Below are positions 1 through 64,000 of a stretch of DNA of 64,000 nt, piece by piece. The position numbers and the translations under genes are program-made. Source of the stretch: an uncultured Rhodospirillaceae bacterium (GTDB lineage: Bacteria; Pseudomonadota; Alphaproteobacteria; UBA8366). Below the pieces are notes generated by a model, which was not told the origin of the DNA, ran no database searches, and was given only the letters and a program-made list of their open reading frames with translations. The DNA is taken from assembly GCA_913043025.1 (NCBI GenBank), contig CAJWLM010000011.1, positions 1-64,000 on the forward strand. The letters run 5' to 3'. How positions within the stretch are numbered: the stretch's first letter is position 1; each line of letters opens with the position of its first letter.

Positions 1-702
1 CCCTTTGTACTTTATTTAAAAGTATTGCGTGGTAATTTAAGATCTCTTTGGCTCGATAGTCAGGTGCAGTGGTTTTTTACTATAGTAATCACAGCCGTAG
101 CCGCGCTTGCAATATATTTGTGGCAAACCACGGGCAAGGATCCCATTGCCGCCGTTACGAATAGCGCCTTCAACGTAGTCTCAGTGATAACCGGTACTGG
201 CTATTCCACTACAGATTTTAGTGCATGGGGTCCGTTTGCCCTCGCCTCATTTCTATTTCTTATGTTTATTGGAGGCTGTGCAGGCTCAACAACCTGCGGG
301 ATCAAGGTTTTTCGATTCCAAGTGCTGTATGCAACCGCCCTAACTCAAATTCGAAAATTACATGAGCCTCATGGTGTGTTCCTCTCGTACTATAATAAAA
401 AACCAATTGACGAGACGGTTGAAAGCTCAGTTATGGGATTTTTCTTCTTATATGCCCTCTCCTTTGCTGTCTTGGCCACGGGTCTGGGGCTGATGGGACT
501 TGATTTCCTCACAGCAATATCGGGGGCTGCCACTGCAATTTCTAATGTAGGGCCCGGTTTGGGCTCCACAATAGGTCCTACTGGAACCTTCATCACGCTA
601 CCAGATTCCGCAAAATGGCTTTTATCTTTTGGAATGTTAATTGGCAGGCTTGAGCTATTTACTATTTTTGTGCTGTTAGCACCTTCGTTTTGGCGCGAGT
701 AG
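1..702 (+). CDS. trkH: Trk-type potassium uptake membrane protein TrkH, C-terminal part
   Basis: This is the C-terminal 233 residues of a TrkH-family K+ transporter; the reading frame is open to the left edge, so the gene begins outside the window. TrkH forms the membrane pore of the Trk system together with the regulatory protein TrkA. Two pore loops are visible: one with TGTGYST, the K+ selectivity filter type, and one with SNVGPGLGS near residues 180-190. Hydrophobic spans lie between them and at the end (LLSFGMLIGRLELFTIFVLL), and the GCAGSTTCG stretch after the first loop is typical of the family. It converges on a lipoprotein gene 4 bases downstream. The family call is firm; only the N-terminal half is missing. 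Confidence 0.93.
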   Translation, partial: PFVLYLKVLRGNLRSLWLDSQVQWFFTIVITAVAALAIYLWQTTGKDPIAAVTNSAFNVVSVITGTGYSTTDFSAWGPFALASFLFLMFIGGCAGSTTCGIKVFRFQVLYATALTQIRKLHEPHGVFLSYYNKKPIDETVESSVMGFFFLYALSFAVLATGLGLMGLDFLTAISGAATAISNVGPGLGSTIGPTGTFITLPDSAKWLLSFGMLIGRLELFTIFVLLAPSFWRE

Positions 703-706
703 GGTT

Positions 707-1306
707 CTATCTTAAAAAAGCACTCAGGTGCCTACGTAAGCGTGCCTCAAAGTCTTGATTGAATTCATCCATAACCTCGTTGTTCATTTGTTCCCACAAC
801 CGCTCCCGTTCTGCAAGTGTTGCATTTTCAGAAATGGTGCGGCTAGCTCTTACGGTCGTTCGCGCTGTCGCTTGCCCTCCGCTTGTCGCCTTAAGCACTT
901 CTATGCCGACTGACAGAACTACATCGTAACGCTCACTTTGATCATTTGTAAAAGCACCACGGATGCCACTAGCTTTTTCTAACTTCACTTCTACCACGCT
1001 GGCCCTATCGATGGTCAAACTCGCCACCCCATATTTGCCTACCGCACGCAATCGATCTTTGGCCCATCTTTCAGCAGCATCTAGTAATTGGTCTGGCATT
1101 TCGTGCTCTATATTAGGAAACTTCAGTGGCGTTTTGTAAATACGTTTAACGTCAATTTTTGCCACATTAAGGTTTATTTTTGGAAGCTTAGAGAATGAGA
1201 CCGGACCAGTTAATGGTCTCTCCCGTGGCACTTCACAGGCGCCCAAAAGAATTAAGGCTGAAAAAAAAACCAACAAGAATCTCAGATTAGCGCATTTAGT
1301 CGTCAT
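707..1306 (-). CDS. Predicted outer-membrane or periplasmic lipoprotein, unknown function
   Basis: This 199-residue protein begins with a charged N-terminus, a hydrophobic stretch and a lipobox LGAC with Cys24, so it should be lipidated after signal peptidase II cleavage. The mature part is a soluble domain of about 175 residues that I cannot assign to a named family. It is the last gene of the minus-strand argD-argF-hslO run, 12 bases after hslO, so it is probably co-transcribed with them. The context gives no clear functional link. The lipoprotein call rests on the signal sequence only. Confidence 0.75.
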   Translation of the reverse strand: MTTKCANLRFLLVFFSALILLGACEVPRERPLTGPVSFSKLPKINLNVAKIDVKRIYKTPLKFPNIEHEMPDQLLDAAERWAKDRLRAVGKYGVASLTIDRASVVEVKLEKASGIRGAFTNDQSERYDVVLSVGIEVLKATSGGQATARTTVRASRTISENATLAERERLWEQMNNEVMDEFNQDFEARLRRHLSAFLR

Positions 1307-1318
1307 TCCAGCTTTCCT

Positions 1319-2239
1319 CTATCGCCCCAATTCAGTTAAATCATTTTCACAAAAAATAGTCTGAAGATTACAAAACTCGCAGGTAACAACTATCTTTCCG
1401 TTCACCTTCAGGCTTTCTATTTCTTCATTCGGAAGGGTAGCCAAAAAAAACTCGACCCGTTCTTTAGAGCAACTACATTTTGCACACAAATTTTTAGCCT
1501 CGTACACACGAATGTTATCGTCATCAAATAGCTCAAACAGCACTGTAAATGGTGAAATACAACCTTGGTATAGGGTGCTTGGTTGCATTTTCTGTACTAA
1601 ATCTCGGTGTTTCTTCCATTCCTCATCGATCTTCTCATTAGGGAGCATTGGTTCTTTTCTAGGAAAGCACTGAAGCATGATTCCACCCGTCCGCCAGGTT
1701 TTGGCTCTGCCACGAGAGACCCCTAATTTCAACACTGCGTCATATTGAACCGATTGCTGGAAATAATGATGGGCACATTGTTCAAGTGTTCTACCGCCTA
1801 ATTCGACTATACCTTGGTAACGCTCTTTCTCCGGACCACGTTCAACTGTAAAAGCAAGATAACCCTCGCCTAATAATTGAGCTGCATTGCTTTTTTCATG
1901 CCAAAAAGTGGGCAAACAGGTGCGATCAAACTTGGCATAACCCCTTAGTTGGCCTCCATCGGTTGCATCACAAACAAGTAAGCCAACCGGACCATCTCCT
2001 TTTATTTGTAAATTTAGCACGCCTTTATACTTAAAAATCGACGATAACATTGCAGTTAGTGTCAATGCTTCTGCTAATAAGTGAGCTACCGGACCAGGAT
2101 AGTCATGAGCAAGAATAATTTCGTCAACGGCGGAACCCAATCGAATTATTCGTCCATGGAGTTCCAGCCCATCTAACAAAAAAGGAAGAACGAAATCGTT
2201 TTTTGGGGCAACCGCCCCATCAGCTACGACATACACCAA
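1319..2239 (-). CDS. hslO: 33 kDa redox-regulated chaperone Hsp33
   Basis: Hsp33 is a cytoplasmic holdase switched on by oxidation, which releases zinc and links its C-terminal cysteines. The 306-residue length fits the family. The zinc site is visible near the C-terminus as a CxC pair (Cys255, Cys257) and a CxxC pair (Cys287, Cys290), about 30 residues apart as expected; Cys252 is an extra nearby cysteine. The N-terminal domain carries family features such as the run around GDGPVG. Its 5' end overlaps the 3' end of argF by 16 bases, so the two are translationally coupled. An argF-hslO neighbourhood is common in alphaproteobacteria. Confidence 0.95.
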
Positions 2240-3123
2240 GCTAACACGCCTTTTTGTGCATGAAGTCTATTTTCAGCCTCATCCCAAACTACTGATTGCG
2301 GACCATCGATAACGTCAGCAGTGACTTCCTCACCACGATGAGCTGGCAGGCAATGCATGAAGATGGCACTATTCTTGGCTAACGACATTATTCGCTGATT
2401 TACCTGGTAAGGCTGTAATAATTCGTGCCTTCGTTTTGGGTCGCGATCACCCATCGAAACCCAAACATCCGTAACTATGCAATCGACCCCTCGTACCGCC
2501 TCTTCAGGATCCTCGGTTAAGAGAACATCCCCACCTTCACTTATTGCCCACTCAATCAATGTCGCCTCGGGGCCAAACCCTTGGGGACAGCCGAGACACA
2601 GCGGAAAACCGAGTTTCACCGAAGCTTGAATCCAGCTCGCAGCTACATTATTCCCGTCACCCAGCCAGGCAACACGCCTGCCCGTGATTGGGCCCTTATG
2701 TTGTTCAAAGGTCATAATATCAGCCAGGATTTGGCAGGGATGTGTCAGATCTGTGAGACCATTTATTACGGGAACAGTCGAATGCTGTGCCAATTCCTCC
2801 AAATTTTCAGACGATTTTGTTCGTAACATTATGCCGTCTACATACCGTGAAAGTACACGAGCAGTGTCTGCAATCGTCTCACCACGGCCCAACTGACTTT
2901 CCGACTCACTTAGCAGCACAACATCGCCACCCAACTGCCGCATACCCACCTCAAAACTTACCCGTGTTCGGGTTGAGGGTTGCTCGAACACCATAGCCAA
3001 AGTCTTACCGCTCAGCGGGGCTTGGCTATGGCTATTCCCCTTTTTGAACTCTTCCCCGAGACAAAGCAACTGCCGCAATGTGTTCTCATCAAATCGATCT
3101 AAATCAAGAAAATGTCGCGGCAC
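2224..3123 (-). CDS. argF: Ornithine carbamoyltransferase
   Basis: ArgF joins ornithine and carbamoyl phosphate to give citrulline in arginine synthesis in the cytoplasm. The 299-residue protein has the carbamoyl-phosphate motif STRTR at residues 50-54, HPCQ in the middle, and the HCLP motif at residues 257-260 with the ornithine-side catalytic cysteine Cys258. It starts 3 bases after the argD stop and overlaps hslO at its end, so it is the middle gene of an arginine operon. Length and all key motifs agree with an active anabolic enzyme. Confidence 0.97.
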
Positions 3124-3126
3124 CCT

Positions 3127-4341
3127 TTAATCCTTTTTCTCAGCTTTTTTCTTCTCTAACTTCTTTGCCACTTTAGAGAGCATACTTACCGCCTCAGCAA
3201 CATGGTGTTCATCAATGATCAAAGGCGGAACTAGACGCAAAATGTTGTCACCGGCCCCCACAGTCAACAAGCCTTCGTCTCTGAGGAGCTTCACTAACTC
3301 GCTATTTGGCGGCCCGCATTTAATGCCAAGCATGAGCCCCTTCCCCCTCACACCCTTGTAAACTGTTGGATGTTTTTCACACTGTTTAGCAATTTCATAA
3401 CGCAGCAGCTTGCCTATCTCCTGCACTTTCTCGAGAAACTTCTTTTCCGATACGATCTCCAGAACTTTTCTAGCCACAGCACCAGCGAGATAATTACCGC
3501 CAAAAGTCGAACCATGTGTGCCAGCAACCATCCCCTTTGCAGCCTCTGACGTTGCCATTACAGCACCTATAGGGAAACCCCCTCCCAGACCCTTCGCAAC
3601 AGCCATGACGTCCGGCTCGACACCAGCCCATTCATGGGCCCATAATTTCCCTGTACGCCCGATGCCGCATTGGACCTCGTCAAAAAACACTAGCAGCCCT
3701 AATTCATTGGCAATCGAACGTATATCCCTCAAGAAGTCATATTCAGCAGGCCTGATCCCGCCCTCACCTTGGATCGGTTCGACTAATATGGCTGCGGTTT
3801 TCTCCGTCACTGCCGCCCTAAGTTCATCGGTGTTACCAAATGGTAGAATATCAAATCCTTCTGTTTCAGGCCCAAACCCCTCGAGATGCCCGGCATTTTT
3901 GGATGCAGATAAGGCTGCCAAAGTCCGCCCATGAAATGAACCATCAAAGCTCAATATTCTGTAACGCTCTGGCTCACCATTTGCACTATGATACTTCCGG
4001 CATAACTTTATTCCACCCTCTACCGCCTCTGCACCCGAATTACAGAAAAAAGCAAGGTCCGCAAAAGATAGTGCCACCAACTGATTTGCCAATATCTCCT
4101 GGTCAGGAATACGGAAGAGATTAGATGTATGCCAGACCTTCTTAGCCTGATCATTCAATGCTCGGACTAACCGTGGATCACTATGCCCAAGTGCATTAAC
4201 TGCTATCCCCGCACAAAAATCAAGGTAGCGGGTTCCGTCTGTTGATACCAAGTATGCACCATCACCTCTGTCGAAAGATATATCAGCCCGGGAATATGTC
4301 GGCATTACCGCTGTTGATTTATTTTTATGTGAAACAGACAT
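3127..4341 (-). CDS. argD: Acetylornithine aminotransferase (class III PLP enzyme)
   Basis: ArgD transfers an amino group to N-acetylglutamate semialdehyde in arginine synthesis; many family members also serve lysine synthesis as succinyldiaminopimelate aminotransferase. The 404-residue protein has the class III fold signature, with FFDEVQ for the cofactor aspartate and the PLP lysine at Lys250 in AVAKGLGGG. The C-terminus has a lysine-rich tail of about 12 residues that is not part of the enzyme core. It is the first gene of a four-gene minus-strand operon, with a good sigma70-like promoter about 35-65 bases upstream. The second Met (residue 13) is an alternative start. Confidence 0.95.
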   Translation of the reverse strand: MSVSHKNKSTAVMPTYSRADISFDRGDGAYLVSTDGTRYLDFCAGIAVNALGHSDPRLVRALNDQAKKVWHTSNLFRIPDQEILANQLVALSFADLAFFCNSGAEAVEGGIKLCRKYHSANGEPERYRILSFDGSFHGRTLAALSASKNAGHLEGFGPETEGFDILPFGNTDELRAAVTEKTAAILVEPIQGEGGIRPAEYDFLRDIRSIANELGLLVFFDEVQCGIGRTGKLWAHEWAGVEPDVMAVAKGLGGGFPIGAVMATSEAAKGMVAGTHGSTFGGNYLAGAVARKVLEIVSEKKFLEKVQEIGKLLRYEIAKQCEKHPTVYKGVRGKGLMLGIKCGPPNSELVKLLRDEGLLTVGAGDNILRLVPPLIIDEHHVAEAVSMLSKVAKKLEKKKAEKKD

Positions 4342-4376
4342 TTTTACCAGTTCAAATGAATTTCCGGGAAAACCAG

Positions 4377-4405
4377 ATAATCTGATTTCAGGGCTTGGGT
4401 GTCAA
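4377..4405 (-). promoter_or_regulatory. Sigma70-type promoter of the argD operon
   Basis: On the minus strand a perfect -35 box TTGACA (4400-4405) is followed after 17 bases by GATTAT (4377-4382), four of six matches to TATAAT. Transcription would begin near 4370, leaving a leader of about 30 bases before the argD start at 4341. The spacing and the matched -35 make this one of the clearest promoters in the window. No ArgR-like operator was identified. Confidence 0.6.
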
Positions 4406-4457
4406 CTTTCCGAAACTAATAAATTGCAGCAAAATGCAATGTCAAATTTGTGTAAAC

Positions 4458-5264
4458 TTAGGCCTTCAATTTATAACCTTTGTCCAAAAGGTGCGCGGTC
4501 AACCACCAAAGAAATATATTTACTCCGATTAGAACAGTTACTCCAAGCCAAAGTGGGGCATCAGCGTAATTTATAAACCCATACCGAAAACCATCTATCA
4601 TGTAAAAAAGCGGGTTTAACATTGCTATTTTTTGGAAAATATCGGGGAGTAATTCGATTGAGTAAAATGTCCCAGAAAGAAAAGAAAGTGGGGTGACAAC
4701 AAAGTTCGTAACCGCTGCCATATGGTCGAATTTTTCTGCCCATAAGCCCACTATAACTCCCAGCATCGACATCATAAATGAAGCAGCAAGAGCAAAAAAA
4801 ATGACAGCACCAACATTGTAGATGGTAACTGATACAAAACATGACATAGCTGCCAATGTCACAATACCAACCACTATGCCTCGTGTAACACCAGAGAATA
4901 CATAGGCAAACATCAGCTCTGACGCACCGATTGGCGGCATGAGGAAATCAACAATGTTCCCTTGGATTTTTGCTATCAAAATAGAAGATGAGGTATTAGC
5001 AAAACCATTCTGCGCTATCATCATCATAACAAGGCCTGGCGTCAAAAATTCAAGAAATTTCACTTCTCCAACCATTGCAGCAGCCCGGCCAAGTGCCAAG
5101 TCAAATATAGCTAAAAACAAGAGTGATGTAATTACCGGGGCAATAATGGTTTGTGTCCAAACCTTAAGAAACCGTCGGACTTCCTTAACATAGAGGGTCC
5201 ACAATCCGCGCCAATTTATAGCGCCGAAGGTGCGAGGCTCTCGATATTTTTTCAATTCAGCCAT
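4458..5264 (-). CDS. ABC-2 type transporter permease (YadH-like), orphan
   Basis: This 268-residue inner-membrane protein has the ABC-2 permease layout: a short amphipathic N-terminus followed by about six hydrophobic segments, with a polar EVRRF/QTIIAPVIT entry into the first span as in E. coli YadH and related polysaccharide or drug exporters. No ATP-binding gene lies beside it, so it must pair with an ATPase encoded elsewhere. It has its own intergenic region on both sides (about 116 and 420 bases) and looks monocistronic. The substrate cannot be told from sequence. Confidence 0.85.
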   Translation of the reverse strand: MAELKKYREPRTFGAINWRGLWTLYVKEVRRFLKVWTQTIIAPVITSLLFLAIFDLALGRAAAMVGEVKFLEFLTPGLVMMMIAQNGFANTSSSILIAKIQGNIVDFLMPPIGASELMFAYVFSGVTRGIVVGIVTLAAMSCFVSVTIYNVGAVIFFALAASFMMSMLGVIVGLWAEKFDHMAAVTNFVVTPLSFLSGTFYSIELLPDIFQKIAMLNPLFYMIDGFRYGFINYADAPLWLGVTVLIGVNIFLWWLTAHLLDKGYKLKA

Positions 5265-5444
5265 GAGTCTTTATTTCATAAAACGAAGCGAACGTGAAAT
5301 GTTTGAATATCAATACATTATAGCTATCTATGCCGATTAATAAAAATACCAACTATCTCAACGACACGGTATTAAAAAATAATCCGCGCGATTGACCAAG
5401 GGATCCCTGCTATTCAAATTTTATAAAATGTGATTTCTATCGTC

Positions 5445-5450
5445 TATAAT
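5445..5450 (+). promoter_or_regulatory. Consensus -10 box in front of a possible small gene
   Basis: A perfect TATAAT lies at 5445-5450 in the 420-base gap between the ABC permease and recX. No good -35 box stands at 16-18 bases upstream (TTATAA at 5421 is the best), so promoter strength is uncertain. Transcription would start near 5457, about 22 bases before the ATG of the 28-codon open frame described next. Confidence 0.4.
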
Positions 5451-5478
5451 TGTGTTTTGCACAAACAAGCAGGAATTT

Positions 5479-5565
5479 ATGCAGTACAAATTAGATTATA
5501 TGGCCAAAAAGAAAAACGGCGGCAATTTTATGCCGCCGTTTTGGAACCCTAACCAATGCCATTAG
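5479..5565 (+). CDS. Possible 28-residue small protein, or part of a small RNA
   Basis: An ATG at 5479 preceded by AGGA at 5471-5474 opens a 28-codon frame ending at TAG 5563-5565. The product starts MQYKLDYMAKKK, is basic in the middle and rich in Asn, Pro and aromatic residues at its end (PPFWNPNQ). A consensus -10 box lies at the right distance upstream. A perfect hairpin sits inside the frame, so the stretch could instead be a short RNA of about 86 bases ending at that hairpin. I recognise no family. A chance open frame cannot be excluded at this length. Confidence 0.3.
   Translation: MQYKLDYMAKKKNGGNFMPPFWNPNQCH
5513..5542 (-). terminator. Perfect 12-bp hairpin, possible intrinsic terminator
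   Basis: The arms AAAACGGCGGCA (5513-5524) and TGCCGCCGTTTT (5531-5542) pair perfectly around a 6-base loop. Read on the minus strand the stem is followed by a strong T-run (TTTTTCTTTTT), the form of a rho-independent terminator; read on the plus strand there are only four T, all within the stem. It could end a minus-strand antisense transcript from the recX side or a short plus-strand RNA from the TATAAT at 5445. Confidence 0.5.
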
Positions 5566-5684
5566 GAAGGGGCAGGGTAGGCTTAAGGCCAAGACTCCAC
5601 GATTAACTATCAGCATTATCAAAAAAGTATGCAGTGATGACCATCACATCAACTTACATTTAGGTTTAAGTATTAATTTTAAGT

Positions 5685-6263
5685 ATGTTTAAAAAAGAAC
5701 ACCGTAAAGTTAAGCTCCCCCGCAAAGTTACTTTAAAGTCGCTTGAGAACGCCGCCCTCTTTTATTTACAGCGTTACGCAACTTCTACCGAAAATTTGCG
5801 ACGCGTATTAATGCGCCGAGTCGATCGCTCTGCTCGGGCGCACGGGACAGACCGAGAGGAAGGTATCGGTTTCGTCGACCAAATTTTAAAGCGATATTGC
5901 AGCGCAAAATTACTTGATGATGATGCATATGCAGCAGCGCGCGCCGCAAGTATGAGACAGAGAGGCGCTTCCGGAAGAGCAATCAGATCTAACCTAAGGG
6001 CAAAGGGTGTAAAGAACGAGACCATCGACCTAGTGCTTGATGAACAGCTCAAAGGGTCTCCAGCAACAGAAATTAAAGCGGCATTTACCTATTGCCGGCG
6101 CCGTCGTCTTGGTCCGTGGCGCACAGTTGGGCGAGAGGAACGGCGCGAAAAAGATATAGCCTCTCTTGCGCGTCAGGGCTACTCGGTAGATATTGCGCTT
6201 CGCGTGATCGATGCAGTCAGCATTGAAGAATTAGAAATGGAAATGACATCGGAATCCATGTAA
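5685..6263 (+). CDS. recX: RecX family regulator of RecA
   Basis: RecX binds RecA filaments and limits their activity during recombination and the SOS response. The 192-residue protein has the helical repeat organisation of the family: LxRYxxSxxxL near residues 30-45, then a segment with LLDDDAYA (about 84-91) and a third repeat with REERREKDIASLARQGYS near the end. Basic residues dominate the N-terminus. It stands alone after a 420-base gap, not directly behind recA. Family assignment is based on the repeat motifs and length. Confidence 0.88.
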   Translation: MFKKEHRKVKLPRKVTLKSLENAALFYLQRYATSTENLRRVLMRRVDRSARAHGTDREEGIGFVDQILKRYCSAKLLDDDAYAAARAASMRQRGASGRAIRSNLRAKGVKNETIDLVLDEQLKGSPATEIKAAFTYCRRRRLGPWRTVGREERREKDIASLARQGYSVDIALRVIDAVSIEELEMEMTSESM

Positions 6264-6271
6264 CAAAAAGC

Positions 6272-7012
6272 TCAACCTCGCGATGCAGCGTTACTGTTGT
6301 GCACTTTAACAAATCTTTGTCCGGTACCAACCGCCTGTTTCTTGTCTGTCGAGCCTGCATAAATTTGCTTTGATGCTTCGATAATCAAAACGCCGGCCAA
6401 GGCCCTAAACAAACAATGCCCGATTTTCTCAATAGCGCATGCGCGACGTATAACTAGTTCCAATCGGGTTGGTGGGAAATAAAGCGCATTTTCCACCCTT
6501 AACGGTACAAATAATCCATCTTGTAATAATTGCCAAATTTGCCTCGAGTTAAATGGGCGGCTATGCCCGAATGGCGATCTTTTTTCAAACTTTGCCCATA
6601 GTCCCCGGCGATTTGGAACAACGGCTATTATGCGTCCTTCATCTTTTACGACTCTCCATAATTCGCGTAGAATGGCTGGCAAATTCTCAGTATCCTCAAG
6701 TCCATGCACGACTAGCAATCGATCAATCGAGCGATCAGGAAATGGCAACTCATGATAAGCCGATAGCGCAACCAATCCAGGAGATTTTTTTGGCCAATGT
6801 GTAACCCCTTGAGGTGCTGACATGGCTGCAAGTGCTAATTCAGATCCATTACGGAAGGGTGCCAAATAAGGGGTTGCGTATCCCATCCCAAGGACAGTCA
6901 TTCCGGTGGTGCTAGGCCAAAGCCGACGCAGTTTGGCTCCTATCAGCCTTTGGCTAATAATACCAAGGCGACTGTTATAAAAATTTTTTAAGTAAACTAC
7001 GTCATTATACAC
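6272..7012 (-). CDS. SAM-dependent methyltransferase-like protein (type 11 fold)
   Basis: This 246-residue protein resembles class I methyltransferases of the UbiE/type 11 kind common in alphaproteobacteria. The SAM-binding motif is unusual (VLGMGYATPY in place of a GxGxG loop), while later motifs are clear: LPFPDRSIDRLLVVHGLED (motif II/III area) and LRELWRVVKDEGRIIAVVPN (motif after strand 5). The start appears to be GTG at 7012 without a good ribosome site. It is divergent from the glutathione-transferase pair. The substrate is unknown; quinone or lipid methylation would be a guess. Confidence 0.75.
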   Translation of the reverse strand: MYNDVVYLKNFYNSRLGIISQRLIGAKLRRLWPSTTGMTVLGMGYATPYLAPFRNGSELALAAMSAPQGVTHWPKKSPGLVALSAYHELPFPDRSIDRLLVVHGLEDTENLPAILRELWRVVKDEGRIIAVVPNRRGLWAKFEKRSPFGHSRPFNSRQIWQLLQDGLFVPLRVENALYFPPTRLELVIRRACAIEKIGHCLFRALAGVLIIEASKQIYAGSTDKKQAVGTGQRFVKVHNSNAASRG

Positions 7013-7093
7013 GACAAAATATTACCACATTGAGTAATTAATGAAAAAAACCTCATTCCGTGCTACCATGATTTGAAGAAAAGGTAGGGAAAA

Positions 7094-7726
7094 ATGTTAA
7101 CACTTCGGGTTACACCGCGCTCACCATTTGCACGCAAATGTATGATGGTAGCACTCGAGAAAGGTATATTCGGGAAGCTTGAACTCAGCGATACCGACCT
7201 TTATGGAGAAAATCAAGACATCGACGAAGACAATCCCGTGAGAAAGGTACCCGCCCTAAGATTAGAAGATGGCACAACTCTTTTTGACAGTCCTGTCATA
7301 TGCGAATATCTCGATTGTTTGGATGGGGATCCCATATTTCACCCACAAGAGGGTGAACCGCGTTTCAAAGCGCTAAAGCTTCAAGCATTAGGTGATGGGC
7401 TGACCGAGGCGCCCCAATCCCATTACAAAGAATTAGCTCGCCCAGAAAAATTTCGGTCGGAAGAAATGGTTATGAAACATGCAAATGCTATTGATCGAAT
7501 TATAACCTGGACAGAAAAAAACTTTGATCTCATCGAGGGGCCAATGACAATCGGTGGAATTGCTTTGGCTTGCGGCCTTGCTTACGTTAATGAGCGGCAA
7601 CCAAATACTGATTGGCATCATAAAAATCCGAAGCTCGGGGCTTGGTACTGTGAGATCAGTGACCGCGCATCATTTCAGGCAACTACAAAGCAAGCCAATG
7701 CCAAACGGCTTGGAGTGTCTAATTGA
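7094..7726 (+). CDS. Glutathione S-transferase family protein
   Basis: The 210-residue protein has an N-terminal thioredoxin-like domain with RVTPRSPFARKC at the glutathione site, the cis-proline VPALRL, and the FDSPVICEYLD stretch (Ser of the ESxxI-type glutathione-binding motif), followed by an all-helical domain. A strong ribosome site AGGTAGGG stands 6 bases before the ATG. Its stop overlaps the start of a second, related gene, so the two form a tandem pair, probably by duplication. Substrate unknown. Confidence 0.88.
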   Translation: MLTLRVTPRSPFARKCMMVALEKGIFGKLELSDTDLYGENQDIDEDNPVRKVPALRLEDGTTLFDSPVICEYLDCLDGDPIFHPQEGEPRFKALKLQALGDGLTEAPQSHYKELARPEKFRSEEMVMKHANAIDRIITWTEKNFDLIEGPMTIGGIALACGLAYVNERQPNTDWHHKNPKLGAWYCEISDRASFQATTKQANAKRLGVSN

Positions 7727-8328
7727 TGAAGCTATTTTTTTCTCCATTATCCCCCTTTGCTCGCAAAGTACGCATTGTTGCTTTTGAAAAAACTCTTATT
7801 GACGAAGTAGAGCTTTTCCAAAGTGAAAGACACAACCGTCCCACTGAATTGGGACCAATCAATCCGCTTCTGAAAGTCCCAACACTAATTGATAATAACG
7901 GCAATTCTTTATTCGACTCTCCGGTTATTTGCGAATACCTCGATTCTTTAACATCCAAACCAGTCTTATTCCCCAAAAAAGGAATGAGCCGCTGGGCCGC
8001 ACTGCGGCAGCAAGCGCTTGGAGATGGTGGCATGGATGATGCCGTTAAACTCGCTTATGAAGCGGGTCGGCCTAGCGGTAGCCGGTCTCCATACTGGCTT
8101 GGCCGCTGGCGTCAGGCGGTGGAAAGCACACTTAACGCGCTTGAACGCGAGGCGCCCTCTTTCACTGATAAGCTTACAATTGGCCCAATCGCCATAGGTT
8201 GTTTCTTAGGTTTTCTAGATCAGTCCCGTATTATTGGCGACTGGCGTGGTTATCGCGAGAACTTAGCTGTGTGGTTTGAAGAGTTCGGCCAACGACCCTC
8301 AATGCAAGAAACGGAATACAAAAAATAG
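7726..8328 (+). CDS. Second glutathione S-transferase family protein
   Basis: This 200-residue protein is a paralogue of the preceding gene: KLFFSPLSPFARKVRIVAFE at the N-terminus, KVPTL with the cis-proline, and FDSPVICEYLDSL at the glutathione-binding site. I place the start at ATG 7726, which shares one base with the upstream TGA; a TTG directly before it is less likely. Tight coupling suggests the two act together or as a heterodimer, which is inference. Substrate unknown. Confidence 0.87.
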   Translation: MKLFFSPLSPFARKVRIVAFEKTLIDEVELFQSERHNRPTELGPINPLLKVPTLIDNNGNSLFDSPVICEYLDSLTSKPVLFPKKGMSRWAALRQQALGDGGMDDAVKLAYEAGRPSGSRSPYWLGRWRQAVESTLNALEREAPSFTDKLTIGPIAIGCFLGFLDQSRIIGDWRGYRENLAVWFEEFGQRPSMQETEYKK

Positions 8329-8329
8329 A

Positions 8330-8761
8330 TCAAATGGTTAAAAAAGCCCGGCTGGCCAAAATAATATTGCGAGTCCTCTCCCATTGAATGACCTTCATTG
8401 CTTCATTGAGGCCAAACCAGCGACAATCAGAGGCATCATCGCCGGCCTGTAAATTACCCGATGTCCAAATAGCTGCAAAGTCGATTAGTGAATAATGGTA
8501 CCTTACCCTGCCTTTTTTATCATGCCTGATAGTGTCTACAACATCGACTAAGCCTAAAATGCGGATTTCTATGCCTGTTTCCTCGCATACCTCACGACAA
8601 GCAGCTTCACGCAAAGTTTCGCCCAATTCCTGGGCACCTCCTGGAATGCTCCAGTGTCCACGTCGGGGTGATTTTGCTCGCTCGGCCAATAGAACTTGCC
8701 CATTGCGCCAGACCACAGCACCAACACCAACGAAGGGACGATTGGGATACTCCCGCGTCAT
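8330..8761 (-). CDS. Nudix hydrolase
   Basis: The 143-residue protein carries an intact Nudix box, G-x5-E-x7-REVCEETGI, at about residues 42-64, which binds Mg2+ and cuts nucleoside diphosphates linked to another group. The N-terminus (RPFVGVGAVVWRNGQVLLAER) is typical of MutT/ADP-ribose-type subfamilies. It converges with the glutathione-transferase pair, with only one base between stops. Which nucleotide it hydrolyses cannot be told. Confidence 0.9.
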   Translation of the reverse strand: MTREYPNRPFVGVGAVVWRNGQVLLAERAKSPRRGHWSIPGGAQELGETLREAACREVCEETGIEIRILGLVDVVDTIRHDKKGRVRYHYSLIDFAAIWTSGNLQAGDDASDCRWFGLNEAMKVIQWERTRNIILASRAFLTI

Positions 8762-8800
8762 GAACAGTACTCCTTATCCTACTTAAAATCGCACTTCCAG

Positions 8801-8828
8801 TTGACGAGAGCAAGCACTCCGGTAAATT
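8801..8828 (+). promoter_or_regulatory. Candidate promoter of the aldo/keto reductase gene
   Basis: TTGACG (8801-8806) and TAAATT (8823-8828) are separated by 16 bases, five and four matches to the sigma70 boxes. Transcription would start near 8835, about 26 bases before the ATG at 8861, which has AAAGG as ribosome site. Confidence 0.4.
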
Positions 8829-8860
8829 GAGGGCAAAGTTCAAATGTATGAAAGGTAGCT

Positions 8861-9883
8861 ATGGAATACGTATTGCTCGGCAATAGCGGCTTAAAGGTAT
8901 CCCGGCTATGTCTGGGGACAATGACATTCGGCGATACAACGCGGGATGGAGACGCGCAGAATATTGTTGAGTCAGCGCGCAATGTTGGTGTCAATTTCAT
9001 TGATACAGCAGACGGCTACGCAGCCGGCGCTTCTGAGGAAATAGTTGGGAAATTGACCAAACACGACCGTAATGAATGGATAGTAGCAAGCAAAGTTGGA
9101 TCAGCAGCAGGAACAGCATCTCGGAAAAAGGCACTTTCCCGAAAATGGTTGTTAGAGGCGATTGACTCCAGCCTCACACGATTGCAGACGAGTTTCTTAG
9201 ATGTATGGTATCTCCATCACGTCGATTGGGAAACGCCAATTGAAGAGACTGTTCGTACGGTTGGGGACATTATCGCTGCCGGGAAAGTTCGCTACTGGGG
9301 TTTTTCAAATCATCGTGGATGGCAGGTCGGAGAGCTCGTTCACACGGCCGAACAGCTTGGTGTGCCTAAGCCAATCGTTGCTCAGCCTTATTACAATGCT
9401 TTTAATAGAATGCCAGAAACCGATATCCTGCCAGCTTGTGCGCACTATGGCATTGGGGTAGTCCCGTATTCTCCGCTAGCTAGAGGTGTCTTGGCGGGGA
9501 TTTATGAACCAGGGAAAGACCCGGGGCCCGAAACACGAGCGGGGATACAAGACCGTCGTCTTATGCAGACTGAATGGCGCACCGAAAGTCTTCATGCTGC
9601 CCAAAAAATTAAACAGCATTGTAAAAAACGTGAAATGCAACCGGTGACATTCGCTATACAATGGTTGCTAAACAATAAAATTATTTCTGGGGTGCTCGGC
9701 GGCCCAAGAACCATGGCTCATTGGCAGAGTTATGTAGAGGCAATGCATGGCGCATGGACAGAGGAAGACGAGGAATTAGTTAACCAACTATGCCCTCCTG
9801 GACAAGCTACCACACACGGGTATTGCGACCCACGCTATCCAGTGCGCGGGCGAGTTTCATTGATCAACGCGGTGTCAAATTAA
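8861..9883 (+). CDS. Aldo/keto reductase
   Basis: This 340-residue protein is an NADPH-dependent aldo/keto reductase of the YajO/Tas/Gpr-like group. The catalytic tetrad can be seen: Asp in DTADGY, Tyr in the same motif, Lys in VASKVG and His in WYLHHVD. The C-terminal NADP-binding region (SGVLGGPRT) is also present. It converges with phaB and overlaps its 3' end by 9 bases. The substrate is not evident from context. Confidence 0.9.
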   Translation: MEYVLLGNSGLKVSRLCLGTMTFGDTTRDGDAQNIVESARNVGVNFIDTADGYAAGASEEIVGKLTKHDRNEWIVASKVGSAAGTASRKKALSRKWLLEAIDSSLTRLQTSFLDVWYLHHVDWETPIEETVRTVGDIIAAGKVRYWGFSNHRGWQVGELVHTAEQLGVPKPIVAQPYYNAFNRMPETDILPACAHYGIGVVPYSPLARGVLAGIYEPGKDPGPETRAGIQDRRLMQTEWRTESLHAAQKIKQHCKKREMQPVTFAIQWLLNNKIISGVLGGPRTMAHWQSYVEAMHGAWTEEDEELVNQLCPPGQATTHGYCDPRYPVRGRVSLINAVSN

Positions 9884-10600
9884 ATACTGGCCGCCATTCA
9901 CGGTTAGAGTAGAACCATTAATGAAAGCAGCCTCATCTGAGGCCAAGAAAACCACACAGCGAGCGACTTCAATTGGTTCGCCCAGCCGACCAACGGGAAT
10001 GTGTGGTAAAATACGCTCCTTGATTATCTCTTCAGGAATCTTCCGCACCATGTCAGTGCCTATATATCCTGGGGCTACTGCATTTACGGTAACACCCTTT
10101 GATGCATTTTCTAACGCAAGCGCCTTGGTAAATCCTATCATGCCTGCCTTAGCCGCAGCATAATTGGTTTGCCCAAATTGTCCCTTCTGTCCATTAATCG
10201 ATGAAATATTAATTATTCGGCCAAAATGGCGTTCGCGCATATCGTTAATGACCGCACTGCTTAGGTTGAAGCAACTATCAAGGTTTGTTCGCAAGACCTC
10301 GCTCCACTGAGCCCTTTCCATTTTATGAAGAGGGGTATCGCGCGTAATTCCAGCGTTATTGACCAAGACATCAACGCGGCCCACCTTACTCTTTATCTCT
10401 TCAACAGCATCGCACGATGCTTGATAATTACCGGCGTCAAATTTGAATGCCGGTATTCCATTTTTTTCCTCAAACTTTCGAGCTTCTTCATCATTACCTG
10501 CGTAATTTGCTGCTACGGAGTAGCCAGCATCTCTAAATGCTACTGCAATAGAGGCACCAATACCGCGCGTGCCTCCGGTAACTAGAACTGTTCTGACCAA
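9875..10600 (-). CDS. phaB: Acetoacetyl-CoA reductase
   Basis: PhaB reduces acetoacetyl-CoA to (R)-3-hydroxybutyryl-CoA with NADPH, the second step of polyhydroxybutyrate synthesis. The SDR features are clear: cofactor motif TGGTRGIG at the N-terminus, NNAG, the catalytic Ser in ISSINGQKGQFG and YAAAK, and the PhaB-typical end NGGQYL. I choose a TTG start at 10600, preceded by AGGGTGGG, which gives 241 residues, the usual PhaB length; the frame stays open to an ATG at 10693, but the extra 31 residues do not resemble the family. It lies 120 bases downstream of phaA on the same strand. Confidence 0.93.
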   Translation of the reverse strand: MVRTVLVTGGTRGIGASIAVAFRDAGYSVAANYAGNDEEARKFEEKNGIPAFKFDAGNYQASCDAVEEIKSKVGRVDVLVNNAGITRDTPLHKMERAQWSEVLRTNLDSCFNLSSAVINDMRERHFGRIINISSINGQKGQFGQTNYAAAKAGMIGFTKALALENASKGVTVNAVAPGYIGTDMVRKIPEEIIKERILPHIPVGRLGEPIEVARCVVFLASDEAAFINGSTLTVNGGQYLI

Positions 10601-10720
10601 TTTTCCCACCCTTTCAGCTAATGAAAATTCAACACCAACTAACAAAAGTCTCCACTCTAATAGAGAAATCGAGTTGAGAACGCATACAGCCATAGCCTAC
10701 ACGGCAGGTGTGCACTCAGG

Positions 10721-11896
10721 TTAGCCGCGCTCTATGCACATGGCTATACCCATCCCACCGCCGATACATAGAGTGGCAAGACCCTTCTTAGCTCCCCGCC
10801 GTATCATTTCGAAAATTAAGGTGGTTAACACTCTCGTTCCCGAAGCACCAACAGGATGGCCTAATGCGATCGCGCCACCGTTGACATTCACCTTCTCTGG
10901 GTCCCAAGCCATTTCTTTATTAACGGCACACGCTTGGGCTGCAAAGGCCTCGTTTGCCTCGATCAAATCTAGATCGTTAACACTCCAACCTGCTTTTGTA
11001 AGTGCTTTTTGACTAGCCGGTATAGGGCCTGACCCCATTACCGCAGGGTCTACACCTGCAGTAGCCCACGAAACAATACGCGCTAATGGAACTATACCAC
11101 GCGTCTCAGCTTCACTAGATTTCATCAGCACCGTTGCTGCGGCCCCGTCATTTATTCCGGAGGCACTACCAGCCGTGACTGTACCATCTTTGGCAAAGGC
11201 TGGACGAAGTCCATTCAAATCCTCTAGCGTTGTGTTCGGCTTCGGATGTTCGTCACGATCAACAACAACATTCCCTTCCCGTGTCGAGATTTCCACTGGC
11301 ACAATCTCATCTTTGAAACGATCAGCGTCGACTGCTAGTTTGGTTTTCTGCTGACTTCTATAAGCAAATTCATCTTGCTGTTCACGGGGTATTTGCCATT
11401 TCTGAGCAACATTTTCTGCAGTTACTCCCATGTGGTAACCATTGAAATGATCCCAGAGCCCATCTTTGAGCATTGAATCAACAAATTCAATGCTTCCCAT
11501 TTTCTGTCCATCACGCATATGCGCGCAGTGAGGCGCTTGACTCATATTTTCCTGTCCACCAGCAACAATAATTTTTGCATCGCCCAAAGTTATTGCTTGC
11601 ATGCCCATCGCAACACTTCTTAACCCAGAACCACAAAGCTGATTGATCTGCAGTGCTGTTTTTTCAAAAGGGATCTCTGCCTTAACTGCTGCTTGGCGAG
11701 CGGGATTTTGCCCTTGCCCGGCAGTTAAAATCTGCCCCATGATGACTTCATCAACTTCATCAGGTGCAACTTTCGCTCTACTTAACGCCGCCTTAACTGC
11801 TACTGCGCCCAAATGAGCGGCGGATGTTCTACTAAAGCTTCCTAAAAAAGCGCCCACGGGCGTTCTAGCCGCCCCGGCAATCACTACATCAGTCAT
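10721..11896 (-). CDS. phaA: Acetyl-CoA acetyltransferase (beta-ketothiolase)
   Basis: PhaA condenses two acetyl-CoA to acetoacetyl-CoA, the first step of PHA synthesis. The 391-residue protein matches the thiolase family closely: nucleophile Cys88 in NQLCGSG, His347 in GHPVGASG and acid/base Cys377 in LCIGGGMG, all within one position of the Zoogloea enzyme. It heads a phaA-phaB unit, and the PHA synthase and PhaR genes lie 4-5 kb away, so the storage-polymer genes are loosely clustered. Confidence 0.96.
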
Positions 11897-12085
11897 AATA
11901 ATTAATTCCTACCCAATGCTTTGTTATAAGTTACAATTGTGCCATGTTTATGCAGCCCCTTACAATGGATACTGGTGTCTATAATCACAAGCGGTCTGCG
12001 GCCGTTTCAATTTCAATCACCCAAGATGATCGTGCAAACAATATAAATCTCGTATGACAAAGTATGCAAAAGCGGTTGCCGTTTG

Positions 12086-12316
12086 TCACACTTTTACATT
12101 GTCATCATTTGGAAATTCCTGATTTGGGTTCATTAAACGCCACTGTTTTGGGTTGCGTTGTGGAAGAGCTTTGAGAACCTGATGCCGTTGATAATCCGTC
12201 ATGTGGAACCATTCCTCAATCTCTTTTGGATAACGCAGACATCCGCAACACATTAACACTCCATCAAATTTACGATTATGACAAATGCCCTTACAGGGGG
12301 AATCAAGATAAGCCAT
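12086..12316 (-). CDS. DUF1289 family small cysteine-rich protein
   Basis: This 76-residue protein has the DUF1289 pattern SPCKGIC followed by a CCGC pair and the EIEEWF-MTDYQR segment, so the cysteines probably bind a metal such as zinc (inference). The ATG at 12316 has AGGG at a good distance; a GTG three codons upstream is a weaker choice. Its function is unknown. Single-copy DUF1289 proteins are common in proteobacteria. It sits alone between phaA and a 350-base gap. Confidence 0.87.
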   Translation of the reverse strand: MAYLDSPCKGICHNRKFDGVLMCCGCLRYPKEIEEWFHMTDYQRHQVLKALPQRNPKQWRLMNPNQEFPNDDNVKV

Positions 12317-12670
12317 ATTTGTCACCCTCTATTTCTCAAATCGCTCAGAAAAGCCCTCACATATTTAATATTTGCTCCAAATATTTCTATTTCCAGAAAA
12401 GATAGAAGATCAAATCACTTGTCTAAATGCTAAGCCTGTATTTGTTTACTTAAAAATCACACTTGCAAATAAGACCTATTTTTACCTAGATAACCATATA
12501 CTTCTACCTTTTATTACACTTGGCTTGGGCCTGAGGTTTAAACGTTAGATTGTCGAGAGAAATAATGTTTCTGTTTGGAGGTGTCACAAAGTTGCGTCTA
12601 TCTTTATTTCCTGAACATACTATTCATTCGATAATACTGTTGTGAAATAATCAAAAAAATCGAGGGATTT
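12317..12670. other. Intergenic region of about 350 bases with no gene seen
   Basis: This AT-rich stretch separates the divergent DUF1289 and CoA-transferase genes and must hold their promoters. I see only weak -10-like hexamers (for example CATACT at 12616 after TTGCGT at 12592) and no convincing hairpin, repeat or small open frame with a ribosome site. The CoA-transferase start is preceded by GAGGG close to its ATG. Confidence 0.5.
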
Positions 12671-13867
12671 ATGAGCCAAAACCAACCCCTGCGCGGAATA
12701 AGAGTTTGCGATTTTGCTGCTGGTATCGCTGGGCCCTATGCCAGCATGATGCTGGCACAATACGGCGCAGACGTTGTTAAAGTAGAAGCGGTTGATGGCG
12801 ATTGGATTCGCAATACAGGCGGTCGTTTGAAAGGAGACCACGGAGCCCAATCTCTGGTCACAGCGCGCGGCAAACGATCTCTAGCAATAAACCTGAAACA
12901 TCCAAAGGGGCATGAGATAGCGCTAAAGCTTGCGGCTGGTGCGGATATAGTTACCGAGAGTTTCAGACCTGGCGTGATCAAGCGTCTTGGTCTTGATTAT
13001 CCAACGGTGAAGAAGGCAAACCCCAAAGTCATATATCTTTCCGTATCGGGTTTTGGTCAGTCTGGACCGCATGCTCAGCGCGCGGCTATGGATCTAATAT
13101 TGCAGGCTTTTTCGGGTTTGATGTCAGTCACGATAGACACAAGCAATCAACCTATTAGGGTCGGCATCTCGATAGTTGATTACTTAACCGGTCTTTACGC
13201 CCTACAAGCAACAATGGCCGCCCTAATTGCAAGATCGATAGGTTCTTCAGGCGAACACCTTGATATTAGCCTTATGCAGGCAGCTTTAGCACCACAAGCT
13301 GCTCAGTTAATACGGCAACACGTTAGCGGGCACCAACCTCATGCCTTTGGCATGCCGGTAGGTACATTTCGTACAAAAGACGGATATATTACAATTTCGG
13401 GAGCAAAACCTGAACATTTTATTCAAACTTGCGATCTGTTAGATCGGGAAGATATCAAAAATCATCCGCAATTTACCTCACACCAAGACCGCATTGCCAA
13501 TGCAGCAAAGATCAATTCGATGATGCAGGAAACTATAATAGGGCAAACCTCAGAGTACTGGGTAGACGCTTTCAACAAAACCGGTCTTATGTGTGCAAAA
13601 GTAAATAATTATGATGACGTGCTAAATGACGAACATTGCCAATCAACTAATAGCTTTACATGGATTGAACAGGCCGGGGTCGGCAAAATCCCCGTGGTAA
13701 ACCCACCGGGGCCAGCAACGCTGGAGGAAAATGATAGCAGGGGGCACTCGCCTAATATCGGTGAACATTCAAGTGCAGTGCTCGGGGAGCTTGGTTACAG
13801 CAAAACTGAAATTAAAGATTTTTCCGAGGCTGGGGTGGTTAATCTCGGTTCGCAATTTACAAATTAA
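12671..13867 (+). CDS. Class III CoA-transferase (CaiB/BaiF family)
   Basis: The 398-residue protein belongs to the family III CoA-transferases, which move CoA between organic acids through a covalent aspartyl intermediate. The catalytic Asp lies in AMDLILQAFSGLM, and the N-terminal VCDFAAGIAGPYASMMLAQYGADVVKVE-type region (about residues 12-40) is diagnostic. It is the first gene of a three-gene unit with an enoyl-CoA hydratase and a formamidase-like protein, which suggests breakdown of a carboxylic acid or its amide by CoA activation. The exact acid is unknown; carnitine- or formyl-CoA-type substrates are possible alternatives. Confidence 0.9.
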   Translation: MSQNQPLRGIRVCDFAAGIAGPYASMMLAQYGADVVKVEAVDGDWIRNTGGRLKGDHGAQSLVTARGKRSLAINLKHPKGHEIALKLAAGADIVTESFRPGVIKRLGLDYPTVKKANPKVIYLSVSGFGQSGPHAQRAAMDLILQAFSGLMSVTIDTSNQPIRVGISIVDYLTGLYALQATMAALIARSIGSSGEHLDISLMQAALAPQAAQLIRQHVSGHQPHAFGMPVGTFRTKDGYITISGAKPEHFIQTCDLLDREDIKNHPQFTSHQDRIANAAKINSMMQETIIGQTSEYWVDAFNKTGLMCAKVNNYDDVLNDEHCQSTNSFTWIEQAGVGKIPVVNPPGPATLEENDSRGHSPNIGEHSSAVLGELGYSKTEIKDFSEAGVVNLGSQFTN

Positions 13868-13887
13868 GGCTCAGAAAGGAGAATCTT

Positions 13888-14640
13888 GTGACTGACTCTG
13901 TCGTTCTTTATGAAACAAATGATCGTGTCGCCATTATAACAATTAATAGGCCCGAAAAATTAAATGCGCTAAATGACGAGGTCATTACTGGCCTCCGCGA
14001 TGCAATGCACCGCTTCAAAGAAAGTGACGAGGCTGTAGCCATAGTAACGGGCGCTGGTACTCGCTCATTCTCTGCCGGCGCTGATGTTAACGGACCGCCG
14101 CGCAACCCTCCAACCTGGACTGCAATTCCTGGTGTTGGACTCGATCTGGACAAACCAGTGATTGCTGCTGTCTCCGGCTACTGTATTGGGGCAGCGATAG
14201 TATTGGTGCAATTTGCTGATCTCGCTGTTGCTGCTGAAAATGCAGTCTTCCACTATCCAGAAACCCAACTAGGCGTCTCAGGAGGCATGATTGCAAGTAT
14301 GGCAGCTCGCATACCTCATAAGGTTGCTATGGAATTATTGATTGCAGGCACGAAATTTTCGGCCCAACGAGCGTATGAAGTTGGAATGATTAATAGGGTA
14401 GTTCCAGATGGACAGCACATAGATGCAGCAATGGAATACGCAGTAAAACTTCGCAACAGTGCGCCGTTAGTAATGAGCATGTTAAAACGTTTTGTCCGCG
14501 ATGACATATTACCCAAAGGCCCAGTGGAACGTGCCGGAATTGCACTTCGCGAAACACAAAAAATTGACCAAAGCGAGGACAAACGGGAGGGTCTCGGTGC
14601 CTTCAAGGAAAAACGCAAACCCAACTTCAAGGGGCGATAA
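13888..14640 (+). CDS. Enoyl-CoA hydratase/isomerase family protein
   Basis: This 250-residue crotonase-fold protein has the two oxyanion-hole segments, SAGADV near residue 56 and YCIGAA near residue 93, and the HYPETQLGV helix start that holds a catalytic acidic residue in hydratases. The start is GTG with a strong AAAGGAGA ribosome site 7 bases before it. It lies 20 bases after the CoA-transferase gene and 5 before the formamidase-like gene, so all three are co-transcribed. The substrate is not defined by the sequence. Confidence 0.9.
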   Translation: MTDSVVLYETNDRVAIITINRPEKLNALNDEVITGLRDAMHRFKESDEAVAIVTGAGTRSFSAGADVNGPPRNPPTWTAIPGVGLDLDKPVIAAVSGYCIGAAIVLVQFADLAVAAENAVFHYPETQLGVSGGMIASMAARIPHKVAMELLIAGTKFSAQRAYEVGMINRVVPDGQHIDAAMEYAVKLRNSAPLVMSMLKRFVRDDILPKGPVERAGIALRETQKIDQSEDKREGLGAFKEKRKPNFKGR

Positions 14641-14645
14641 TTACA

Positions 14646-15590
14646 ATGCCGCTGTGCCATAAATTCATTCCCTCCCCGAGCACTGTTCATTGGGGTTATT
14701 TTGATGGATCACTTGCCTCAATTGGTGAGATTGACTCCGGAGATACCCTGATAATCGAAACAATATCCGGTGGGCCAAGCGATCTGCCCGATGATCAAAG
14801 CCTCAAAGTCTTGCCTGTCCACCATGACATCCATGCAAAATGTCAGAGGGACGGTGGGGGGCATATTTTAACCGGTCCGATATCAATAAACGATGCAAAA
14901 CCTGGCGATGTGCTTGAAGTGAAGATCAAGGATATCGAACTCAACTTTAATTGGGGGTTTAACAGGATACGGCCGTTATCAGGCACTTTACCCGAAGATT
15001 TTCCTCGTTACCAACTGACTACGATACCACTCGACGCTGAAAGAATGACTGCTACATTGCCCTGGGGCGCAGAGCTGCAACTTAATCCGTTCTTTGGTGT
15101 GATGGGCACAGCTCCGCCGCGGGAATGGGGACGTCAGCCATCAACTATACCACGCGCATTCGGGGGAAACCTAGACATCAAATTGCTCTCGAAAGGAGCA
15201 ACTCTTTTTCTGCCAGTTTTCGTCGAAGGAGGATTATTTTCTGTTGGAGACGGCCATGGCTGCCAAGGGGATGGCGAAGCAAATGGTACCGCCATCGAAA
15301 CAGGTCTCAAAGGCACCTTTGAAGTTTTTCTACACAAGAATAAAAATTTATCTATGCCTAGAGCAGAAACAGCAACACATTTCATTTCTATCGGCATTGA
15401 TCCATCTTTGGATAATGCGGCCAAGCAAGCTTTGCGAGAAATGATTCAATTTATTTGTGACAACTCAAACTTGTCGAGGGAAGAAGCTTACACATTATGT
15501 AGTCTCGCCGCGGACATGCGTGTCAGCCAAACCGTGAACATTCACAAAGGTATTCATCTTATGATACCAAAGTCCGCATTGCGGGGCTAA
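14646..15590 (+). CDS. Acetamidase/formamidase family protein
   Basis: This 314-residue protein matches the FmdA/AmdA family, metal-dependent amidohydrolases that free ammonia from short amides such as formamide or acetamide. Visible family features are the GDTLIIET region, GHILTGPISINDAKPGDVLEV, the HGCQGDGEANGTAIE block near residues 202-217 and the MRVSQTVN end. Its partners are a CoA-transferase and a crotonase, which hints at an amide-to-acid-to-CoA route (inference). It converges with phaC, with 6 bases between stops. Confidence 0.88.
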   Translation: MPLCHKFIPSPSTVHWGYFDGSLASIGEIDSGDTLIIETISGGPSDLPDDQSLKVLPVHHDIHAKCQRDGGGHILTGPISINDAKPGDVLEVKIKDIELNFNWGFNRIRPLSGTLPEDFPRYQLTTIPLDAERMTATLPWGAELQLNPFFGVMGTAPPREWGRQPSTIPRAFGGNLDIKLLSKGATLFLPVFVEGGLFSVGDGHGCQGDGEANGTAIETGLKGTFEVFLHKNKNLSMPRAETATHFISIGIDPSLDNAAKQALREMIQFICDNSNLSREEAYTLCSLAADMRVSQTVNIHKGIHLMIPKSALRG

Positions 15591-15596
15591 AAATAA

Positions 15597-16700
15597 TTAC
15601 TGTGTGGAAAGCCATTCAGCCACTGGCTTCCACAAAGTCTTCTCAGCAGAACGGCCAACGACCATCCCTACGTGTCCAGCAGCAGGTTCAAGAAACGTCA
15701 CTTGTGGCAGAGTTTTGCCCAGTGCAATAGCTGAACCTGGCGGCACAATGCGATCATTAGCTGGCACGACTACAAGCGCGGGTTTGTCAAATAAAGCAGG
15801 GTTTACAGCTTGACCATCAACTTTCCATTCGCCTCTCGCCGGACTATTGCTGCCATACCAATCATTAAAACATTCCCGCGCCACTGATGCTACCAATGGC
15901 ACTCCATCATTTACCCAATCCTCTATAGCAACGAATGCATGAGCGTCTGGTGTCCAGGGATCTTTTTCGGAAAACGAAACGAACTTTCGCTCAACCAAAA
16001 GGGGGTCAAGTGCACTGAAACAAATTTGCAAAACGTCAGACGGAAGTTCTTCGACCAATTTGATCGAAGCTTCCAAAGCTGAATAAAGAGTTGCCATAGC
16101 ATTGGCATAAGGAAATCCTGCGTTATGGAAATCCCAGGGTGTGGCCAATAAAACAAGGCTGTCTATTTTCGCTAAGTTGCGAAGTGACATGCCCATCGCG
16201 AGCATCCCACCCATACAGTAACCAATCACTGAAACAGACGGACAATCCGTTGCATCGGCAACCAAGTCTAGGACATAGTCCAAGCGCTTTACATAATCAC
16301 CAATTGAAAATGACCGTTCAATTTGGCTTGGCGCACCCCAGTCGACCACGAAAGGATGAAATCCCTCGTCTGCCAGCCAACGAACAAAACTACGTTCCTC
16401 ACTTAAATCAAAAATATAGTGTCGATTAATTAGTGATGGAATTACGATGACAGGCCTAGTTACTCGCACATCACCATAATCCAGAAGCCGGGTAGAACCC
16501 TCAGTCCAAACTACCTGTGGATCCTCCAGCTCTCGCCGATAAGGATGATCACGGTAGACCTGGACGCCCTTCATAAAGGCCGACAGCCTTTCCCGACTTA
16601 GCCTTTCAACCTGGGGCGCAAAACCGTCAGTCCTTTGACTTCGAAGTGCGTCGAGAATCTTTTCTCCGGCTTTTCCTAGAGTTGGACTCCAATTTAGCAA
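15597..16700 (-). CDS. phaC: Polyhydroxyalkanoate synthase, class III-like catalytic subunit
   Basis: PhaC polymerises (R)-3-hydroxyacyl-CoA into storage granules. The nucleophile Cys is in the lipase-like box GYCMGG (about residue 162), the Asp in VPANDRIVPP and the His in PAAGHVGMV, giving the Cys-Asp-His set. I choose a TTG start at 16700 with GAGGA 6 bases upstream; this gives 367 residues, close to class III PhaC. The frame continues to an ATG at 16841, but that part overlaps a coiled coil in the neighbouring gene. The start overlaps the phaE-like gene by 74 bases, which ties their translation together. Confidence 0.88.
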   Translation of the reverse strand: MLNWSPTLGKAGEKILDALRSQRTDGFAPQVERLSRERLSAFMKGVQVYRDHPYRRELEDPQVVWTEGSTRLLDYGDVRVTRPVIVIPSLINRHYIFDLSEERSFVRWLADEGFHPFVVDWGAPSQIERSFSIGDYVKRLDYVLDLVADATDCPSVSVIGYCMGGMLAMGMSLRNLAKIDSLVLLATPWDFHNAGFPYANAMATLYSALEASIKLVEELPSDVLQICFSALDPLLVERKFVSFSEKDPWTPDAHAFVAIEDWVNDGVPLVASVARECFNDWYGSNSPARGEWKVDGQAVNPALFDKPALVVVPANDRIVPPGSAIALGKTLPQVTFLEPAAGHVGMVVGRSAEKTLWKPVAEWLSTQ

Positions 16701-17067
16701 TCCGTTCCTCAAGAGTGGTAACGCGGCATTCGAGCTCATGTAAAGATTTAGAGCCATCATCAGATGAAGTGGAAGTGGCCTTGGTCCGAGGCGCGGAGTT
16801 AGCATGAGGTGATTGGCCGGCAAATGCGCGGAGTATTGCATCGAAATCCAGACCTCCTTCGGTTTTTGCCCCTGGTGAGGAAGCTGCAGCCTGGAAGATG
16901 TGAAGCCATGGGAACATTGCAGCCAAATTCATCTCAGGCGTTTTTCCCTCAAACGCAACAAATGCCCGACTCATTGTATCCACAGTTTGCGGATCGGTTG
17001 CTACCGTCGAAATGTGCTCCCTCCACAAATCAAGATAACGTTTTGCTACATCATCGCCGTCTGACAT
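16627..17067 (-). CDS. phaE: PhaE-like partner subunit of the PHA synthase
   Basis: The 146-residue product starting at ATG 17067 (MSDGDDVAKRYLDLW) has an N-terminal helical part with a YLDLWREH segment and a C-terminal coiled coil (LECRVTTLEERIAKLES) with a very basic tail. Class III PHA synthases need such a PhaE partner with a LW-type segment and C-terminal coiled coil, and this gene directly precedes and overlaps phaC. Known PhaE proteins are longer (300 or more residues), so this is a short form; the call depends largely on context. It is divergent from phaR across 156 bases. Confidence 0.6.
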   Translation of the reverse strand: MSDGDDVAKRYLDLWREHISTVATDPQTVDTMSRAFVAFEGKTPEMNLAAMFPWLHIFQAAASSPGAKTEGGLDFDAILRAFAGQSPHANSAPRTKATSTSSDDGSKSLHELECRVTTLEERIAKLESNSRKSRRKDSRRTSKSKD

Positions 17068-17223
17068 AGAAACAGTATATCCACTTGGACAATTTAGAGC
17101 TAGCCGAGAAATTTTTACGGTAGATAGCCCACCACTTAGGGCTTTAAGAAGTATGCAGCGCAGTATAGGGTAACAAAGATACACTTGCTTAAAGAGTAAC
17201 CGGAATTATCGGGACGTGGAGCC

Positions 17224-17817
17224 ATGTCGTCAAGAAAAGATGGAGATGAGCCTGTTACGATTAAAAAATATGCGAACCGCAGGCTATATAATACTTTTAC
17301 TAGCAGCTACGTGACGCTCGATCACCTGTGCCAAATGGTGAAAGACGGTGTCGACTTCATAGTTTATGATGCTAAAACGGGTGAAGATATAACGCGTTCC
17401 GTTTTGACACAAATAATTGTTGAAGAGGAGGCAAAAGGGGAAAACTTGCTTCCCATTGGATTTCTACGCCAGATCATCGGCTTCTACGGAGATAACATGA
17501 AGGGAATGATGATCCCTCAATACCTAGAGCATTCCATGAAGACCTTCGCTGAAAACCAAGACCAGCTGCAATCCTATTTTCAAGAAACCATGGGGAAAAT
17601 ATTCCCATTTGGTTCACTCGATGAAATAGGTAAACAAAATCTCGCCATGTTTCAGCAAACGCTGAAAATGTTTTCAACTTCTGAGCAAACCACTGACAAA
17701 GAAAATGCGTCGGGAAAGCATAAAAACCGGGAAAAAAATACAGAAAACGAAGAAGTTTATGAACTGCGTAAACGACTTGACGAAATGGAACGTCAAATTA
17801 ACAAGATGACAGAATAG
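17224..17817 (+). CDS. phaR: PHA synthesis repressor PhaR
   Basis: PhaR senses PHA granules and represses phasin and its own genes. The 197-residue protein has the N-terminal PHB/PHA accumulation regulator DNA-binding domain, with KKYANRRLYNT at residues 12-22 and YVTLDHLCQMVKDGVDFIV, followed by the middle domain (FLRQIIGFYGDNMKGMMIP) and a C-terminal coiled coil rich in Lys and Glu. It is divergent from the phaE-phaC pair, so the shared 156-base region is a likely place for its operator, though I could not identify one. Confidence 0.95.
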   Translation: MSSRKDGDEPVTIKKYANRRLYNTFTSSYVTLDHLCQMVKDGVDFIVYDAKTGEDITRSVLTQIIVEEEAKGENLLPIGFLRQIIGFYGDNMKGMMIPQYLEHSMKTFAENQDQLQSYFQETMGKIFPFGSLDEIGKQNLAMFQQTLKMFSTSEQTTDKENASGKHKNREKNTENEEVYELRKRLDEMERQINKMTE

Positions 17818-17965
17818 ACCCAATTTTTTTATTGAATTCAGAAGCCTGCTAAGCGACAAATATTTGGAAGCACTAGGCAACCAATTTGTTGCAGCATTCT
17901 TAAAACAGTGGAGCAAGTAAAGACACTCGAAAGTTAAATTTATTTTTTTCTCGGGAACGGAGTTT

Positions 17966-19483
17966 ATGACCAACACAATTGTATCATGCCTCGAAAAGGG
18001 TCTTTCTAAAGAAGTAGCGATAGGCGCACCCGGTCGCAGTAGCCTAACTTTTCAAGAGCTTCGCAACCATATTCAAATTACTGCAGACGCACTAAACTCG
18101 CGTGGCATAGGCAGAAATGATAGGGTAGCGATCGTCTTACCAAACGGCCCAGAGATGGCATCGGCTTTCCTAGCAGTTGGTGCGTGCGCTACAACCGCAC
18201 CGCTTAATCCCGCTTACAGAGCCGACGAGTACGATTTTTATCTCTCTGATCTCGGCGCCAAGGCATTGATAGTTGAAAAAAATAGTAGTTCTCCCGCGAT
18301 AGAGGTTGCCAAATCGCGCAACATAAACGTAATCGAAATTGCTTGGTCCGAAACCGATCCTGCAGGGTCCTTCAAATTAATTGGCGAGCAAACTGGCGAT
18401 TGCATCCACGGAGGCATGGCCGAGCCTGAGGATATCGCATTAGTATTACATACTTCTGGCACCACCTCGCGACCAAAAATAGTGCCGCTGACACACGCTA
18501 ACATTACTGCCTCAGCGAGACACATCGGAGCCATCTTGTCACTCTCGAGCTCCGATAGATGTATGAATATAATGCCACTTTTCCATATTCATGGATTAAT
18601 CGCAGCTGTGTTATCATCTGTGGCAGCTGGCGGCTCTGTGGTCTGCTGTCCCTCATTTAATGCCCTAAGAGTATTCAGCTGGTTTGATGAGGCTGCCCCC
18701 AACTGGTACACGGCAGTGCCAACAATGCACCAAGCAATTCTATCTAGAGCCATGCGTAATGCGGAGATCATGGCCAAAATATCGTTACGCTTCATTCGCT
18801 CTTCATCTTCATCGTTACCCCCTCCAATTATGTTGGAACTAGAAGAAACTTTTGGTGCGCCGGTGATCGAGTCTTACGGGATGACGGAGGCGGCTCATCA
18901 AATGACAAGCAATCAGTTGCCGCCGGGGCAACGCAAACCAGGTTGCGTTGGCGTTGCCGCCGGGCCACAAGTTGAGATAATGGGAGAAGACGGCCAAATA
19001 CTGCCGAAAGGTGAGGTAGGAGAAATAGTAATTCGCGGTTCAAATGTAACCAGCGGCTATGAGAACAATCCAACTGCGAATAAGGATAATTTTAGAGAAG
19101 GATGGTTTTGCACAGGGGACCAGGGCCTGCTTGATCCGGATGGGTTTCTCAAGATTACAGGTCGGTTAAAGGAAATAATAAATCGTGGAGGTGAGAAGAT
19201 CGCTCCCTTAGAAGTCGATAATGTCATTCAAGCCCACTCGGCAGTAGCACAGGTGGTTACATTTGCCATGCCCCACTCAAAACTCGGTGAGGAAGTCGCG
19301 GCTGCTATAGTATTAGTCGAGGGAGCAAATGCAAGCGAACGTGAAATTAAAGACTTTGCTGCGATGAAGCTAGCTGACTTCAAAGTTCCTCGACAAATCA
19401 TTTTTGTTGATGAAATTCCAAAGGGCGCTACCGGTAAGATGCAACGCATCGGTCTTGCAGAGAAGCTTGGACTGAATAAATGA
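17966..19483 (+). CDS. AMP-forming acyl-CoA ligase, oxalyl-CoA synthetase-like
   Basis: This 505-residue adenylate-forming enzyme has the AMP motif LHTSGTTSRPK near residue 163, YGMTEAAHQM, TGDQGLLDPDG and the C-terminal GRLKEIINRGGEKIAPLEVD with the catalytic lysine in GATGKMQR. The wording of several motifs (TSRPK, NRGGEKI-PLEVD, YLSDLGAKALIV) is closest to plant AAE3 and yeast Pcs60, which make oxalyl-CoA. The ligase fold is certain; oxalate as substrate is inference. The stop overlaps panE by 4 bases. Confidence 0.85.
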   Translation: MTNTIVSCLEKGLSKEVAIGAPGRSSLTFQELRNHIQITADALNSRGIGRNDRVAIVLPNGPEMASAFLAVGACATTAPLNPAYRADEYDFYLSDLGAKALIVEKNSSSPAIEVAKSRNINVIEIAWSETDPAGSFKLIGEQTGDCIHGGMAEPEDIALVLHTSGTTSRPKIVPLTHANITASARHIGAILSLSSSDRCMNIMPLFHIHGLIAAVLSSVAAGGSVVCCPSFNALRVFSWFDEAAPNWYTAVPTMHQAILSRAMRNAEIMAKISLRFIRSSSSSLPPPIMLELEETFGAPVIESYGMTEAAHQMTSNQLPPGQRKPGCVGVAAGPQVEIMGEDGQILPKGEVGEIVIRGSNVTSGYENNPTANKDNFREGWFCTGDQGLLDPDGFLKITGRLKEIINRGGEKIAPLEVDNVIQAHSAVAQVVTFAMPHSKLGEEVAAAIVLVEGANASEREIKDFAAMKLADFKVPRQIIFVDEIPKGATGKMQRIGLAEKLGLNK

Positions 19484-20463
19484 AAATCTGTATTTTTGGA
19501 GCCGGTGCCATTGGCGGATTCTTGGGGGCTGAACTTGCTGCTGGCGAACACGAGGTATCTCTGATTGCACGCGGGCCTCATTTGTCCGCTATCCAAGAGA
19601 ATGGCTTAAAACTTATCCGAGATGGGTCTCAGAAGATCACTCATCCCCTGGCTACTGATAACCCCTCAATACTCGGGCCTCAGGACTATGTATTCATCAC
19701 GTTAAAAGCGCATTCAGTGCCTGGATTAGTTGAACACATGCAACCCCTTTTGGGCCCAAACACCACTGTGGTCACCGCAGTTAATGGTTTGCCTTGGTGG
19801 TACTTCTATCAAACCGAGGGCATACATTCGAATAAACAACTTTCTACTGTGGACCCCGGAAACAAACAATGGAATGGCATTGGGCCTGAAAGGGTCATTG
19901 GTTGTGTCGTTTATCCTGCTGCTGAAATTTCTCAGCCGGGTGTCATCCAGCATATAGAGGGCAATCGCTTTACCTTGGGGGAACCCGACGGCAGCCGGTC
20001 AGAGCGCATGAGGTGTATATCCAAAGCACTTATTCAAAGCGGTTTCAAAGCACCCGTTAAAACGCGCATACGTGATGAGATTTGGGTGAAACTCTGGGGT
20101 AATCTTAGTTTTAATCCAATAAGCGCGCTCACTGGAGCAACACTTGTGGAGATTTGCGATGATGATGGGGTAATATCAGTTGTCCGCAAAATGATGCTCG
20201 AGGCTGCAGAGATCGCCGATGCACTAGGTGTAAACCTGTCCGTTGATGTCGAAAAACGAATTGCAGGAGCTAAGGCTGTAGGTGCCCACAAAACATCAAT
20301 GCTTCAAGATTTAGAGCGTGGAAGACCAATGGAAATAGATGCACTAATCAGCGCCGTCCAAGAATTAGGTGTTCTAACTGAAAAACCAACACCAACTATC
20401 GATGCTGTACTTGCGCTGGTCAAGCAACGCGCTCGCCTAGCTGGTTGTTATTGGGAAATATGA
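19480..20463 (+). CDS. panE: 2-dehydropantoate 2-reductase family (ketopantoate reductase)
   Basis: The 327-residue protein has the N-terminal NADPH-binding motif FGAGAIGGFLGAELA, and a C-terminal helical domain with KLWGNLSFNPISALTGATL, which holds the catalytic lysine and the substrate Asn/Ser residues. It starts in an ATGA overlap with the acyl-CoA ligase gene. PanE paralogues are often used for 2-keto acids other than ketopantoate, and the partner gene makes a role in organic acid metabolism as likely as one in pantothenate synthesis. The symbol is therefore a family name. Confidence 0.8.
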   Translation: MKICIFGAGAIGGFLGAELAAGEHEVSLIARGPHLSAIQENGLKLIRDGSQKITHPLATDNPSILGPQDYVFITLKAHSVPGLVEHMQPLLGPNTTVVTAVNGLPWWYFYQTEGIHSNKQLSTVDPGNKQWNGIGPERVIGCVVYPAAEISQPGVIQHIEGNRFTLGEPDGSRSERMRCISKALIQSGFKAPVKTRIRDEIWVKLWGNLSFNPISALTGATLVEICDDDGVISVVRKMMLEAAEIADALGVNLSVDVEKRIAGAKAVGAHKTSMLQDLERGRPMEIDALISAVQELGVLTEKPTPTIDAVLALVKQRARLAGCYWEI

Positions 20464-20464
20464 G

Positions 20465-21415
20465 ATGGACCTAATTAGCGTCAGGGAACTTGCAAAGAAG
20501 AGTATTGCTGCCAGCTGCCTGTATTATCTTTACGATGACTGGCGCACCGGAAGACAAATTGCTCTTGGCAATATTGAAACCGAGAGCGGGGCCCGCCACA
20601 GCCTAATGTCGACTAAGGACTCTATTTCCTACATCAGAAAAGTTTACAACGACTACTTAGCCTATGGTCGGGTACAAAAATTTCAAGGCCGTATCGCAGA
20701 GATTGGTCCGGGAGACAACTTTGGGGTTGCCCTATTGCTGCTAACCCATGGTGCGGAAGAGGTCGACGCTATTGATCGATTTTATTCGAAGAGGGATCAC
20801 GATACGCAATGGAAAATATACAGTGAGTTATGCTCAGAAGAAGGTTTAGAAAACCCATTCCTCGGCGATCCTGGTGAGATTACGCTCCAAGGCTTAGGTT
20901 ATCATCCAGGTGTGGCCGCTGAAGAATTTTTCGCCGCACGTAGAGAATACTATGATGTAATACTCTCAAGGGCAGTGTTAGAACATTTATTTGACCCTAT
21001 AGGGGCCCTACGTGACATGGCAAAATCTCTTAAACCGGGCGGTATTCTTATCCATCGAATTGATTTGAGAGATCATGGGATGTTTCCAAACCACCACCCC
21101 CTAACCCATCTCACAATCAACGAGTTAATTTATCGCCGCATGACAAGTGAGTCAGGCCGCCCAAATCGTATACTCATTCATCGCTATAGAGAATGGCTAG
21201 AAGAAAGTAACTTAGATGGTAAAATCTGTATAACGCGCCTTGCGGGAATAAAAAATGAATTCAAACCTGTTTGCTGGGATGACATCCCGAACAGAACTCG
21301 CAATAAAGCTCTGACTGCTGTGCAACAGGTCCGCCCGAAGCTTGCCCGAAACTTACGTAACGTGTCAGATGAGGATCTCGCGGTCACGGGAATAGTGCTT
21401 ACTGCAAAAGCCTGA
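20465..21415 (+). CDS. Class I SAM-dependent methyltransferase
   Basis: This 316-residue protein has a SAM-binding loop EIGPGDNFGVALLL, an acidic strand end VDAIDRF, and the later motif SRAVLEHLFDPIGALRDMAKSLKPGG. Short extra regions at both ends resemble methyltransferases found in surface-polysaccharide clusters. It starts one base after panE, but the next gene is 59 bases on, so it may be read from either the ligase-panE unit or alone. Substrate unknown. Confidence 0.85.
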   Translation: MDLISVRELAKKSIAASCLYYLYDDWRTGRQIALGNIETESGARHSLMSTKDSISYIRKVYNDYLAYGRVQKFQGRIAEIGPGDNFGVALLLLTHGAEEVDAIDRFYSKRDHDTQWKIYSELCSEEGLENPFLGDPGEITLQGLGYHPGVAAEEFFAARREYYDVILSRAVLEHLFDPIGALRDMAKSLKPGGILIHRIDLRDHGMFPNHHPLTHLTINELIYRRMTSESGRPNRILIHRYREWLEESNLDGKICITRLAGIKNEFKPVCWDDIPNRTRNKALTAVQQVRPKLARNLRNVSDEDLAVTGIVLTAKA

Positions 21416-21474
21416 GCCTTAAATCCATGCCTGTACATTCATAAATTGATGTTAATCATAAAGGTCCTACAGAA

Positions 21475-22104
21475 ATGGGAAGCAAAGAAGAGAACAGCCC
21501 AAAATCAAATCAAAACCTAGTTGAAGTTCAAAGTAGTGTGAGCGATGAGGAGAAGGCATTACGTAACGGGCATAAAGGCGGGGTCCTCTGGTTCACTGGC
21601 CTTCCAGGATCCGGCAAATCAACCTTGGCGGTAGAACTTGAACGCTATTTGTTCGATTCCGGTTATAATGCCTTTGTGCTCGATGGTGACAACGTACGTG
21701 GTGGGCTCAATGCTGATTTAGGATTTTCGCCCGAAGATAGGACGGAAAACATCAGACGCGTCGGCGAAGTGGCAGCGTTGATGGCTAATGCGGGTCTAAT
21801 AACTATTGCGGCATTCATTTCCCCATATAAAAGTGACAGAAGCCAAGCGCGCAAAGCTTCCGGTAAATGTTTCCATGAAATTGCGGTGGTAGCTGATCTT
21901 TCTACCTGTGAGTCGCGGGACCCAAAAGGTCACTATAAAAAAGCTCGGTCAGGTGAGATACCAGATTTTACTGGCGTGTCCGCTCCCTACGAACAACCTA
22001 AGACACCTGACCTTCTGATTGATACTGACGCCCATGACATCGCACGCTGCGTTGACCTGCTTGTGGAATATGTGCACGAGAATTTTGTATTGAAGGAAGG
22101 TTAA
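21475..22104 (+). CDS. cysC: Adenylylsulfate (APS) kinase
   Basis: CysC phosphorylates APS to PAPS, the donor for sulfation and sulfate reduction. The 209-residue protein has the P-loop GLPGSGKS near residue 43, LDGDNVRGGLN, the ENIRRVGEVA segment, FISPY and the DPKGHYKKAR lid motif, all in order. About 30 extra N-terminal residues precede the kinase domain. No sulfate adenylyltransferase is in the window. It converges with an esterase gene (4-base overlap of ends), beyond which lies a second APS kinase-like gene. Confidence 0.93.
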   Translation: MGSKEENSPKSNQNLVEVQSSVSDEEKALRNGHKGGVLWFTGLPGSGKSTLAVELERYLFDSGYNAFVLDGDNVRGGLNADLGFSPEDRTENIRRVGEVAALMANAGLITIAAFISPYKSDRSQARKASGKCFHEIAVVADLSTCESRDPKGHYKKARSGEIPDFTGVSAPYEQPKTPDLLIDTDAHDIARCVDLLVEYVHENFVLKEG

Positions 22105-23297
22105 ACGCTCGCAGCTGATCTGAGCGCCTTTGGCAATGCATGATCTGCCTTGATCAAAAGGTTTGCGAAAGCGGACCAAGTCAGGTTTGGATAAAAACGA
22201 TGCCCTCCCTCTGCCCTTATCGCAGCTAATAGATCGTCAGCACCAAATGCTGCATATATATTTCGAGCTGATTCAACCACTTTTTGCGCGCCATCGAATG
22301 GCCATATGTGATCACAGTCACCGGAAACCGTTATGAATGGACGCGGCGCAACTAATGCAACCACTGCATCAAGCTCAAACCATCGTAAAATACCCGGAAC
22401 TACATTTTGTCCTTCAGGATCACCTCGTGTGAGAAGCGTATCCCTAATAAATCCTATACATCCCGACGCTATAACTCCAGCAATTCGTTCATCCATAGCA
22501 CTAGCAAATAGAGCCGTTGTGCCTCCGGCTGATGATCCAACTATATAAATTTGTTCGAGGTCGATAGCTATGCCGGGCGCCCCCTCAACAAGCCAATTAA
22601 TTAAGGAGGTAACATCACTTGCACGTTCACCCACCAAAGACCGCCCAAGCAATAAAGCATGATTTGCAGAATCGATGCAGACAGCCTCTGACGGGCTGAA
22701 TAACGAACGCTCTCGTCGTTCGCCAAAACAAGATTGCTCCAAACAAATTGCGAGAAAACCACGCGCAGCTGCCTGGCGTGCAATGTCTGCCCCATAATAT
22801 ATTTTTATAGGATCAGCTGGCATTCGTTCTTCACCCCAAGATAAATGCATGCCTGAATTTGTACCTTGAAGGCAGATCATTACAGGTATTTTACCATCAG
22901 GCTCAAAGCCTGGGTCCCAAACCATTCTTACTGGTAAATCCAATCCGTCTCTGACTTTTAAATAAAGACTGCGGTGCCTAAATCCATCTCGGTTAGCACA
23001 GTCTTTTAAATGGTTTACTCCCGGCGGGCCACCAAATCGTCCATACCCAGAAAGCTCGATTAGTTTAGCTCGCACTTGATCTTGCCACTCTTTGGCATCA
23101 GTAATCTTTGTGCGTTCCCAATCTAGCGTCATCTCGGCGCCCACACCGCTTCCCCGATGACGCTCAGAAGGGCTTAGTGCAACACAGCTTGGAGCTGCCG
23201 AATTTGGGTTAAATTCAAAGCCCAGCACGCGTAGCATGTGACGATGCAGGGAAATCTTGCGTGCCCTAAGCTCTGCTTTAAGCCGAGCTCTATTCAT
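22101..23297 (-). CDS. Alpha/beta hydrolase, acetylxylan-esterase/dienelactone-hydrolase type
   Basis: The 398-residue protein has the nucleophile elbow GSSAGG (about residues 251-256), preceded by a fold rich in short beta strands (IPVMICLQGTNSG, the oxyanion strand), and a late Asp and His (VSGDCDHIWPFDG, AEGGHRFYP) suited to the triad. It is related to the large-abhydrolase/acetyl xylan esterase group, enzymes that remove acyl groups from sugars or similar esters. No signal peptide is seen. It runs in the same direction as, and 18 bases after, an APS kinase-like gene, which suggests work on a modified saccharide; this is inference. Confidence 0.8.
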   Translation of the reverse strand: MNRARLKAELRARKISLHRHMLRVLGFEFNPNSAAPSCVALSPSERHRGSGVGAEMTLDWERTKITDAKEWQDQVRAKLIELSGYGRFGGPPGVNHLKDCANRDGFRHRSLYLKVRDGLDLPVRMVWDPGFEPDGKIPVMICLQGTNSGMHLSWGEERMPADPIKIYYGADIARQAAARGFLAICLEQSCFGERRERSLFSPSEAVCIDSANHALLLGRSLVGERASDVTSLINWLVEGAPGIAIDLEQIYIVGSSAGGTTALFASAMDERIAGVIASGCIGFIRDTLLTRGDPEGQNVVPGILRWFELDAVVALVAPRPFITVSGDCDHIWPFDGAQKVVESARNIYAAFGADDLLAAIRAEGGHRFYPNLTWSAFANLLIKADHALPKALRSAASV

Positions 23298-23315
23298 ATA
23301 ATTTGTTTATATCCA

Positions 23316-23855
23316 CTATATTTTTATCTTTCTGGCTAATATTGGAATATTCCGTATCAACTGTTGAGCCATCTTGTTGGGTTTCTCGCGCAAATCTGCA
23401 TTGAAAACAAGGTCTGGCCTTACCGGAATATGCCACTCAATATCTACTCCAACAACGTTGCTTTCTTTGCCTTTTTTTGCAGCGGCGTAAAGCCCCTTAA
23501 CATCCTGCTCGATAATAAAATTTATAGAAGCATCGAGGTATACTTCATAATAATCATCGAAGTTTTCCCGATTCCATCGCAATAATTCTGGATTATTGTA
23601 GAGTACGCCGACGACTACAATACAACCTTGCCGTGACAAAAGCTGCGCCATGCTTTGGAGTCTTCTTACTTGAAGAATACGATCTTCCTCTTTGTATGAC
23701 AAATTATGTCCAAAAGCCTCGCGCACCTCATCACCGTCTAAAAGCACCAATGCCGGTAAATGAGGTTTTGCTAAGTCCCAAAATGCTTTGCATAAGGTAG
23801 TTTTACCTGCGCCGGACAACCCCGTTACCCAAATCACCATCTTAATTTTCCACAA
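23316..23855 (-). CDS. APS kinase-like protein, divergent
   Basis: This 179-residue P-loop protein (start possibly the second Met, at 23840) has VTGLSGAGKTTL, LLDGDEVREAFG, EEDRILQVRRLQSMA and PVRPDLVF, matching the CysC fold. The FISPY segment of normal APS kinases is replaced by VGVLYNN, and the DPKG lid is DVKGLY, so the substrate could differ. Such genes occur in capsule and LPS clusters, where a sugar or lipid phosphate kinase role has been suggested for some. Here it lies between a sulfatase-fold gene and an esterase on the minus strand. Confidence 0.75.
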   Translation of the reverse strand: MWKIKMVIWVTGLSGAGKTTLCKAFWDLAKPHLPALVLLDGDEVREAFGHNLSYKEEDRILQVRRLQSMAQLLSRQGCIVVVGVLYNNPELLRWNRENFDDYYEVYLDASINFIIEQDVKGLYAAAKKGKESNVVGVDIEWHIPVRPDLVFNADLREKPNKMAQQLIRNIPILARKIKI

Positions 23856-23877
23856 ATTGCATTAATTCAACGCTTTG

Positions 23878-25620
23878 TCATCTAGCAGACGCACAGGTAT
23901 TTGAATAAATTTGTTCTGGCTGGGAGTAACCTCGCATCGCTAGAATATCGGCTCTTTCTTTTTCCAAATATGATCTTAACTGAATGATTACGTCAGCATG
24001 CTTCGGATCTTTTGACAAGTCTAACAACTCATCTGGATCAGACCGTTTATCAAATAGACCCAATATTTTAAGCTGCGATCCGATAAGAACTAACATCATG
24101 CGATAGAGTTGTGTGGTAACTGTAAAATACAAATCGCGGTTTTCTAGGTCAGCATTCCCTGAACCTGCGCTTTCTGTAATTACAGCTTCGCATCCACCAT
24201 CAAAGGCCGATACCCCCCTGAAGCTTTTGTGAGCAGCTATGCCCAATGCGTCCAAATACGTGGCGGTTATTCCCATACTATCTATTAACCCAATGTTTTT
24301 TGGGATCGAATCGCAACCAGAGATAATAAGGGGAATATCTATATCTTCACAATGTGTTCGAAGCGCTACATTACCTCTTTTACGCGGGCTGCCCGCGTAA
24401 AAGTTTCCATGGTCACCGGTAATTACTATTACGGTGTCATCAAAGCGTCCTACACTACGCAAAGCACTAATTACCTTGCCAATTTCACGGTCAATCAACA
24501 TAAGAGCAGTGTCATAACTGGCTCGGCGCTTCGTTTTCCCTTTCAACCTTAGCCAAACCCATTTAGGCCACATGATTAAACGCTTGAAAATGTGTGACGG
24601 ACGGGACAAGGAACGACAATCATGCAGATCCATCAGGTGAAGGTGGACTGACCAAGGTCCGTCGTTTCTCGTAACAAAATCAGATAATGCGCCCATCACT
24701 TCATCAGCCTTAGTTTCGAATTGCGCCAAAAATAACAATGGAAAATTATATTTGGCAAAAAACTTCTCCGATCGCCATCGAACAGCCTCCAGCACCCTCC
24801 AGAACCAATAACCGAAACCTGGCTTCTTTAGTCCCAGATAACGCCAATATAATACGGGAGGAATGGTCATCATTTTTTCAATAACTGTGTCAGTCGAATG
24901 TTCAAAAAGATTAATTTCTGCACGACATCCAGCGGCTACCTTTTCGTTTATTTTTCTCAGTCTTGATGACCACGTAATGCCAGGACCATCTTCTGAAATG
25001 CTGGCCACTCTCCGCAACAAAAATACAAACTCATTTTTTAGCAGGCTAACTATCTCGCGTTTTGATAGATCTCCACTCTCCCATCTCTTCAATTCATACT
25101 GTAGGTTCCTGCCGATCAAGTGCGCAAGTATAACGCGCGAATCCATAGCGGTGTGCATATCAGAAAATCCACGATCATAACCATGCGTTATGCCAAGAAC
25201 GTTGCATGACGCCATCATCTGAGTTGAATAACCTGCATCACTCAACTGCTCAGCATAGCTACGGGGACGGTGCCTAATTCCATTATTATATCCACCGTGA
25301 TCAAGCGGATAGGTCAAACTAAATAGTGCCGGCAATACAAACTGTGTTGCCTGAGCGTTAGCTACAGCCCAAGTAACATCTCCTTTCTCTGCAACGTAGG
25401 CGAGATTGGGAGTGACTTTTCGAGTGTGTTCCAATTCTGATAGAACATCATAACGTAATCCATCTATAACAAGGAATATGCCGTTTTTTTGTTTTGCCTG
25501 TCTTTGGGCACGATCAAATTCCATAAAAGATTTTTTCATAAGGTCTGCTGCGCCTATTAATAATGACAAATGCCGATTGTTTTGAACAAATGCAGCATGA
25601 AGGCCATACAATGATAGCAT
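23878..25620 (-). CDS. Sulfatase-fold (alkaline phosphatase superfamily) enzyme with Thr nucleophile position
   Basis: The protein of up to 580 residues has the alkaline phosphatase superfamily layout: metal-binding Asp53 in VIDGLRYD, TPNLAYVA, and a late ITGDHGNF that binds the second metal pair. The place where sulfatases have CxPSR is Thr92 in ATQFVLPALF, 14 residues before TYP, so formylglycine cannot form; Thr nucleophiles are known in phosphoethanolamine and phosphoglycerol transferases. No membrane segment or signal peptide is evident. The start could also be a later Met (residue 28 or 33). It is the first gene of the minus-strand set with the APS kinase-like and esterase genes. Confidence 0.78.
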   Translation of the reverse strand: MLSLYGLHAAFVQNNRHLSLLIGAADLMKKSFMEFDRAQRQAKQKNGIFLVIDGLRYDVLSELEHTRKVTPNLAYVAEKGDVTWAVANAQATQFVLPALFSLTYPLDHGGYNNGIRHRPRSYAEQLSDAGYSTQMMASCNVLGITHGYDRGFSDMHTAMDSRVILAHLIGRNLQYELKRWESGDLSKREIVSLLKNEFVFLLRRVASISEDGPGITWSSRLRKINEKVAAGCRAEINLFEHSTDTVIEKMMTIPPVLYWRYLGLKKPGFGYWFWRVLEAVRWRSEKFFAKYNFPLLFLAQFETKADEVMGALSDFVTRNDGPWSVHLHLMDLHDCRSLSRPSHIFKRLIMWPKWVWLRLKGKTKRRASYDTALMLIDREIGKVISALRSVGRFDDTVIVITGDHGNFYAGSPRKRGNVALRTHCEDIDIPLIISGCDSIPKNIGLIDSMGITATYLDALGIAAHKSFRGVSAFDGGCEAVITESAGSGNADLENRDLYFTVTTQLYRMMLVLIGSQLKILGLFDKRSDPDELLDLSKDPKHADVIIQLRSYLEKERADILAMRGYSQPEQIYSNTCASAR

Positions 25621-25794
25621 CTATTTGACTATAAAATTCTAACATTATTCTCTGACTCGCAACCGAGCCTTTGTTTCATAAAAAACCAAATACTTGACCT
25701 TTCGCTGCCCGCAAAGTTAAATAAGAGTGTTCGTGGGATGAACGCATTAAAAATCCCAGTATGGCTGCGAGTTGTAGTGCAATACGTAGCTTAT

Positions 25795-25825
25795 TTGACC
25801 GTAATTTTACGCTGGTGGGAATAAT
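25795..25825 (+). promoter_or_regulatory. Candidate promoter of the 38-kb glycan locus
   Basis: TTGACC (25795-25800) and AATAAT (25820-25825) are separated by 19 bases, each five of six matches to the sigma70 boxes, though the spacing is 2 bases longer than ideal. Transcription would begin near 25832, leaving a 66-base leader that contains the ops-like element. It is the only promoter-like site I found ahead of the long plus-strand run. Confidence 0.4.
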
Positions 25826-25847
25826 CTGATAAGTTATTCACCCGGCG

Positions 25848-25859
25848 TGCGGTAGCTTT
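25848..25859 (+). promoter_or_regulatory. JUMPstart/ops-like element in the leader of the glycan locus
   Basis: The 12 bases TGCGGTAGCTTT match nine of twelve positions of the ops consensus GGCGGTAGCGTG, including the uninterrupted GCGGTAGC core. A CTGATAAG 15 bases upstream recalls the CTGTTAAG part of JUMPstart sequences. In enterobacteria ops recruits the NusG paralogue RfaH, which keeps polymerase going through long polysaccharide operons. The position, 39 bases before the first codon of a 38-kb locus and downstream of a promoter-like site, is right for that role. Confidence 0.4.
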
Positions 25860-25897
25860 GGGTCGCACTGATTATCCATATTGTTTGGAGAGGTTAA

Positions 25898-26653
25898 TTG
25901 ACCTCAACCTTGTTTAGTCTGAAGGACAGAACCGCCTATGTTACTGGCGGCTTGGGAACCATTGGCACTGCCATTTGCCGTGCGCTGGGCTCTTGCGGCG
26001 CATCTACAATTGCTTTGGACATAGATTTGCCTGAGCCTCAGCCAGAAAACTCAATGTACTTCGATAGTGCCGAACTCAGTAATCTCAGCACACGGCTAGA
26101 CACCCTAGAATCACATTCGGGTATTGCCGACATTTGGGTTAACGCCGCTTATCCACGAACGAGCGATTGGGCCAAACAATCACAAAAGACCCTCACTCAA
26201 GAAAGTTGGGCGCAGAATGTAAGTCTTCAGATGAATAGTTATTGTCTGTTATCATCTGCCATAGCAGAGCGCATGGCAAGTCGTGGCGGAGGATCTATCA
26301 TAAATCTAGGATCTATTTACGGATTGGTTGGTCCTGATTTCAACATTTATGAAGATACTGACATGACACTACCGCCAGCTTATGCAGCAATCAAAGCTGC
26401 TATCATCAACCATAGCCGTTATTTGGCAAGCTATTATGGATCTCAAAATGTCCGGGTTAATACAGTATGTCCAGGCGGAGTTTTAAACGAACAACCAAAA
26501 CGCTTTATAGCTAATTACTCGCGCAGAACTCCGATGGGGCGGCTCGCCACTGCGGAAGAAATAGGAGGGCCTGTCGCATTTCTCGCTTCTCCTGCTGCAT
26601 CTTATATTACCGGCACGGTATTAACCATAGATGGCGGCTGGACGGCAATCTAG
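25898..26653 (+). CDS. ptmA: PtmA-like short-chain dehydrogenase/reductase of nonulosonate loci
   Basis: This 251-residue SDR has the cofactor motif TGGLGTIG near residue 16, a Ser in LGSIYGLVGP and YAAIK. The NAAYPR stretch and the GSIYG-VxP-xIYEDTDMTxP-YAAIK order are close to PtmA of Campylobacter, which takes part in legionaminic acid supply to flagellin. The start is TTG with GGAGAGG 5 bases upstream. It is the first gene of the plus-strand glycan locus and lies behind the ops-like leader. The exact reaction is not settled for the family. Confidence 0.78.
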   Translation: MTSTLFSLKDRTAYVTGGLGTIGTAICRALGSCGASTIALDIDLPEPQPENSMYFDSAELSNLSTRLDTLESHSGIADIWVNAAYPRTSDWAKQSQKTLTQESWAQNVSLQMNSYCLLSSAIAERMASRGGGSIINLGSIYGLVGPDFNIYEDTDMTLPPAYAAIKAAIINHSRYLASYYGSQNVRVNTVCPGGVLNEQPKRFIANYSRRTPMGRLATAEEIGGPVAFLASPAASYITGTVLTIDGGWTAI

Positions 26654-26687
26654 TAATCATTCAAAAATATTATCAGCGAGAAAACAC

Positions 26688-27887
26688 GTGAAAAATACTT
26701 GGCGATTTGGCACTAAAGAGCTCAATTATATTCGGGAGGTCCTCGACTCAGGTTTTGCGTCCTCAACCTCAGGCAGTATGAACAACCGCTTTGAGCAAGC
26801 TTTAGCCGAAAAAGTGGGAGCACGCTATGCAGTCACCTTCAACTCCGGCACTTCCACACTTCATGCCGCGCTTGACGCAGTTGGCGTCGGTTATGGTGAT
26901 GAGGTAATTACTACTCCGCTGACAGTCATTTCCAATCTTGACGTAATTCTGGCGCAAAATGCAGTGCCTGTTTTCGCGGATATCAATCCAGACACCTTCA
27001 ATATAGATCCAGTAGAGGTGGCAGCAAAAATCACTGATAGAACTAAGGCTATTATGCCAGTCTCTCTTTACGGCCTTAGCTGCGATCTTGGCCCACTGAT
27101 GGAAATAGGAAAAAAACACCACATTGCCATTATAAACGATGCAGCAGAAGCTTACGGTAGCCGTTATAACGACCTGCCTATAGCTAGCATTGCTGATATT
27201 ACGAGCTATTCAACAGAAAATTCAAAGCATATCACTACAGGCGATGGAGGGATTGTAGTGACAAACGAAGCAGCTCTAGCAGAAAAAATGCGCAAGTTTG
27301 GCAGCCTCGGCTATGCTGCACTCAAAGCTTCAGATGGACGAATCCGTTCGAATAAAGATATTTTCCAAAACCCTAACTACAAACGCCATGACGCTTTCGG
27401 TTACAATTATCGCATGCCAGAGGTTGCAGCAGCGATGGGCCTTGCACAAACTGAACGGCTGGAAGACTTTTTAAAACTCCGGAAAGATATTGCGACGCTT
27501 TACATCGATGCAGTTTCAGAATGTGAGTATCTCACCCCACAGACGGTGCCAGCAGGTTGCAACAATACTTATTGGACAGTAGCAATGCGCTATGAACGAG
27601 ATGATGTCTCATGGCAAGAATTTCGTGAGAAATTTATTGATTTTGGTGGCGACGGAATTTATGCAGCCTGGGCATTACTTTATCATGAAACAATTTTTGC
27701 TTCCGGTGCGTGGAAGCGCCGATGTCCACCACTCTATAACCAAATTAACTACCCGATAAAAGGACATTGTCCGAATGCGGAGAGAGTGCAGCCAAAAATC
27801 ATGCAATTTGTGAATAATTACGGCACAATTGATGAAGCTGAACCGTTCGTTGAAGCGCTTAAAAAAACTATCGCGTATTTTTCATAA
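26688..27887 (+). CDS. DegT/DnrJ/EryC1/StrS aminotransferase for a nucleotide sugar
   Basis: The PLP-dependent sugar aminotransferase fold is clear, with the Schiff-base lysine at Lys180 in STENSKHITTGDGG and the early FNSGTSTLHAAL and DEVITTPLT motifs. I favour a GTG start at 26688 with GAG 7 bases upstream (399 residues); an ATG at 26631 inside the previous gene would add 19 unrelated residues. It resembles perosamine-type synthases, which aminate a 4-keto sugar. It is one of three such aminotransferases in the locus and, lying far from legB and pseB, its sugar is unknown. Confidence 0.88.
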   Translation: MKNTWRFGTKELNYIREVLDSGFASSTSGSMNNRFEQALAEKVGARYAVTFNSGTSTLHAALDAVGVGYGDEVITTPLTVISNLDVILAQNAVPVFADINPDTFNIDPVEVAAKITDRTKAIMPVSLYGLSCDLGPLMEIGKKHHIAIINDAAEAYGSRYNDLPIASIADITSYSTENSKHITTGDGGIVVTNEAALAEKMRKFGSLGYAALKASDGRIRSNKDIFQNPNYKRHDAFGYNYRMPEVAAAMGLAQTERLEDFLKLRKDIATLYIDAVSECEYLTPQTVPAGCNNTYWTVAMRYERDDVSWQEFREKFIDFGGDGIYAAWALLYHETIFASGAWKRRCPPLYNQINYPIKGHCPNAERVQPKIMQFVNNYGTIDEAEPFVEALKKTIAYFS

Positions 27888-27902
27888 TAAGAGCTTCGCC
27901 AA

Positions 27903-28898
27903 ATGGCCGCCATAGAATCTTCCATGCTAAAACTTAATGAATTGCCGCCTCCTGAAAAAGTAACAATTTTTAATGCTTCCGAAGGCCTCAATAGAAGTCT
28001 GATTATAGACTGCATTCATCAACGTGGGTTTTGTATCATACGAGGACTATTCTCTGAGAAGAAATTAAATGCTGTTTTGACGTTAGCGGAAAAGTATTTT
28101 TCTACTCCTGCTATCGCTGGTGCCCCCGGCTATTGGAAGGTAGATCATCCAAAAAAATTGATCCACCCATTCACCCTTGGGGGCAAAGCACTCGACCTAG
28201 TTCTTGATGAGCGCGTTATAGATATTATTGAGTCCGTTATGGGGGGAGAATGCATCCTTGCCGAAACAATGTTGAAGTTCGATAAAAAAAGCAAGTACAC
28301 ATATTTCCCTCTTCATAGTGATTTTGCAGTTGGTTGGTCGAAGTCGGGAGACCATCAATCAATGCTCGACATAGAGGCGCTTAAAAAAGTTTTGGGGATT
28401 GGCGGTGCATTATACCTTCATGACACTGTTGAGGGTGCTTTTAGGTATTGCGACGGCACGCACCGTATGCTTTCGCCCCGAGGACAAAAATTTCACTCAT
28501 ACCCGAAAAAAGAACAAGAAGCGATGTTAGCGCGTATCGTTTGTTGCGAAGGCTTGAGAGGTGATTTGATCTTGTTCGACGATCGTGGATTTCATGGACC
28601 GTCTCAGCCGGCAAAAGAAAACCGTACTGTAATTCTCCTAGATTATTTTAATGTCAATACTATCGGGCGGACGCAAGTAGCACCCATGCCGATTTGGTCG
28701 ACCGACATCGCTTCTCTAACGGACAAGCAGCTCAGAGTGGCTGGAGTAGGTGCTAACTTCATGGTATCTCCCATGAATTATGCTCACACAAGGTTTCAAC
28801 ATAATAAATTGCATAAGCCCCTAGCTTGGGTGATAGACCATGCCTACCTGCCACAACATTTCAAAAATCTTGTTAAGCACTTTATAAAGAGGACCTAG
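27903..28898 (+). CDS. Phytanoyl-CoA dioxygenase (PhyH) family protein
   Basis: This 331-residue protein belongs to the Fe(II)/2-oxoglutarate oxygenases of the PhyH family. The iron ligands HxD lie in LHSDFAVGW and the distal His in DDRGFHGPSQP, with the 2-oxoglutarate Arg in ENRTVIL. Such enzymes hydroxylate small molecules, and members occur in polysaccharide loci where the substrate may be a sugar or acyl group. It sits 15 bases after the aminotransferase and 2 bases before an FkbM-type gene, so it is part of the same transcript. Confidence 0.85.
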   Translation: MAAIESSMLKLNELPPPEKVTIFNASEGLNRSLIIDCIHQRGFCIIRGLFSEKKLNAVLTLAEKYFSTPAIAGAPGYWKVDHPKKLIHPFTLGGKALDLVLDERVIDIIESVMGGECILAETMLKFDKKSKYTYFPLHSDFAVGWSKSGDHQSMLDIEALKKVLGIGGALYLHDTVEGAFRYCDGTHRMLSPRGQKFHSYPKKEQEAMLARIVCCEGLRGDLILFDDRGFHGPSQPAKENRTVILLDYFNVNTIGRTQVAPMPIWSTDIASLTDKQLRVAGVGANFMVSPMNYAHTRFQHNKLHKPLAWVIDHAYLPQHFKNLVKHFIKRT

Positions 28899-28900
28899 GA

Positions 28901-29854
28901 ATGGCAACGATAGCACACAATCTCTCACGCCTACTTCCGCGCGCACTCTTTAGTTGGGCTCAACCAAAGTGGCATTTGCTTTGTGAACTTTGGGAGCTCT
29001 ACATCAGCCAGGGTGGGTCAATTGGACGAGATTTGGAATTATCTTGTTGGGTAATTAATAAACCCCTAGGGCAAAAAAAAGTGTGTGTCCCCGCTCGGTC
29101 ATTTAGAGAGTTTAGACGCATTGTTCGTTTTGGGACCAACCCAAATGACCTTGTCTTTCACTGGATAAACATGATTGATGATTGTGAGGTGTTGTACGAT
29201 ATCGGAGCTGCGAATGGACATGAAGCTCTTTCCACCCACAGCTTACACGGGTGCCACACGGTATTTGTTGAAATGTTTACACCTAGCATCGAATCAATTT
29301 TAAAAGGCGTCGTTTTAGCTACCCGCAGTAGCAGCGTACCTTCAAATTTTGATGTAGTAGCGGCTGCTTGTGACCGTGAAGATCGCTACGCCAAGGTTCA
29401 TTTGCATAATCCCCCCGTTGCTGGCGGCACTTACAACTCTTTCGATAACTTGGAGGCATACTGCCGAGGCGGAAGACAGGGTGAGAAAGTTTGGGCATCC
29501 CAATGGAGCCATTCGGTATCGATTGATAGCCTGCACCAATTACACGGGCTACCAAAACCAACACACGTAAAAATGGACATCGATGGGTTTGAAGACCGTG
29601 CTATCAACGGAGCAACAGCAACATTGGAATCGAGACACGTTCGTAGCTGGATAATAGAGATCAACCCCGGCCGTGAAGCTACGGTCCACAAAGCCATGGA
29701 AGCTGCCGGATATTGCGACATCGCCCATTTTGTTCATTATGAAGAAATCGATGATTGCGAAGATCATTTGTTTGTACGAAATGACCTGGCCGAGGACTAT
29801 AAAAAAAGATTGAAAGAAGTGCGCCTTAAACTTTATGGTGATAGTCCAAAGTGA
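28901..29854 (+). CDS. FkbM family methyltransferase
   Basis: The 317-residue protein carries the FkbM-type SAM-binding region DIGAANGHEALS near residue 98, the VFVEMFTPSIESI strand, and the C-terminal part THVKMDIDGFEDRAINGA followed by WIIEINPG, which are typical of FkbM O-methyltransferases acting on sugars. It starts 2 bases after the PhyH gene. A sugar hydroxyl made or exposed by the preceding oxygenase would be a natural target; that is inference. Confidence 0.85.
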   Translation: MATIAHNLSRLLPRALFSWAQPKWHLLCELWELYISQGGSIGRDLELSCWVINKPLGQKKVCVPARSFREFRRIVRFGTNPNDLVFHWINMIDDCEVLYDIGAANGHEALSTHSLHGCHTVFVEMFTPSIESILKGVVLATRSSSVPSNFDVVAAACDREDRYAKVHLHNPPVAGGTYNSFDNLEAYCRGGRQGEKVWASQWSHSVSIDSLHQLHGLPKPTHVKMDIDGFEDRAINGATATLESRHVRSWIIEINPGREATVHKAMEAAGYCDIAHFVHYEEIDDCEDHLFVRNDLAEDYKKRLKEVRLKLYGDSPK

Positions 29855-29862
29855 GGCATTTT

Positions 29863-30876
29863 TTAAACCAAATAATCGCGATCGCGACGAATATCGGCCT
29901 GCCTAATCCGGCTACGCCACCATTCAATAGTTCGCGCAAGGCCCTCTTCCAAACCAGTTACAGGCGACCAACCAGCCTGTGTCTCAAAATTCTCCGCGCT
30001 AGCGATCAATTCAAATACTTCGGAATTTGCTGGCCTCAGTCGCTCCGATTCTTGCTCGACTGGTTTGTTAACACCGGAAAGAGATTGCACCATTTCTACA
30101 ATCTCACCTATGGAAACAGCATCCCCACTCCCTGCATTATACGCAACTCCTGGATCCAAGCCATCTGCAGAGCCTGCACTCATGAATGCTTTAACTGTAT
30201 CAGAGACAAAGTTGAAGTCCCGCTTTGGGGTCAAATCGCCAAGCCGAATTACATCGCACGCTGGATCCAGTGCCTGACGAATAATTGTTGGAATTACGGC
30301 CCGTTCGCTTTGGCGAGGACCGTAGGTATTAAACGGTCGAAGAATAAATACCTGAAGGCCAAAAGAACGTGCATATGCTTCCGACATCATATCTGCAGCC
30401 ACTTTACTTGCCGCATAGGGTGATTGGGCATGCAACGGATGGGCCTCAGTAATAGGCGTGCATTGGGCAGTACCGTAAACCTCTGAAGTCGAGGTATGTA
30501 CGATCCGCTTTACGTTTGAATATCTTGCAGCCTCTAATACATTCAACGTGCCTGTAAGGTTTACGTCCACATAAGTCTGTGGGGCCTGGTATGAGAAAGG
30601 AATTGCAATCAAAGCAGCCAAATGAAAAATTATTTCTTGGTCATTCACCAAGCCCTTAACAAAATTGGGGTCGCGTATATCACCGCGACGTAACCTAATA
30701 CGAGCCCGAAGATCTTCAGAGATGTCATCTAACCAGCCATTACTACCGAAGGAATTATATTGAGCCAGCGCAGTAACATGTGCTCCCGCTGAAACTAAGC
30801 ATTCTGTTAAATGTGAGCCTATGAAACCATCAGCGCCAGTAACTAGGACTTTTTTATTCTTGAGAGCTGCAGACAC
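29863..30876 (-). CDS. legB: NAD-dependent nucleotide-sugar 4,6-dehydratase, LegB type
   Basis: The 337-residue extended SDR has GADGFIGSHL at the N-terminus, the TSTSEVYG loop with the Thr/Asp-Glu-type dehydratase residues, and the YAASK catalytic pair. The stretch ALAQYNSFGSNGWLDD is typical of the LegB group, which converts UDP-GlcNAc to the 4-keto-6-deoxy compound at the start of the legionaminic acid path. It is the only minus-strand gene in the 38-kb locus, tail to tail with the FkbM gene and divergent from the AAC(3)-FkbH gene. Confidence 0.88.
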   Translation of the reverse strand: MSAALKNKKVLVTGADGFIGSHLTECLVSAGAHVTALAQYNSFGSNGWLDDISEDLRARIRLRRGDIRDPNFVKGLVNDQEIIFHLAALIAIPFSYQAPQTYVDVNLTGTLNVLEAARYSNVKRIVHTSTSEVYGTAQCTPITEAHPLHAQSPYAASKVAADMMSEAYARSFGLQVFILRPFNTYGPRQSERAVIPTIIRQALDPACDVIRLGDLTPKRDFNFVSDTVKAFMSAGSADGLDPGVAYNAGSGDAVSIGEIVEMVQSLSGVNKPVEQESERLRPANSEVFELIASAENFETQAGWSPVTGLEEGLARTIEWWRSRIRQADIRRDRDYLV

Positions 30877-30995
30877 TTTTACGCTAACACCTTTTTCAAT
30901 TGACTCTGCACCAAAAGCCTAATTTCGATACATTTCAAATATCAGAAGTACCACCAACAACGGCTTTAGCCAATCTGCTTATAATAATATATGAT

Positions 30996-33485
30996 ATGAC
31001 AAACAGCTCATTGAAGATTAGTACTCCTGCACCAACGCATAAAGATATTGTCACGGCGTTTCGAAAAGTATTACGCCCCACGGCAGGCCTTGTAGTAGTT
31101 CACAGCCAAATTGGCGCTTTCGGCAACATTGAAGATCCAGCTGCTACAATCTTAGAAGCATTGATTGAAGCTACTCCGAAAAAAGCCACAATAGCTATGC
31201 CCACCTTTACGTTTGATTTTCTATCTTCCGGTCGGTACGACCGAGAACATGACCAATCCGAAACAGGATTACTCACCGAATATTTCCGGTGCCAAGAATC
31301 AGTCCAGCGTTCCAAACACCCGATCTATTCGTATGCGTTTATGGGCCCAGAGGCAACCGCGTTGTCAGAAATAGGCGGTTCAAGCTGCTGGGGTAAGGAT
31401 ACTATTTTTTCTGTAATGGAAGAAAAAGACGCAGATATTATGATGCTCGGCAGTAGCTGGGAGAAATGCACGTTCTTCCACCACATCGAACAAATAGCCA
31501 ATGTTCCATATAGATATCCCAAAAAGTTTAACGGTATTGCAAATTTCGGGGCCGGCGAGACACCAGTGGAAACGCAGATGCAAGTAAGAAGGCTAGATAT
31601 GGCTGCGGACAACCTGTTTGATCCTATTGTCGAAGCCCTCAAAGACAAGAAACTAATTCGAACTTCGAACCTGGGGCGGGGTGTCGTTTCCGTTGCGAGT
31701 GCTCGTAATATATTCAATGTTGGTTCAAATTTGCTCAAGGAGGACTCTCTAGCCTTAATTGCAGACAGAGAAGCATATATAAATGCCAGAGACACCACCC
31801 GAGTTGCTCTTCTCTCATCAGCCAACCTTGATACTTTTGCCGACCAATTCGAAGCAGCTGCATCAGAGTGGTTAGGTAGAGCTTCCCGTATTTTTGTTCC
31901 ACCATTCGGGCAATATCGGCAAAATATTTATGGAAAAGATAGCGAATTATTTAGCTTCGATCCCGAATGGTTATTTTTTCTCGAACGCGCGGAAGATATT
32001 TTAGGGCCTGTATTATTTGAGCCATACGAGTACAAAGATATTGGCTCTTGGATTAATGACCTCGAAACTCGAGTTCAGTCGTACGCGAAGACCATTCGCT
32101 TGGCTCGAGAGGAATCGGGTGCAAAAATAATAGTCTTGAACTTTGCGTCGCCAGCTAATTCTTATCTCGGCCTATCAGACAGTACCCAGAAAATGGGCCA
32201 TAAAGAAGCAATCGAGCATGCCAATCGGGTTCTTACCAAGGAACTTTTAAAGGAAGAAATTTTTATTCTCGATTTCGAGGTGATAACTTCATCGTTTGGT
32301 AGCCACAATTTGTCTGATGATAAATTTTGGTATCTTGGCCGCATACCCTTCAGCCGCGACTTTGGTAATTTTCTCTCGCGACGCCTCTTAGGTACCATGC
32401 TAGCGCTAACTCAAAAAACAGCTCGACTGATCGTGACTGACCTAGACAATACACTTTGGCATGGAGTGATAGGTGAGGATGGGGTAGAAAATATAGGCAT
32501 AGGAACTGACTTCCCGGGAAATGCCTATCGTGATTTCCAGAAAACGCTAAAGGCACTGGCGAAGCGAGGCATTGCACTAGCAATCTGCAGCAAAAATACA
32601 GAAGTAAACGCGCTCGCTGCCTTTTCCAAACGGCCAGAGATGGTTCTGAATGAGGATGACTTCGCAGCAAAGCGTATCAATTGGACCGATAAAGCTAATA
32701 ATATTCGCAGCATAGCCGATGAAATGGCATTAGGACTTGGCTCAATATGCTTTCTAGACGATGATCCTCACGAACGTGCTTTAGTGCGGAAACAGTTGCC
32801 GGAAGTGTTTGTGCCTGAGCTACCTAACGACCCAGTAAACCGTCCCCGCGCTCTGCTAGAATTACCTTGTTTAGAATCACTGGAAGTAACACCGGAGGAC
32901 CTTCGACGTTCCCAACAATACAAATCTCGTGCTGCCATAGAGAGTGTTCGTCAAACAGCAGTGTCACTGGAAGATTTTTATTATGATTTAAAGATGTCGT
33001 TGTCTTTCGAACCGCTTAACAAAGCCAACCAAAACCGCGTTCTACAACTCATCGCAAAAACAAATCAATTCAATACAACCACCCGAAGGTATCAATCTTC
33101 TGATTTAAAAAAGCTCCGTGCTGCAGGTGCGGAGATCTTGGCAATTAGCCTACAAGATAAATTTAGTGAAGCGGAAATCATTGGAGTTATTATTTTAAAA
33201 TGGCAGGCTAAATATGCAATTATTGATTTGTTTTTACTGAGCTGCCGAGTTCTTGGCCGCACGGTAGAATGCGGCATACTTGGTTGGATAGCGAACCGGG
33301 CGCGAAAGCGAAGTATTCAGTTTTTAGAGGGCGAGATTATTGAGACGGAACGTAATCAGCCTGTTAGAAACGTATTTACAGACAATGGATTTTGCAAAGA
33401 AGATAATGGGAAATACAGTCTCGAACTAGCCAAGTCGTCGCTCACCATGCCAGCTTGGTTCACTATCAAAGGGATAATGAATTGA
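30996..33485 (+). CDS. Fusion of an AAC(3)-type N-acyltransferase with an FkbH-type HAD/acyl-loading domain
   Basis: The 829-residue protein joins two modules. Residues about 15-265 match the AAC(3) acetyltransferase fold, with RSKHPIYSY (His108) and FFHHIEQIANVPYR. Residues about 300-829 match FkbH: a first half with SSANLDTFADQF and VPPFGQY, the HAD phosphatase motif DLDNTLW (Asp482, Asp484), and a GNAT-like end. FkbH enzymes load a glyceryl group from 1,3-bisphosphoglycerate onto an acyl carrier protein. A fused N-acyltransferase suggests direct transfer to an amino sugar (inference). A TTG at 30900 would add 32 residues; TATAAT at 30980 may be its own promoter. Confidence 0.82.
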   Translation: MTNSSLKISTPAPTHKDIVTAFRKVLRPTAGLVVVHSQIGAFGNIEDPAATILEALIEATPKKATIAMPTFTFDFLSSGRYDREHDQSETGLLTEYFRCQESVQRSKHPIYSYAFMGPEATALSEIGGSSCWGKDTIFSVMEEKDADIMMLGSSWEKCTFFHHIEQIANVPYRYPKKFNGIANFGAGETPVETQMQVRRLDMAADNLFDPIVEALKDKKLIRTSNLGRGVVSVASARNIFNVGSNLLKEDSLALIADREAYINARDTTRVALLSSANLDTFADQFEAAASEWLGRASRIFVPPFGQYRQNIYGKDSELFSFDPEWLFFLERAEDILGPVLFEPYEYKDIGSWINDLETRVQSYAKTIRLAREESGAKIIVLNFASPANSYLGLSDSTQKMGHKEAIEHANRVLTKELLKEEIFILDFEVITSSFGSHNLSDDKFWYLGRIPFSRDFGNFLSRRLLGTMLALTQKTARLIVTDLDNTLWHGVIGEDGVENIGIGTDFPGNAYRDFQKTLKALAKRGIALAICSKNTEVNALAAFSKRPEMVLNEDDFAAKRINWTDKANNIRSIADEMALGLGSICFLDDDPHERALVRKQLPEVFVPELPNDPVNRPRALLELPCLESLEVTPEDLRRSQQYKSRAAIESVRQTAVSLEDFYYDLKMSLSFEPLNKANQNRVLQLIAKTNQFNTTTRRYQSSDLKKLRAAGAEILAISLQDKFSEAEIIGVIILKWQAKYAIIDLFLLSCRVLGRTVECGILGWIANRARKRSIQFLEGEIIETERNQPVRNVFTDNGFCKEDNGKYSLELAKSSLTMPAWFTIKGIMN

Positions 33486-33919
33486 GCAATAATGATACTC
33501 TTGCAGTCCGCGATCTAAGCATTGAGGAATTGTCGCCTGGGATGTTTGCCTCCTTCGATACTCTGCTCGGGCGCTCGAAAGTTGATGAGTTTGCTTCTCT
33601 CACTGGCGATGTATCCCCCATTCATGTTGACCCCGCCTACGGCGAGGGCTTGCCTTATGGCGGAAATATTGTTCATGGGATGCTGACTGCGGGACACTTT
33701 TCAACTTTGGTAGGTGTGCTGCTTCCGGGTCGTCGAGCCCTATTATCAAGTCTTTCGGTCGACTTTCAGGAACCAATCTCTGTAGGTTCCAAAGTCACAA
33801 TCACTTGCCGTATAGTAAGTATTAATGTAGGTGCCTCTACCTTGAATATGAATCTTGTAGCTTTACATGAAGGACTTATTTGCGCCCGCGGGCAGGCTAT
33901 CGTAAAAGTACGTCCATAA
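33482..33919 (+). CDS. MaoC-like (R)-specific hydratase, hot-dog fold
   Basis: The 145-residue protein has the hydratase-2 motif, an acidic and a His residue in TGDVSPIHVDPAYGE and IVHGMLTAG, as in (R)-specific enoyl-CoA or enoyl-ACP hydratases. The start is TTG at 33482, overlapping the stop of the preceding gene and preceded by AAAGGG 8 bases away. A hydratase for acyl-thioesters in a sugar locus fits with the nearby acyl carrier protein domain, and would act on a carrier-bound acyl chain (inference). Confidence 0.85.
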   Translation: MSNNDTLAVRDLSIEELSPGMFASFDTLLGRSKVDEFASLTGDVSPIHVDPAYGEGLPYGGNIVHGMLTAGHFSTLVGVLLPGRRALLSSLSVDFQEPISVGSKVTITCRIVSINVGASTLNMNLVALHEGLICARGQAIVKVRP

Positions 33920-33948
33920 ACTGGGCTCTGAACGCGCCGGAGAGATCT

Positions 33949-36093
33949 ATGAAACGTAAGCTCTTTTTTGCTGATCTTAATTATGTCAATCCTGACAAGG
34001 AATGGACAATAATCCCATTCCCTCTGAATATTGGGTTTATTGCGGCTTACACACAGAAAATGCTGCCGGATCTCTTCGAAATACAAATTTTCAAGGATCC
34101 GAGCTATTTCCTTCAAGCCATTAAAACTCAAAAACCGGATGTCGTCGCATTTTCGAATTATATTTGGAATAAAAATCTGACTATTGGGTTCGCAAAAGAG
34201 CTTAAGCGCCTACACCCTGACTGCGCAACAGTCATGGGTGGACCAAATTATAATTTCACCGAATTAGAGTGGCTTGACTCCTTTGTCCGAAAAGTGCCCG
34301 AAATCGATTTCCATATTGAGGGAGAGGGTGAGGTGAAGTTCTATAACCTTATGGCCTGTTTATCTGCTCATGATTTCGATTTAGCTGCAGCAAAAATAGC
34401 ATCGCCGGCTGGCACAGCTTTCTTATGTAATAATACCAATGAATTGATTGCGAATGTTACGCTCGATCAAGATGGCACATGGTCTCGCTTTGAAAATATT
34501 GATGTAGATTTGAAACGTGGGCGGCTCCTAGACTTAAATGATGTCCCTTCACCATATCTAACGGGTTTATTAGACGAGTTTCTAGCGGACACATCATATT
34601 GTCCTATCATCGAAACTAATCGCGGCTGTCCTTACACCTGTTCATTCTGTAATTGGGGCGCAATGGGAAAGTCAAAATCAGCAATGTTTAGCCAAGATAG
34701 GGTAATAGAAGAATTGCACTACATTGCTAATAACAATAAATCTATTACGCCTTACTTGTATGTAGGAGATGCCAATTTTGGCCTATTCCCTCGGGACGTT
34801 GAGATTGCGCAAGTACTTCGCGATCTAAAGGATAATACAGGGTTTCCGCAAAACGTTTATTTGTATTTTGCCAAAAACAGCTCTGAGAAAGTCGTACGCA
34901 TAGCCGAGATACTTAAAGATATGACGCCCATATCACTTTCACGTCAAACGCAAAATAAAACCGTTTTAGACAACATAAAGCGTTCAAACATCTCAATCGA
35001 TACATTCAATAGCCTTGCTGAGCTCGCCAAAAAGCTCGGGATTGACAGCAATGTTGAACTTATATTTGGTTTGCCTGGCGAATCAAAACAGAGTTTTCTC
35101 GATGGAGTTGAACAAATTGTGCATCAAAAAGTAGATGGGCTACACATCTTCCCTGCGATGTTATTAAATGGCTCAGATATGGGAACAAATGCAAGCCGAG
35201 AGCGTTATGGTTTAAAGGGGGAGTGGCGTTTGATTGATGGTTGTGCGGGCGAATATGGTCCCGTTCGCGCCATGGAATTTGAAGAAATTATAACTGAGTC
35301 GGCCGCCATATCGCGTGACGAGTATTTCGAATTGCGTCTATTCCATTTCTTACAAACACTCTTTCTAGACACAAAAATTTACAAAGATGTAGATGTGCTT
35401 TTGGGTAACCACAGCATTGTGGACTTGATAGTAAAGATTATCGATAAATTCCCAGAGGCGCCGAGGCCCTTTAGGCAACTCATGGAAGACTTTATCCAAC
35501 AGGCAAAGGGCGAATTTCACACAACACCTCCGGAAATTTTCAGCTCAGAAATGATTAAGGCTGCGCAACAGCAATCAGTTAAACTAAATCCATTATACAT
35601 CGCCAAATTATTGCACAGTGATGGGGTGCGCCCGGCATTTCATAATTTTCTCACCGATCTGATCTTGGTGTTAGGCGATTCTAACCACGATGAAATAGCT
35701 GGTGTGCTTGAATTTATTGATGCATCAATTTACCCGTTTGACGACCAAATGACCCGAGACGTTACGATGCATTTTGATGCGGCCGCTTTTGCACAAAGAC
35801 CTCACTATGAAAAAACCAATGTAAGCAAATACCTTCTCAAGAAGCCGAAACAATATCGATATGTGAAACCATTCACGTATGAGAAGTTCACTTCGCTTTA
35901 TAGTGGCCGCCAACATTCAGATAAAGTTTATGAGATCCTTGTTCACCATACCCATGAAACGTTTCGTCACACTCTATTGAGCCGCTTACAAGGCGAGTCC
36001 ACTGACCTGCCAAAATGGGTTCCGGAACCAGCCATAGCCAAACCACAAAATAGCGACCGCGTGATTCGTCTCGAAGGTGGCTGGCTCTATTAG
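33949..36093 (+). CDS. B12-binding-domain radical SAM protein
   Basis: This 714-residue protein (start ATG 33949 after GGAGAG) has an N-terminal cobalamin-binding-like domain of about 135 residues, in which no DxHxxG base-off motif is visible, and a radical SAM domain with the 4Fe-4S cysteines Cys227, Cys231 and Cys234 in NRGCPYTCSFC. A 350-residue C-terminal extension is helical and not recognised. Members of this class perform methylations and other radical steps at unreactive carbons. It lies in the unusual acyl/ACP segment, where a carbon branch or methyl group may be added; this is inference. Confidence 0.85.
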   Translation: MKRKLFFADLNYVNPDKEWTIIPFPLNIGFIAAYTQKMLPDLFEIQIFKDPSYFLQAIKTQKPDVVAFSNYIWNKNLTIGFAKELKRLHPDCATVMGGPNYNFTELEWLDSFVRKVPEIDFHIEGEGEVKFYNLMACLSAHDFDLAAAKIASPAGTAFLCNNTNELIANVTLDQDGTWSRFENIDVDLKRGRLLDLNDVPSPYLTGLLDEFLADTSYCPIIETNRGCPYTCSFCNWGAMGKSKSAMFSQDRVIEELHYIANNNKSITPYLYVGDANFGLFPRDVEIAQVLRDLKDNTGFPQNVYLYFAKNSSEKVVRIAEILKDMTPISLSRQTQNKTVLDNIKRSNISIDTFNSLAELAKKLGIDSNVELIFGLPGESKQSFLDGVEQIVHQKVDGLHIFPAMLLNGSDMGTNASRERYGLKGEWRLIDGCAGEYGPVRAMEFEEIITESAAISRDEYFELRLFHFLQTLFLDTKIYKDVDVLLGNHSIVDLIVKIIDKFPEAPRPFRQLMEDFIQQAKGEFHTTPPEIFSSEMIKAAQQQSVKLNPLYIAKLLHSDGVRPAFHNFLTDLILVLGDSNHDEIAGVLEFIDASIYPFDDQMTRDVTMHFDAAAFAQRPHYEKTNVSKYLLKKPKQYRYVKPFTYEKFTSLYSGRQHSDKVYEILVHHTHETFRHTLLSRLQGESTDLPKWVPEPAIAKPQNSDRVIRLEGGWLY

Positions 36094-36132
36094 GCTCAAA
36101 AGGCCTTCAATGGCATCAACTTTGTATCACAA

Positions 36133-37185
36133 ATGAATTCATTTACTGCCACAAATATTCGGACTGGCACCGCGGCCGACCTGAAAACCGCTCTCGTGAC
36201 TGGTTCAACTGGCTTGCTCGGTCATGCAGTATGTTGTGCACTTCGTGATGACGGATGGCGAATAGCTCTTAGTGGCCGCAATGAAGTTGCACTAAAGAAG
36301 CTTGCCCGCACACTTGGAGACGATGCGATTCCACTGCCCTGTGATCTGTCTCTTCCAGAAGCTGGTGCCAGTCTAGCCCACGATGCAAGTGAAGCAATGG
36401 GTGCGCCCCATCTTTTTATACATTTGGCCTCACTCCCGGTGAAGCCTGTTAATTTCTTAGAGTCTGCCTCAGACCTAGACCAACAAATTGCGGTCAATGC
36501 AAAAGCATTCGTTCAAATTTCGGCAGCATTACTACCTGAGATGTTAAGAACTCAGACGGGAGTTATCATAAGCATGCTTAGTAAAGCTATGTTGCCACCT
36601 ACTCCCCCTGGTTGGCAAGCCTATACAATTGCAAAGGCAGCGCAGGCGCAAGCTGCGGCAGAAATCACAGCACGATATAGCGAGGCCGGAATTCGTGTGT
36701 TCGGTATTATCCCTGGTATAATTGCCGGTGAAACAGGTTTGCCCGGGGCTGCGCCAATATCAGATGTCGAAAAATTAGGAACGCCTATTCCAGCCACGAG
36801 GATAGCAGATACAATAATAGACCTTATCAACAATGATACATCTCCAACTGCTACAGCCATTTCGATAAATGAAAACGCTGAGACAACAGGTTTCCTGGGA
36901 TTTTCATTCAACCAAGAAGCAGTTCCCGAACTGGTAATGCCCCAAAGCGATACCTTAAATATCCGACTAGCTAAAATAATTCAGACCGTCTTAAAATTAC
37001 CCAAAGAAACAGAGTTAACCAACGCCGAGCTCGGGGTATTATCTGGCTGGGACTCACTTGGCCATATTAAACTAATAATGGAGATTGAGTCCCAATTTAA
37101 CATTGTATTCAATACTGAAGAGTCCACAAATCTTACCTCTTTCTCAAGTATACGGGATGCACTGGCACGCCGCGGCATCACATAG
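36133..37185 (+). CDS. Short-chain dehydrogenase fused to an acyl carrier protein domain
   Basis: Residues 15-250 form an SDR domain: TGSTGLLGHAVC for the cofactor, and a catalytic region with SMLSKAMLPP and YTIAKAAQA. From about residue 270 the chain becomes an acyl carrier protein, with GWDSLGHIKL holding the phosphopantetheine site Ser308. An SDR and its carrier in one chain imply that the reductase acts on an acyl group bound to the same protein. With the FkbH-type protein, the hydratase and the AAC(3)-type acyltransferase it forms a small carrier-based acyl path. The order SDR-ACP is seen directly; the acyl group is not known. Confidence 0.85.
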   Translation: MNSFTATNIRTGTAADLKTALVTGSTGLLGHAVCCALRDDGWRIALSGRNEVALKKLARTLGDDAIPLPCDLSLPEAGASLAHDASEAMGAPHLFIHLASLPVKPVNFLESASDLDQQIAVNAKAFVQISAALLPEMLRTQTGVIISMLSKAMLPPTPPGWQAYTIAKAAQAQAAAEITARYSEAGIRVFGIIPGIIAGETGLPGAAPISDVEKLGTPIPATRIADTIIDLINNDTSPTATAISINENAETTGFLGFSFNQEAVPELVMPQSDTLNIRLAKIIQTVLKLPKETELTNAELGVLSGWDSLGHIKLIMEIESQFNIVFNTEESTNLTSFSSIRDALARRGIT

Positions 37186-37191
37186 ACAAGT

Positions 37192-38565
37192 ATGGAAAAC
37201 ACCACCCCCAAATCAAATTTTCTAAGTCCGGAAGATCTGCAAACGCTACTATGCAAAAACCGTAATCAAGAAAATCTTACAAAAGAAATAGCAAACTTTT
37301 TTGATCGCTTATTTCCAATTATGCGAAGCATCACAGGAGATGGCGTCCGCGAAACAATCAAAATCCTCTCTGAGTTGCAACAGCTAGAGTGCCAGGAGAC
37401 TGCTTCAGGCACACAGGTGTTCGACTGGACAGTGCCGAAAGAATGGGTCTTCAAAGAAGCATATATAAAGGGGCCTGATGGCAGCAAGCTACTTGATGTC
37501 AAGAACCATACGTTACACTTACTTAACTATTCTGCACCATTTCAAGGAACCTTAAGCCGGAGTGATTTGGACAAACATTTGTATAGTTTGCCCGAACAGC
37601 CTGACGCCATCCCATATGTTACTAGTTATTATGATGAGAGATGGGGTTTTTGTCTGCCCCACAAACAGCGCATGGCGATGCCAGATGGAGACTACCAAAT
37701 TCTGATAGACACTGAGTTTGTTGACGGTGCGCTAACAATTGGGGAATGTGTGTTACCCGGTGAGAGTAACGATGAAGTTTTGATTTCTACAAATATCTGT
37801 CATCCCTCACTTGCTAACAATGAACTTTCGGGCCCACTCGTTACAGCATTTTTGGCGAGATTAGTCGCAAGTTGGCCTAACCGTAGACTTACTTATAGAT
37901 TTGTGTTTTTACCAGAGACTATTGGCAGTCTAGTTTATTTAGCACATCTTGGAGATCACCTAAAATCTCATGTAGTTGCAGGATATCAAATTGTTTGTGT
38001 TGGCACCGACCATCCCTACCTTTTAAAAACGTCCCGCCAAGAACAAACCCTTGCCGACCGAGCGGCCAAAACAGCACTCAAACAACTACTCGATGGTGAT
38101 TTCGAAGTACGGGAATTCAGAGCAGATTGGGGGAGTGACGAGCGACAATATTGCTCTCCAGGCTTTAATCTGCCGATAGCTTCCATATTGCGGTCAATTT
38201 ACGATGAATATCCCGAATATCACACCTCGCTGGATAATCGTTCTTTTATATCTTTTTCATCAATGGCAGAAACAATTCAAACCTGTGCTTTCATATTACA
38301 GCATCTTGATAATAACAGAACGTACATCAGCCAGGTTCAGCACGGCGAAGTTCAACTTGGTCGGCGCGGCCTTTATCCAACCCTCGGAAATTATCAAGAA
38401 AACCTTGATCAAGTCTCCGCAATGCTGTGGTTAATGAATTTATCTGATGGAGGCAATGACCTTATTTCAGTGGCTGAACGAAGCGGCTGTGACATTCGAC
38501 TACTCCACCATTTTGCGAAAGTATTCTGTGAGATGGGCTTACTGAAGGAAAAAAATGATGGTTAA
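37192..38565 (+). CDS. DUF4910/DUF2172-type aminopeptidase-like protein
   Basis: The 457-residue protein matches the M28-like peptidase fold found in many polysaccharide loci. A zinc-ligand segment CHPSLANNELSGP lies near residues 200-212, and the C-terminus has a winged-helix-like end of about 80 residues. Whether these proteins cut peptides or amide bonds on sugars is not known. It starts 6 bases after the SDR-ACP gene and overlaps the next gene, placing it firmly in the acyl segment. One idea is that it removes an acyl or aminoacyl group from an amino sugar (inference). Confidence 0.75.
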   Translation: MENTTPKSNFLSPEDLQTLLCKNRNQENLTKEIANFFDRLFPIMRSITGDGVRETIKILSELQQLECQETASGTQVFDWTVPKEWVFKEAYIKGPDGSKLLDVKNHTLHLLNYSAPFQGTLSRSDLDKHLYSLPEQPDAIPYVTSYYDERWGFCLPHKQRMAMPDGDYQILIDTEFVDGALTIGECVLPGESNDEVLISTNICHPSLANNELSGPLVTAFLARLVASWPNRRLTYRFVFLPETIGSLVYLAHLGDHLKSHVVAGYQIVCVGTDHPYLLKTSRQEQTLADRAAKTALKQLLDGDFEVREFRADWGSDERQYCSPGFNLPIASILRSIYDEYPEYHTSLDNRSFISFSSMAETIQTCAFILQHLDNNRTYISQVQHGEVQLGRRGLYPTLGNYQENLDQVSAMLWLMNLSDGGNDLISVAERSGCDIRLLHHFAKVFCEMGLLKEKNDG

Positions 38566-39562
38566 AAAATCCATCCCGGTACCTGATGCAAAGCCCGATG
38601 ACCTTATTTGTGCCTGTAAAGGCTTAAGGCTCAAAGATTATCACAAGGAACTTCAAGAGAATCCCGAGCTCTCGTTTGAAGACGTACTCAATAAAACTGG
38701 AGCCGGCAGCAGCTGCACCGCGTGTCTCCTTGACTTAGAATACTTCTACGTCAGTTTGCCTCGCGAAAAAAATGCACCCAATAAAGCTGCTAAAGCAAGC
38801 ATGGCCGACGAGCGTTCATTAAAGCGAAAAATATTCGATTTTATAGATAGAATATCTCCTTCCGTGCCTTACAAGTTAGCCAATCGGTTTCCTATAATAT
38901 CGGGCGCCGGAATAGACCAACATATTTGGGTGTCGAATCGCAGCTTACTTTTTGAGGGCGATCGCTGTGGGCCCTCCTTTGATGTGGATTTTACCGCGCG
39001 TGATGCTGCCGGCAATATATGCCACCGGCAGCGGTTGAAAGTTGAACCGGAAGCTGCTTTAGATTTTATGGTTTCAAAATTTATCGCTCCTCCACAAAGC
39101 GATAGCGAACTTTCCGTCGGTTCGGTTGAAGTCATACGGCGCGGTAAAAAACAGGGTTTCCGTGGCACAACACGGCCCCAAACTGAGATACTGGCTCGTG
39201 ATGGGACTTGCTCGGTACATGGCCAAAGTTACAAATATCCAGGAGAAAGATGGTTCTCTCTTACTCACGTTCCCAATGACCAGAGAGTATTTCTATCATT
39301 CATAAACTTTGCTGCAACCGAAAATGAAGTGACAATCGAATACCCAATGAATGTGGAAGATCTTCAGTTGAGAAAAAGGCATTTTGTTACCAAAATACCG
39401 GGCAACGGTGCCCACATTCATGAAGTACAAGTAACAAACTCAGAGGCAGCAGCTTTGGCGGGTCGTCACTTAGCAATAAAATGGACTGCAAGTACTGAAT
39501 ATAATTGTCACATATTCTGTGCAAGCCCCGACTTAGGCCGATTTTCTATAGACCATTCTTAG
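38555..39562 (+). CDS. Protein with BFD-type [2Fe-2S] domain and an unrecognised beta-rich domain
   Basis: The 335-residue protein begins with a [2Fe-2S] domain of the BFD/NifU-middle type: Cys19 and Cys21 in CAC, then Cys54 and Cys57 in TGAGSSCTAC. The remaining 240 residues are rich in predicted beta strands and match nothing I know. The overlap with the upstream stop is 11 bases. A small iron-sulfur module could pass electrons to the PhyH oxygenase or the radical SAM protein in the same locus (inference). The function as a whole is unknown. Confidence 0.7.
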   Translation: MMVKKSIPVPDAKPDDLICACKGLRLKDYHKELQENPELSFEDVLNKTGAGSSCTACLLDLEYFYVSLPREKNAPNKAAKASMADERSLKRKIFDFIDRISPSVPYKLANRFPIISGAGIDQHIWVSNRSLLFEGDRCGPSFDVDFTARDAAGNICHRQRLKVEPEAALDFMVSKFIAPPQSDSELSVGSVEVIRRGKKQGFRGTTRPQTEILARDGTCSVHGQSYKYPGERWFSLTHVPNDQRVFLSFINFAATENEVTIEYPMNVEDLQLRKRHFVTKIPGNGAHIHEVQVTNSEAAALAGRHLAIKWTASTEYNCHIFCASPDLGRFSIDHS

Positions 39563-39578
39563 GGAGACGTTTTCGACT

Positions 39579-40424
39579 ATGGCTACTAACTATTTCGTCC
39601 CTCGAATTTATTTGTTGCCGCCAGGCTACCACATGCATCTGGAACCCCCGTACCCTGCCTTTGGAAAAGCACTTACAAATGGCTCTGCAGAATTGACATG
39701 TATTACCCGGGTAGTGCACGAAGGAGAAGTTATAAAAGAAACTTCGGTGCCTCTTTCGTATGAGGGTGGAAAATTAGTTTCAGAAACACCAAAACCTATA
39801 ATTTGGCATGATCATGGTGTGGCTTGGGGAGAACATCCAGGATTTCTCGAGCTTGATATACAAACAGAAAATGGCGACACCTCAATACAGGATTACATAG
39901 GCCCCGTCGCCTACGCCACTTACTATGCCCCCGGACGCAAGGCTGTTTTTGCCGATGCACCTCTGAAATATGCCTCACCGCCAACTATCGCACAAATTGC
40001 AGAATATGGACGTTTTGTTGAAGGGCAAGCAATCGCTCGCATACATCGCTCACGCGATTATGGAGAATCCATAGCACTTATCAATCCTTACAGACGCCCC
40101 ATACTGGCAACGTTAGCAGGTCACGATGGCCACAAGTTACCTCGTCTTAAGGTTCCTCCTTACGCCTGCCGTGTCTTGCGAATTAGTGATATGCTTAGCC
40201 CCGAAGAGGCTGAATGGGTAGGACATATCCAGCTCACTGCAAACAATCGTGTTGTTCTGTATGACATTAAGCATTCTCTCGTTGACCCGACGCTCTTCAG
40301 TCATTTTGAGCATCTTGATCCCTTTCGGGCCGATCCAACTCATTTGCCCGCATTCAAGTGGCTCCGAATTACTATAGGTAAATTCCTAGCTAAACGCGGC
40401 ATTTATTTACGCCCTTCCTACTGA
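39579..40424 (+). CDS. Conserved-looking protein of unknown function
   Basis: This 281-residue protein is soluble by composition, with no signal peptide, membrane span or known motif. It reads as a beta-rich protein with a HDHGVAWGEHPG stretch rich in His and a segment SIALINPYRRPILATL followed by LKVPPYACRVL, a pattern that recalls the end of the preceding gene (SFINFAATEN and a pre-terminal HIHEV), so the two may share a domain. It lies 16 bases after that gene and 21 before a capsule-type gene. Codon use and context show it is real; its role is unknown. Confidence 0.65.
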   Translation: MATNYFVPRIYLLPPGYHMHLEPPYPAFGKALTNGSAELTCITRVVHEGEVIKETSVPLSYEGGKLVSETPKPIIWHDHGVAWGEHPGFLELDIQTENGDTSIQDYIGPVAYATYYAPGRKAVFADAPLKYASPPTIAQIAEYGRFVEGQAIARIHRSRDYGESIALINPYRRPILATLAGHDGHKLPRLKVPPYACRVLRISDMLSPEEAEWVGHIQLTANNRVVLYDIKHSLVDPTLFSHFEHLDPFRADPTHLPAFKWLRITIGKFLAKRGIYLRPSY

Positions 40425-40445
40425 ATTAGTAAAGTTTCTTCTCTG

Positions 40446-41993
40446 ATGGTTCAACAAAGGTATATTTGGATTTTTCCTACCCTTTTGCATCGCTGGTTAT
40501 GGAAAGACCTTGCGCGAACATTAGAGAGAAAACTGGGACTACGACCTTTATTCATAATTGCTGATGAGCAAGACAGACAATTTTGGGAGCAGCAGTTTGG
40601 CGAACCATTAGATGCTGAGATCGCTGTTCACTTTGACTACCTGAGCTACGCGTTGGATGCCAGTGAAAAAAGTGTAATTGACCATAAAGTACTTCGCCGA
40701 GCCGCTAACTTTGAAAAAATCCATGGAATCACATTGATGCGAGACATGGTGCTTGGCTGCCGACATATTGGTCGCGCTTTTATACTAGGAGGAGAAGGCC
40801 ACCCGGCATCCAAAGTGTCAAAAATGATAACTCGCCAAGGCGCGGTACACACTTGTATGGCTATCACTGATGACTTTGAGAAAATGGCTGAAAACTATCC
40901 TCCTAGCTTGATGCTAGTAGGAGGAGGTGGTGGTGGTGTTTATATGAAGTCAGCATGCCTGATCGCTCGAAAAAACGGCATCCCATTCCGATCCCTAGTG
41001 CATGCGCGGTTTGCCGACTATTACCTGTGGGCTGACAGCGAATTCGAAGAATCTGAGTGCTTCCGACAATTTCACACGTCACAACCCACACCGCAAAAAG
41101 TCGATATTGATTATGTACACAAACACCTCACACCGACTGGCTTATCTGTCGTAGGGTTTGCACAAATGCGGGCAGGGACTGATTGGCTCAAGATAATGAG
41201 ACGAATTGTGATAATGCTCCTGCGAAATATTTATGGTGTATTACGCGGTTATCGAAAGAGCCGTGTAGGACCATCATCTGTGGAGACAGCACGCATGATA
41301 ATTCGCCAGCGACTTGATCGAAGAAAACTAAAAAAACTAGCTACTATCAAAATTAAAGATATACCGGTTTCAGAAAAAGTTATCTATTTTCCTTTACAAA
41401 CCGAACCCGAACATTCACTAAATGTTTTATCGCCTGAACATAGCAATCAACTCGCAACAGCGGTTGAGTTAGCTCTCAGTATGCCGGCCGATGCTATTTT
41501 GGCAATTAAAGAACACCCATACCAAATTGGCCGGCGTACAAAAGGCACTTATGACACCCTGGCAGCTCTTCCCAACGTTGCATTCATAGATATTGATGAG
41601 AGCAGTGTCGACGTCATAAAGCGCGCAGACCTTGTCGCTGTCATAAGTAGTTCGGCAGGCTATGAGGCTGCCGCATTAGGAAAACCAGTATTGCATTTTG
41701 GTCGACATGGACAGGCGCTTGATCTTCCACACGTTCATGGAATAAAGGGGTTTTCTGATCTGATTCGTATTCCAGAAATTATTTCAAACAACACTGAAGA
41801 CGCTCAACAAAAACAGCGTCGCGATGGAGCTCGCTACTACCTTGCAATTGAAAAATACTGTCTGGATATGTCCTCTCTTGATGCTCACGGGCGCACTGCA
41901 CGGCCAACTCCCGAAGAAATATCTGAGATAAGTGAGTCTCTTTTAAAGACTCTCCCCTCTACATTGCTCGATGCTTCTGAAACGAGAACCTAG
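40446..41993 (+). CDS. Capsule polysaccharide synthesis family protein, probable glycosyltransferase
   Basis: The C-terminal half of this 515-residue protein (about residues 310-480) matches the capsule polysaccharide synthesis family (KpsS/KpsC/LipB-like), with YFPLQTEPEHSLN, AIKEHPYQIGRR and the SSSAGYEAAALGKPVLHFG loop near the nucleotide site. Members are inverting glycosyltransferases that use CMP- or UDP-sugars at the base of surface glycans. The N-terminal half is not recognised. In this locus it could place a nonulosonate or link sugar; that is inference. Confidence 0.75.
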   Translation: MVQQRYIWIFPTLLHRWLWKDLARTLERKLGLRPLFIIADEQDRQFWEQQFGEPLDAEIAVHFDYLSYALDASEKSVIDHKVLRRAANFEKIHGITLMRDMVLGCRHIGRAFILGGEGHPASKVSKMITRQGAVHTCMAITDDFEKMAENYPPSLMLVGGGGGGVYMKSACLIARKNGIPFRSLVHARFADYYLWADSEFEESECFRQFHTSQPTPQKVDIDYVHKHLTPTGLSVVGFAQMRAGTDWLKIMRRIVIMLLRNIYGVLRGYRKSRVGPSSVETARMIIRQRLDRRKLKKLATIKIKDIPVSEKVIYFPLQTEPEHSLNVLSPEHSNQLATAVELALSMPADAILAIKEHPYQIGRRTKGTYDTLAALPNVAFIDIDESSVDVIKRADLVAVISSSAGYEAAALGKPVLHFGRHGQALDLPHVHGIKGFSDLIRIPEIISNNTEDAQQKQRRDGARYYLAIEKYCLDMSSLDAHGRTARPTPEEISEISESLLKTLPSTLLDASETRT

Positions 41994-42001
41994 GTCAATT
42001 G

Positions 42002-42589
42002 ATGAATCTGTCAGAGTTAGCGAAAATAAAGGTTAACCTTTTTGGTGAGAAGTGTGGCCTGCGCCCATTTGAGGCGAAGCATTTGAAAAATCCTTTATAT
42101 CTTGGTTGGCTTCGAGACCCAGAAGTAGTCAAAAATCTTAATTTACCGCATTATCTTGAAACCCATGTTTCCTTCAATCAGATTGCTGCTTATTGTCATT
42201 CTATTTGGAATTCGCCAGATGATATTTTTTATGCATTGCACCTTGCCAGCGACGATACCTTCATTGGAACTGTCAAGGCCGGTCATATCAACTGGTATGC
42301 AGGTACAGCAGACCTTGGTATATTGATAGGTTCGAGAACGATGTGGGGCAAGGGCATAGCCAGCGAAGCCCTGTCACTGCTCGCATTCCATCTATTCGAG
42401 AAGGCTAAACTGCGCCGCCTCACTGCTGGTGTAATGGATACGAACCCGGCAATGATTAGGGTTTTCGAAAAACTTGGTTTCCAGCGTGAGGGTACTTTCC
42501 GCCAGCAAGACCGGCTAGGCGATGCGTATATTGACCACATACATTTAGGCTGCCTAAAAGATGAATTTTTAAAAATACAGACTCGATGA
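42002..42589 (+). CDS. GNAT N-acetyltransferase, RimJ/RimL-like
   Basis: This 195-residue protein has the acetyl-CoA-binding motif MWGKGIASEAL and the C-terminal NPAMIRVFEKLGFQREG typical of the RimJ/RimL branch. I take ATG 42002 as start; a TTG directly before it is possible. It overlaps the cytidylyltransferase gene by 4 bases. Family members in nonulosonate loci acetylate the 4-amino group of a UDP-sugar, as PseH does, so it could be an N-acetyltransferase of the second pathway. The amino sugar target is not shown. Confidence 0.82.
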   Translation: MNLSELAKIKVNLFGEKCGLRPFEAKHLKNPLYLGWLRDPEVVKNLNLPHYLETHVSFNQIAAYCHSIWNSPDDIFYALHLASDDTFIGTVKAGHINWYAGTADLGILIGSRTMWGKGIASEALSLLAFHLFEKAKLRRLTAGVMDTNPAMIRVFEKLGFQREGTFRQQDRLGDAYIDHIHLGCLKDEFLKIQTR

Positions 42590-43416
42590 ATACCAAGCAC
42601 GACAACGTAGGAGCGCTCATTCCAGTTCGCCTTGAGTCCGAACGACTCCCCGGAAAGGCATTGATGGAAATTTGTGGGCGGCCAATTATCTATCACTTGT
42701 TAGATAGAGTGACTGCATGCAAATACATTACACCAAAAAATACTGTGATTTGTACCACTGAAGAGCCTTCAGACGACCCGTTAGCAGAAGCAGTTGAGGC
42801 TTATGGTGCTAGCTTATTTCGAGGCTCTACCGATGATATCATCGAGCGTTTTCATGCAGCGATTACCCAATTTGATTTCGATGCGGTGATCCAAGTTGAC
42901 GGCGATGATCCACTGTCGGCTACAGAATATATGGACCTAACTATGGACCGATTATTAGGCGATACCACTCTTGATATAGTTACCTGCCGGGGATTACCCC
43001 TAGGGACCGCTGTGAAGAGCTTTTCTAAGAATGCGATGGAACAAGTATTTGACCGCTACCGTTCGACCCAAAATGACACTGGCTTTATATATTATTTTAC
43101 TAAAACTGGTATTTGTACTCAGGCAGAGGTTGCCCCTGTGTCGCCCGACCATATACATGATGAGGCAAGACTTACTCTGGATTACAGGCAAGACTTTGAA
43201 ATGTTTAAAGCCGTATTCGAAGAATTATACATGCCGGGCCGCCTACCCGGACTTTCCGAAGTTGTAAGATACCTCCGCTCACATCCTGAAGTTGTCGCAC
43301 TTAATACCAACTTGAATGAAGAATATTGGAAGCGCACTCAAGAAAAAGTTGCGCTGGAGTTTGAGGATGAAAACGGCAAACTTCACAGTATTCCCATGAG
43401 CATACCATCAATATGA
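42586..43416 (+). CDS. Sugar-acid cytidylyltransferase, KdsB/SpsF-like
   Basis: The 276-residue protein has the nucleotide-binding start ALIPVRLESERLPGKAL and later QVDGDDP, which bind CTP and metal in the KdsB/SpsF/NeuA superfamily. Enzymes of this kind activate 2-keto-3-deoxy sugar acids as CMP-sugars. It is placed between a GNAT gene and the amidotransferase trio, upstream of the legC- and legI-like genes, and could serve as the CMP-legionaminate synthetase. A second enzyme of the same fold sits with the pse genes, consistent with one per sugar (inference). Confidence 0.82.
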   Translation: MNTKHDNVGALIPVRLESERLPGKALMEICGRPIIYHLLDRVTACKYITPKNTVICTTEEPSDDPLAEAVEAYGASLFRGSTDDIIERFHAAITQFDFDAVIQVDGDDPLSATEYMDLTMDRLLGDTTLDIVTCRGLPLGTAVKSFSKNAMEQVFDRYRSTQNDTGFIYYFTKTGICTQAEVAPVSPDHIHDEARLTLDYRQDFEMFKAVFEELYMPGRLPGLSEVVRYLRSHPEVVALNTNLNEEYWKRTQEKVALEFEDENGKLHSIPMSIPSI

Positions 43417-43428
43417 AAAGGTGAAGCA

Positions 43429-44652
43429 ATGCTTTTCTGTACCAATTGCGTAATGCCTGACTCTCGCCCAGATCTTGATTTTGATGAAAACGGGATCTGC
43501 GATGCCTGCCGCGCAAGTCAGCGCAAGTATGGCAAACACGTTGAATCTATTGACTGGGATGACCGGCGAGAACAATTTGAAAAGTTGATAGAGAGCTGCC
43601 GCAGCAATGACACTATGAAGTATGACTGCCTGATTGGCGTTTCTGGTGGGAAGGACTCAACGTATCAGGTTTATGTAGCAAAAGAAGTGTTTGGTCTCAA
43701 TCCATTATGCCTATGCATAGAACCCACCCTGCCCACACCGATCGGCCGAGAAAATCTATCAAATATTAGCCGTATGGGGGTCGATCTAATCCACTTTAAG
43801 CAAAACCCAGTAGTCTATGAAAAACTTATCCTTGAGGGCTTTCGTCGGGTTGGTGATCCAGAGTGGGCCAATCATATGGCAATTTGGTCGTTACCCTTCC
43901 GGATGGCAGTTGCCCATGACGTGCCACTTATCCTGTGGGGCGAATCACCGCAAATGGAATATGGTGGCTTTCACAGGGTTCAAGAGAAGAATATGCGCGA
44001 GATGGACGAAGATTGGCTTAACGACTTCGGCTGCCTCAACGGCCTTCGGCCGGAAGACTTGGTGGGTGGGGAGCTTGGCATAACACTCGAGGATATGAAA
44101 CCCTATCGCATGCCATCTAAGGAGCGGTTGCGTAAGGTAGGTGGAAACAGAGGTTGTGTAGCCGCATTTATCGGATACTTTTTAGAGTGGAACGTACCTA
44201 AGAATCTTGAGATCATTGAGGCACGTGGATGGCAGAGGAGGATTGGACGTAACGAGATCACCTATACGGACTATGAGGGCCTTGACTGTTATTCAATGCA
44301 AATCCACGACTATCTAAAATTTTGCAAATTCGGTTATGGCCGTGCCACCGACGATGCCTGCCGCGATATTCGCGATGGAGGCGCTACCCGCGAACAAGGC
44401 GTACGCCTGGCGGCCCGCTACGACGGAGGCTACCCGAAAGAATTGATTGAACGATTCTGCAATCACTTCCATTTGACACAGCAGGAATTTGACGAAATTT
44501 GCGACAGTTTCACCAATCCGGCAATATTCGAAATGAAAGATGGCAGTTTTCTAAGGGATATAGATGGCAGTCTTGTTATGCGGCAAGAAATCCATGCAGC
44601 CCGCGACAACCCTTGGGTAGGATGGGGGACGACGCGACCAGGATCCGAATAA
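43429..44652 (+). CDS. N-acetyl sugar amidotransferase, WbpG/PseA type
   Basis: The 407-residue protein has a metal-binding-like N-terminus with Cys4, Cys7, Cys24 and Cys27, then the PP-loop ATP motif SGGKDS at residues 72-77. Enzymes of this family convert an N-acetyl group of a sugar to an acetamidino group using ammonia, as in WbpG of Pseudomonas and the PseA family of Campylobacter. It is followed directly by hisH and hisF, its usual glutaminase and ammonia-channel partners, so the trio makes an amidino-sugar. Confidence 0.9.
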   Translation: MLFCTNCVMPDSRPDLDFDENGICDACRASQRKYGKHVESIDWDDRREQFEKLIESCRSNDTMKYDCLIGVSGGKDSTYQVYVAKEVFGLNPLCLCIEPTLPTPIGRENLSNISRMGVDLIHFKQNPVVYEKLILEGFRRVGDPEWANHMAIWSLPFRMAVAHDVPLILWGESPQMEYGGFHRVQEKNMREMDEDWLNDFGCLNGLRPEDLVGGELGITLEDMKPYRMPSKERLRKVGGNRGCVAAFIGYFLEWNVPKNLEIIEARGWQRRIGRNEITYTDYEGLDCYSMQIHDYLKFCKFGYGRATDDACRDIRDGGATREQGVRLAARYDGGYPKELIERFCNHFHLTQQEFDEICDSFTNPAIFEMKDGSFLRDIDGSLVMRQEIHAARDNPWVGWGTTRPGSE

Positions 44653-44656
44653 ACTC

Positions 44657-45316
44657 ATGACTAAATTTGCTATAATAGATTGTGGCATTGGTAACTTGAG
44701 ATCCGTACAGAAAATATTTGAACGGCTTGACACCGAAGCCATTATAACAGACGAGCCTTGCAAGGTCGCATCCTGTGATGGGATTGTACTCCCCGGCGTT
44801 GGCGCTTTTGGTGATGCTATGGCGAAGCTCGAAGATGACGGTACCGCCGCGGTAATTCGTCATCTATCGGGAAATTTTGACAAGCCATTGTTAGGCATTT
44901 GTCTTGGAATGCAGTTACTGGGACGAGCTAGCACTGAAAGTCCCGGAGTAAATGGACTTGACCTTGTCCCTGGCGAAACTGTGCCTGTTGACATTCAAAA
45001 TAAACGTGACTGGATGGAGCGTAAGCTTACGTTACCGCATATAGGATGGAACAGCGTAAGTGCAAAAAATCGATCACAGTTATTCGACGGTCTAGAGAAT
45101 GAAACAGATTTTTACTTCGTTCATAGTTTACAGTTTAAGCTAAAAGATCCAACATGGCTCGGAGCTACAGTTAGATATGGTAGTGAAATAGTTTGTGCAA
45201 TTGATCACGGTAATATTTGCGCAACTCAATTTCATCCGGAAAAGAGTCAACGGCAGGGGCAGAGATTAATCAAAAACTTTATCACCCGCACCATACAAGC
45301 AACCCAGGAGAACTGA
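44657..45316 (+). CDS. hisH: HisH-type glutaminase subunit of the sugar amidotransferase
   Basis: This 219-residue class I glutamine amidotransferase has nucleophile Cys82 in GICLGMQLL and the His193-Glu195 pair in TQFHPEKS, so it should release ammonia from glutamine. It matches HisH of histidine synthesis, but the gene lies 4 bases after the WbpG-like amidotransferase and no other histidine gene is here. It is therefore a second copy dedicated to amidino-sugar synthesis, the WbpG-HisH2-HisF2 arrangement (inference from family precedent). Confidence 0.9.
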   Translation: MTKFAIIDCGIGNLRSVQKIFERLDTEAIITDEPCKVASCDGIVLPGVGAFGDAMAKLEDDGTAAVIRHLSGNFDKPLLGICLGMQLLGRASTESPGVNGLDLVPGETVPVDIQNKRDWMERKLTLPHIGWNSVSAKNRSQLFDGLENETDFYFVHSLQFKLKDPTWLGATVRYGSEIVCAIDHGNICATQFHPEKSQRQGQRLIKNFITRTIQATQEN

Positions 45317-45321
45317 TTCCG

Positions 45322-46077
45322 ATGGTAAAGATCCGTGTCATACCATTGCTGCTTCTTAAAGATGGATTGCTAAAGAAACCGATCAAATTCATTAACCCAC
45401 GTACTGTAGCAAACCCCATATCTATCGTGCGAGTGTTTGAAGCTCGGCAAGTAGACGAGTTAATTTTGCTCGACATTGGCTCAAGTGCACTGCACAAAAA
45501 TGTAAACCCTGATATCGTCCGTATGATCACCGAGGAGTTGACGCTACCATTTGCGTGTGGAGGTGGAATTAATACAATGGAGCAAGTAGGGGAATTAATT
45601 GCCGCTGGGGCTGAAAAGATTGTTTTAAACACCGCCGCTGTAGAAACACCGGAACTGATTAAAAACGTGGCGGCACGTTATGGACGCCAATGCGTTGTCG
45701 TTTCCATTGATGCACTTAAAACTGAGACTGGATACAAAGTTTTTATTCGCAATGGATCAAAACCAACAGACCTTAACCCAGTAAATTTGGCACAAGAGGT
45801 AGAAAAAATAGGTGCTGGTGAAATTCTCATAAACTCGATCGATCATGATGGCACCATGGAAGGCTTTGATTGTCGACTAATTCGGTCAGTTGCAGATGCG
45901 GTAGATATCCCCATCATTGCTGCCGGTGGCGCCGGCAAACCAGAGGATTTCCCGCCTGCAATCCTCCAGGGGCACGCCAGTGCCGTAGCAGCGGGTAGCA
46001 TTTATCACTATACAAAAACAACTCCAGACATGGTCAAGCACGCATTGCACTCTGAAGGTATTCCGGTTCGATTATGA
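45322..46077 (+). CDS. hisF: HisF-like ammonia-channel subunit lacking catalytic Asp11
   Basis: The 251-residue TIM-barrel protein (ATG 45322 after AGGAGAA) aligns with HisF without gaps at its ends. The normal CLDVKDG of HisF reads LLLLKDG, so catalytic Asp11 is Leu11, while Asp130 is kept in VVSIDA. Loss of Asp11 abolishes the cyclase reaction in true HisF, which fits a protein that only passes ammonia from HisH to the WbpG-like enzyme. The phosphate-binding CGGGIN and AAGGAG loops are intact. It overlaps the next gene by 4 bases. Confidence 0.88.
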   Translation: MVKIRVIPLLLLKDGLLKKPIKFINPRTVANPISIVRVFEARQVDELILLDIGSSALHKNVNPDIVRMITEELTLPFACGGGINTMEQVGELIAAGAEKIVLNTAAVETPELIKNVAARYGRQCVVVSIDALKTETGYKVFIRNGSKPTDLNPVNLAQEVEKIGAGEILINSIDHDGTMEGFDCRLIRSVADAVDIPIIAAGGAGKPEDFPPAILQGHASAVAAGSIYHYTKTTPDMVKHALHSEGIPVRL

Positions 46078-47201
46078 GCACGCCTACACACATACCATTG
46101 GCCACGCCTGATTTAGGCGGGTATGAAGCAGACTATCTTGCACGTTGTGTTAATGACAATTGGGTTTCCTCCGCAGGCCCATTTGTGGTCGAGTTCGAAA
46201 ACCAGCTAGCAGCGTTAACAAATCGTCGTCACGCGGTTGCTACAGTAAATGGTACAGCAGCCATTCATCTTGCCTTGCTAGCCGCTGGTGTAATGCCAGG
46301 CGACCGAGTTATCGTGCCGGACTGGACATTCGCAGCCACTGCAAATGCAATTTGCCATGCAGGTGCAGTTCCCTTCTTCGTTGATATTACACATGACAAT
46401 TGGAGCTTGGATGCTAACTTAGTGGCTGAAGTGCTCGATAAGAGTGATCATGGTGTCACAGCAGTGATTGTTGTTCATCCATTAGGGCAGACAGCGGACA
46501 TGGACTCCCTTCGCATAGCCGCAAAACAGTTACCGCTAATAGAAGATGCCGCTGGAGCAATTGGTGCTAAATATAAAGGTCAGCCCGCTGGGGCCTTTGG
46601 TGACTTTGCCGCCTTTAGTTTCAATGGAAATAAGACTGTTACTGCTGGCGGAGGAGGTATGGTCGTATGTAATTGCGATACTCGTGCGAAAAGCATTCGC
46701 CACCTCTCAACTCAAGCTAGAGTTGGGAAGCAGTATGTCCACGATACAATTGGTTTCAATTACCGAATGACCAATCTCAATGCAGCGGTTGGACTGGCAC
46801 AGATCGAACGACTGGGGACAATGCTGGAGGCAAAGAAAAAAATTGCTGGTTGCTATGATGCAGCCATCGCCGATCGTAAGGATCTCATGCCAATGCCGCG
46901 CCCCAAATGGGCAAATAACAGCTGCTGGCTTTACTCTGTTCTTACGGCAACACCGGAAGACGGTTCGTGCCTGATTCACGCCATGGCAGAGGCTGGAATT
47001 GAGGCTAGGGAATTTTGGCGCTCGCTATCTGCTCAAGCACCTTATTCTGAGATGCCAAACCTACTGCGCGGTGTTTCAGATTCCCTTACCGGACGCGTGA
47101 TCTCACTTCCCAGCTCTAGCCACCTCGACGAAAGTTCGCAGGGACGGGTAATCGAAGCACTCGGCTCATGGTGCGGTAGTACCTTTGAGTTTACAAGATG
47201 A
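46074..47201 (+). CDS. legC: UDP-amino-sugar aminotransferase, LegC-like
   Basis: The 375-residue DegT-family PLP enzyme has lysine Lys187 in FSFNGNKTVTAGGGG and the early ATVNGTAAIHLAL motif. The NGNK/TAGGGG wording is typical of LegC and related enzymes that aminate the 4-keto product of LegB. Together with legB, a NeuD-like acetyltransferase and a NeuB-like synthase in order, it supports a legionaminic-type pathway. Overlaps of 4 bases exist on both sides. Confidence 0.8.
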   Translation: MSTPTHIPLATPDLGGYEADYLARCVNDNWVSSAGPFVVEFENQLAALTNRRHAVATVNGTAAIHLALLAAGVMPGDRVIVPDWTFAATANAICHAGAVPFFVDITHDNWSLDANLVAEVLDKSDHGVTAVIVVHPLGQTADMDSLRIAAKQLPLIEDAAGAIGAKYKGQPAGAFGDFAAFSFNGNKTVTAGGGGMVVCNCDTRAKSIRHLSTQARVGKQYVHDTIGFNYRMTNLNAAVGLAQIERLGTMLEAKKKIAGCYDAAIADRKDLMPMPRPKWANNSCWLYSVLTATPEDGSCLIHAMAEAGIEAREFWRSLSAQAPYSEMPNLLRGVSDSLTGRVISLPSSSHLDESSQGRVIEALGSWCGSTFEFTR

Positions 47202-47764
47202 AATCGCACATATTATTAGGTGCTGGCGGCCACGCTAAATCCCTTGTCGAAGCTATCACCGCTGGTGGGGGCAAAATATGCGCATATGTAGATCCAAAGG
47301 TGTGCAGCTGGATAAATTGCCAACACGTGCTAGATGAAAGGCAAATTGAGCCGGAAGATGGTGTTTTAGTAATCGGACTTGGAGGGATAAGCCCGGCAAA
47401 ACTTTCAGTTCGACTAGAATTGCTCAATAGTATGATAGCGCGTGGTTTCGAAGCACCACCGGTTGTCCACCCAGCTGCTTACGTGAGTGCTAATGCCTCA
47501 CTTGCGCCAGGCACGGTGATACTAGCCGGTGCAGTTGTACAACCGGGTGTCGTATTAGGTACAGGAGTAATTATTAACAGCGGTGCCATTGTGGAACATG
47601 ATAGTACTGTTGGAGCTGGGTCCCATATTGCCCCTGGTGCAATTATTCTTGGTAATTGCAAAATCGGAACACATTGTTTCGTAGGCGCAGGCACCGTTGT
47701 CGTTCAAGAAAAGAAGGTCACTAATGGAAGTTTAATCCCCGCCTTACACAAATTCAGTGGTTAA
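47198..47764 (+). CDS. NeuD/LegH-like sugar O- or N-acetyltransferase
   Basis: This 188-residue protein has an N-terminal nucleotide-sugar-binding-like half (LLGAGGHAKSLVEAI) and a left-handed beta-helix half with hexapeptide repeats from about residue 90 (VVHPAAYVSANASLAPGTVI and the following turns). This is the PglD/NeuD build. By order with LegC and the NeuB-like synthase it could be the UDP-4-amino-sugar N-acetyltransferase (LegH), but O-acetylation of a finished nonulosonate, as NeuD does, is also possible. Confidence 0.8.
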   Translation: MKSHILLGAGGHAKSLVEAITAGGGKICAYVDPKVCSWINCQHVLDERQIEPEDGVLVIGLGGISPAKLSVRLELLNSMIARGFEAPPVVHPAAYVSANASLAPGTVILAGAVVQPGVVLGTGVIINSGAIVEHDSTVGAGSHIAPGAIILGNCKIGTHCFVGAGTVVVQEKKVTNGSLIPALHKFSG

Positions 47765-47789
47765 CTCAATAAATGTAAAGGACTAATTT

Positions 47790-48830
47790 ATGCGATTCCA
47801 GAATGGGCAAAAGACCTATGTGATTGCCGAAATTGGGGCTAATCACAACGGTGATATGAATCTAGCACGCCAAATGATTACGCAGGCTAAAACAATTGGC
47901 TGCGATTGCGTAAAATTTCAATCTTGGGACACTAGTATTTTTTCAAAACAGGTCTACGAAAATAATTTCTTCCTCAATGATGATTATCGAGCGCGAAATG
48001 ATTACAGTCTCGAAGAAATTGTCAAAGAATTCTCGGTTACACCTAGCGAACTAAGGGAACTGAAGTCCTACTGTGACGACCAAGGTATTGATTTTTCTTC
48101 AACACCATTTGAACACAGTCAAATAGACAACCTAATCTCGCTTAACGTGCCATTCATTAAAATCGCGTCAATGGACCTCAATAATGATTATCTTCTGCGC
48201 TATGCGGCGAATACCGGAAAATCAATATTACTTTCTACGGGCTTCGCAACTCTCGAAGAAATTGATCACGCAGTAAGCACAATTGAAAACACGGGAAATC
48301 GTAACATCGTCATTCTTCACTGCGTGTCTATTTATCCACCGAATGACGATCAGGTGAATTTAAATAACATAGATATGCTTCGACAGACATTCGGTTACCC
48401 TGTCGGGTTTTCTGATCATACGCTTGGCATTGAGGTTAGTCTCGCCGCGATGGCCAAAGGTGCAGTAATATTGGAAAAGCATTACACACTCGATAATGAT
48501 ATGTTTGGCTGGGACCACAAAATTTCTGCTGAGCCCGATGAGATGGCTACGCTTGTACGTGGAGCGGAACGCATTTTTAATGCGCTTGGATCAACTCGGC
48601 GTTTGCCGCCTGAGGATCCAGGCCGTAAATCAGAGTATCGCCGCAGCATTGTTAGCGCACGCGATATCAAAAAGGGAGAAGTAATAGGCCAGACCGATAT
48701 TACTTACCGACGGCCTGGAACAGGGTTAGTCCCTAACGCCGACACCCTGCTGATTGGGTCTAAAGCCCGAAATAATATCAAGGCTGATACCATTTTAAAA
48801 CTTTCTGAATTTGAGGTTAGCGATCAATAA
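47790..48830 (+). CDS. legI: Nonulosonate synthase, NeuB/LegI-like
   Basis: NeuB-family enzymes condense a 6-carbon amino sugar with phosphoenolpyruvate to a 9-carbon sugar acid. The 346-residue protein has IAEIGANHNGDM at the N-terminus, VKFQSW, the metal-binding His/Glu segments in FSDHTLG and ILEKHYT, and a C-terminal antifreeze/SAF domain from about residue 285 (RRSIVSARDIKKGEVI). A second synthase of the PseI type is at the far end of the locus, so this one is assigned to the legionaminic-like sugar by its neighbours. Confidence 0.85.
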   Translation: MRFQNGQKTYVIAEIGANHNGDMNLARQMITQAKTIGCDCVKFQSWDTSIFSKQVYENNFFLNDDYRARNDYSLEEIVKEFSVTPSELRELKSYCDDQGIDFSSTPFEHSQIDNLISLNVPFIKIASMDLNNDYLLRYAANTGKSILLSTGFATLEEIDHAVSTIENTGNRNIVILHCVSIYPPNDDQVNLNNIDMLRQTFGYPVGFSDHTLGIEVSLAAMAKGAVILEKHYTLDNDMFGWDHKISAEPDEMATLVRGAERIFNALGSTRRLPPEDPGRKSEYRRSIVSARDIKKGEVIGQTDITYRRPGTGLVPNADTLLIGSKARNNIKADTILKLSEFEVSDQ

Positions 48831-50524
48831 TGCGTTTTGCTATCTGCACATCAGTCTATGAGGAGGCCCGGACCTACTTTAGTGACTGGATTTCTTGTGC
48901 GATCTCAGCCAGTGATGGCTACGATACTGAAGTTATTATTGCATTAGACGGCCTAGAGGACACCGATAATGCATTGCAACATTTGGCAGAATCCTTGCCG
49001 ATTAGTTACGCGATCCCGGAAGCCGGTGCAAATATTGCGCAAGTGCGCGCAGCAATGCTACTTCGTGCGATTAAGAGCGAAGCAGATATCCTAATATTTT
49101 GTGATATCGATGATCGACTGAAGGCTAATGCCTTTTCTTTGCACGCCGCCTCCCTAAGGAACGCGGATTTCAGTTATGGCGATATGCAACCAATAGGCCA
49201 AAATGGTTCGGATCTAGAGTCTAGTTTTTTTACTGATGCAGCAGTGCCTAACAAAATAAGTCGCACTGAAAGTATTATCGACCGGAACTGGCTGGGTTTC
49301 TCGAATACTGCGATCTGGCGAAAAAGAATACCTTCCCTGACCCAGAACGTCCCACAAACAATCGCGGCTGTAGACTGGTGGTTTTTTACCGTACTACTCA
49401 AGAGCGGCCTTAGAGGGCATCGAGCCGATGGTGTCGTTTCAGACTATAGAGTCCACGAAAATAATCAGCTTGGCTATAGGCCTACTGCGACACTTGAATC
49501 CACCAAAAAACGGTTGCACATCATAAGAAAGCATTATGAAGAATTTCCCTCAGACATTATCGCTCGGCAACGACTATCTCGAGTGATTCATTTGATCTCC
49601 AAATTAGATAAAAATCCAAATGAGATGCAAAAATTAATAGAGCTCGCGTGTGCAAATGCTCGGCTTTGGTATGAAGATATAGCTAATTTAACAGCTGGCG
49701 TTGCCTCGGCCAATGTTACGGCCGTTCAATTGCCTGACTATGTTGAACCAAATAAATTTACTACCCGCCAGCAGCTGGTCTCAGCTCTAGAGAAAACTGG
49801 AGTTAAAAAGGGTGATATTCTAATGGTTCACGTTTCTACTAAAAGCCTTGGTTTTATAATTGGGGGGCTTAGGACGGTTTTAGATGCGCTTTACGATGCG
49901 ATCGGCGACGGAACCTTGATGATGCCCGCCTTTACGGGTGATTTAACAGACCCTTCGACGTGGTTTAAGCCTCCAATTAGCAAAAAACATTGGAAAACTA
50001 TACGGGAATCCCTACCAGCCTTTGATGCAAAGCTTACCCCAACTAAAGACATTGGCGCCTTAGCAGAACTCTTTCGTAATGAGCCAGGCACCGAACGCAG
50101 TAACCACCCTGTCTCATCGTTTTCTGCCCGCGGACCTTTGGCAAAACACTTGCTGAAAACACACAATATAGATAGCCGTTTTGGGGAAGAGTCACCGCTG
50201 CAAGCTTTGTGTGACCTTGGAGGTAAAGTTCTCCTTATTGGCGCACCTTATGAAAGCATGACATTATTGCATTTAAGCAGTGAAAAAATAGATGACGGTG
50301 CGCTCGTAACCCAATCTTCACCTATACTAATTAATGGGCAAAAGCGCTGGATAAAATATCACGACCGAAGTCTTTCATGGCAATGGTTTCCCGGCGCAGT
50401 AGAACATTTAGTAGAAAATGATATTGCGCACCTTGGAACTATATGTGACGCAAGGACAATCATCGTCAACGCGGCTGAAGCAATTAATGCAACTTGTTCC
50501 TGGCGAAAAAAAAATAACTACTAA
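48830..50524 (+). CDS. Fusion of a family 2 glycosyltransferase-like domain with an AAC(3)-type N-acyltransferase
   Basis: Residues 1 to about 280 resemble a GT-A glycosyltransferase: a VIIALDGLEDTDN strand, the metal motif FCDIDDRL and an acceptor-side WWFFTVLL segment. From about residue 305 a second domain matches AAC(3) acetyltransferases, with DILMVHVSTKSLG, RSNHPVSSFSARG near residue 425 and TLLHLSSEKI. AAC(3) enzymes acylate amino groups of aminosugars. The 564-residue chain could both transfer a sugar and acylate its amino group (inference). It shares one base with the previous stop. Confidence 0.82.
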   Translation: MRFAICTSVYEEARTYFSDWISCAISASDGYDTEVIIALDGLEDTDNALQHLAESLPISYAIPEAGANIAQVRAAMLLRAIKSEADILIFCDIDDRLKANAFSLHAASLRNADFSYGDMQPIGQNGSDLESSFFTDAAVPNKISRTESIIDRNWLGFSNTAIWRKRIPSLTQNVPQTIAAVDWWFFTVLLKSGLRGHRADGVVSDYRVHENNQLGYRPTATLESTKKRLHIIRKHYEEFPSDIIARQRLSRVIHLISKLDKNPNEMQKLIELACANARLWYEDIANLTAGVASANVTAVQLPDYVEPNKFTTRQQLVSALEKTGVKKGDILMVHVSTKSLGFIIGGLRTVLDALYDAIGDGTLMMPAFTGDLTDPSTWFKPPISKKHWKTIRESLPAFDAKLTPTKDIGALAELFRNEPGTERSNHPVSSFSARGPLAKHLLKTHNIDSRFGEESPLQALCDLGGKVLLIGAPYESMTLLHLSSEKIDDGALVTQSSPILINGQKRWIKYHDRSLSWQWFPGAVEHLVENDIAHLGTICDARTIIVNAAEAINATCSWRKKNNY

Positions 50525-50534
50525 ACTTTCAAAT

Positions 50535-51589
50535 ATGGCAACCTTTCTCCGATTAAATGACTTAACATCCGTGACATGCTCACCGGAAACCCCCACGCAT
50601 GAGGTGCTGCAACGCCTTAATGAGTCAGACTATTTATTCTTTGTCGTTATAGATTCTTCAGGAAAACCGCTGGGGACAATCACTGATGGCGACGTGAGGC
50701 GCGCAATTTTGGATGGAGCAACTCTGAACGATCCCTCAAGCAGATGTATGTTTCGTCAATCATGCTTCGGTCAGCTCGGAAACGAAACGGAAAATATCAA
50801 AATACTACAGAAAGTACCATTTCTGCCACTTGTGGATAGCAGCGGCACTTTAGTGGAAGTGTTAATCCCAAATGGGAACACCCCTAGCCTCAAAACAGCA
50901 CTAGTCATGGCCGGGGGAAGAGGGGTGCGCCTTGGTGAACGAACAAGAAATACACCAAAACCTCTTCTATCCGTTGGGGATCAACCTATTCTGGAGCGTA
51001 TTATTTCCAATCTGGAAGACGCAGGTGTCGAGAATATCTTCGTTTCGGTCCATTATCTTGCCAATCAAATTAGGTCCTTTTTAGAGGCACGCTACAGCAC
51101 AGCTTCTTTTCAGGTTATAGAAGAAAGCAAGATGTTAGGTACAGCTGGAGCAATTAGCCTTCTCCCCGCCGGCCTTTCACAACCGGTATTAGTAATTAAC
51201 GGCGATCTAGTTACTCAGACTAATTTCCTTGCTCTTAATCATTTTCATTGGCGCCATAGCTATGATGCTTCGGTCGCAGTTGCTCAACATGATACACAAG
51301 TACCATTTGGTGTCGTACAAAAAGACAAGGATGGGCTGTTTCTTAGCATCGAAGAAAAACCGGTAATCCGTAACTTTGTTGCGGCGGGGATATACTTTTT
51401 ATCACCAGAATTTTGTGCGCTCGTTCCTAAAAATGTGCCCTTCGACATGCCCGACTTATTAAATCGAGGCCGTGGAATAGGCCTTAAAGTCGGCCTTTTC
51501 CCTATACATGAACCTTGGATTGATGTGGGCCGTCCAGATGATCTAAGGCGAGCTGATGAAAGTTACAATTCAAGAGAAGACAAAAAAAA

Positions 51590-51593
<4 letters not shown>
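50535..51593 (+). CDS. ptmE: CBS-domain sugar-phosphate nucleotidyltransferase, PtmE-like
   Basis: The 352-residue protein (ATG 50535) has an N-terminal pair of CBS motifs (FFVVIDSSGKPLGTITDGDVRRAI and a second half) and, from about residue 120, a nucleotidyltransferase domain with MAGGRGVRLGERTRNTPKPLL. This build matches PtmE, reported as a glucosamine-1-phosphate guanylyltransferase that feeds GDP-sugar precursors of legionaminic acid in Campylobacter. Its presence suggests a GDP-linked route here; the nucleotide is inferred by homology. A nine-base A-run spans its end and the start of the next gene. Confidence 0.82.
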
Positions 51594-55672
<4,079 letters not shown>

Positions 55673-55677
55673 TCCGC

Positions 55678-56430
55678 ATGAAGGATAGGAAAGTTGCCAT
55701 AATCCAAGCGCGAATGACATCGCGCCGCTTACCCGGGAAAGTCCTGAAACCTTTATGCGGTGCTCCGTTGTTAGAGCGGATGCTCGAACGCTTGAAGCAT
55801 ATAAGAGGGCTAGATGCGATCTGCTTGGCTGTACCAGAAGGATCCGAGCATGATCCTATCGTAGCTGCGGCACCAAGTTGTGTAGGCATTTTCCGTGGAG
55901 ACGAGAATAATGTTCTTGAACGCACTTACCAGGCTGCTAGGTATATGGATGCCAAAATCATAATGCGAATCACTTCAGACTGCCCAATGTTTGATCCAGA
56001 TATAAGCGGCGATGTTCTTAGTGTGTTTTGCAATTCAGATGTGGCATATGCGAGGACAGCTTTTACAAGCGGCTATCCCCATGGATTCGACACCGAAGTT
56101 CTTAGTTACGATGCGCTTTCCGAAGCCCGCCATGAAGCACAAATTCCGGACGAACGAGAACATGTAACACCATTCATATGGCGCCGACCCAATCGATTCC
56201 CAATGGTTGAATTGGACTATCGACCCGACCGACGGCATTGGCGACTAACAGTCGATACGCGGGAGGATTATGAATTGGTTTCCAAAATTTATGACTACTT
56301 GTACCCTCAAAATCCCCTCTTTGGCCTTAGTTCAATTGAAGAATTATTTAATGCCAACCCGAAACTGCTAGAAATTAATCATAATGTCGGCCAGCCATCG
56401 CTGCCTGGTACACCAGGGACAGAAACATGA
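55678..56430 (+). CDS. pseF: SpsF-type CMP-sugar synthetase, probable pseudaminate cytidylyltransferase
   Basis: The 250-residue protein has IIQARMTSRRLPGKVLKPL and RITSDCPMFDP, the SpsF signature found with SpsE/SpsG sets and in many nonulosonate loci. It should activate the finished pseudaminic-type acid as a CMP-sugar. It differs from the PseF of Helicobacter, which has the NeuA-type start with ARGGSK, so the symbol reflects role by context. Four-base overlap with the next gene. Confidence 0.8.
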   Translation: MKDRKVAIIQARMTSRRLPGKVLKPLCGAPLLERMLERLKHIRGLDAICLAVPEGSEHDPIVAAAPSCVGIFRGDENNVLERTYQAARYMDAKIIMRITSDCPMFDPDISGDVLSVFCNSDVAYARTAFTSGYPHGFDTEVLSYDALSEARHEAQIPDEREHVTPFIWRRPNRFPMVELDYRPDRRHWRLTVDTREDYELVSKIYDYLYPQNPLFGLSSIEELFNANPKLLEINHNVGQPSLPGTPGTET

Positions 56431-57065
56431 GTAACGGTCAAAAACAGCTTAATGCGTGGAGCGGCACTTTTGGAGAGAAGTACGTCGAACGTAATAATGT
56501 AACACTCGAAGTGATTGAAAAACGCCGCTACGCGTTCAATCATATTTTTGAGCACATTGAAGATAGTGACGCTCCGGGGTCAATTCTCGAAGCCGGCTGT
56601 AACATAGGTATCAATATACACGCACTTTCTCAGATAACTGATGCAGCACTCCATGTGGTCGAACCTAACCAAACAGCACTCAACGTCCTTTTAGAATCGG
56701 GCGTTGTGCCCGCTTCCCAGGCCCACCAGGGTAGCTTGCAAGCACTTCCCCTGAAGGACTCAGAAATTGATTTAGTTTTCACCTCAGGAGTTCTGATCCA
56801 TATTCCAGATGATGTATTAGAAATTGCCCTCTCAGAGATTCACCGGGTAAGCAGAAAGTATATATTAGCTTTGGAATACTTTTCCCCTGACCCGCATACT
56901 GTTCCATACCATGGCCACACCGACTTTTTATTTAAGCGGGATTACGGCAGCCTATTTTTAGATACTTTTTCTGATATCGAGCACGTCGCGAATGGATTCT
57001 TCTGGAGGAGAACAACAGGACTGGACAATCTCAATTGGTGGCTTTTCCGCAAAAAAATTAATTAG
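56427..57065 (+). CDS. Pseudaminic-acid-associated SAM methyltransferase
   Basis: This 212-residue protein resembles the methylases that accompany pseudaminic acid genes: the WSGTFGEKYVERN start, the SAM loop LEAGCNIGINIHAL, the SGVLIHIPDD segment and YHGHTDFLFKRDYG near the end. Such enzymes are thought to methylate a sugar or its acyl group, but the target is not settled. It overlaps the cytidylyltransferase gene and ends one base before pseG. Confidence 0.85.
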   Translation: MSNGQKQLNAWSGTFGEKYVERNNVTLEVIEKRRYAFNHIFEHIEDSDAPGSILEAGCNIGINIHALSQITDAALHVVEPNQTALNVLLESGVVPASQAHQGSLQALPLKDSEIDLVFTSGVLIHIPDDVLEIALSEIHRVSRKYILALEYFSPDPHTVPYHGHTDFLFKRDYGSLFLDTFSDIEHVANGFFWRRTTGLDNLNWWLFRKKIN

Positions 57066-57066
57066 G

Positions 57067-58569
57067 ATGGCCAAAACACGTTTAGCCCTATTTAGGTGCG
57101 ATGCCGATCAAAATATTGGCATGGGACACCTCATGCGTTGTCAGGCGATAGCAATAGGGCTGAAAGCGCAAAACTGGCAAACCACTATTGCTTCATCAAA
57201 AGCTACATTTGACTTAATTCCCTCTCTAAACGAAAAATTTAATCACTGCGTGGTTGTGCCCGAATCAGACCTTTCAGCTTGTAATCTCGATGAGTTAATT
57301 ATTGGTGAATATGACCTTTGCGTAATCGATCATTACAAAATATCCGCCAATTACGAGAGGCTGTGTCGACGTTGGGCAAAAAAAATAGTTGTCTTAGATG
57401 ACCTAGCCAATAGAGAGCATGATTGTGATATTCTCGTTGATACATCGTTCGGACGGAATGCATCAGATTATGCAGGCTTGATGCCTAGCCATACTAAGGC
57501 CCTTTTCGGACCTTCTTATGCACCCTTGGACACAAATTTTTGGAAGCTAAGGCACACCATTGAAAGAAGACTAAAGTCAAAGCCAGTAAAACGAATTTTA
57601 ATAAGCTTTGGCGGTGCCGATACTGGGCAACTCACGGAAACAGCAGTTAAGGCAGTAAACGCCACGAAGACCAATATATCCTTGGATGTTGTCGTGCCAG
57701 CTGATTTCCGAAATTCTGCTGATATAGAGGAGCTTTGTCGAGTGGCCGCACAGGATTGTTCGGTACACAAAGGTACTGACCAAATGTCTGCACTTATGGC
57801 CCAAACGGATATTTCTATTGGTGCAGCGGGCGTCACTGCCTGGGAACGGTGTTCTTTAGGGGTACCAAGCATTGTAGTGGTTGCTTTTGACAATCAGAAG
57901 TTTATAGCAAAAGCGTTAGAAGATAACTCAGCCGCATTGGTGGTAAACGAAGGCTCAGGTGACAGGACGGACGCCATAACAGAAGCTCTAAACATGCTTA
58001 TTGCAAATCACGAGTTAAGGTTAAAAATGACAAAATCCGCCGCAAGCCTTTGCGATGGACTGGGAACGAATAGAATCATAAGCGAAATATATGAGGCTCC
58101 AAAGACTAATGATGGTAAATGTGTTTCGATCCGAAGGGCTACGGAAGCGGACTTACTATCGACATTTAATTGGCAGTCAGACCCTCGGACCAGAAAATAT
58201 TTTACCAACCCGAATATCCCTGACTTCAAAGAACATCAGGCATGGTTCACGCAATCGCTAAGAAATCCCAATCGAATTCTTACAATAGTCGAACTTGAGG
58301 GGCAGCCATCAGGTGTGTTGCGTTTCGATAGAAAAAAGGTGCCGACTAGCACACAAGAGTCTTGGTACGTGTCCATTTACATAGATCTAGACGTTGCATC
58401 GATGGGATTGGGATCAGCAGCTCTTAAACTGGGGCGACGCTTGTTGCCAAACGCAATATTAATTGCAGAAGTTCTCGATGAAAATATCGCATCACGCAAG
58501 GTATTTGAGAAAAATGGATATATTTCCGACAAAGGAACTTACGTCAGCAATCCGGAACAAATTGAATGA
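57067..58569 (+). CDS. pseG: Fusion of UDP-sugar hydrolase PseG with N-acetyltransferase PseH
   Basis: The 500-residue protein (ATG 57067) joins two steps. Residues 1 to about 340 match PseG, which removes UDP from the diacetamido sugar, with RCDADQNIGMGHLMRC and SFGGADTGQL. Residues about 350-500 match PseH-type GNAT enzymes, with VSIRRATEADLLSTFNW, TRKYFTNPN and the acetyl-CoA loop GLGSAAL. PseH acts before PseG in the path, so fusion could channel the intermediate. The domain order is seen directly in the sequence. Confidence 0.9.
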   Translation: MAKTRLALFRCDADQNIGMGHLMRCQAIAIGLKAQNWQTTIASSKATFDLIPSLNEKFNHCVVVPESDLSACNLDELIIGEYDLCVIDHYKISANYERLCRRWAKKIVVLDDLANREHDCDILVDTSFGRNASDYAGLMPSHTKALFGPSYAPLDTNFWKLRHTIERRLKSKPVKRILISFGGADTGQLTETAVKAVNATKTNISLDVVVPADFRNSADIEELCRVAAQDCSVHKGTDQMSALMAQTDISIGAAGVTAWERCSLGVPSIVVVAFDNQKFIAKALEDNSAALVVNEGSGDRTDAITEALNMLIANHELRLKMTKSAASLCDGLGTNRIISEIYEAPKTNDGKCVSIRRATEADLLSTFNWQSDPRTRKYFTNPNIPDFKEHQAWFTQSLRNPNRILTIVELEGQPSGVLRFDRKKVPTSTQESWYVSIYIDLDVASMGLGSAALKLGRRLLPNAILIAEVLDENIASRKVFEKNGYISDKGTYVSNPEQIE

Positions 58570-59261
58570 ACAATCAATATATTGTCGCTACTGTCAAACC
58601 GTGGAATATCAGCGCCTATAATAAATATGTCCCAAGACTTAACGGACAATGGCATTTGGTGACTGAACCGTTGCTCCTCAGGAGCGAACTTCTTAATGAT
58701 CTAAAGCCACGGTTTATTTTTTTTCCACATTGGTCATGGCGAATAAGTGATGATGTGCTTAAGCAAAACGAATGTGTGTGTTTTCACATGACTGATCTGC
58801 CCTATGGGCGCGGAGGCAGCCCCCTTCAAAACCTTATCGTACGTGGTAAAAAATCAACGAAAATTAGCGCCTTACGTATGGTGCCAGAGCTGGATGCTGG
58901 ACCAATTTATATGAAAAGAGATCTTCCTCTAGATGGAAGTGCGCAGGAAATTTATACCCGTGCGGCAGATATAATATTTGAAATGATAAAAGATATTGTG
59001 GAAATTACGCCAACGCCCAAAGAGCAAACTGGGCCTATAACGCACTTTGATCGACGAAAGCCAAAAGATAGTGAATTACCTTATCGCGGTGACTTAGACA
59101 TGCTTTATGACCATATTCGGATGCTTGATGCTGAAACTTACCCACCCGCATTCATAACACACGGGGATTACTTAATAAATTTTTCAGAAGTTAGCCTAGA
59201 GAATGACACGCTAAGTTCCCGTGTTATTATTTCGCGAAAGCCTAAAAAAATACCAATTTAA
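58566..59261 (+). CDS. Formyltransferase-fold protein of nonulosonate loci
   Basis: The 231-residue protein resembles the N-terminal domain of methionyl-tRNA formyltransferase: FFPHWSWRI, then FHMTDLPYGRGGSP, which corresponds to the NxH...RG part of the active site, and the late Asp in MVPELDAGPIYMK. It probably transfers a formyl group from 10-formyltetrahydrofolate to an amino group of a sugar, and formyl forms of pseudaminic acid are known. It sits between pseGH and a deacetylase, with a 4-base overlap upstream. Confidence 0.8.
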   Translation: MNNQYIVATVKPWNISAYNKYVPRLNGQWHLVTEPLLLRSELLNDLKPRFIFFPHWSWRISDDVLKQNECVCFHMTDLPYGRGGSPLQNLIVRGKKSTKISALRMVPELDAGPIYMKRDLPLDGSAQEIYTRAADIIFEMIKDIVEITPTPKEQTGPITHFDRRKPKDSELPYRGDLDMLYDHIRMLDAETYPPAFITHGDYLINFSEVSLENDTLSSRVIISRKPKKIPI

Positions 59262-59277
59262 AAGATCGAAAATTAGA

Positions 59278-59955
59278 ATGACTAAACGTATCTTAGTAGT
59301 TGCTGCTCATCCCGATGATGAAGTTCTGGGATGCGGAGCCACACTTGCCAAACACTCCATGGACGGAGATGAAGTCCACATTTTATTTTTAACAGATGGA
59401 GTGTCTGCACGAGAAAGCACCAATATAAAAAATGATCGAGATGTCCGACGCAGACATGCTAAAAATGCAGCCTCTATACTCGGTATAAAATCTATCGACG
59501 GATTAGCTCTTCCGGATAATGGGTTAGATAAAGTAGCCTTGCTTGATATTATTCGGCCAATCGAGAGCAAGATTATTAAGTGTAAACCGGATATTATATA
59601 TACCCATCATTTCGGAGACCTAAATGTTGATCACTGTCAGGCTTACTATGCAGTTTTAACTGCTTGCCGCCCGGTCCCGGGCTTTTCGGTATCAGAAATT
59701 CTTGCCTTTGAAACACTATCGAGCACCGAATGGGCTGGGATTGAACAAAATAAGGCTTTTATACCCAATAAATTTATCAATATCAGCGCGACGCTGGATA
59801 CAAAATGTGAAGCAATGGAAGCCTACAAGCATGAATTACATGCGTTTCCACATCCTCGTTCATTAAAGGCTATCCGTGCACTGGCAAGTTTACGAGGCAC
59901 AAGTGTGGGGTTAAAGGCAGCCGAGGCATTCACAGTTATCCGGCAAATCTTGTAA
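59278..59955 (+). CDS. PIG-L/LmbE family N-deacetylase
   Basis: The 225-residue protein has the metal motif AHPDDE at residues 10-15, the LFLTDGVSAR strand and a late THHFGDLNVDH, as in LmbE/PIG-L zinc deacetylases that remove acetyl from GlcNAc-type amino sugars. I start at ATG 59278; the frame is open upstream through the end of the formyltransferase gene. Next to a formyltransferase it may free an amino group that then receives another acyl group (inference). Confidence 0.88.
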   Translation: MTKRILVVAAHPDDEVLGCGATLAKHSMDGDEVHILFLTDGVSARESTNIKNDRDVRRRHAKNAASILGIKSIDGLALPDNGLDKVALLDIIRPIESKIIKCKPDIIYTHHFGDLNVDHCQAYYAVLTACRPVPGFSVSEILAFETLSSTEWAGIEQNKAFIPNKFINISATLDTKCEAMEAYKHELHAFPHPRSLKAIRALASLRGTSVGLKAAEAFTVIRQIL

Positions 59956-59976
59956 AAATTATCAGGCTAATAACCT

Positions 59977-61032
59977 ATGACAAAAAGGTTAGAGATACTA
60001 GGAAAAGAGATATCAGAAAGTGAACGGCCCTTCGTCATTGCCGAAATTTCTGGAAATCATAATGGGGACATCGAGAGAGCGTATGCAATTATCGACGCAG
60101 CAGCAGAAGCCGGTGCAGATGCCGTAAAACTACAAACCTATACCCCCGAAACCATGACACTAGATTGTGATCGACCCGACTTTCAAATTAAAGGCGGGCT
60201 GTGGAACGGATATTCTCTATTTGATCTCTACGAATGGGCCCATACCCCATGGGATTGGCACGAAGGACTTTTCGAGCGAGGTCGTAAGCTTGGTGTTCCT
60301 GTCTTCTCAACACCTTTTGATCCGTCTTCCATTGCTTTTTTAGAAAGTTTAAACACTCCCGTTTATAAAATCGCTAGTTTTGAATTGATTGACCTTCCAT
60401 TCGTTAGGAAGGTTGCACAGACGGGTAAACCAATGATTTTATCGACAGGTATGGCGAATATTTCTGAGATAGAAGAAGCAATCTCGGTAGCTAAATCTGT
60501 TGGGAATGAGAATTTAATAGTTATGCACTGTGTAAGTGGCTACCCAGCCCCAGCTAGCGACTATAATTTAGCTACCATACCAGATCTCGCCGATCGTTTA
60601 GGTTTGCTGATTGGGCTCTCAGATCACACACTTGGGATTGCTGTTCCCATAGCCGCAGTGGCCAAAGGAGCAGTAATTATAGAGAAGCACATAACTCTGC
60701 GGCGTGAAGACGGTGGGCCAGATTCAGCGTTTTCCCTGGAACCAGATGAATTCAAATTGATGGTTGAAGGTGTGCAGGTAGCATGGAAGGCGCTCGGAAA
60801 ACCAGATTACCAACGAAAAAAAAGCGAAACAGATAACGTCATATTTCGTCGATCGCTCTACGTGATAAAGGATATTCCTAAGGGACATCCACTTAACGAA
60901 AATAATGTGCGGTCAATCCGACCGGGTCACGGAATTGCTCCAAAACATCTGCCCGATGTTCTAGGGCGCGTAGCCCGTCGCACTCTCATACGCGGTGAAG
61001 CGCTCACGTGGGATATGCTGGGGAGCGAGTGA
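59977..61032 (+). CDS. pseI: Pseudaminic acid synthase
   Basis: PseI condenses 2,4-diacetamido-2,4,6-trideoxy-L-altrose with phosphoenolpyruvate. The 351-residue protein has IAEISGNHNGDIERA, typical of PseI, AVKLQTYTPETMT, LSDHTLG and EKHITL for metal and PEP, and a C-terminal SAF domain (RRSLYVIKDIPKG from about residue 290). It ends the pse set and is 1 base before the asparagine-synthase-like gene. Compared with the NeuB-like synthase at 47790 it has the PseI-specific QTYTP wording. Confidence 0.93.
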   Translation: MTKRLEILGKEISESERPFVIAEISGNHNGDIERAYAIIDAAAEAGADAVKLQTYTPETMTLDCDRPDFQIKGGLWNGYSLFDLYEWAHTPWDWHEGLFERGRKLGVPVFSTPFDPSSIAFLESLNTPVYKIASFELIDLPFVRKVAQTGKPMILSTGMANISEIEEAISVAKSVGNENLIVMHCVSGYPAPASDYNLATIPDLADRLGLLIGLSDHTLGIAVPIAAVAKGAVIIEKHITLRREDGGPDSAFSLEPDEFKLMVEGVQVAWKALGKPDYQRKKSETDNVIFRRSLYVIKDIPKGHPLNENNVRSIRPGHGIAPKHLPDVLGRVARRTLIRGEALTWDMLGSE

Positions 61033-61033
61033 T

Positions 61034-62881
61034 ATGACGGCACTTTGCGTTGCGGCTGGCATGGTGGAGGCTGGTGCGATTGTTAGCAGGATGTTGACAA
61101 ACCTCGCTTCTACTAATCGAAAATTCGGCCAAGCGAGTCCCGCGCCTGATCTTGCCCTCGGGCATTCATGGCATAGTTTTCTTCAATACCTAGGGCCACC
61201 TGTGTCCTTTCAGGACGGGCTTACAATCCTAGTAAGTGGTGATATTTTTGATGACGATGGGCTTTACCCTACTCCGGCGAATCTCATTGCTGATCTATAC
61301 CGAGTCGATTGCTTGCACAAAATTGCTTGGCTTAACGGTAGCTTTTGCATCGCCATACTTGATCCGATAAAAGATAAAGTAACACTTATTACGGATAGAC
61401 TTGCCTCTCGCAGCCTTTTCGTTTGGCATGATGATAGAAGATTGTTAGCAAGTTCGAGGCTTATCCCTCTAGTAAGCGAGAGTCTTGTTCCCAAACGCCT
61501 AAGCAAACAAGGAATTGCCGAGTTATTAGTTTATCAGCGCACCATTGCTTGCCACACACAATATGAAAACATAGCCTCCATACCAGCATCTCAAGTCTGG
61601 GTTTGGGAAAAAGGTAGGTTGCAAAAAAAAACTTCTCGCAAGCTTACCTGGACTAAACCGGAGTTTACAAAAGCGGAAGCTGCGGAAGGTTTGGCAGTCG
61701 CTCTTACACGGGCAACTGCACGACGACTATCAGATCCAACACGACACGGTTTACTCATGTCGGGTGGACTTGACTCGCGAACAGTACTAGGTGCTGCCCA
61801 AAAAACTGGTTTGCCCATTGGTTGTTCAACTGTCGGCGCATGGGATAACACTGAAGTCGAACTTGCGCGCAAAAGTAGTAAACTCAGCAATGTTCCATTT
61901 ACACTTCACCATTGTGATGCTGATGCATTGGGCTCGGCTATCGCTCCAGCGACCATTGCGAGTGATGGGCTGTTTTCAGCGCCGATCAATCTCTTCCCTT
62001 GCCTGTCAGCAATTGCAAAAAACTATGATGTCATGTTAAGTGGGCACGGGCTCGATTACACGCTGCGCGGCTATTATCTACCATGCAAAACACTCAAATT
62101 AGCCGGCTCCGTCACTCGGCTACCAATGCTGCGTAAAATTTCAAATAGCAACCCATCCACTATCGCCGACAGCTTGCGTGTCGGCATCTCACCTGAAATA
62201 GCTAAAACCATATTAGAGCCGAGTTTTGCTGCGGAGTTCGATAAGCGTCGTATAACGGGTATGGAGGAAGCCCTTTCAAATGCAGATGTTGATGATAAAT
62301 ATAATAACTGGGACGCGTTCATTTTGCATTCTCTTGGACGGCACTACGCATACTCCGATTTTGTTTCAATTGATGAAGTGCTCCATCATCGGCCGATTGC
62401 GTTTGATCCGGTGGTCTTCGACATATACTTGTCGATGCCACCTTCTTGGCGTGCAGAAGGAAAAGTTGCCCATAATGCAATGATGCAACTTTGCCCAAAG
62501 CTTATGACACTTCCGGATTCAAACACTGGTTTTTCCGCGCGGTTCGGATTTTCAAGGCAAATTGCCTTGGTACTTATACGTGCGATATTTCGTCGTATTG
62601 GATTGGCTGCCCGCACCCCATTGCCGGACCCGACCTTCACACATGGATCATGGATGGATATGGCCATGTTATTCCGATGTAACCCCGCCTGGCGCGACCG
62701 CGCAGAACGTTTAATTGACGACCCCGCAATCAACGAATCAGGCCTTTTTAAACAAAATGGAATTCGCAAAATTGTTTCAGCACACATGAGTGGTAAAGCT
62801 AACCACAAAAAACTGCTGATGCAATTGTTGACTTTTTCCAGTTGGTTCAGCAACCATCCATTTGATGGAGTGGCAAAATGA
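61034..62881 (+). CDS. Asparagine-synthase-like amide ligase without an N-terminal nucleophile
   Basis: The 615-residue protein has the two-part build of AsnB: an N-terminal glutaminase-like half and a synthetase half with the PP-loop LMSGGLDSRT near residue 243. The N-terminus reads MTALC, so the Cys that must follow the initiator Met is missing and glutamine cannot be used in the normal way. It could use free ammonia or an amine, as beta-lactam synthetase-like enzymes do. It overlaps the NodB-like gene by 4 bases. Amidation of a sugar acid is a reasonable role (inference). Confidence 0.82.
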   Translation: MTALCVAAGMVEAGAIVSRMLTNLASTNRKFGQASPAPDLALGHSWHSFLQYLGPPVSFQDGLTILVSGDIFDDDGLYPTPANLIADLYRVDCLHKIAWLNGSFCIAILDPIKDKVTLITDRLASRSLFVWHDDRRLLASSRLIPLVSESLVPKRLSKQGIAELLVYQRTIACHTQYENIASIPASQVWVWEKGRLQKKTSRKLTWTKPEFTKAEAAEGLAVALTRATARRLSDPTRHGLLMSGGLDSRTVLGAAQKTGLPIGCSTVGAWDNTEVELARKSSKLSNVPFTLHHCDADALGSAIAPATIASDGLFSAPINLFPCLSAIAKNYDVMLSGHGLDYTLRGYYLPCKTLKLAGSVTRLPMLRKISNSNPSTIADSLRVGISPEIAKTILEPSFAAEFDKRRITGMEEALSNADVDDKYNNWDAFILHSLGRHYAYSDFVSIDEVLHHRPIAFDPVVFDIYLSMPPSWRAEGKVAHNAMMQLCPKLMTLPDSNTGFSARFGFSRQIALVLIRAIFRRIGLAARTPLPDPTFTHGSWMDMAMLFRCNPAWRDRAERLIDDPAINESGLFKQNGIRKIVSAHMSGKANHKKLLMQLLTFSSWFSNHPFDGVAK

Positions 62882-63618
62882 CTACAAACGAAGCTTTTTC
62901 TATTGCGGGATATGAAGCTCTAATCAAAGGTTTGCTTGAACATGGATATGAGGTTCGAGATTTTTCTGATGCTGACCCCTCACAACCCCACCTCGTGTTA
63001 AGACATGACATAGATATGAGTCTAGAAGCTGCAGTTGAGATTGCACAGGTGGAAAGACGGCTTGGCATTTCTGCCCACTATTTTGTTTTACTGCGGACTG
63101 AAATGTACAATGTTTTTTCCAAAAATGGATTGCGGGCGGTAGAGACTATCTTGAGCCATGGACATAAGATTGGTCTCCATTTCGATGCGTCCCTATACGA
63201 AAATGATGAGTTCGAGGATGCAGCTGAGTGGGAGGTCGGTTGTCTACAATGTGCAACCGGCTGCGAAGTTGAAATGATAAGTTTCCACCGTCCCAAGAAA
63301 TCTTTACTTGGGCGGAAAAAGTCACTGGCTGGTCTTCGCCATGCTTATCAGCCGCGTTTTTTTAACGAAATGGCATACTGTTCAGACTCTCGCGGCCACT
63401 GGGCATACGGCCACCCGCAAAGTCTAAAGACAGTGAGGGAAAGACACTCTTTGCAATTACTCACCCACCCGATATGGTGGACAAAGAATGACAATACCAA
63501 TCCTGTTTCAAGGCTGGACCAATTTGCCGACGACCGGCACCTATATTTACGCAAGGAGCTTGGCCGTAATTGCGAGCCCTATGGTCATGCCTATCCTCAC
63601 TTATTCGATGCCGATTGA
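62878..63618 (+). CDS. NodB-like polysaccharide deacetylase family protein
   Basis: This 246-residue protein has the metal motif LRHDIDMSLEAA near residues 41-52, a HYFVLL strand and GLHFDASLY with a His that can bind metal. The fold is the carbohydrate esterase 4 type, and such genes are common in glycan loci where they deacetylate a sugar residue. No signal peptide is seen, so it would act in the cytoplasm on a nucleotide- or lipid-linked sugar. It overlaps the asparagine-synthase-like gene. Confidence 0.82.
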   Translation: MTTNEAFSIAGYEALIKGLLEHGYEVRDFSDADPSQPHLVLRHDIDMSLEAAVEIAQVERRLGISAHYFVLLRTEMYNVFSKNGLRAVETILSHGHKIGLHFDASLYENDEFEDAAEWEVGCLQCATGCEVEMISFHRPKKSLLGRKKSLAGLRHAYQPRFFNEMAYCSDSRGHWAYGHPQSLKTVRERHSLQLLTHPIWWTKNDNTNPVSRLDQFADDRHLYLRKELGRNCEPYGHAYPHLFDAD

Positions 63619-63655
63619 AAAAGGCATCTGCAAAATATTCTTTAAGGGTAATTGA

Positions 63656-64000
63656 ATGAGCCTGCCAACGTATATCTTAGGTATCCATGATGGACATAAC
63701 TGTGGTGCGAGTCTTTCTCGCAATGGTAAAATCGTGGCATCAGTTTCTGAGGAGCGCTTGAGTCGATGCAAAAATGAGGTCGGATATCCTGCTAAATCCA
63801 TCGAAGAAGTCCTGCGCATTGAAGGTATTGGGAGTGAAGACCTTTCAGAGGTTGCCTACGCTTCACTTTTTATGCACCAAAAGTCGTACCTTACAGAATT
63901 GGAGAGTTGGTATTGTGTCGGGATCGAGGAACAACGTGCCGATTTTGCAAAACCGCGCGAATATCAGAAGGTAATCTTTGAACAGCGCAAAACAGCGCGT
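63656..64000 (+). CDS. Carbamoyltransferase (NodU/CmcH family), N-terminal part
   Basis: An ATG at 63656, preceded by AAGGG, opens a frame that runs off the right edge, giving the first 115 residues. The start YILGIHDGHNCGASL and the SVSEERLSRCKNE stretch are the diagnostic N-terminus of NodU-type O-carbamoyltransferases, which use carbamoyl phosphate and ATP to carbamoylate sugar hydroxyls. It is the last visible gene of the glycan locus, 37 bases after the NodB-like gene. Only about one fifth of the protein is in the window. Confidence 0.88.
   Translation, partial: MSLPTYILGIHDGHNCGASLSRNGKIVASVSEERLSRCKNEVGYPAKSIEEVLRIEGIGSEDLSEVAYASLFMHQKSYLTELESWYCVGIEEQRADFAKPREYQKVIFEQRKTAR

Follow-up and report, generated by a model that had tools for sequence, protein, structure and literature searches.

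Which acyl group is made, and onto what is it placed, by a row of acyl carrier protein (ACP)-linked genes lying within a nonulosonate glycan locus? The question is raised by the window analyzed here, a stretch of 64,000 nucleotides from an uncultured Rhodospirillaceae bacterium. Amino sugars, pseudaminic acid among them, can carry N-lactoyl and N-glyceroyl amides, and we propose that the row is probably a carrier-protein acyl cassette, which would build a lactoyl-type group and put it onto the amine of a pseudaminic-type nonulosonate precursor.

The gene row itself is real. In the 30,900-37,185 region of the window, the four genes listed in a preliminary description of this DNA are all present on one strand and, as stated there, tightly packed, with gaps of -31, +29, and +39 bases, followed by +6 bases before a fifth gene. 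In order, the five genes encode an AAC(3)-FkbH fusion, a hydratase of the MaoC type, a B12 radical SAM protein resembling TokK and CysS, an SDR carrying an ACP at its C terminus, and a DUF4910 protein (Table 1). The end originally assigned to the set, 37185, is indeed that of the SDR-ACP gene, but the first gene starts at the ATG at 30996 rather than at 30900, because the sister genome (G002) shows stops upstream of that position, and the cassette extends beyond the original range into the DUF4910 gene. Chance is excluded because the set was found again in eight loci beyond the sister genome.

Table 1. Coordinates of the cassette and of associated glycan genes in the window
Feature	Position	Strand	Remarks
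AAC(3)-like N-acyltransferase fused to FkbH	30996..33485	+	829 aa; FkbH N domain, HAD-IIIC domain, C-terminal FkbH region
MaoC-like hydratase/dehydratase	33455..33919	+	start codon uncertain; TTG as listed
B12-dependent radical SAM protein, TokK/CysS-like C-methyltransferase, optional member	33949..36093	+	open frame from 33880; ATG 33949 is a probable start
SDR ketoreductase with C-terminal acyl carrier protein domain	36133..37185	+	ACP serine in GWDSLGHI
DUF4910/DUF2172/HTH_47 metallopeptidase-like protein	37192..38565	+	constant partner of glycan-type cassette
PseB and PseC, start of pseudaminic acid pathway	53439..55672	+	PseB 516 bits, PseC 435 bits, both above cut-off
PseG with C-terminal PseH-like region	56992..58569	+	TIGR03590 247.6 bits, above cut-off; weak TIGR03585 stretch below cut-off
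PIG-L family N-deacetylase	59221..59955	+	PIG-L 3.6e-28
PseI, pseudaminic acid synthase	59977..61032	+	483.5 bits, above cut-off

The first protein of the row matches the Antibiotic_NAT model (1.5e-34; 120 bits versus a cut-off of 25), the FkbH model TIGR01686 (272.3 bits versus 146.65), and a HAD-IIIC domain. In all 10 aligned AAC(3)-FkbH proteins, the AAC(3) residues H162, E165, and E89, the HAD motif DLDNT, the TNQFN motif, and Cys750 of the SCR motif are kept. The residue following DLDNT varies between L and M, DLDNT and the SCR cysteine being otherwise invariant. With a model score above cut-off and both the HAD motif and the SCR cysteine intact, the FkbH part has the sequence hallmarks of a glyceryltransferase/phosphatase, which supports the glyceryl origin suggested in the preliminary description. 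Similarly, the Antibiotic_NAT match and the conserved His/Glu motif identify the AAC(3) part, at the sequence level, as a member of the N-acyltransferase family, in line with its original assignment. This domain is a relative of the resistance enzymes and is not classed as one; assignment as an AAC(3) drug resistance enzyme was rejected, the NCBIfam resistance equivalogs scoring 59 bits versus cut-offs of 270-420.

The MaoC domain (8.7e-14; 51.6 bits versus a Pfam cut-off of 27) displays the catalytic motif GDVSPIHVD, which fits the GDxxPxHxD of MaoC hydratase 2, and the SDR domain matches adh_short (1.4e-25) and has a YTIAK motif. When scored against a profile of fused MaoC-SDR-ACP proteins, the former is the top MaoC of its genome and the SDR-ACP is the best protein of its genome (135.9 bits, the next scoring 67.8). 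Scanned alone, the C-terminal ACP narrowly passes the Pfam PP-binding cut-off (21.6 versus 20.8 bits), and the serine of its WDS motif, invariant in ten sequences, is retained; together, the model and the DS serine point to the SDR C terminus being an acyl carrier protein. All aligned proteins retain the active-site motifs of AAC(3), FkbH, SDR, and ACP, and all except G171 retain the MaoC Asp/His pair. A search of viral contigs with SDR-ACP returned no match. The carrier-protein acyl path postulated previously is supported, and a carrier-bound, FkbH-loaded N-acyl route as such appears highly likely.

AAC(3)-FkbH was found together with MaoC, SDR, and ACP at ten loci, eight of which also contain DUF4910: the window, its sister genome, G019, Maritalea, Sinorhizobium RAC02, Erwinia, Rahnella, and three Magnetococcia genomes (G147, G091, and G171). 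The possibility of a set private to one genome, which the preliminary description had named as an outcome that would refute its reading, was therefore rejected, the set being spread over Alphaproteobacteria, Magnetococcales, and Enterobacterales. In seven of the ten (G019, Maritalea, Sinorhizobium, Erwinia, G147, G091, and G171), MaoC, SDR, and ACP form a single polypeptide, which argues for a shared, tethered substrate. Of 39 judged FkbH loci, 11 contain MaoC, all of them with SDR, and 26 contain neither; clear MaoC matches never occur without SDR. The same FkbH, ACP, MaoC, and SDR are also paired with an MBOAT transferase in polysaccharide loci. Because FkbH-ACP-MBOAT loci occur both with MaoC/SDR (G001, G005, G009, G010, and G026) and without (G004), the pair is apparently an optional unit that edits the load of FkbH. 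No fused MaoC-SDR-ACP was seen in 369 genomes of another class when four candidates per genome were scored, which is a weak negative result.

From the observed domains, catalytic motifs, fusions, and conserved linkage, we infer the reactions, the lactoyl product, its acceptor, and its methylation as follows. FkbH would move the glyceryl group of 1,3-bisphosphoglycerate onto the pantetheine arm carried by the C-terminal ACP domain of the SDR protein. MaoC would dehydrate glyceryl-ACP to 2-hydroxyacryloyl/pyruvoyl-ACP, and the SDR would reduce the keto group to yield lactoyl-ACP, probably (R). Methylation of the acyl chain, once or repeatedly, may follow in this genome through the B12 radical SAM protein. 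Finally, AAC(3), tethered to FkbH, would use the finished acyl group to acylate a free amine of the sugar, which PIG-L may first have exposed by removing an acetyl, and we assign DUF4910 tentatively to the sugar side. According to a review (PMC4765723, citing He 2014), DH-KR proteins convert glyceryl-S-ACP to lactyl-S-ACP in FR901464 and lankacidin biosynthesis. As summarized there, one bifunctional protein dehydrates and ketoreduces glyceryl-ACP, whereas here MaoC, SDR, and ACP are fused at most loci, and the lactyl group starts a polyketide, whereas here AAC(3) is proposed to pass lactoyl to an amine. Architecture and gene linkage suggest a dehydratase-ketoreductase pair that works jointly on a carrier loaded by FkbH, the comparison with FR901464/lankacidin being by description only. 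What favors conversion of glyceryl to lactoyl is the fusion of MaoC with SDR-ACP at most loci, which matches the reported dehydratase-ketoreductase logic, and by this analogy we consider lactoyl the likely product. The preliminary description had the glyceryl group modified but left the change vague, and it missed both this step and the conservation of the set.

Other products were considered. Direct transfer of the glyceryl group, giving an N-glyceroyl sugar, with MaoC/SDR serving another step or acting weakly, comes near to what the preliminary description supposed but seems unlikely. Six Magnetococcia loci do contain FkbH, ACP, and a separate AAC(3) with no MaoC/SDR, and Tannerella is known to have N-glyceroyl pseudaminic acid, the acyl gene for which was termed "elusive" (PMC6120980). 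On the other hand, plain glyceroyl transfer needs neither MaoC nor SDR, which at most cassette loci are fused to the ACP itself with their catalytic residues kept (one degenerate MaoC case), and go together wherever a clear MaoC accompanies FkbH. An ordinary C4 chain, i.e. 3-hydroxybutanoyl derived from crotonyl-ACP or acetoacetyl-ACP on an ACP charged by fatty acid synthesis, is quite unlikely, despite the closest solved structure to MaoC being an (R)-specific enoyl-CoA hydratase (1iq6) and 3-hydroxybutanoyl amides being the most abundant such sugar decoration (PMC10609480). In Cetobacterium, the MaoC match belongs to a butyrate-type pathway with SDR, so MaoC and SDR alone are not diagnostic, but neither a ketosynthase nor a ligase is seen in the set, and every AAC(3)-type case has the transferase joined to FkbH, consistent with an acyl group that stems from C3 glycerate. 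The FkbG-K extender route begins with FkbH, and the SDR might by the same logic oxidize glyceryl-ACP to a hydroxymalonyl-type unit; this is highly improbable, since the second dehydrogenase of that route is not seen, MaoC would have no role, and no polyketide synthase gene is seen among the annotated genes.

A further reading concerns the acceptor, namely that the product is a free amide metabolite and the cassette lies in a glycan locus incidentally. The Erwinia and Rahnella plasmid sets, which adjoin nucleotidyltransferase-aminotransferase, CDP-alcohol transferase, ATP-grasp, and MFS genes, would fit such a role and, because these Enterobacterales loci are not glycan loci, suggest that the acceptor is not always a sugar. 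Still, four loci (the window, G019, Maritalea, and Sinorhizobium) have PseB in or near the cassette locus, together with nonulosonate genes and DUF4910, which makes a free amide very unlikely. No Pse genes were found near the cassette on the three Magnetococcia contigs. For transfer of lactoyl to a sugar, the Pse genes of the window bear out the nonulosonate setting described earlier, and the PseB/PseC pathway is the likely source of the acceptor. PIG-L, a 36% identical relative of which is present at the G019 cassette locus, is a candidate for freeing the amine before re-acylation. The window also carries a second nonulosonate pathway and a formyltransferase, and the acceptor here is therefore uncertain.

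The B12 radical SAM protein, treated in the preliminary description as part of the set, is present here but absent or decayed at most cassette loci, making it an optional member, one that may lengthen the acyl chain. Its B12-binding and radical SAM domains are clear, with the cluster motif RGCPYTCSFCNW, and relatives at 47-48% occur in Magnetococcales. TokK and CysS methylate an unactivated carbon of pantetheine- or carrier-bound substrates. Both are relatives in the PDB (1.6e-50 and 1.2e-45, respectively), the likeness covering only about half the length of the window's protein. Assignment to the KedN5 family of B12 radical SAM methyltransferases was rejected (NF033712, 207.9 bits versus a cut-off of 700). 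We raise as a tentative possibility, short of an expectation, that this protein grows carrier-bound lactoyl by methylation before transfer, producing a new N-acyl nonulosonate, e.g. N-(2-hydroxybutanoyl) or a branched hydroxyacyl. If so, the acyl chain of a surface sugar would be lengthened in single-carbon steps while bound to a carrier protein dedicated to it.

The preliminary description knew of no system with this gene set, yet FkbH and ACP genes have been reported in glycan loci. Campylobacter cj1302 is an FkbH or FkbH-like HAD gene in a flagellar/nonulosonate glycan locus (PMC7099621), and Clostridium acetobutylicum CA_C2195-2199 encode DUF4910, ACP, and an acetyltransferase-HAD protein in a comparable locus (PMC4000134). 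Both resemble the window in their FkbH or FkbH-like HAD, and the latter also in ACP and DUF4910, but the MaoC/SDR pair and the AAC(3)-FkbH fusion are not named there and no acyl chemistry is proposed. N-(R)-Lactoyl pseudaminic acid, Pse5(R-Lac)7Ac, has a structure proven for Psychrobacter marincola (PMC7281560) and equals the predicted product of the cassette; that paper does not describe the genes for its biosynthesis, and we found no report of a route to N-lactoyl sugars, including this one, in the literature searched. For this known sugar decoration, which so far lacks reported genes, the gene set suggests a biosynthetic route. The conserved four-part module (FkbH, ACP, MaoC, and SDR), combined with AAC(3), MBOAT, or other transferases, offers a testable route that would link polyketide starter chemistry to surface glycans, and gene content would predict the acyl group, i.e. 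glyceroyl without MaoC/SDR and lactoyl with them.

The DUF4910 family has been reported in carbohydrate operons. The protein in the window, for which the structure match is 3k9t, is 44-47% identical to its counterparts in Maritalea, Sinorhizobium, G147, G091, and G171, and 38% identical to that in G019; DUF4910 is missing from the Erwinia and Rahnella clusters.

All four genes named in the preliminary description, encoding an AAC(3)-FkbH fusion, a MaoC-like hydratase, a B12-type radical SAM protein and an SDR with its own acyl carrier protein (ACP) domain, lie in a row where it placed them. Its start at 30900 and its end before the DUF4910 gene do not hold. The AAC(3)-FkbH ATG was set at 30996, because there are stops upstream in the sister genome G002, and the row extends to DUF4910. 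Spacing between the genes of this cassette is −31 to +39 bases. As assessed by domain model scans, the domains of the encoded proteins are clear; the ACP scanned alone passes narrowly (21.6 bits versus a Pfam cut-off of 20.8).

The idea that this set builds a glyceryl-derived acyl group on the SDR-ACP and moves it to an amino sugar had been tied to conservation of the neighborhood beyond its own genome, which is what we found. The entire row is present in G002 (85–95% protein identity), but distant loci with the AAC(3)-FkbH/MaoC/SDR/ACP set are more telling. In G019, a genome of another family in the same order, AAC(3)-FkbH is followed by a single 492-residue MaoC+SDR+ACP protein and DUF4910, with PseB nearby. 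The same three-gene order is found on plasmids of Maritalea myrionectae, flanked by PseB and a NeuB-type synthase, and Sinorhizobium sp. RAC02, with PseB, PseC, PseI and a cytidylyltransferase. Three Magnetococcia genomes have these three genes, but DUF4910 leads. Plasmids of Erwinia rhapontici and Rahnella sikkimica have AAC(3)-FkbH together with MaoC, SDR and ACP, here within a non-glycan cluster that lacks DUF4910; the R. sikkimica annotation gives MaoC and SDR as separate genes. A region of plasmid pERA55 (L074) homologous to the cluster on the enterobacterial plasmid L068 is annotated as many short fragments. When the fused-protein profile was run against the genome of the window, SDR-ACP was the top match (135.9 bits, runner-up 67.8) and the MaoC of the cassette was the top MaoC (64.5 versus 50.5 bits). 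The split proteins are therefore counterparts of the fused one.

Catalytic motifs are well preserved in these loci. The AAC(3) His and Glu, the HAD DLDNT, TNQFN and the FkbH SCR cysteine are retained in all 10 aligned fusions, the ACP WDS motif is invariant (10/10), and the SDR YxxxK and ACP serine are retained throughout. MaoC keeps an unaltered GDxxPxHxD motif in the window, G002, G019, Maritalea and the Magnetococcia genome G147; one flanking residue differs in Sinorhizobium, Erwinia and G091 (Magnetococcia), with Asp and His retained, and the motif is degenerate in G171 (Magnetococcia).

Coordinates of features in the window and in compared DNA records
Record	Positions	Feature	Reading
Window	21475-25620	APS kinase and sulfatase genes, upstream	Points to an organism that makes or uses sulfated glycans
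Window	37192-38565	DUF4910	Continuation of cassette
Window	38555-39562	BFD/NifU-like [2Fe-2S] N-terminus plus 270-residue unknown part; overlaps DUF4910 gene; conserved in G002	
Window	43429-47201	WbuX, HisH and HisF-like amidotransferase genes adjoining LegC-like aminotransferase	Probable additional product of the locus: an acetamidino nonulosonate
Window	48830-50524	Second AAC(3)-domain protein, inside amidino/LegC nonulosonate pathway; no Pfam family match in ~310 N-terminal residues	
Window	58566-59955	Adjacent formyltransferase and PIG-L deacetylase, Pse cluster	Suggests further N-acyl variants
L034	1566-8596	MaoC-SDR-FkbH-ACP-MBOAT row; G004 equivalent lacks MaoC/SDR	Likely O-lactoylation set for polysaccharide (predicted)
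L068	7483-18475	Acyl set joined to nucleotidyltransferase-aminotransferase, CDP-alcohol transferase, HAD, ATP-grasp and MFS genes	Small-molecule cluster
L070 (G147)	3-360	Radical SAM remnant: ~80 N-terminal residues, then C-terminal end in another frame	Decayed or misassembled
L092 (Subdoligranulum plasmid, Bacillota)	5785-9200	FkbH, ACP, MaoC, SDR and GNAT-like protein in a row	

FkbH also occurs with other transferases. G001, G005 and G009, three genomes from the family of the window, have a row of genes for a Wzy_C-like protein (scored as such in G009), MaoC, SDR, FkbH, ACP, an MBOAT acyltransferase and a 326-residue protein; in G004, FkbH, ACP and MBOAT adjoin Wzy_C. The Subdoligranulum row was read from frames, its genes being unannotated in the record. 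At six Magnetococcia loci, AAC(3), FkbH and ACP are each encoded by their own gene, and neither MaoC nor SDR is present. Across 40 FkbH loci, a clear MaoC match was accompanied by SDR in 11/11 with a long enough flank; SDR stood alone at two loci and neither was found at 26 (Fisher 5e-8, for loci that are not independent). Because of these patterns, we consider FkbH and ACP the core, MaoC and SDR an editing unit, and the transferase variable.

According to a review (PMC4765723), the biosynthesis of FR901464 and lankacidin involves dehydratase-ketoreductase proteins that turn glyceryl-S-ACP into lactyl-S-ACP. In the cassette, it is a MaoC dehydratase that is joined to SDR and ACP, beside FkbH and with no ketosynthase, an arrangement that fits predicted glyceryl-ACP to lactyl-ACP chemistry. 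Lactyl groups in amide linkage are described as rare (PMC9912281), and Psychrobacter marincola bears 5-N-(R)-lactoyl pseudaminic acid (PMC7281560). It is because of this structure alone that (R) is preferred for the lactoyl group. The N-acetyl group at position 5 of pseudaminic acid comes from UDP-GlcNAc, so lactoylation there would require a de-N-acetylase. The PIG-L deacetylase in the window's Pse cluster, a relative of which adjoins a PseG-like gene in the G019 cassette locus, is a candidate; this link is no more than suggestive, since a formyltransferase adjoins the deacetylase in the window.

The solved relatives of the radical SAM protein are TokK and CysS, which C-methylate pantetheine- or carrier-bound substrates; by analogy, it may methylate the acyl chain. 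Only the window and G002 have the intact gene next to the cassette. G147 has a shortened remnant directly upstream of the cassette, and G091 an intact relative (48%) on a separate contig, adjoining a free-standing ACP gene. The protein is thus associated but optional.

No paper treating FkbH and MaoC together was found in the literature searched. Lactyl chemistry has been described, as have FkbH genes in glycan loci; their combination with AAC(3) for nonulosonate N-acylation has not, as far as we found. DUF4910 accompanies the cassette at 8/8 glycan-type loci and is missing from the mapped MBOAT rows and from the enterobacterial clusters; it therefore goes with the sugar side. A role in modifying sugar derivatives, proposed previously for this family (PMC4000134), agrees with this; the same paper notes that the family is without the usual peptidase residues. 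Elsewhere in the window, the WbuX, HisH, HisF-like and LegC-like genes make it probable that two nonulosonate pathways share one locus.
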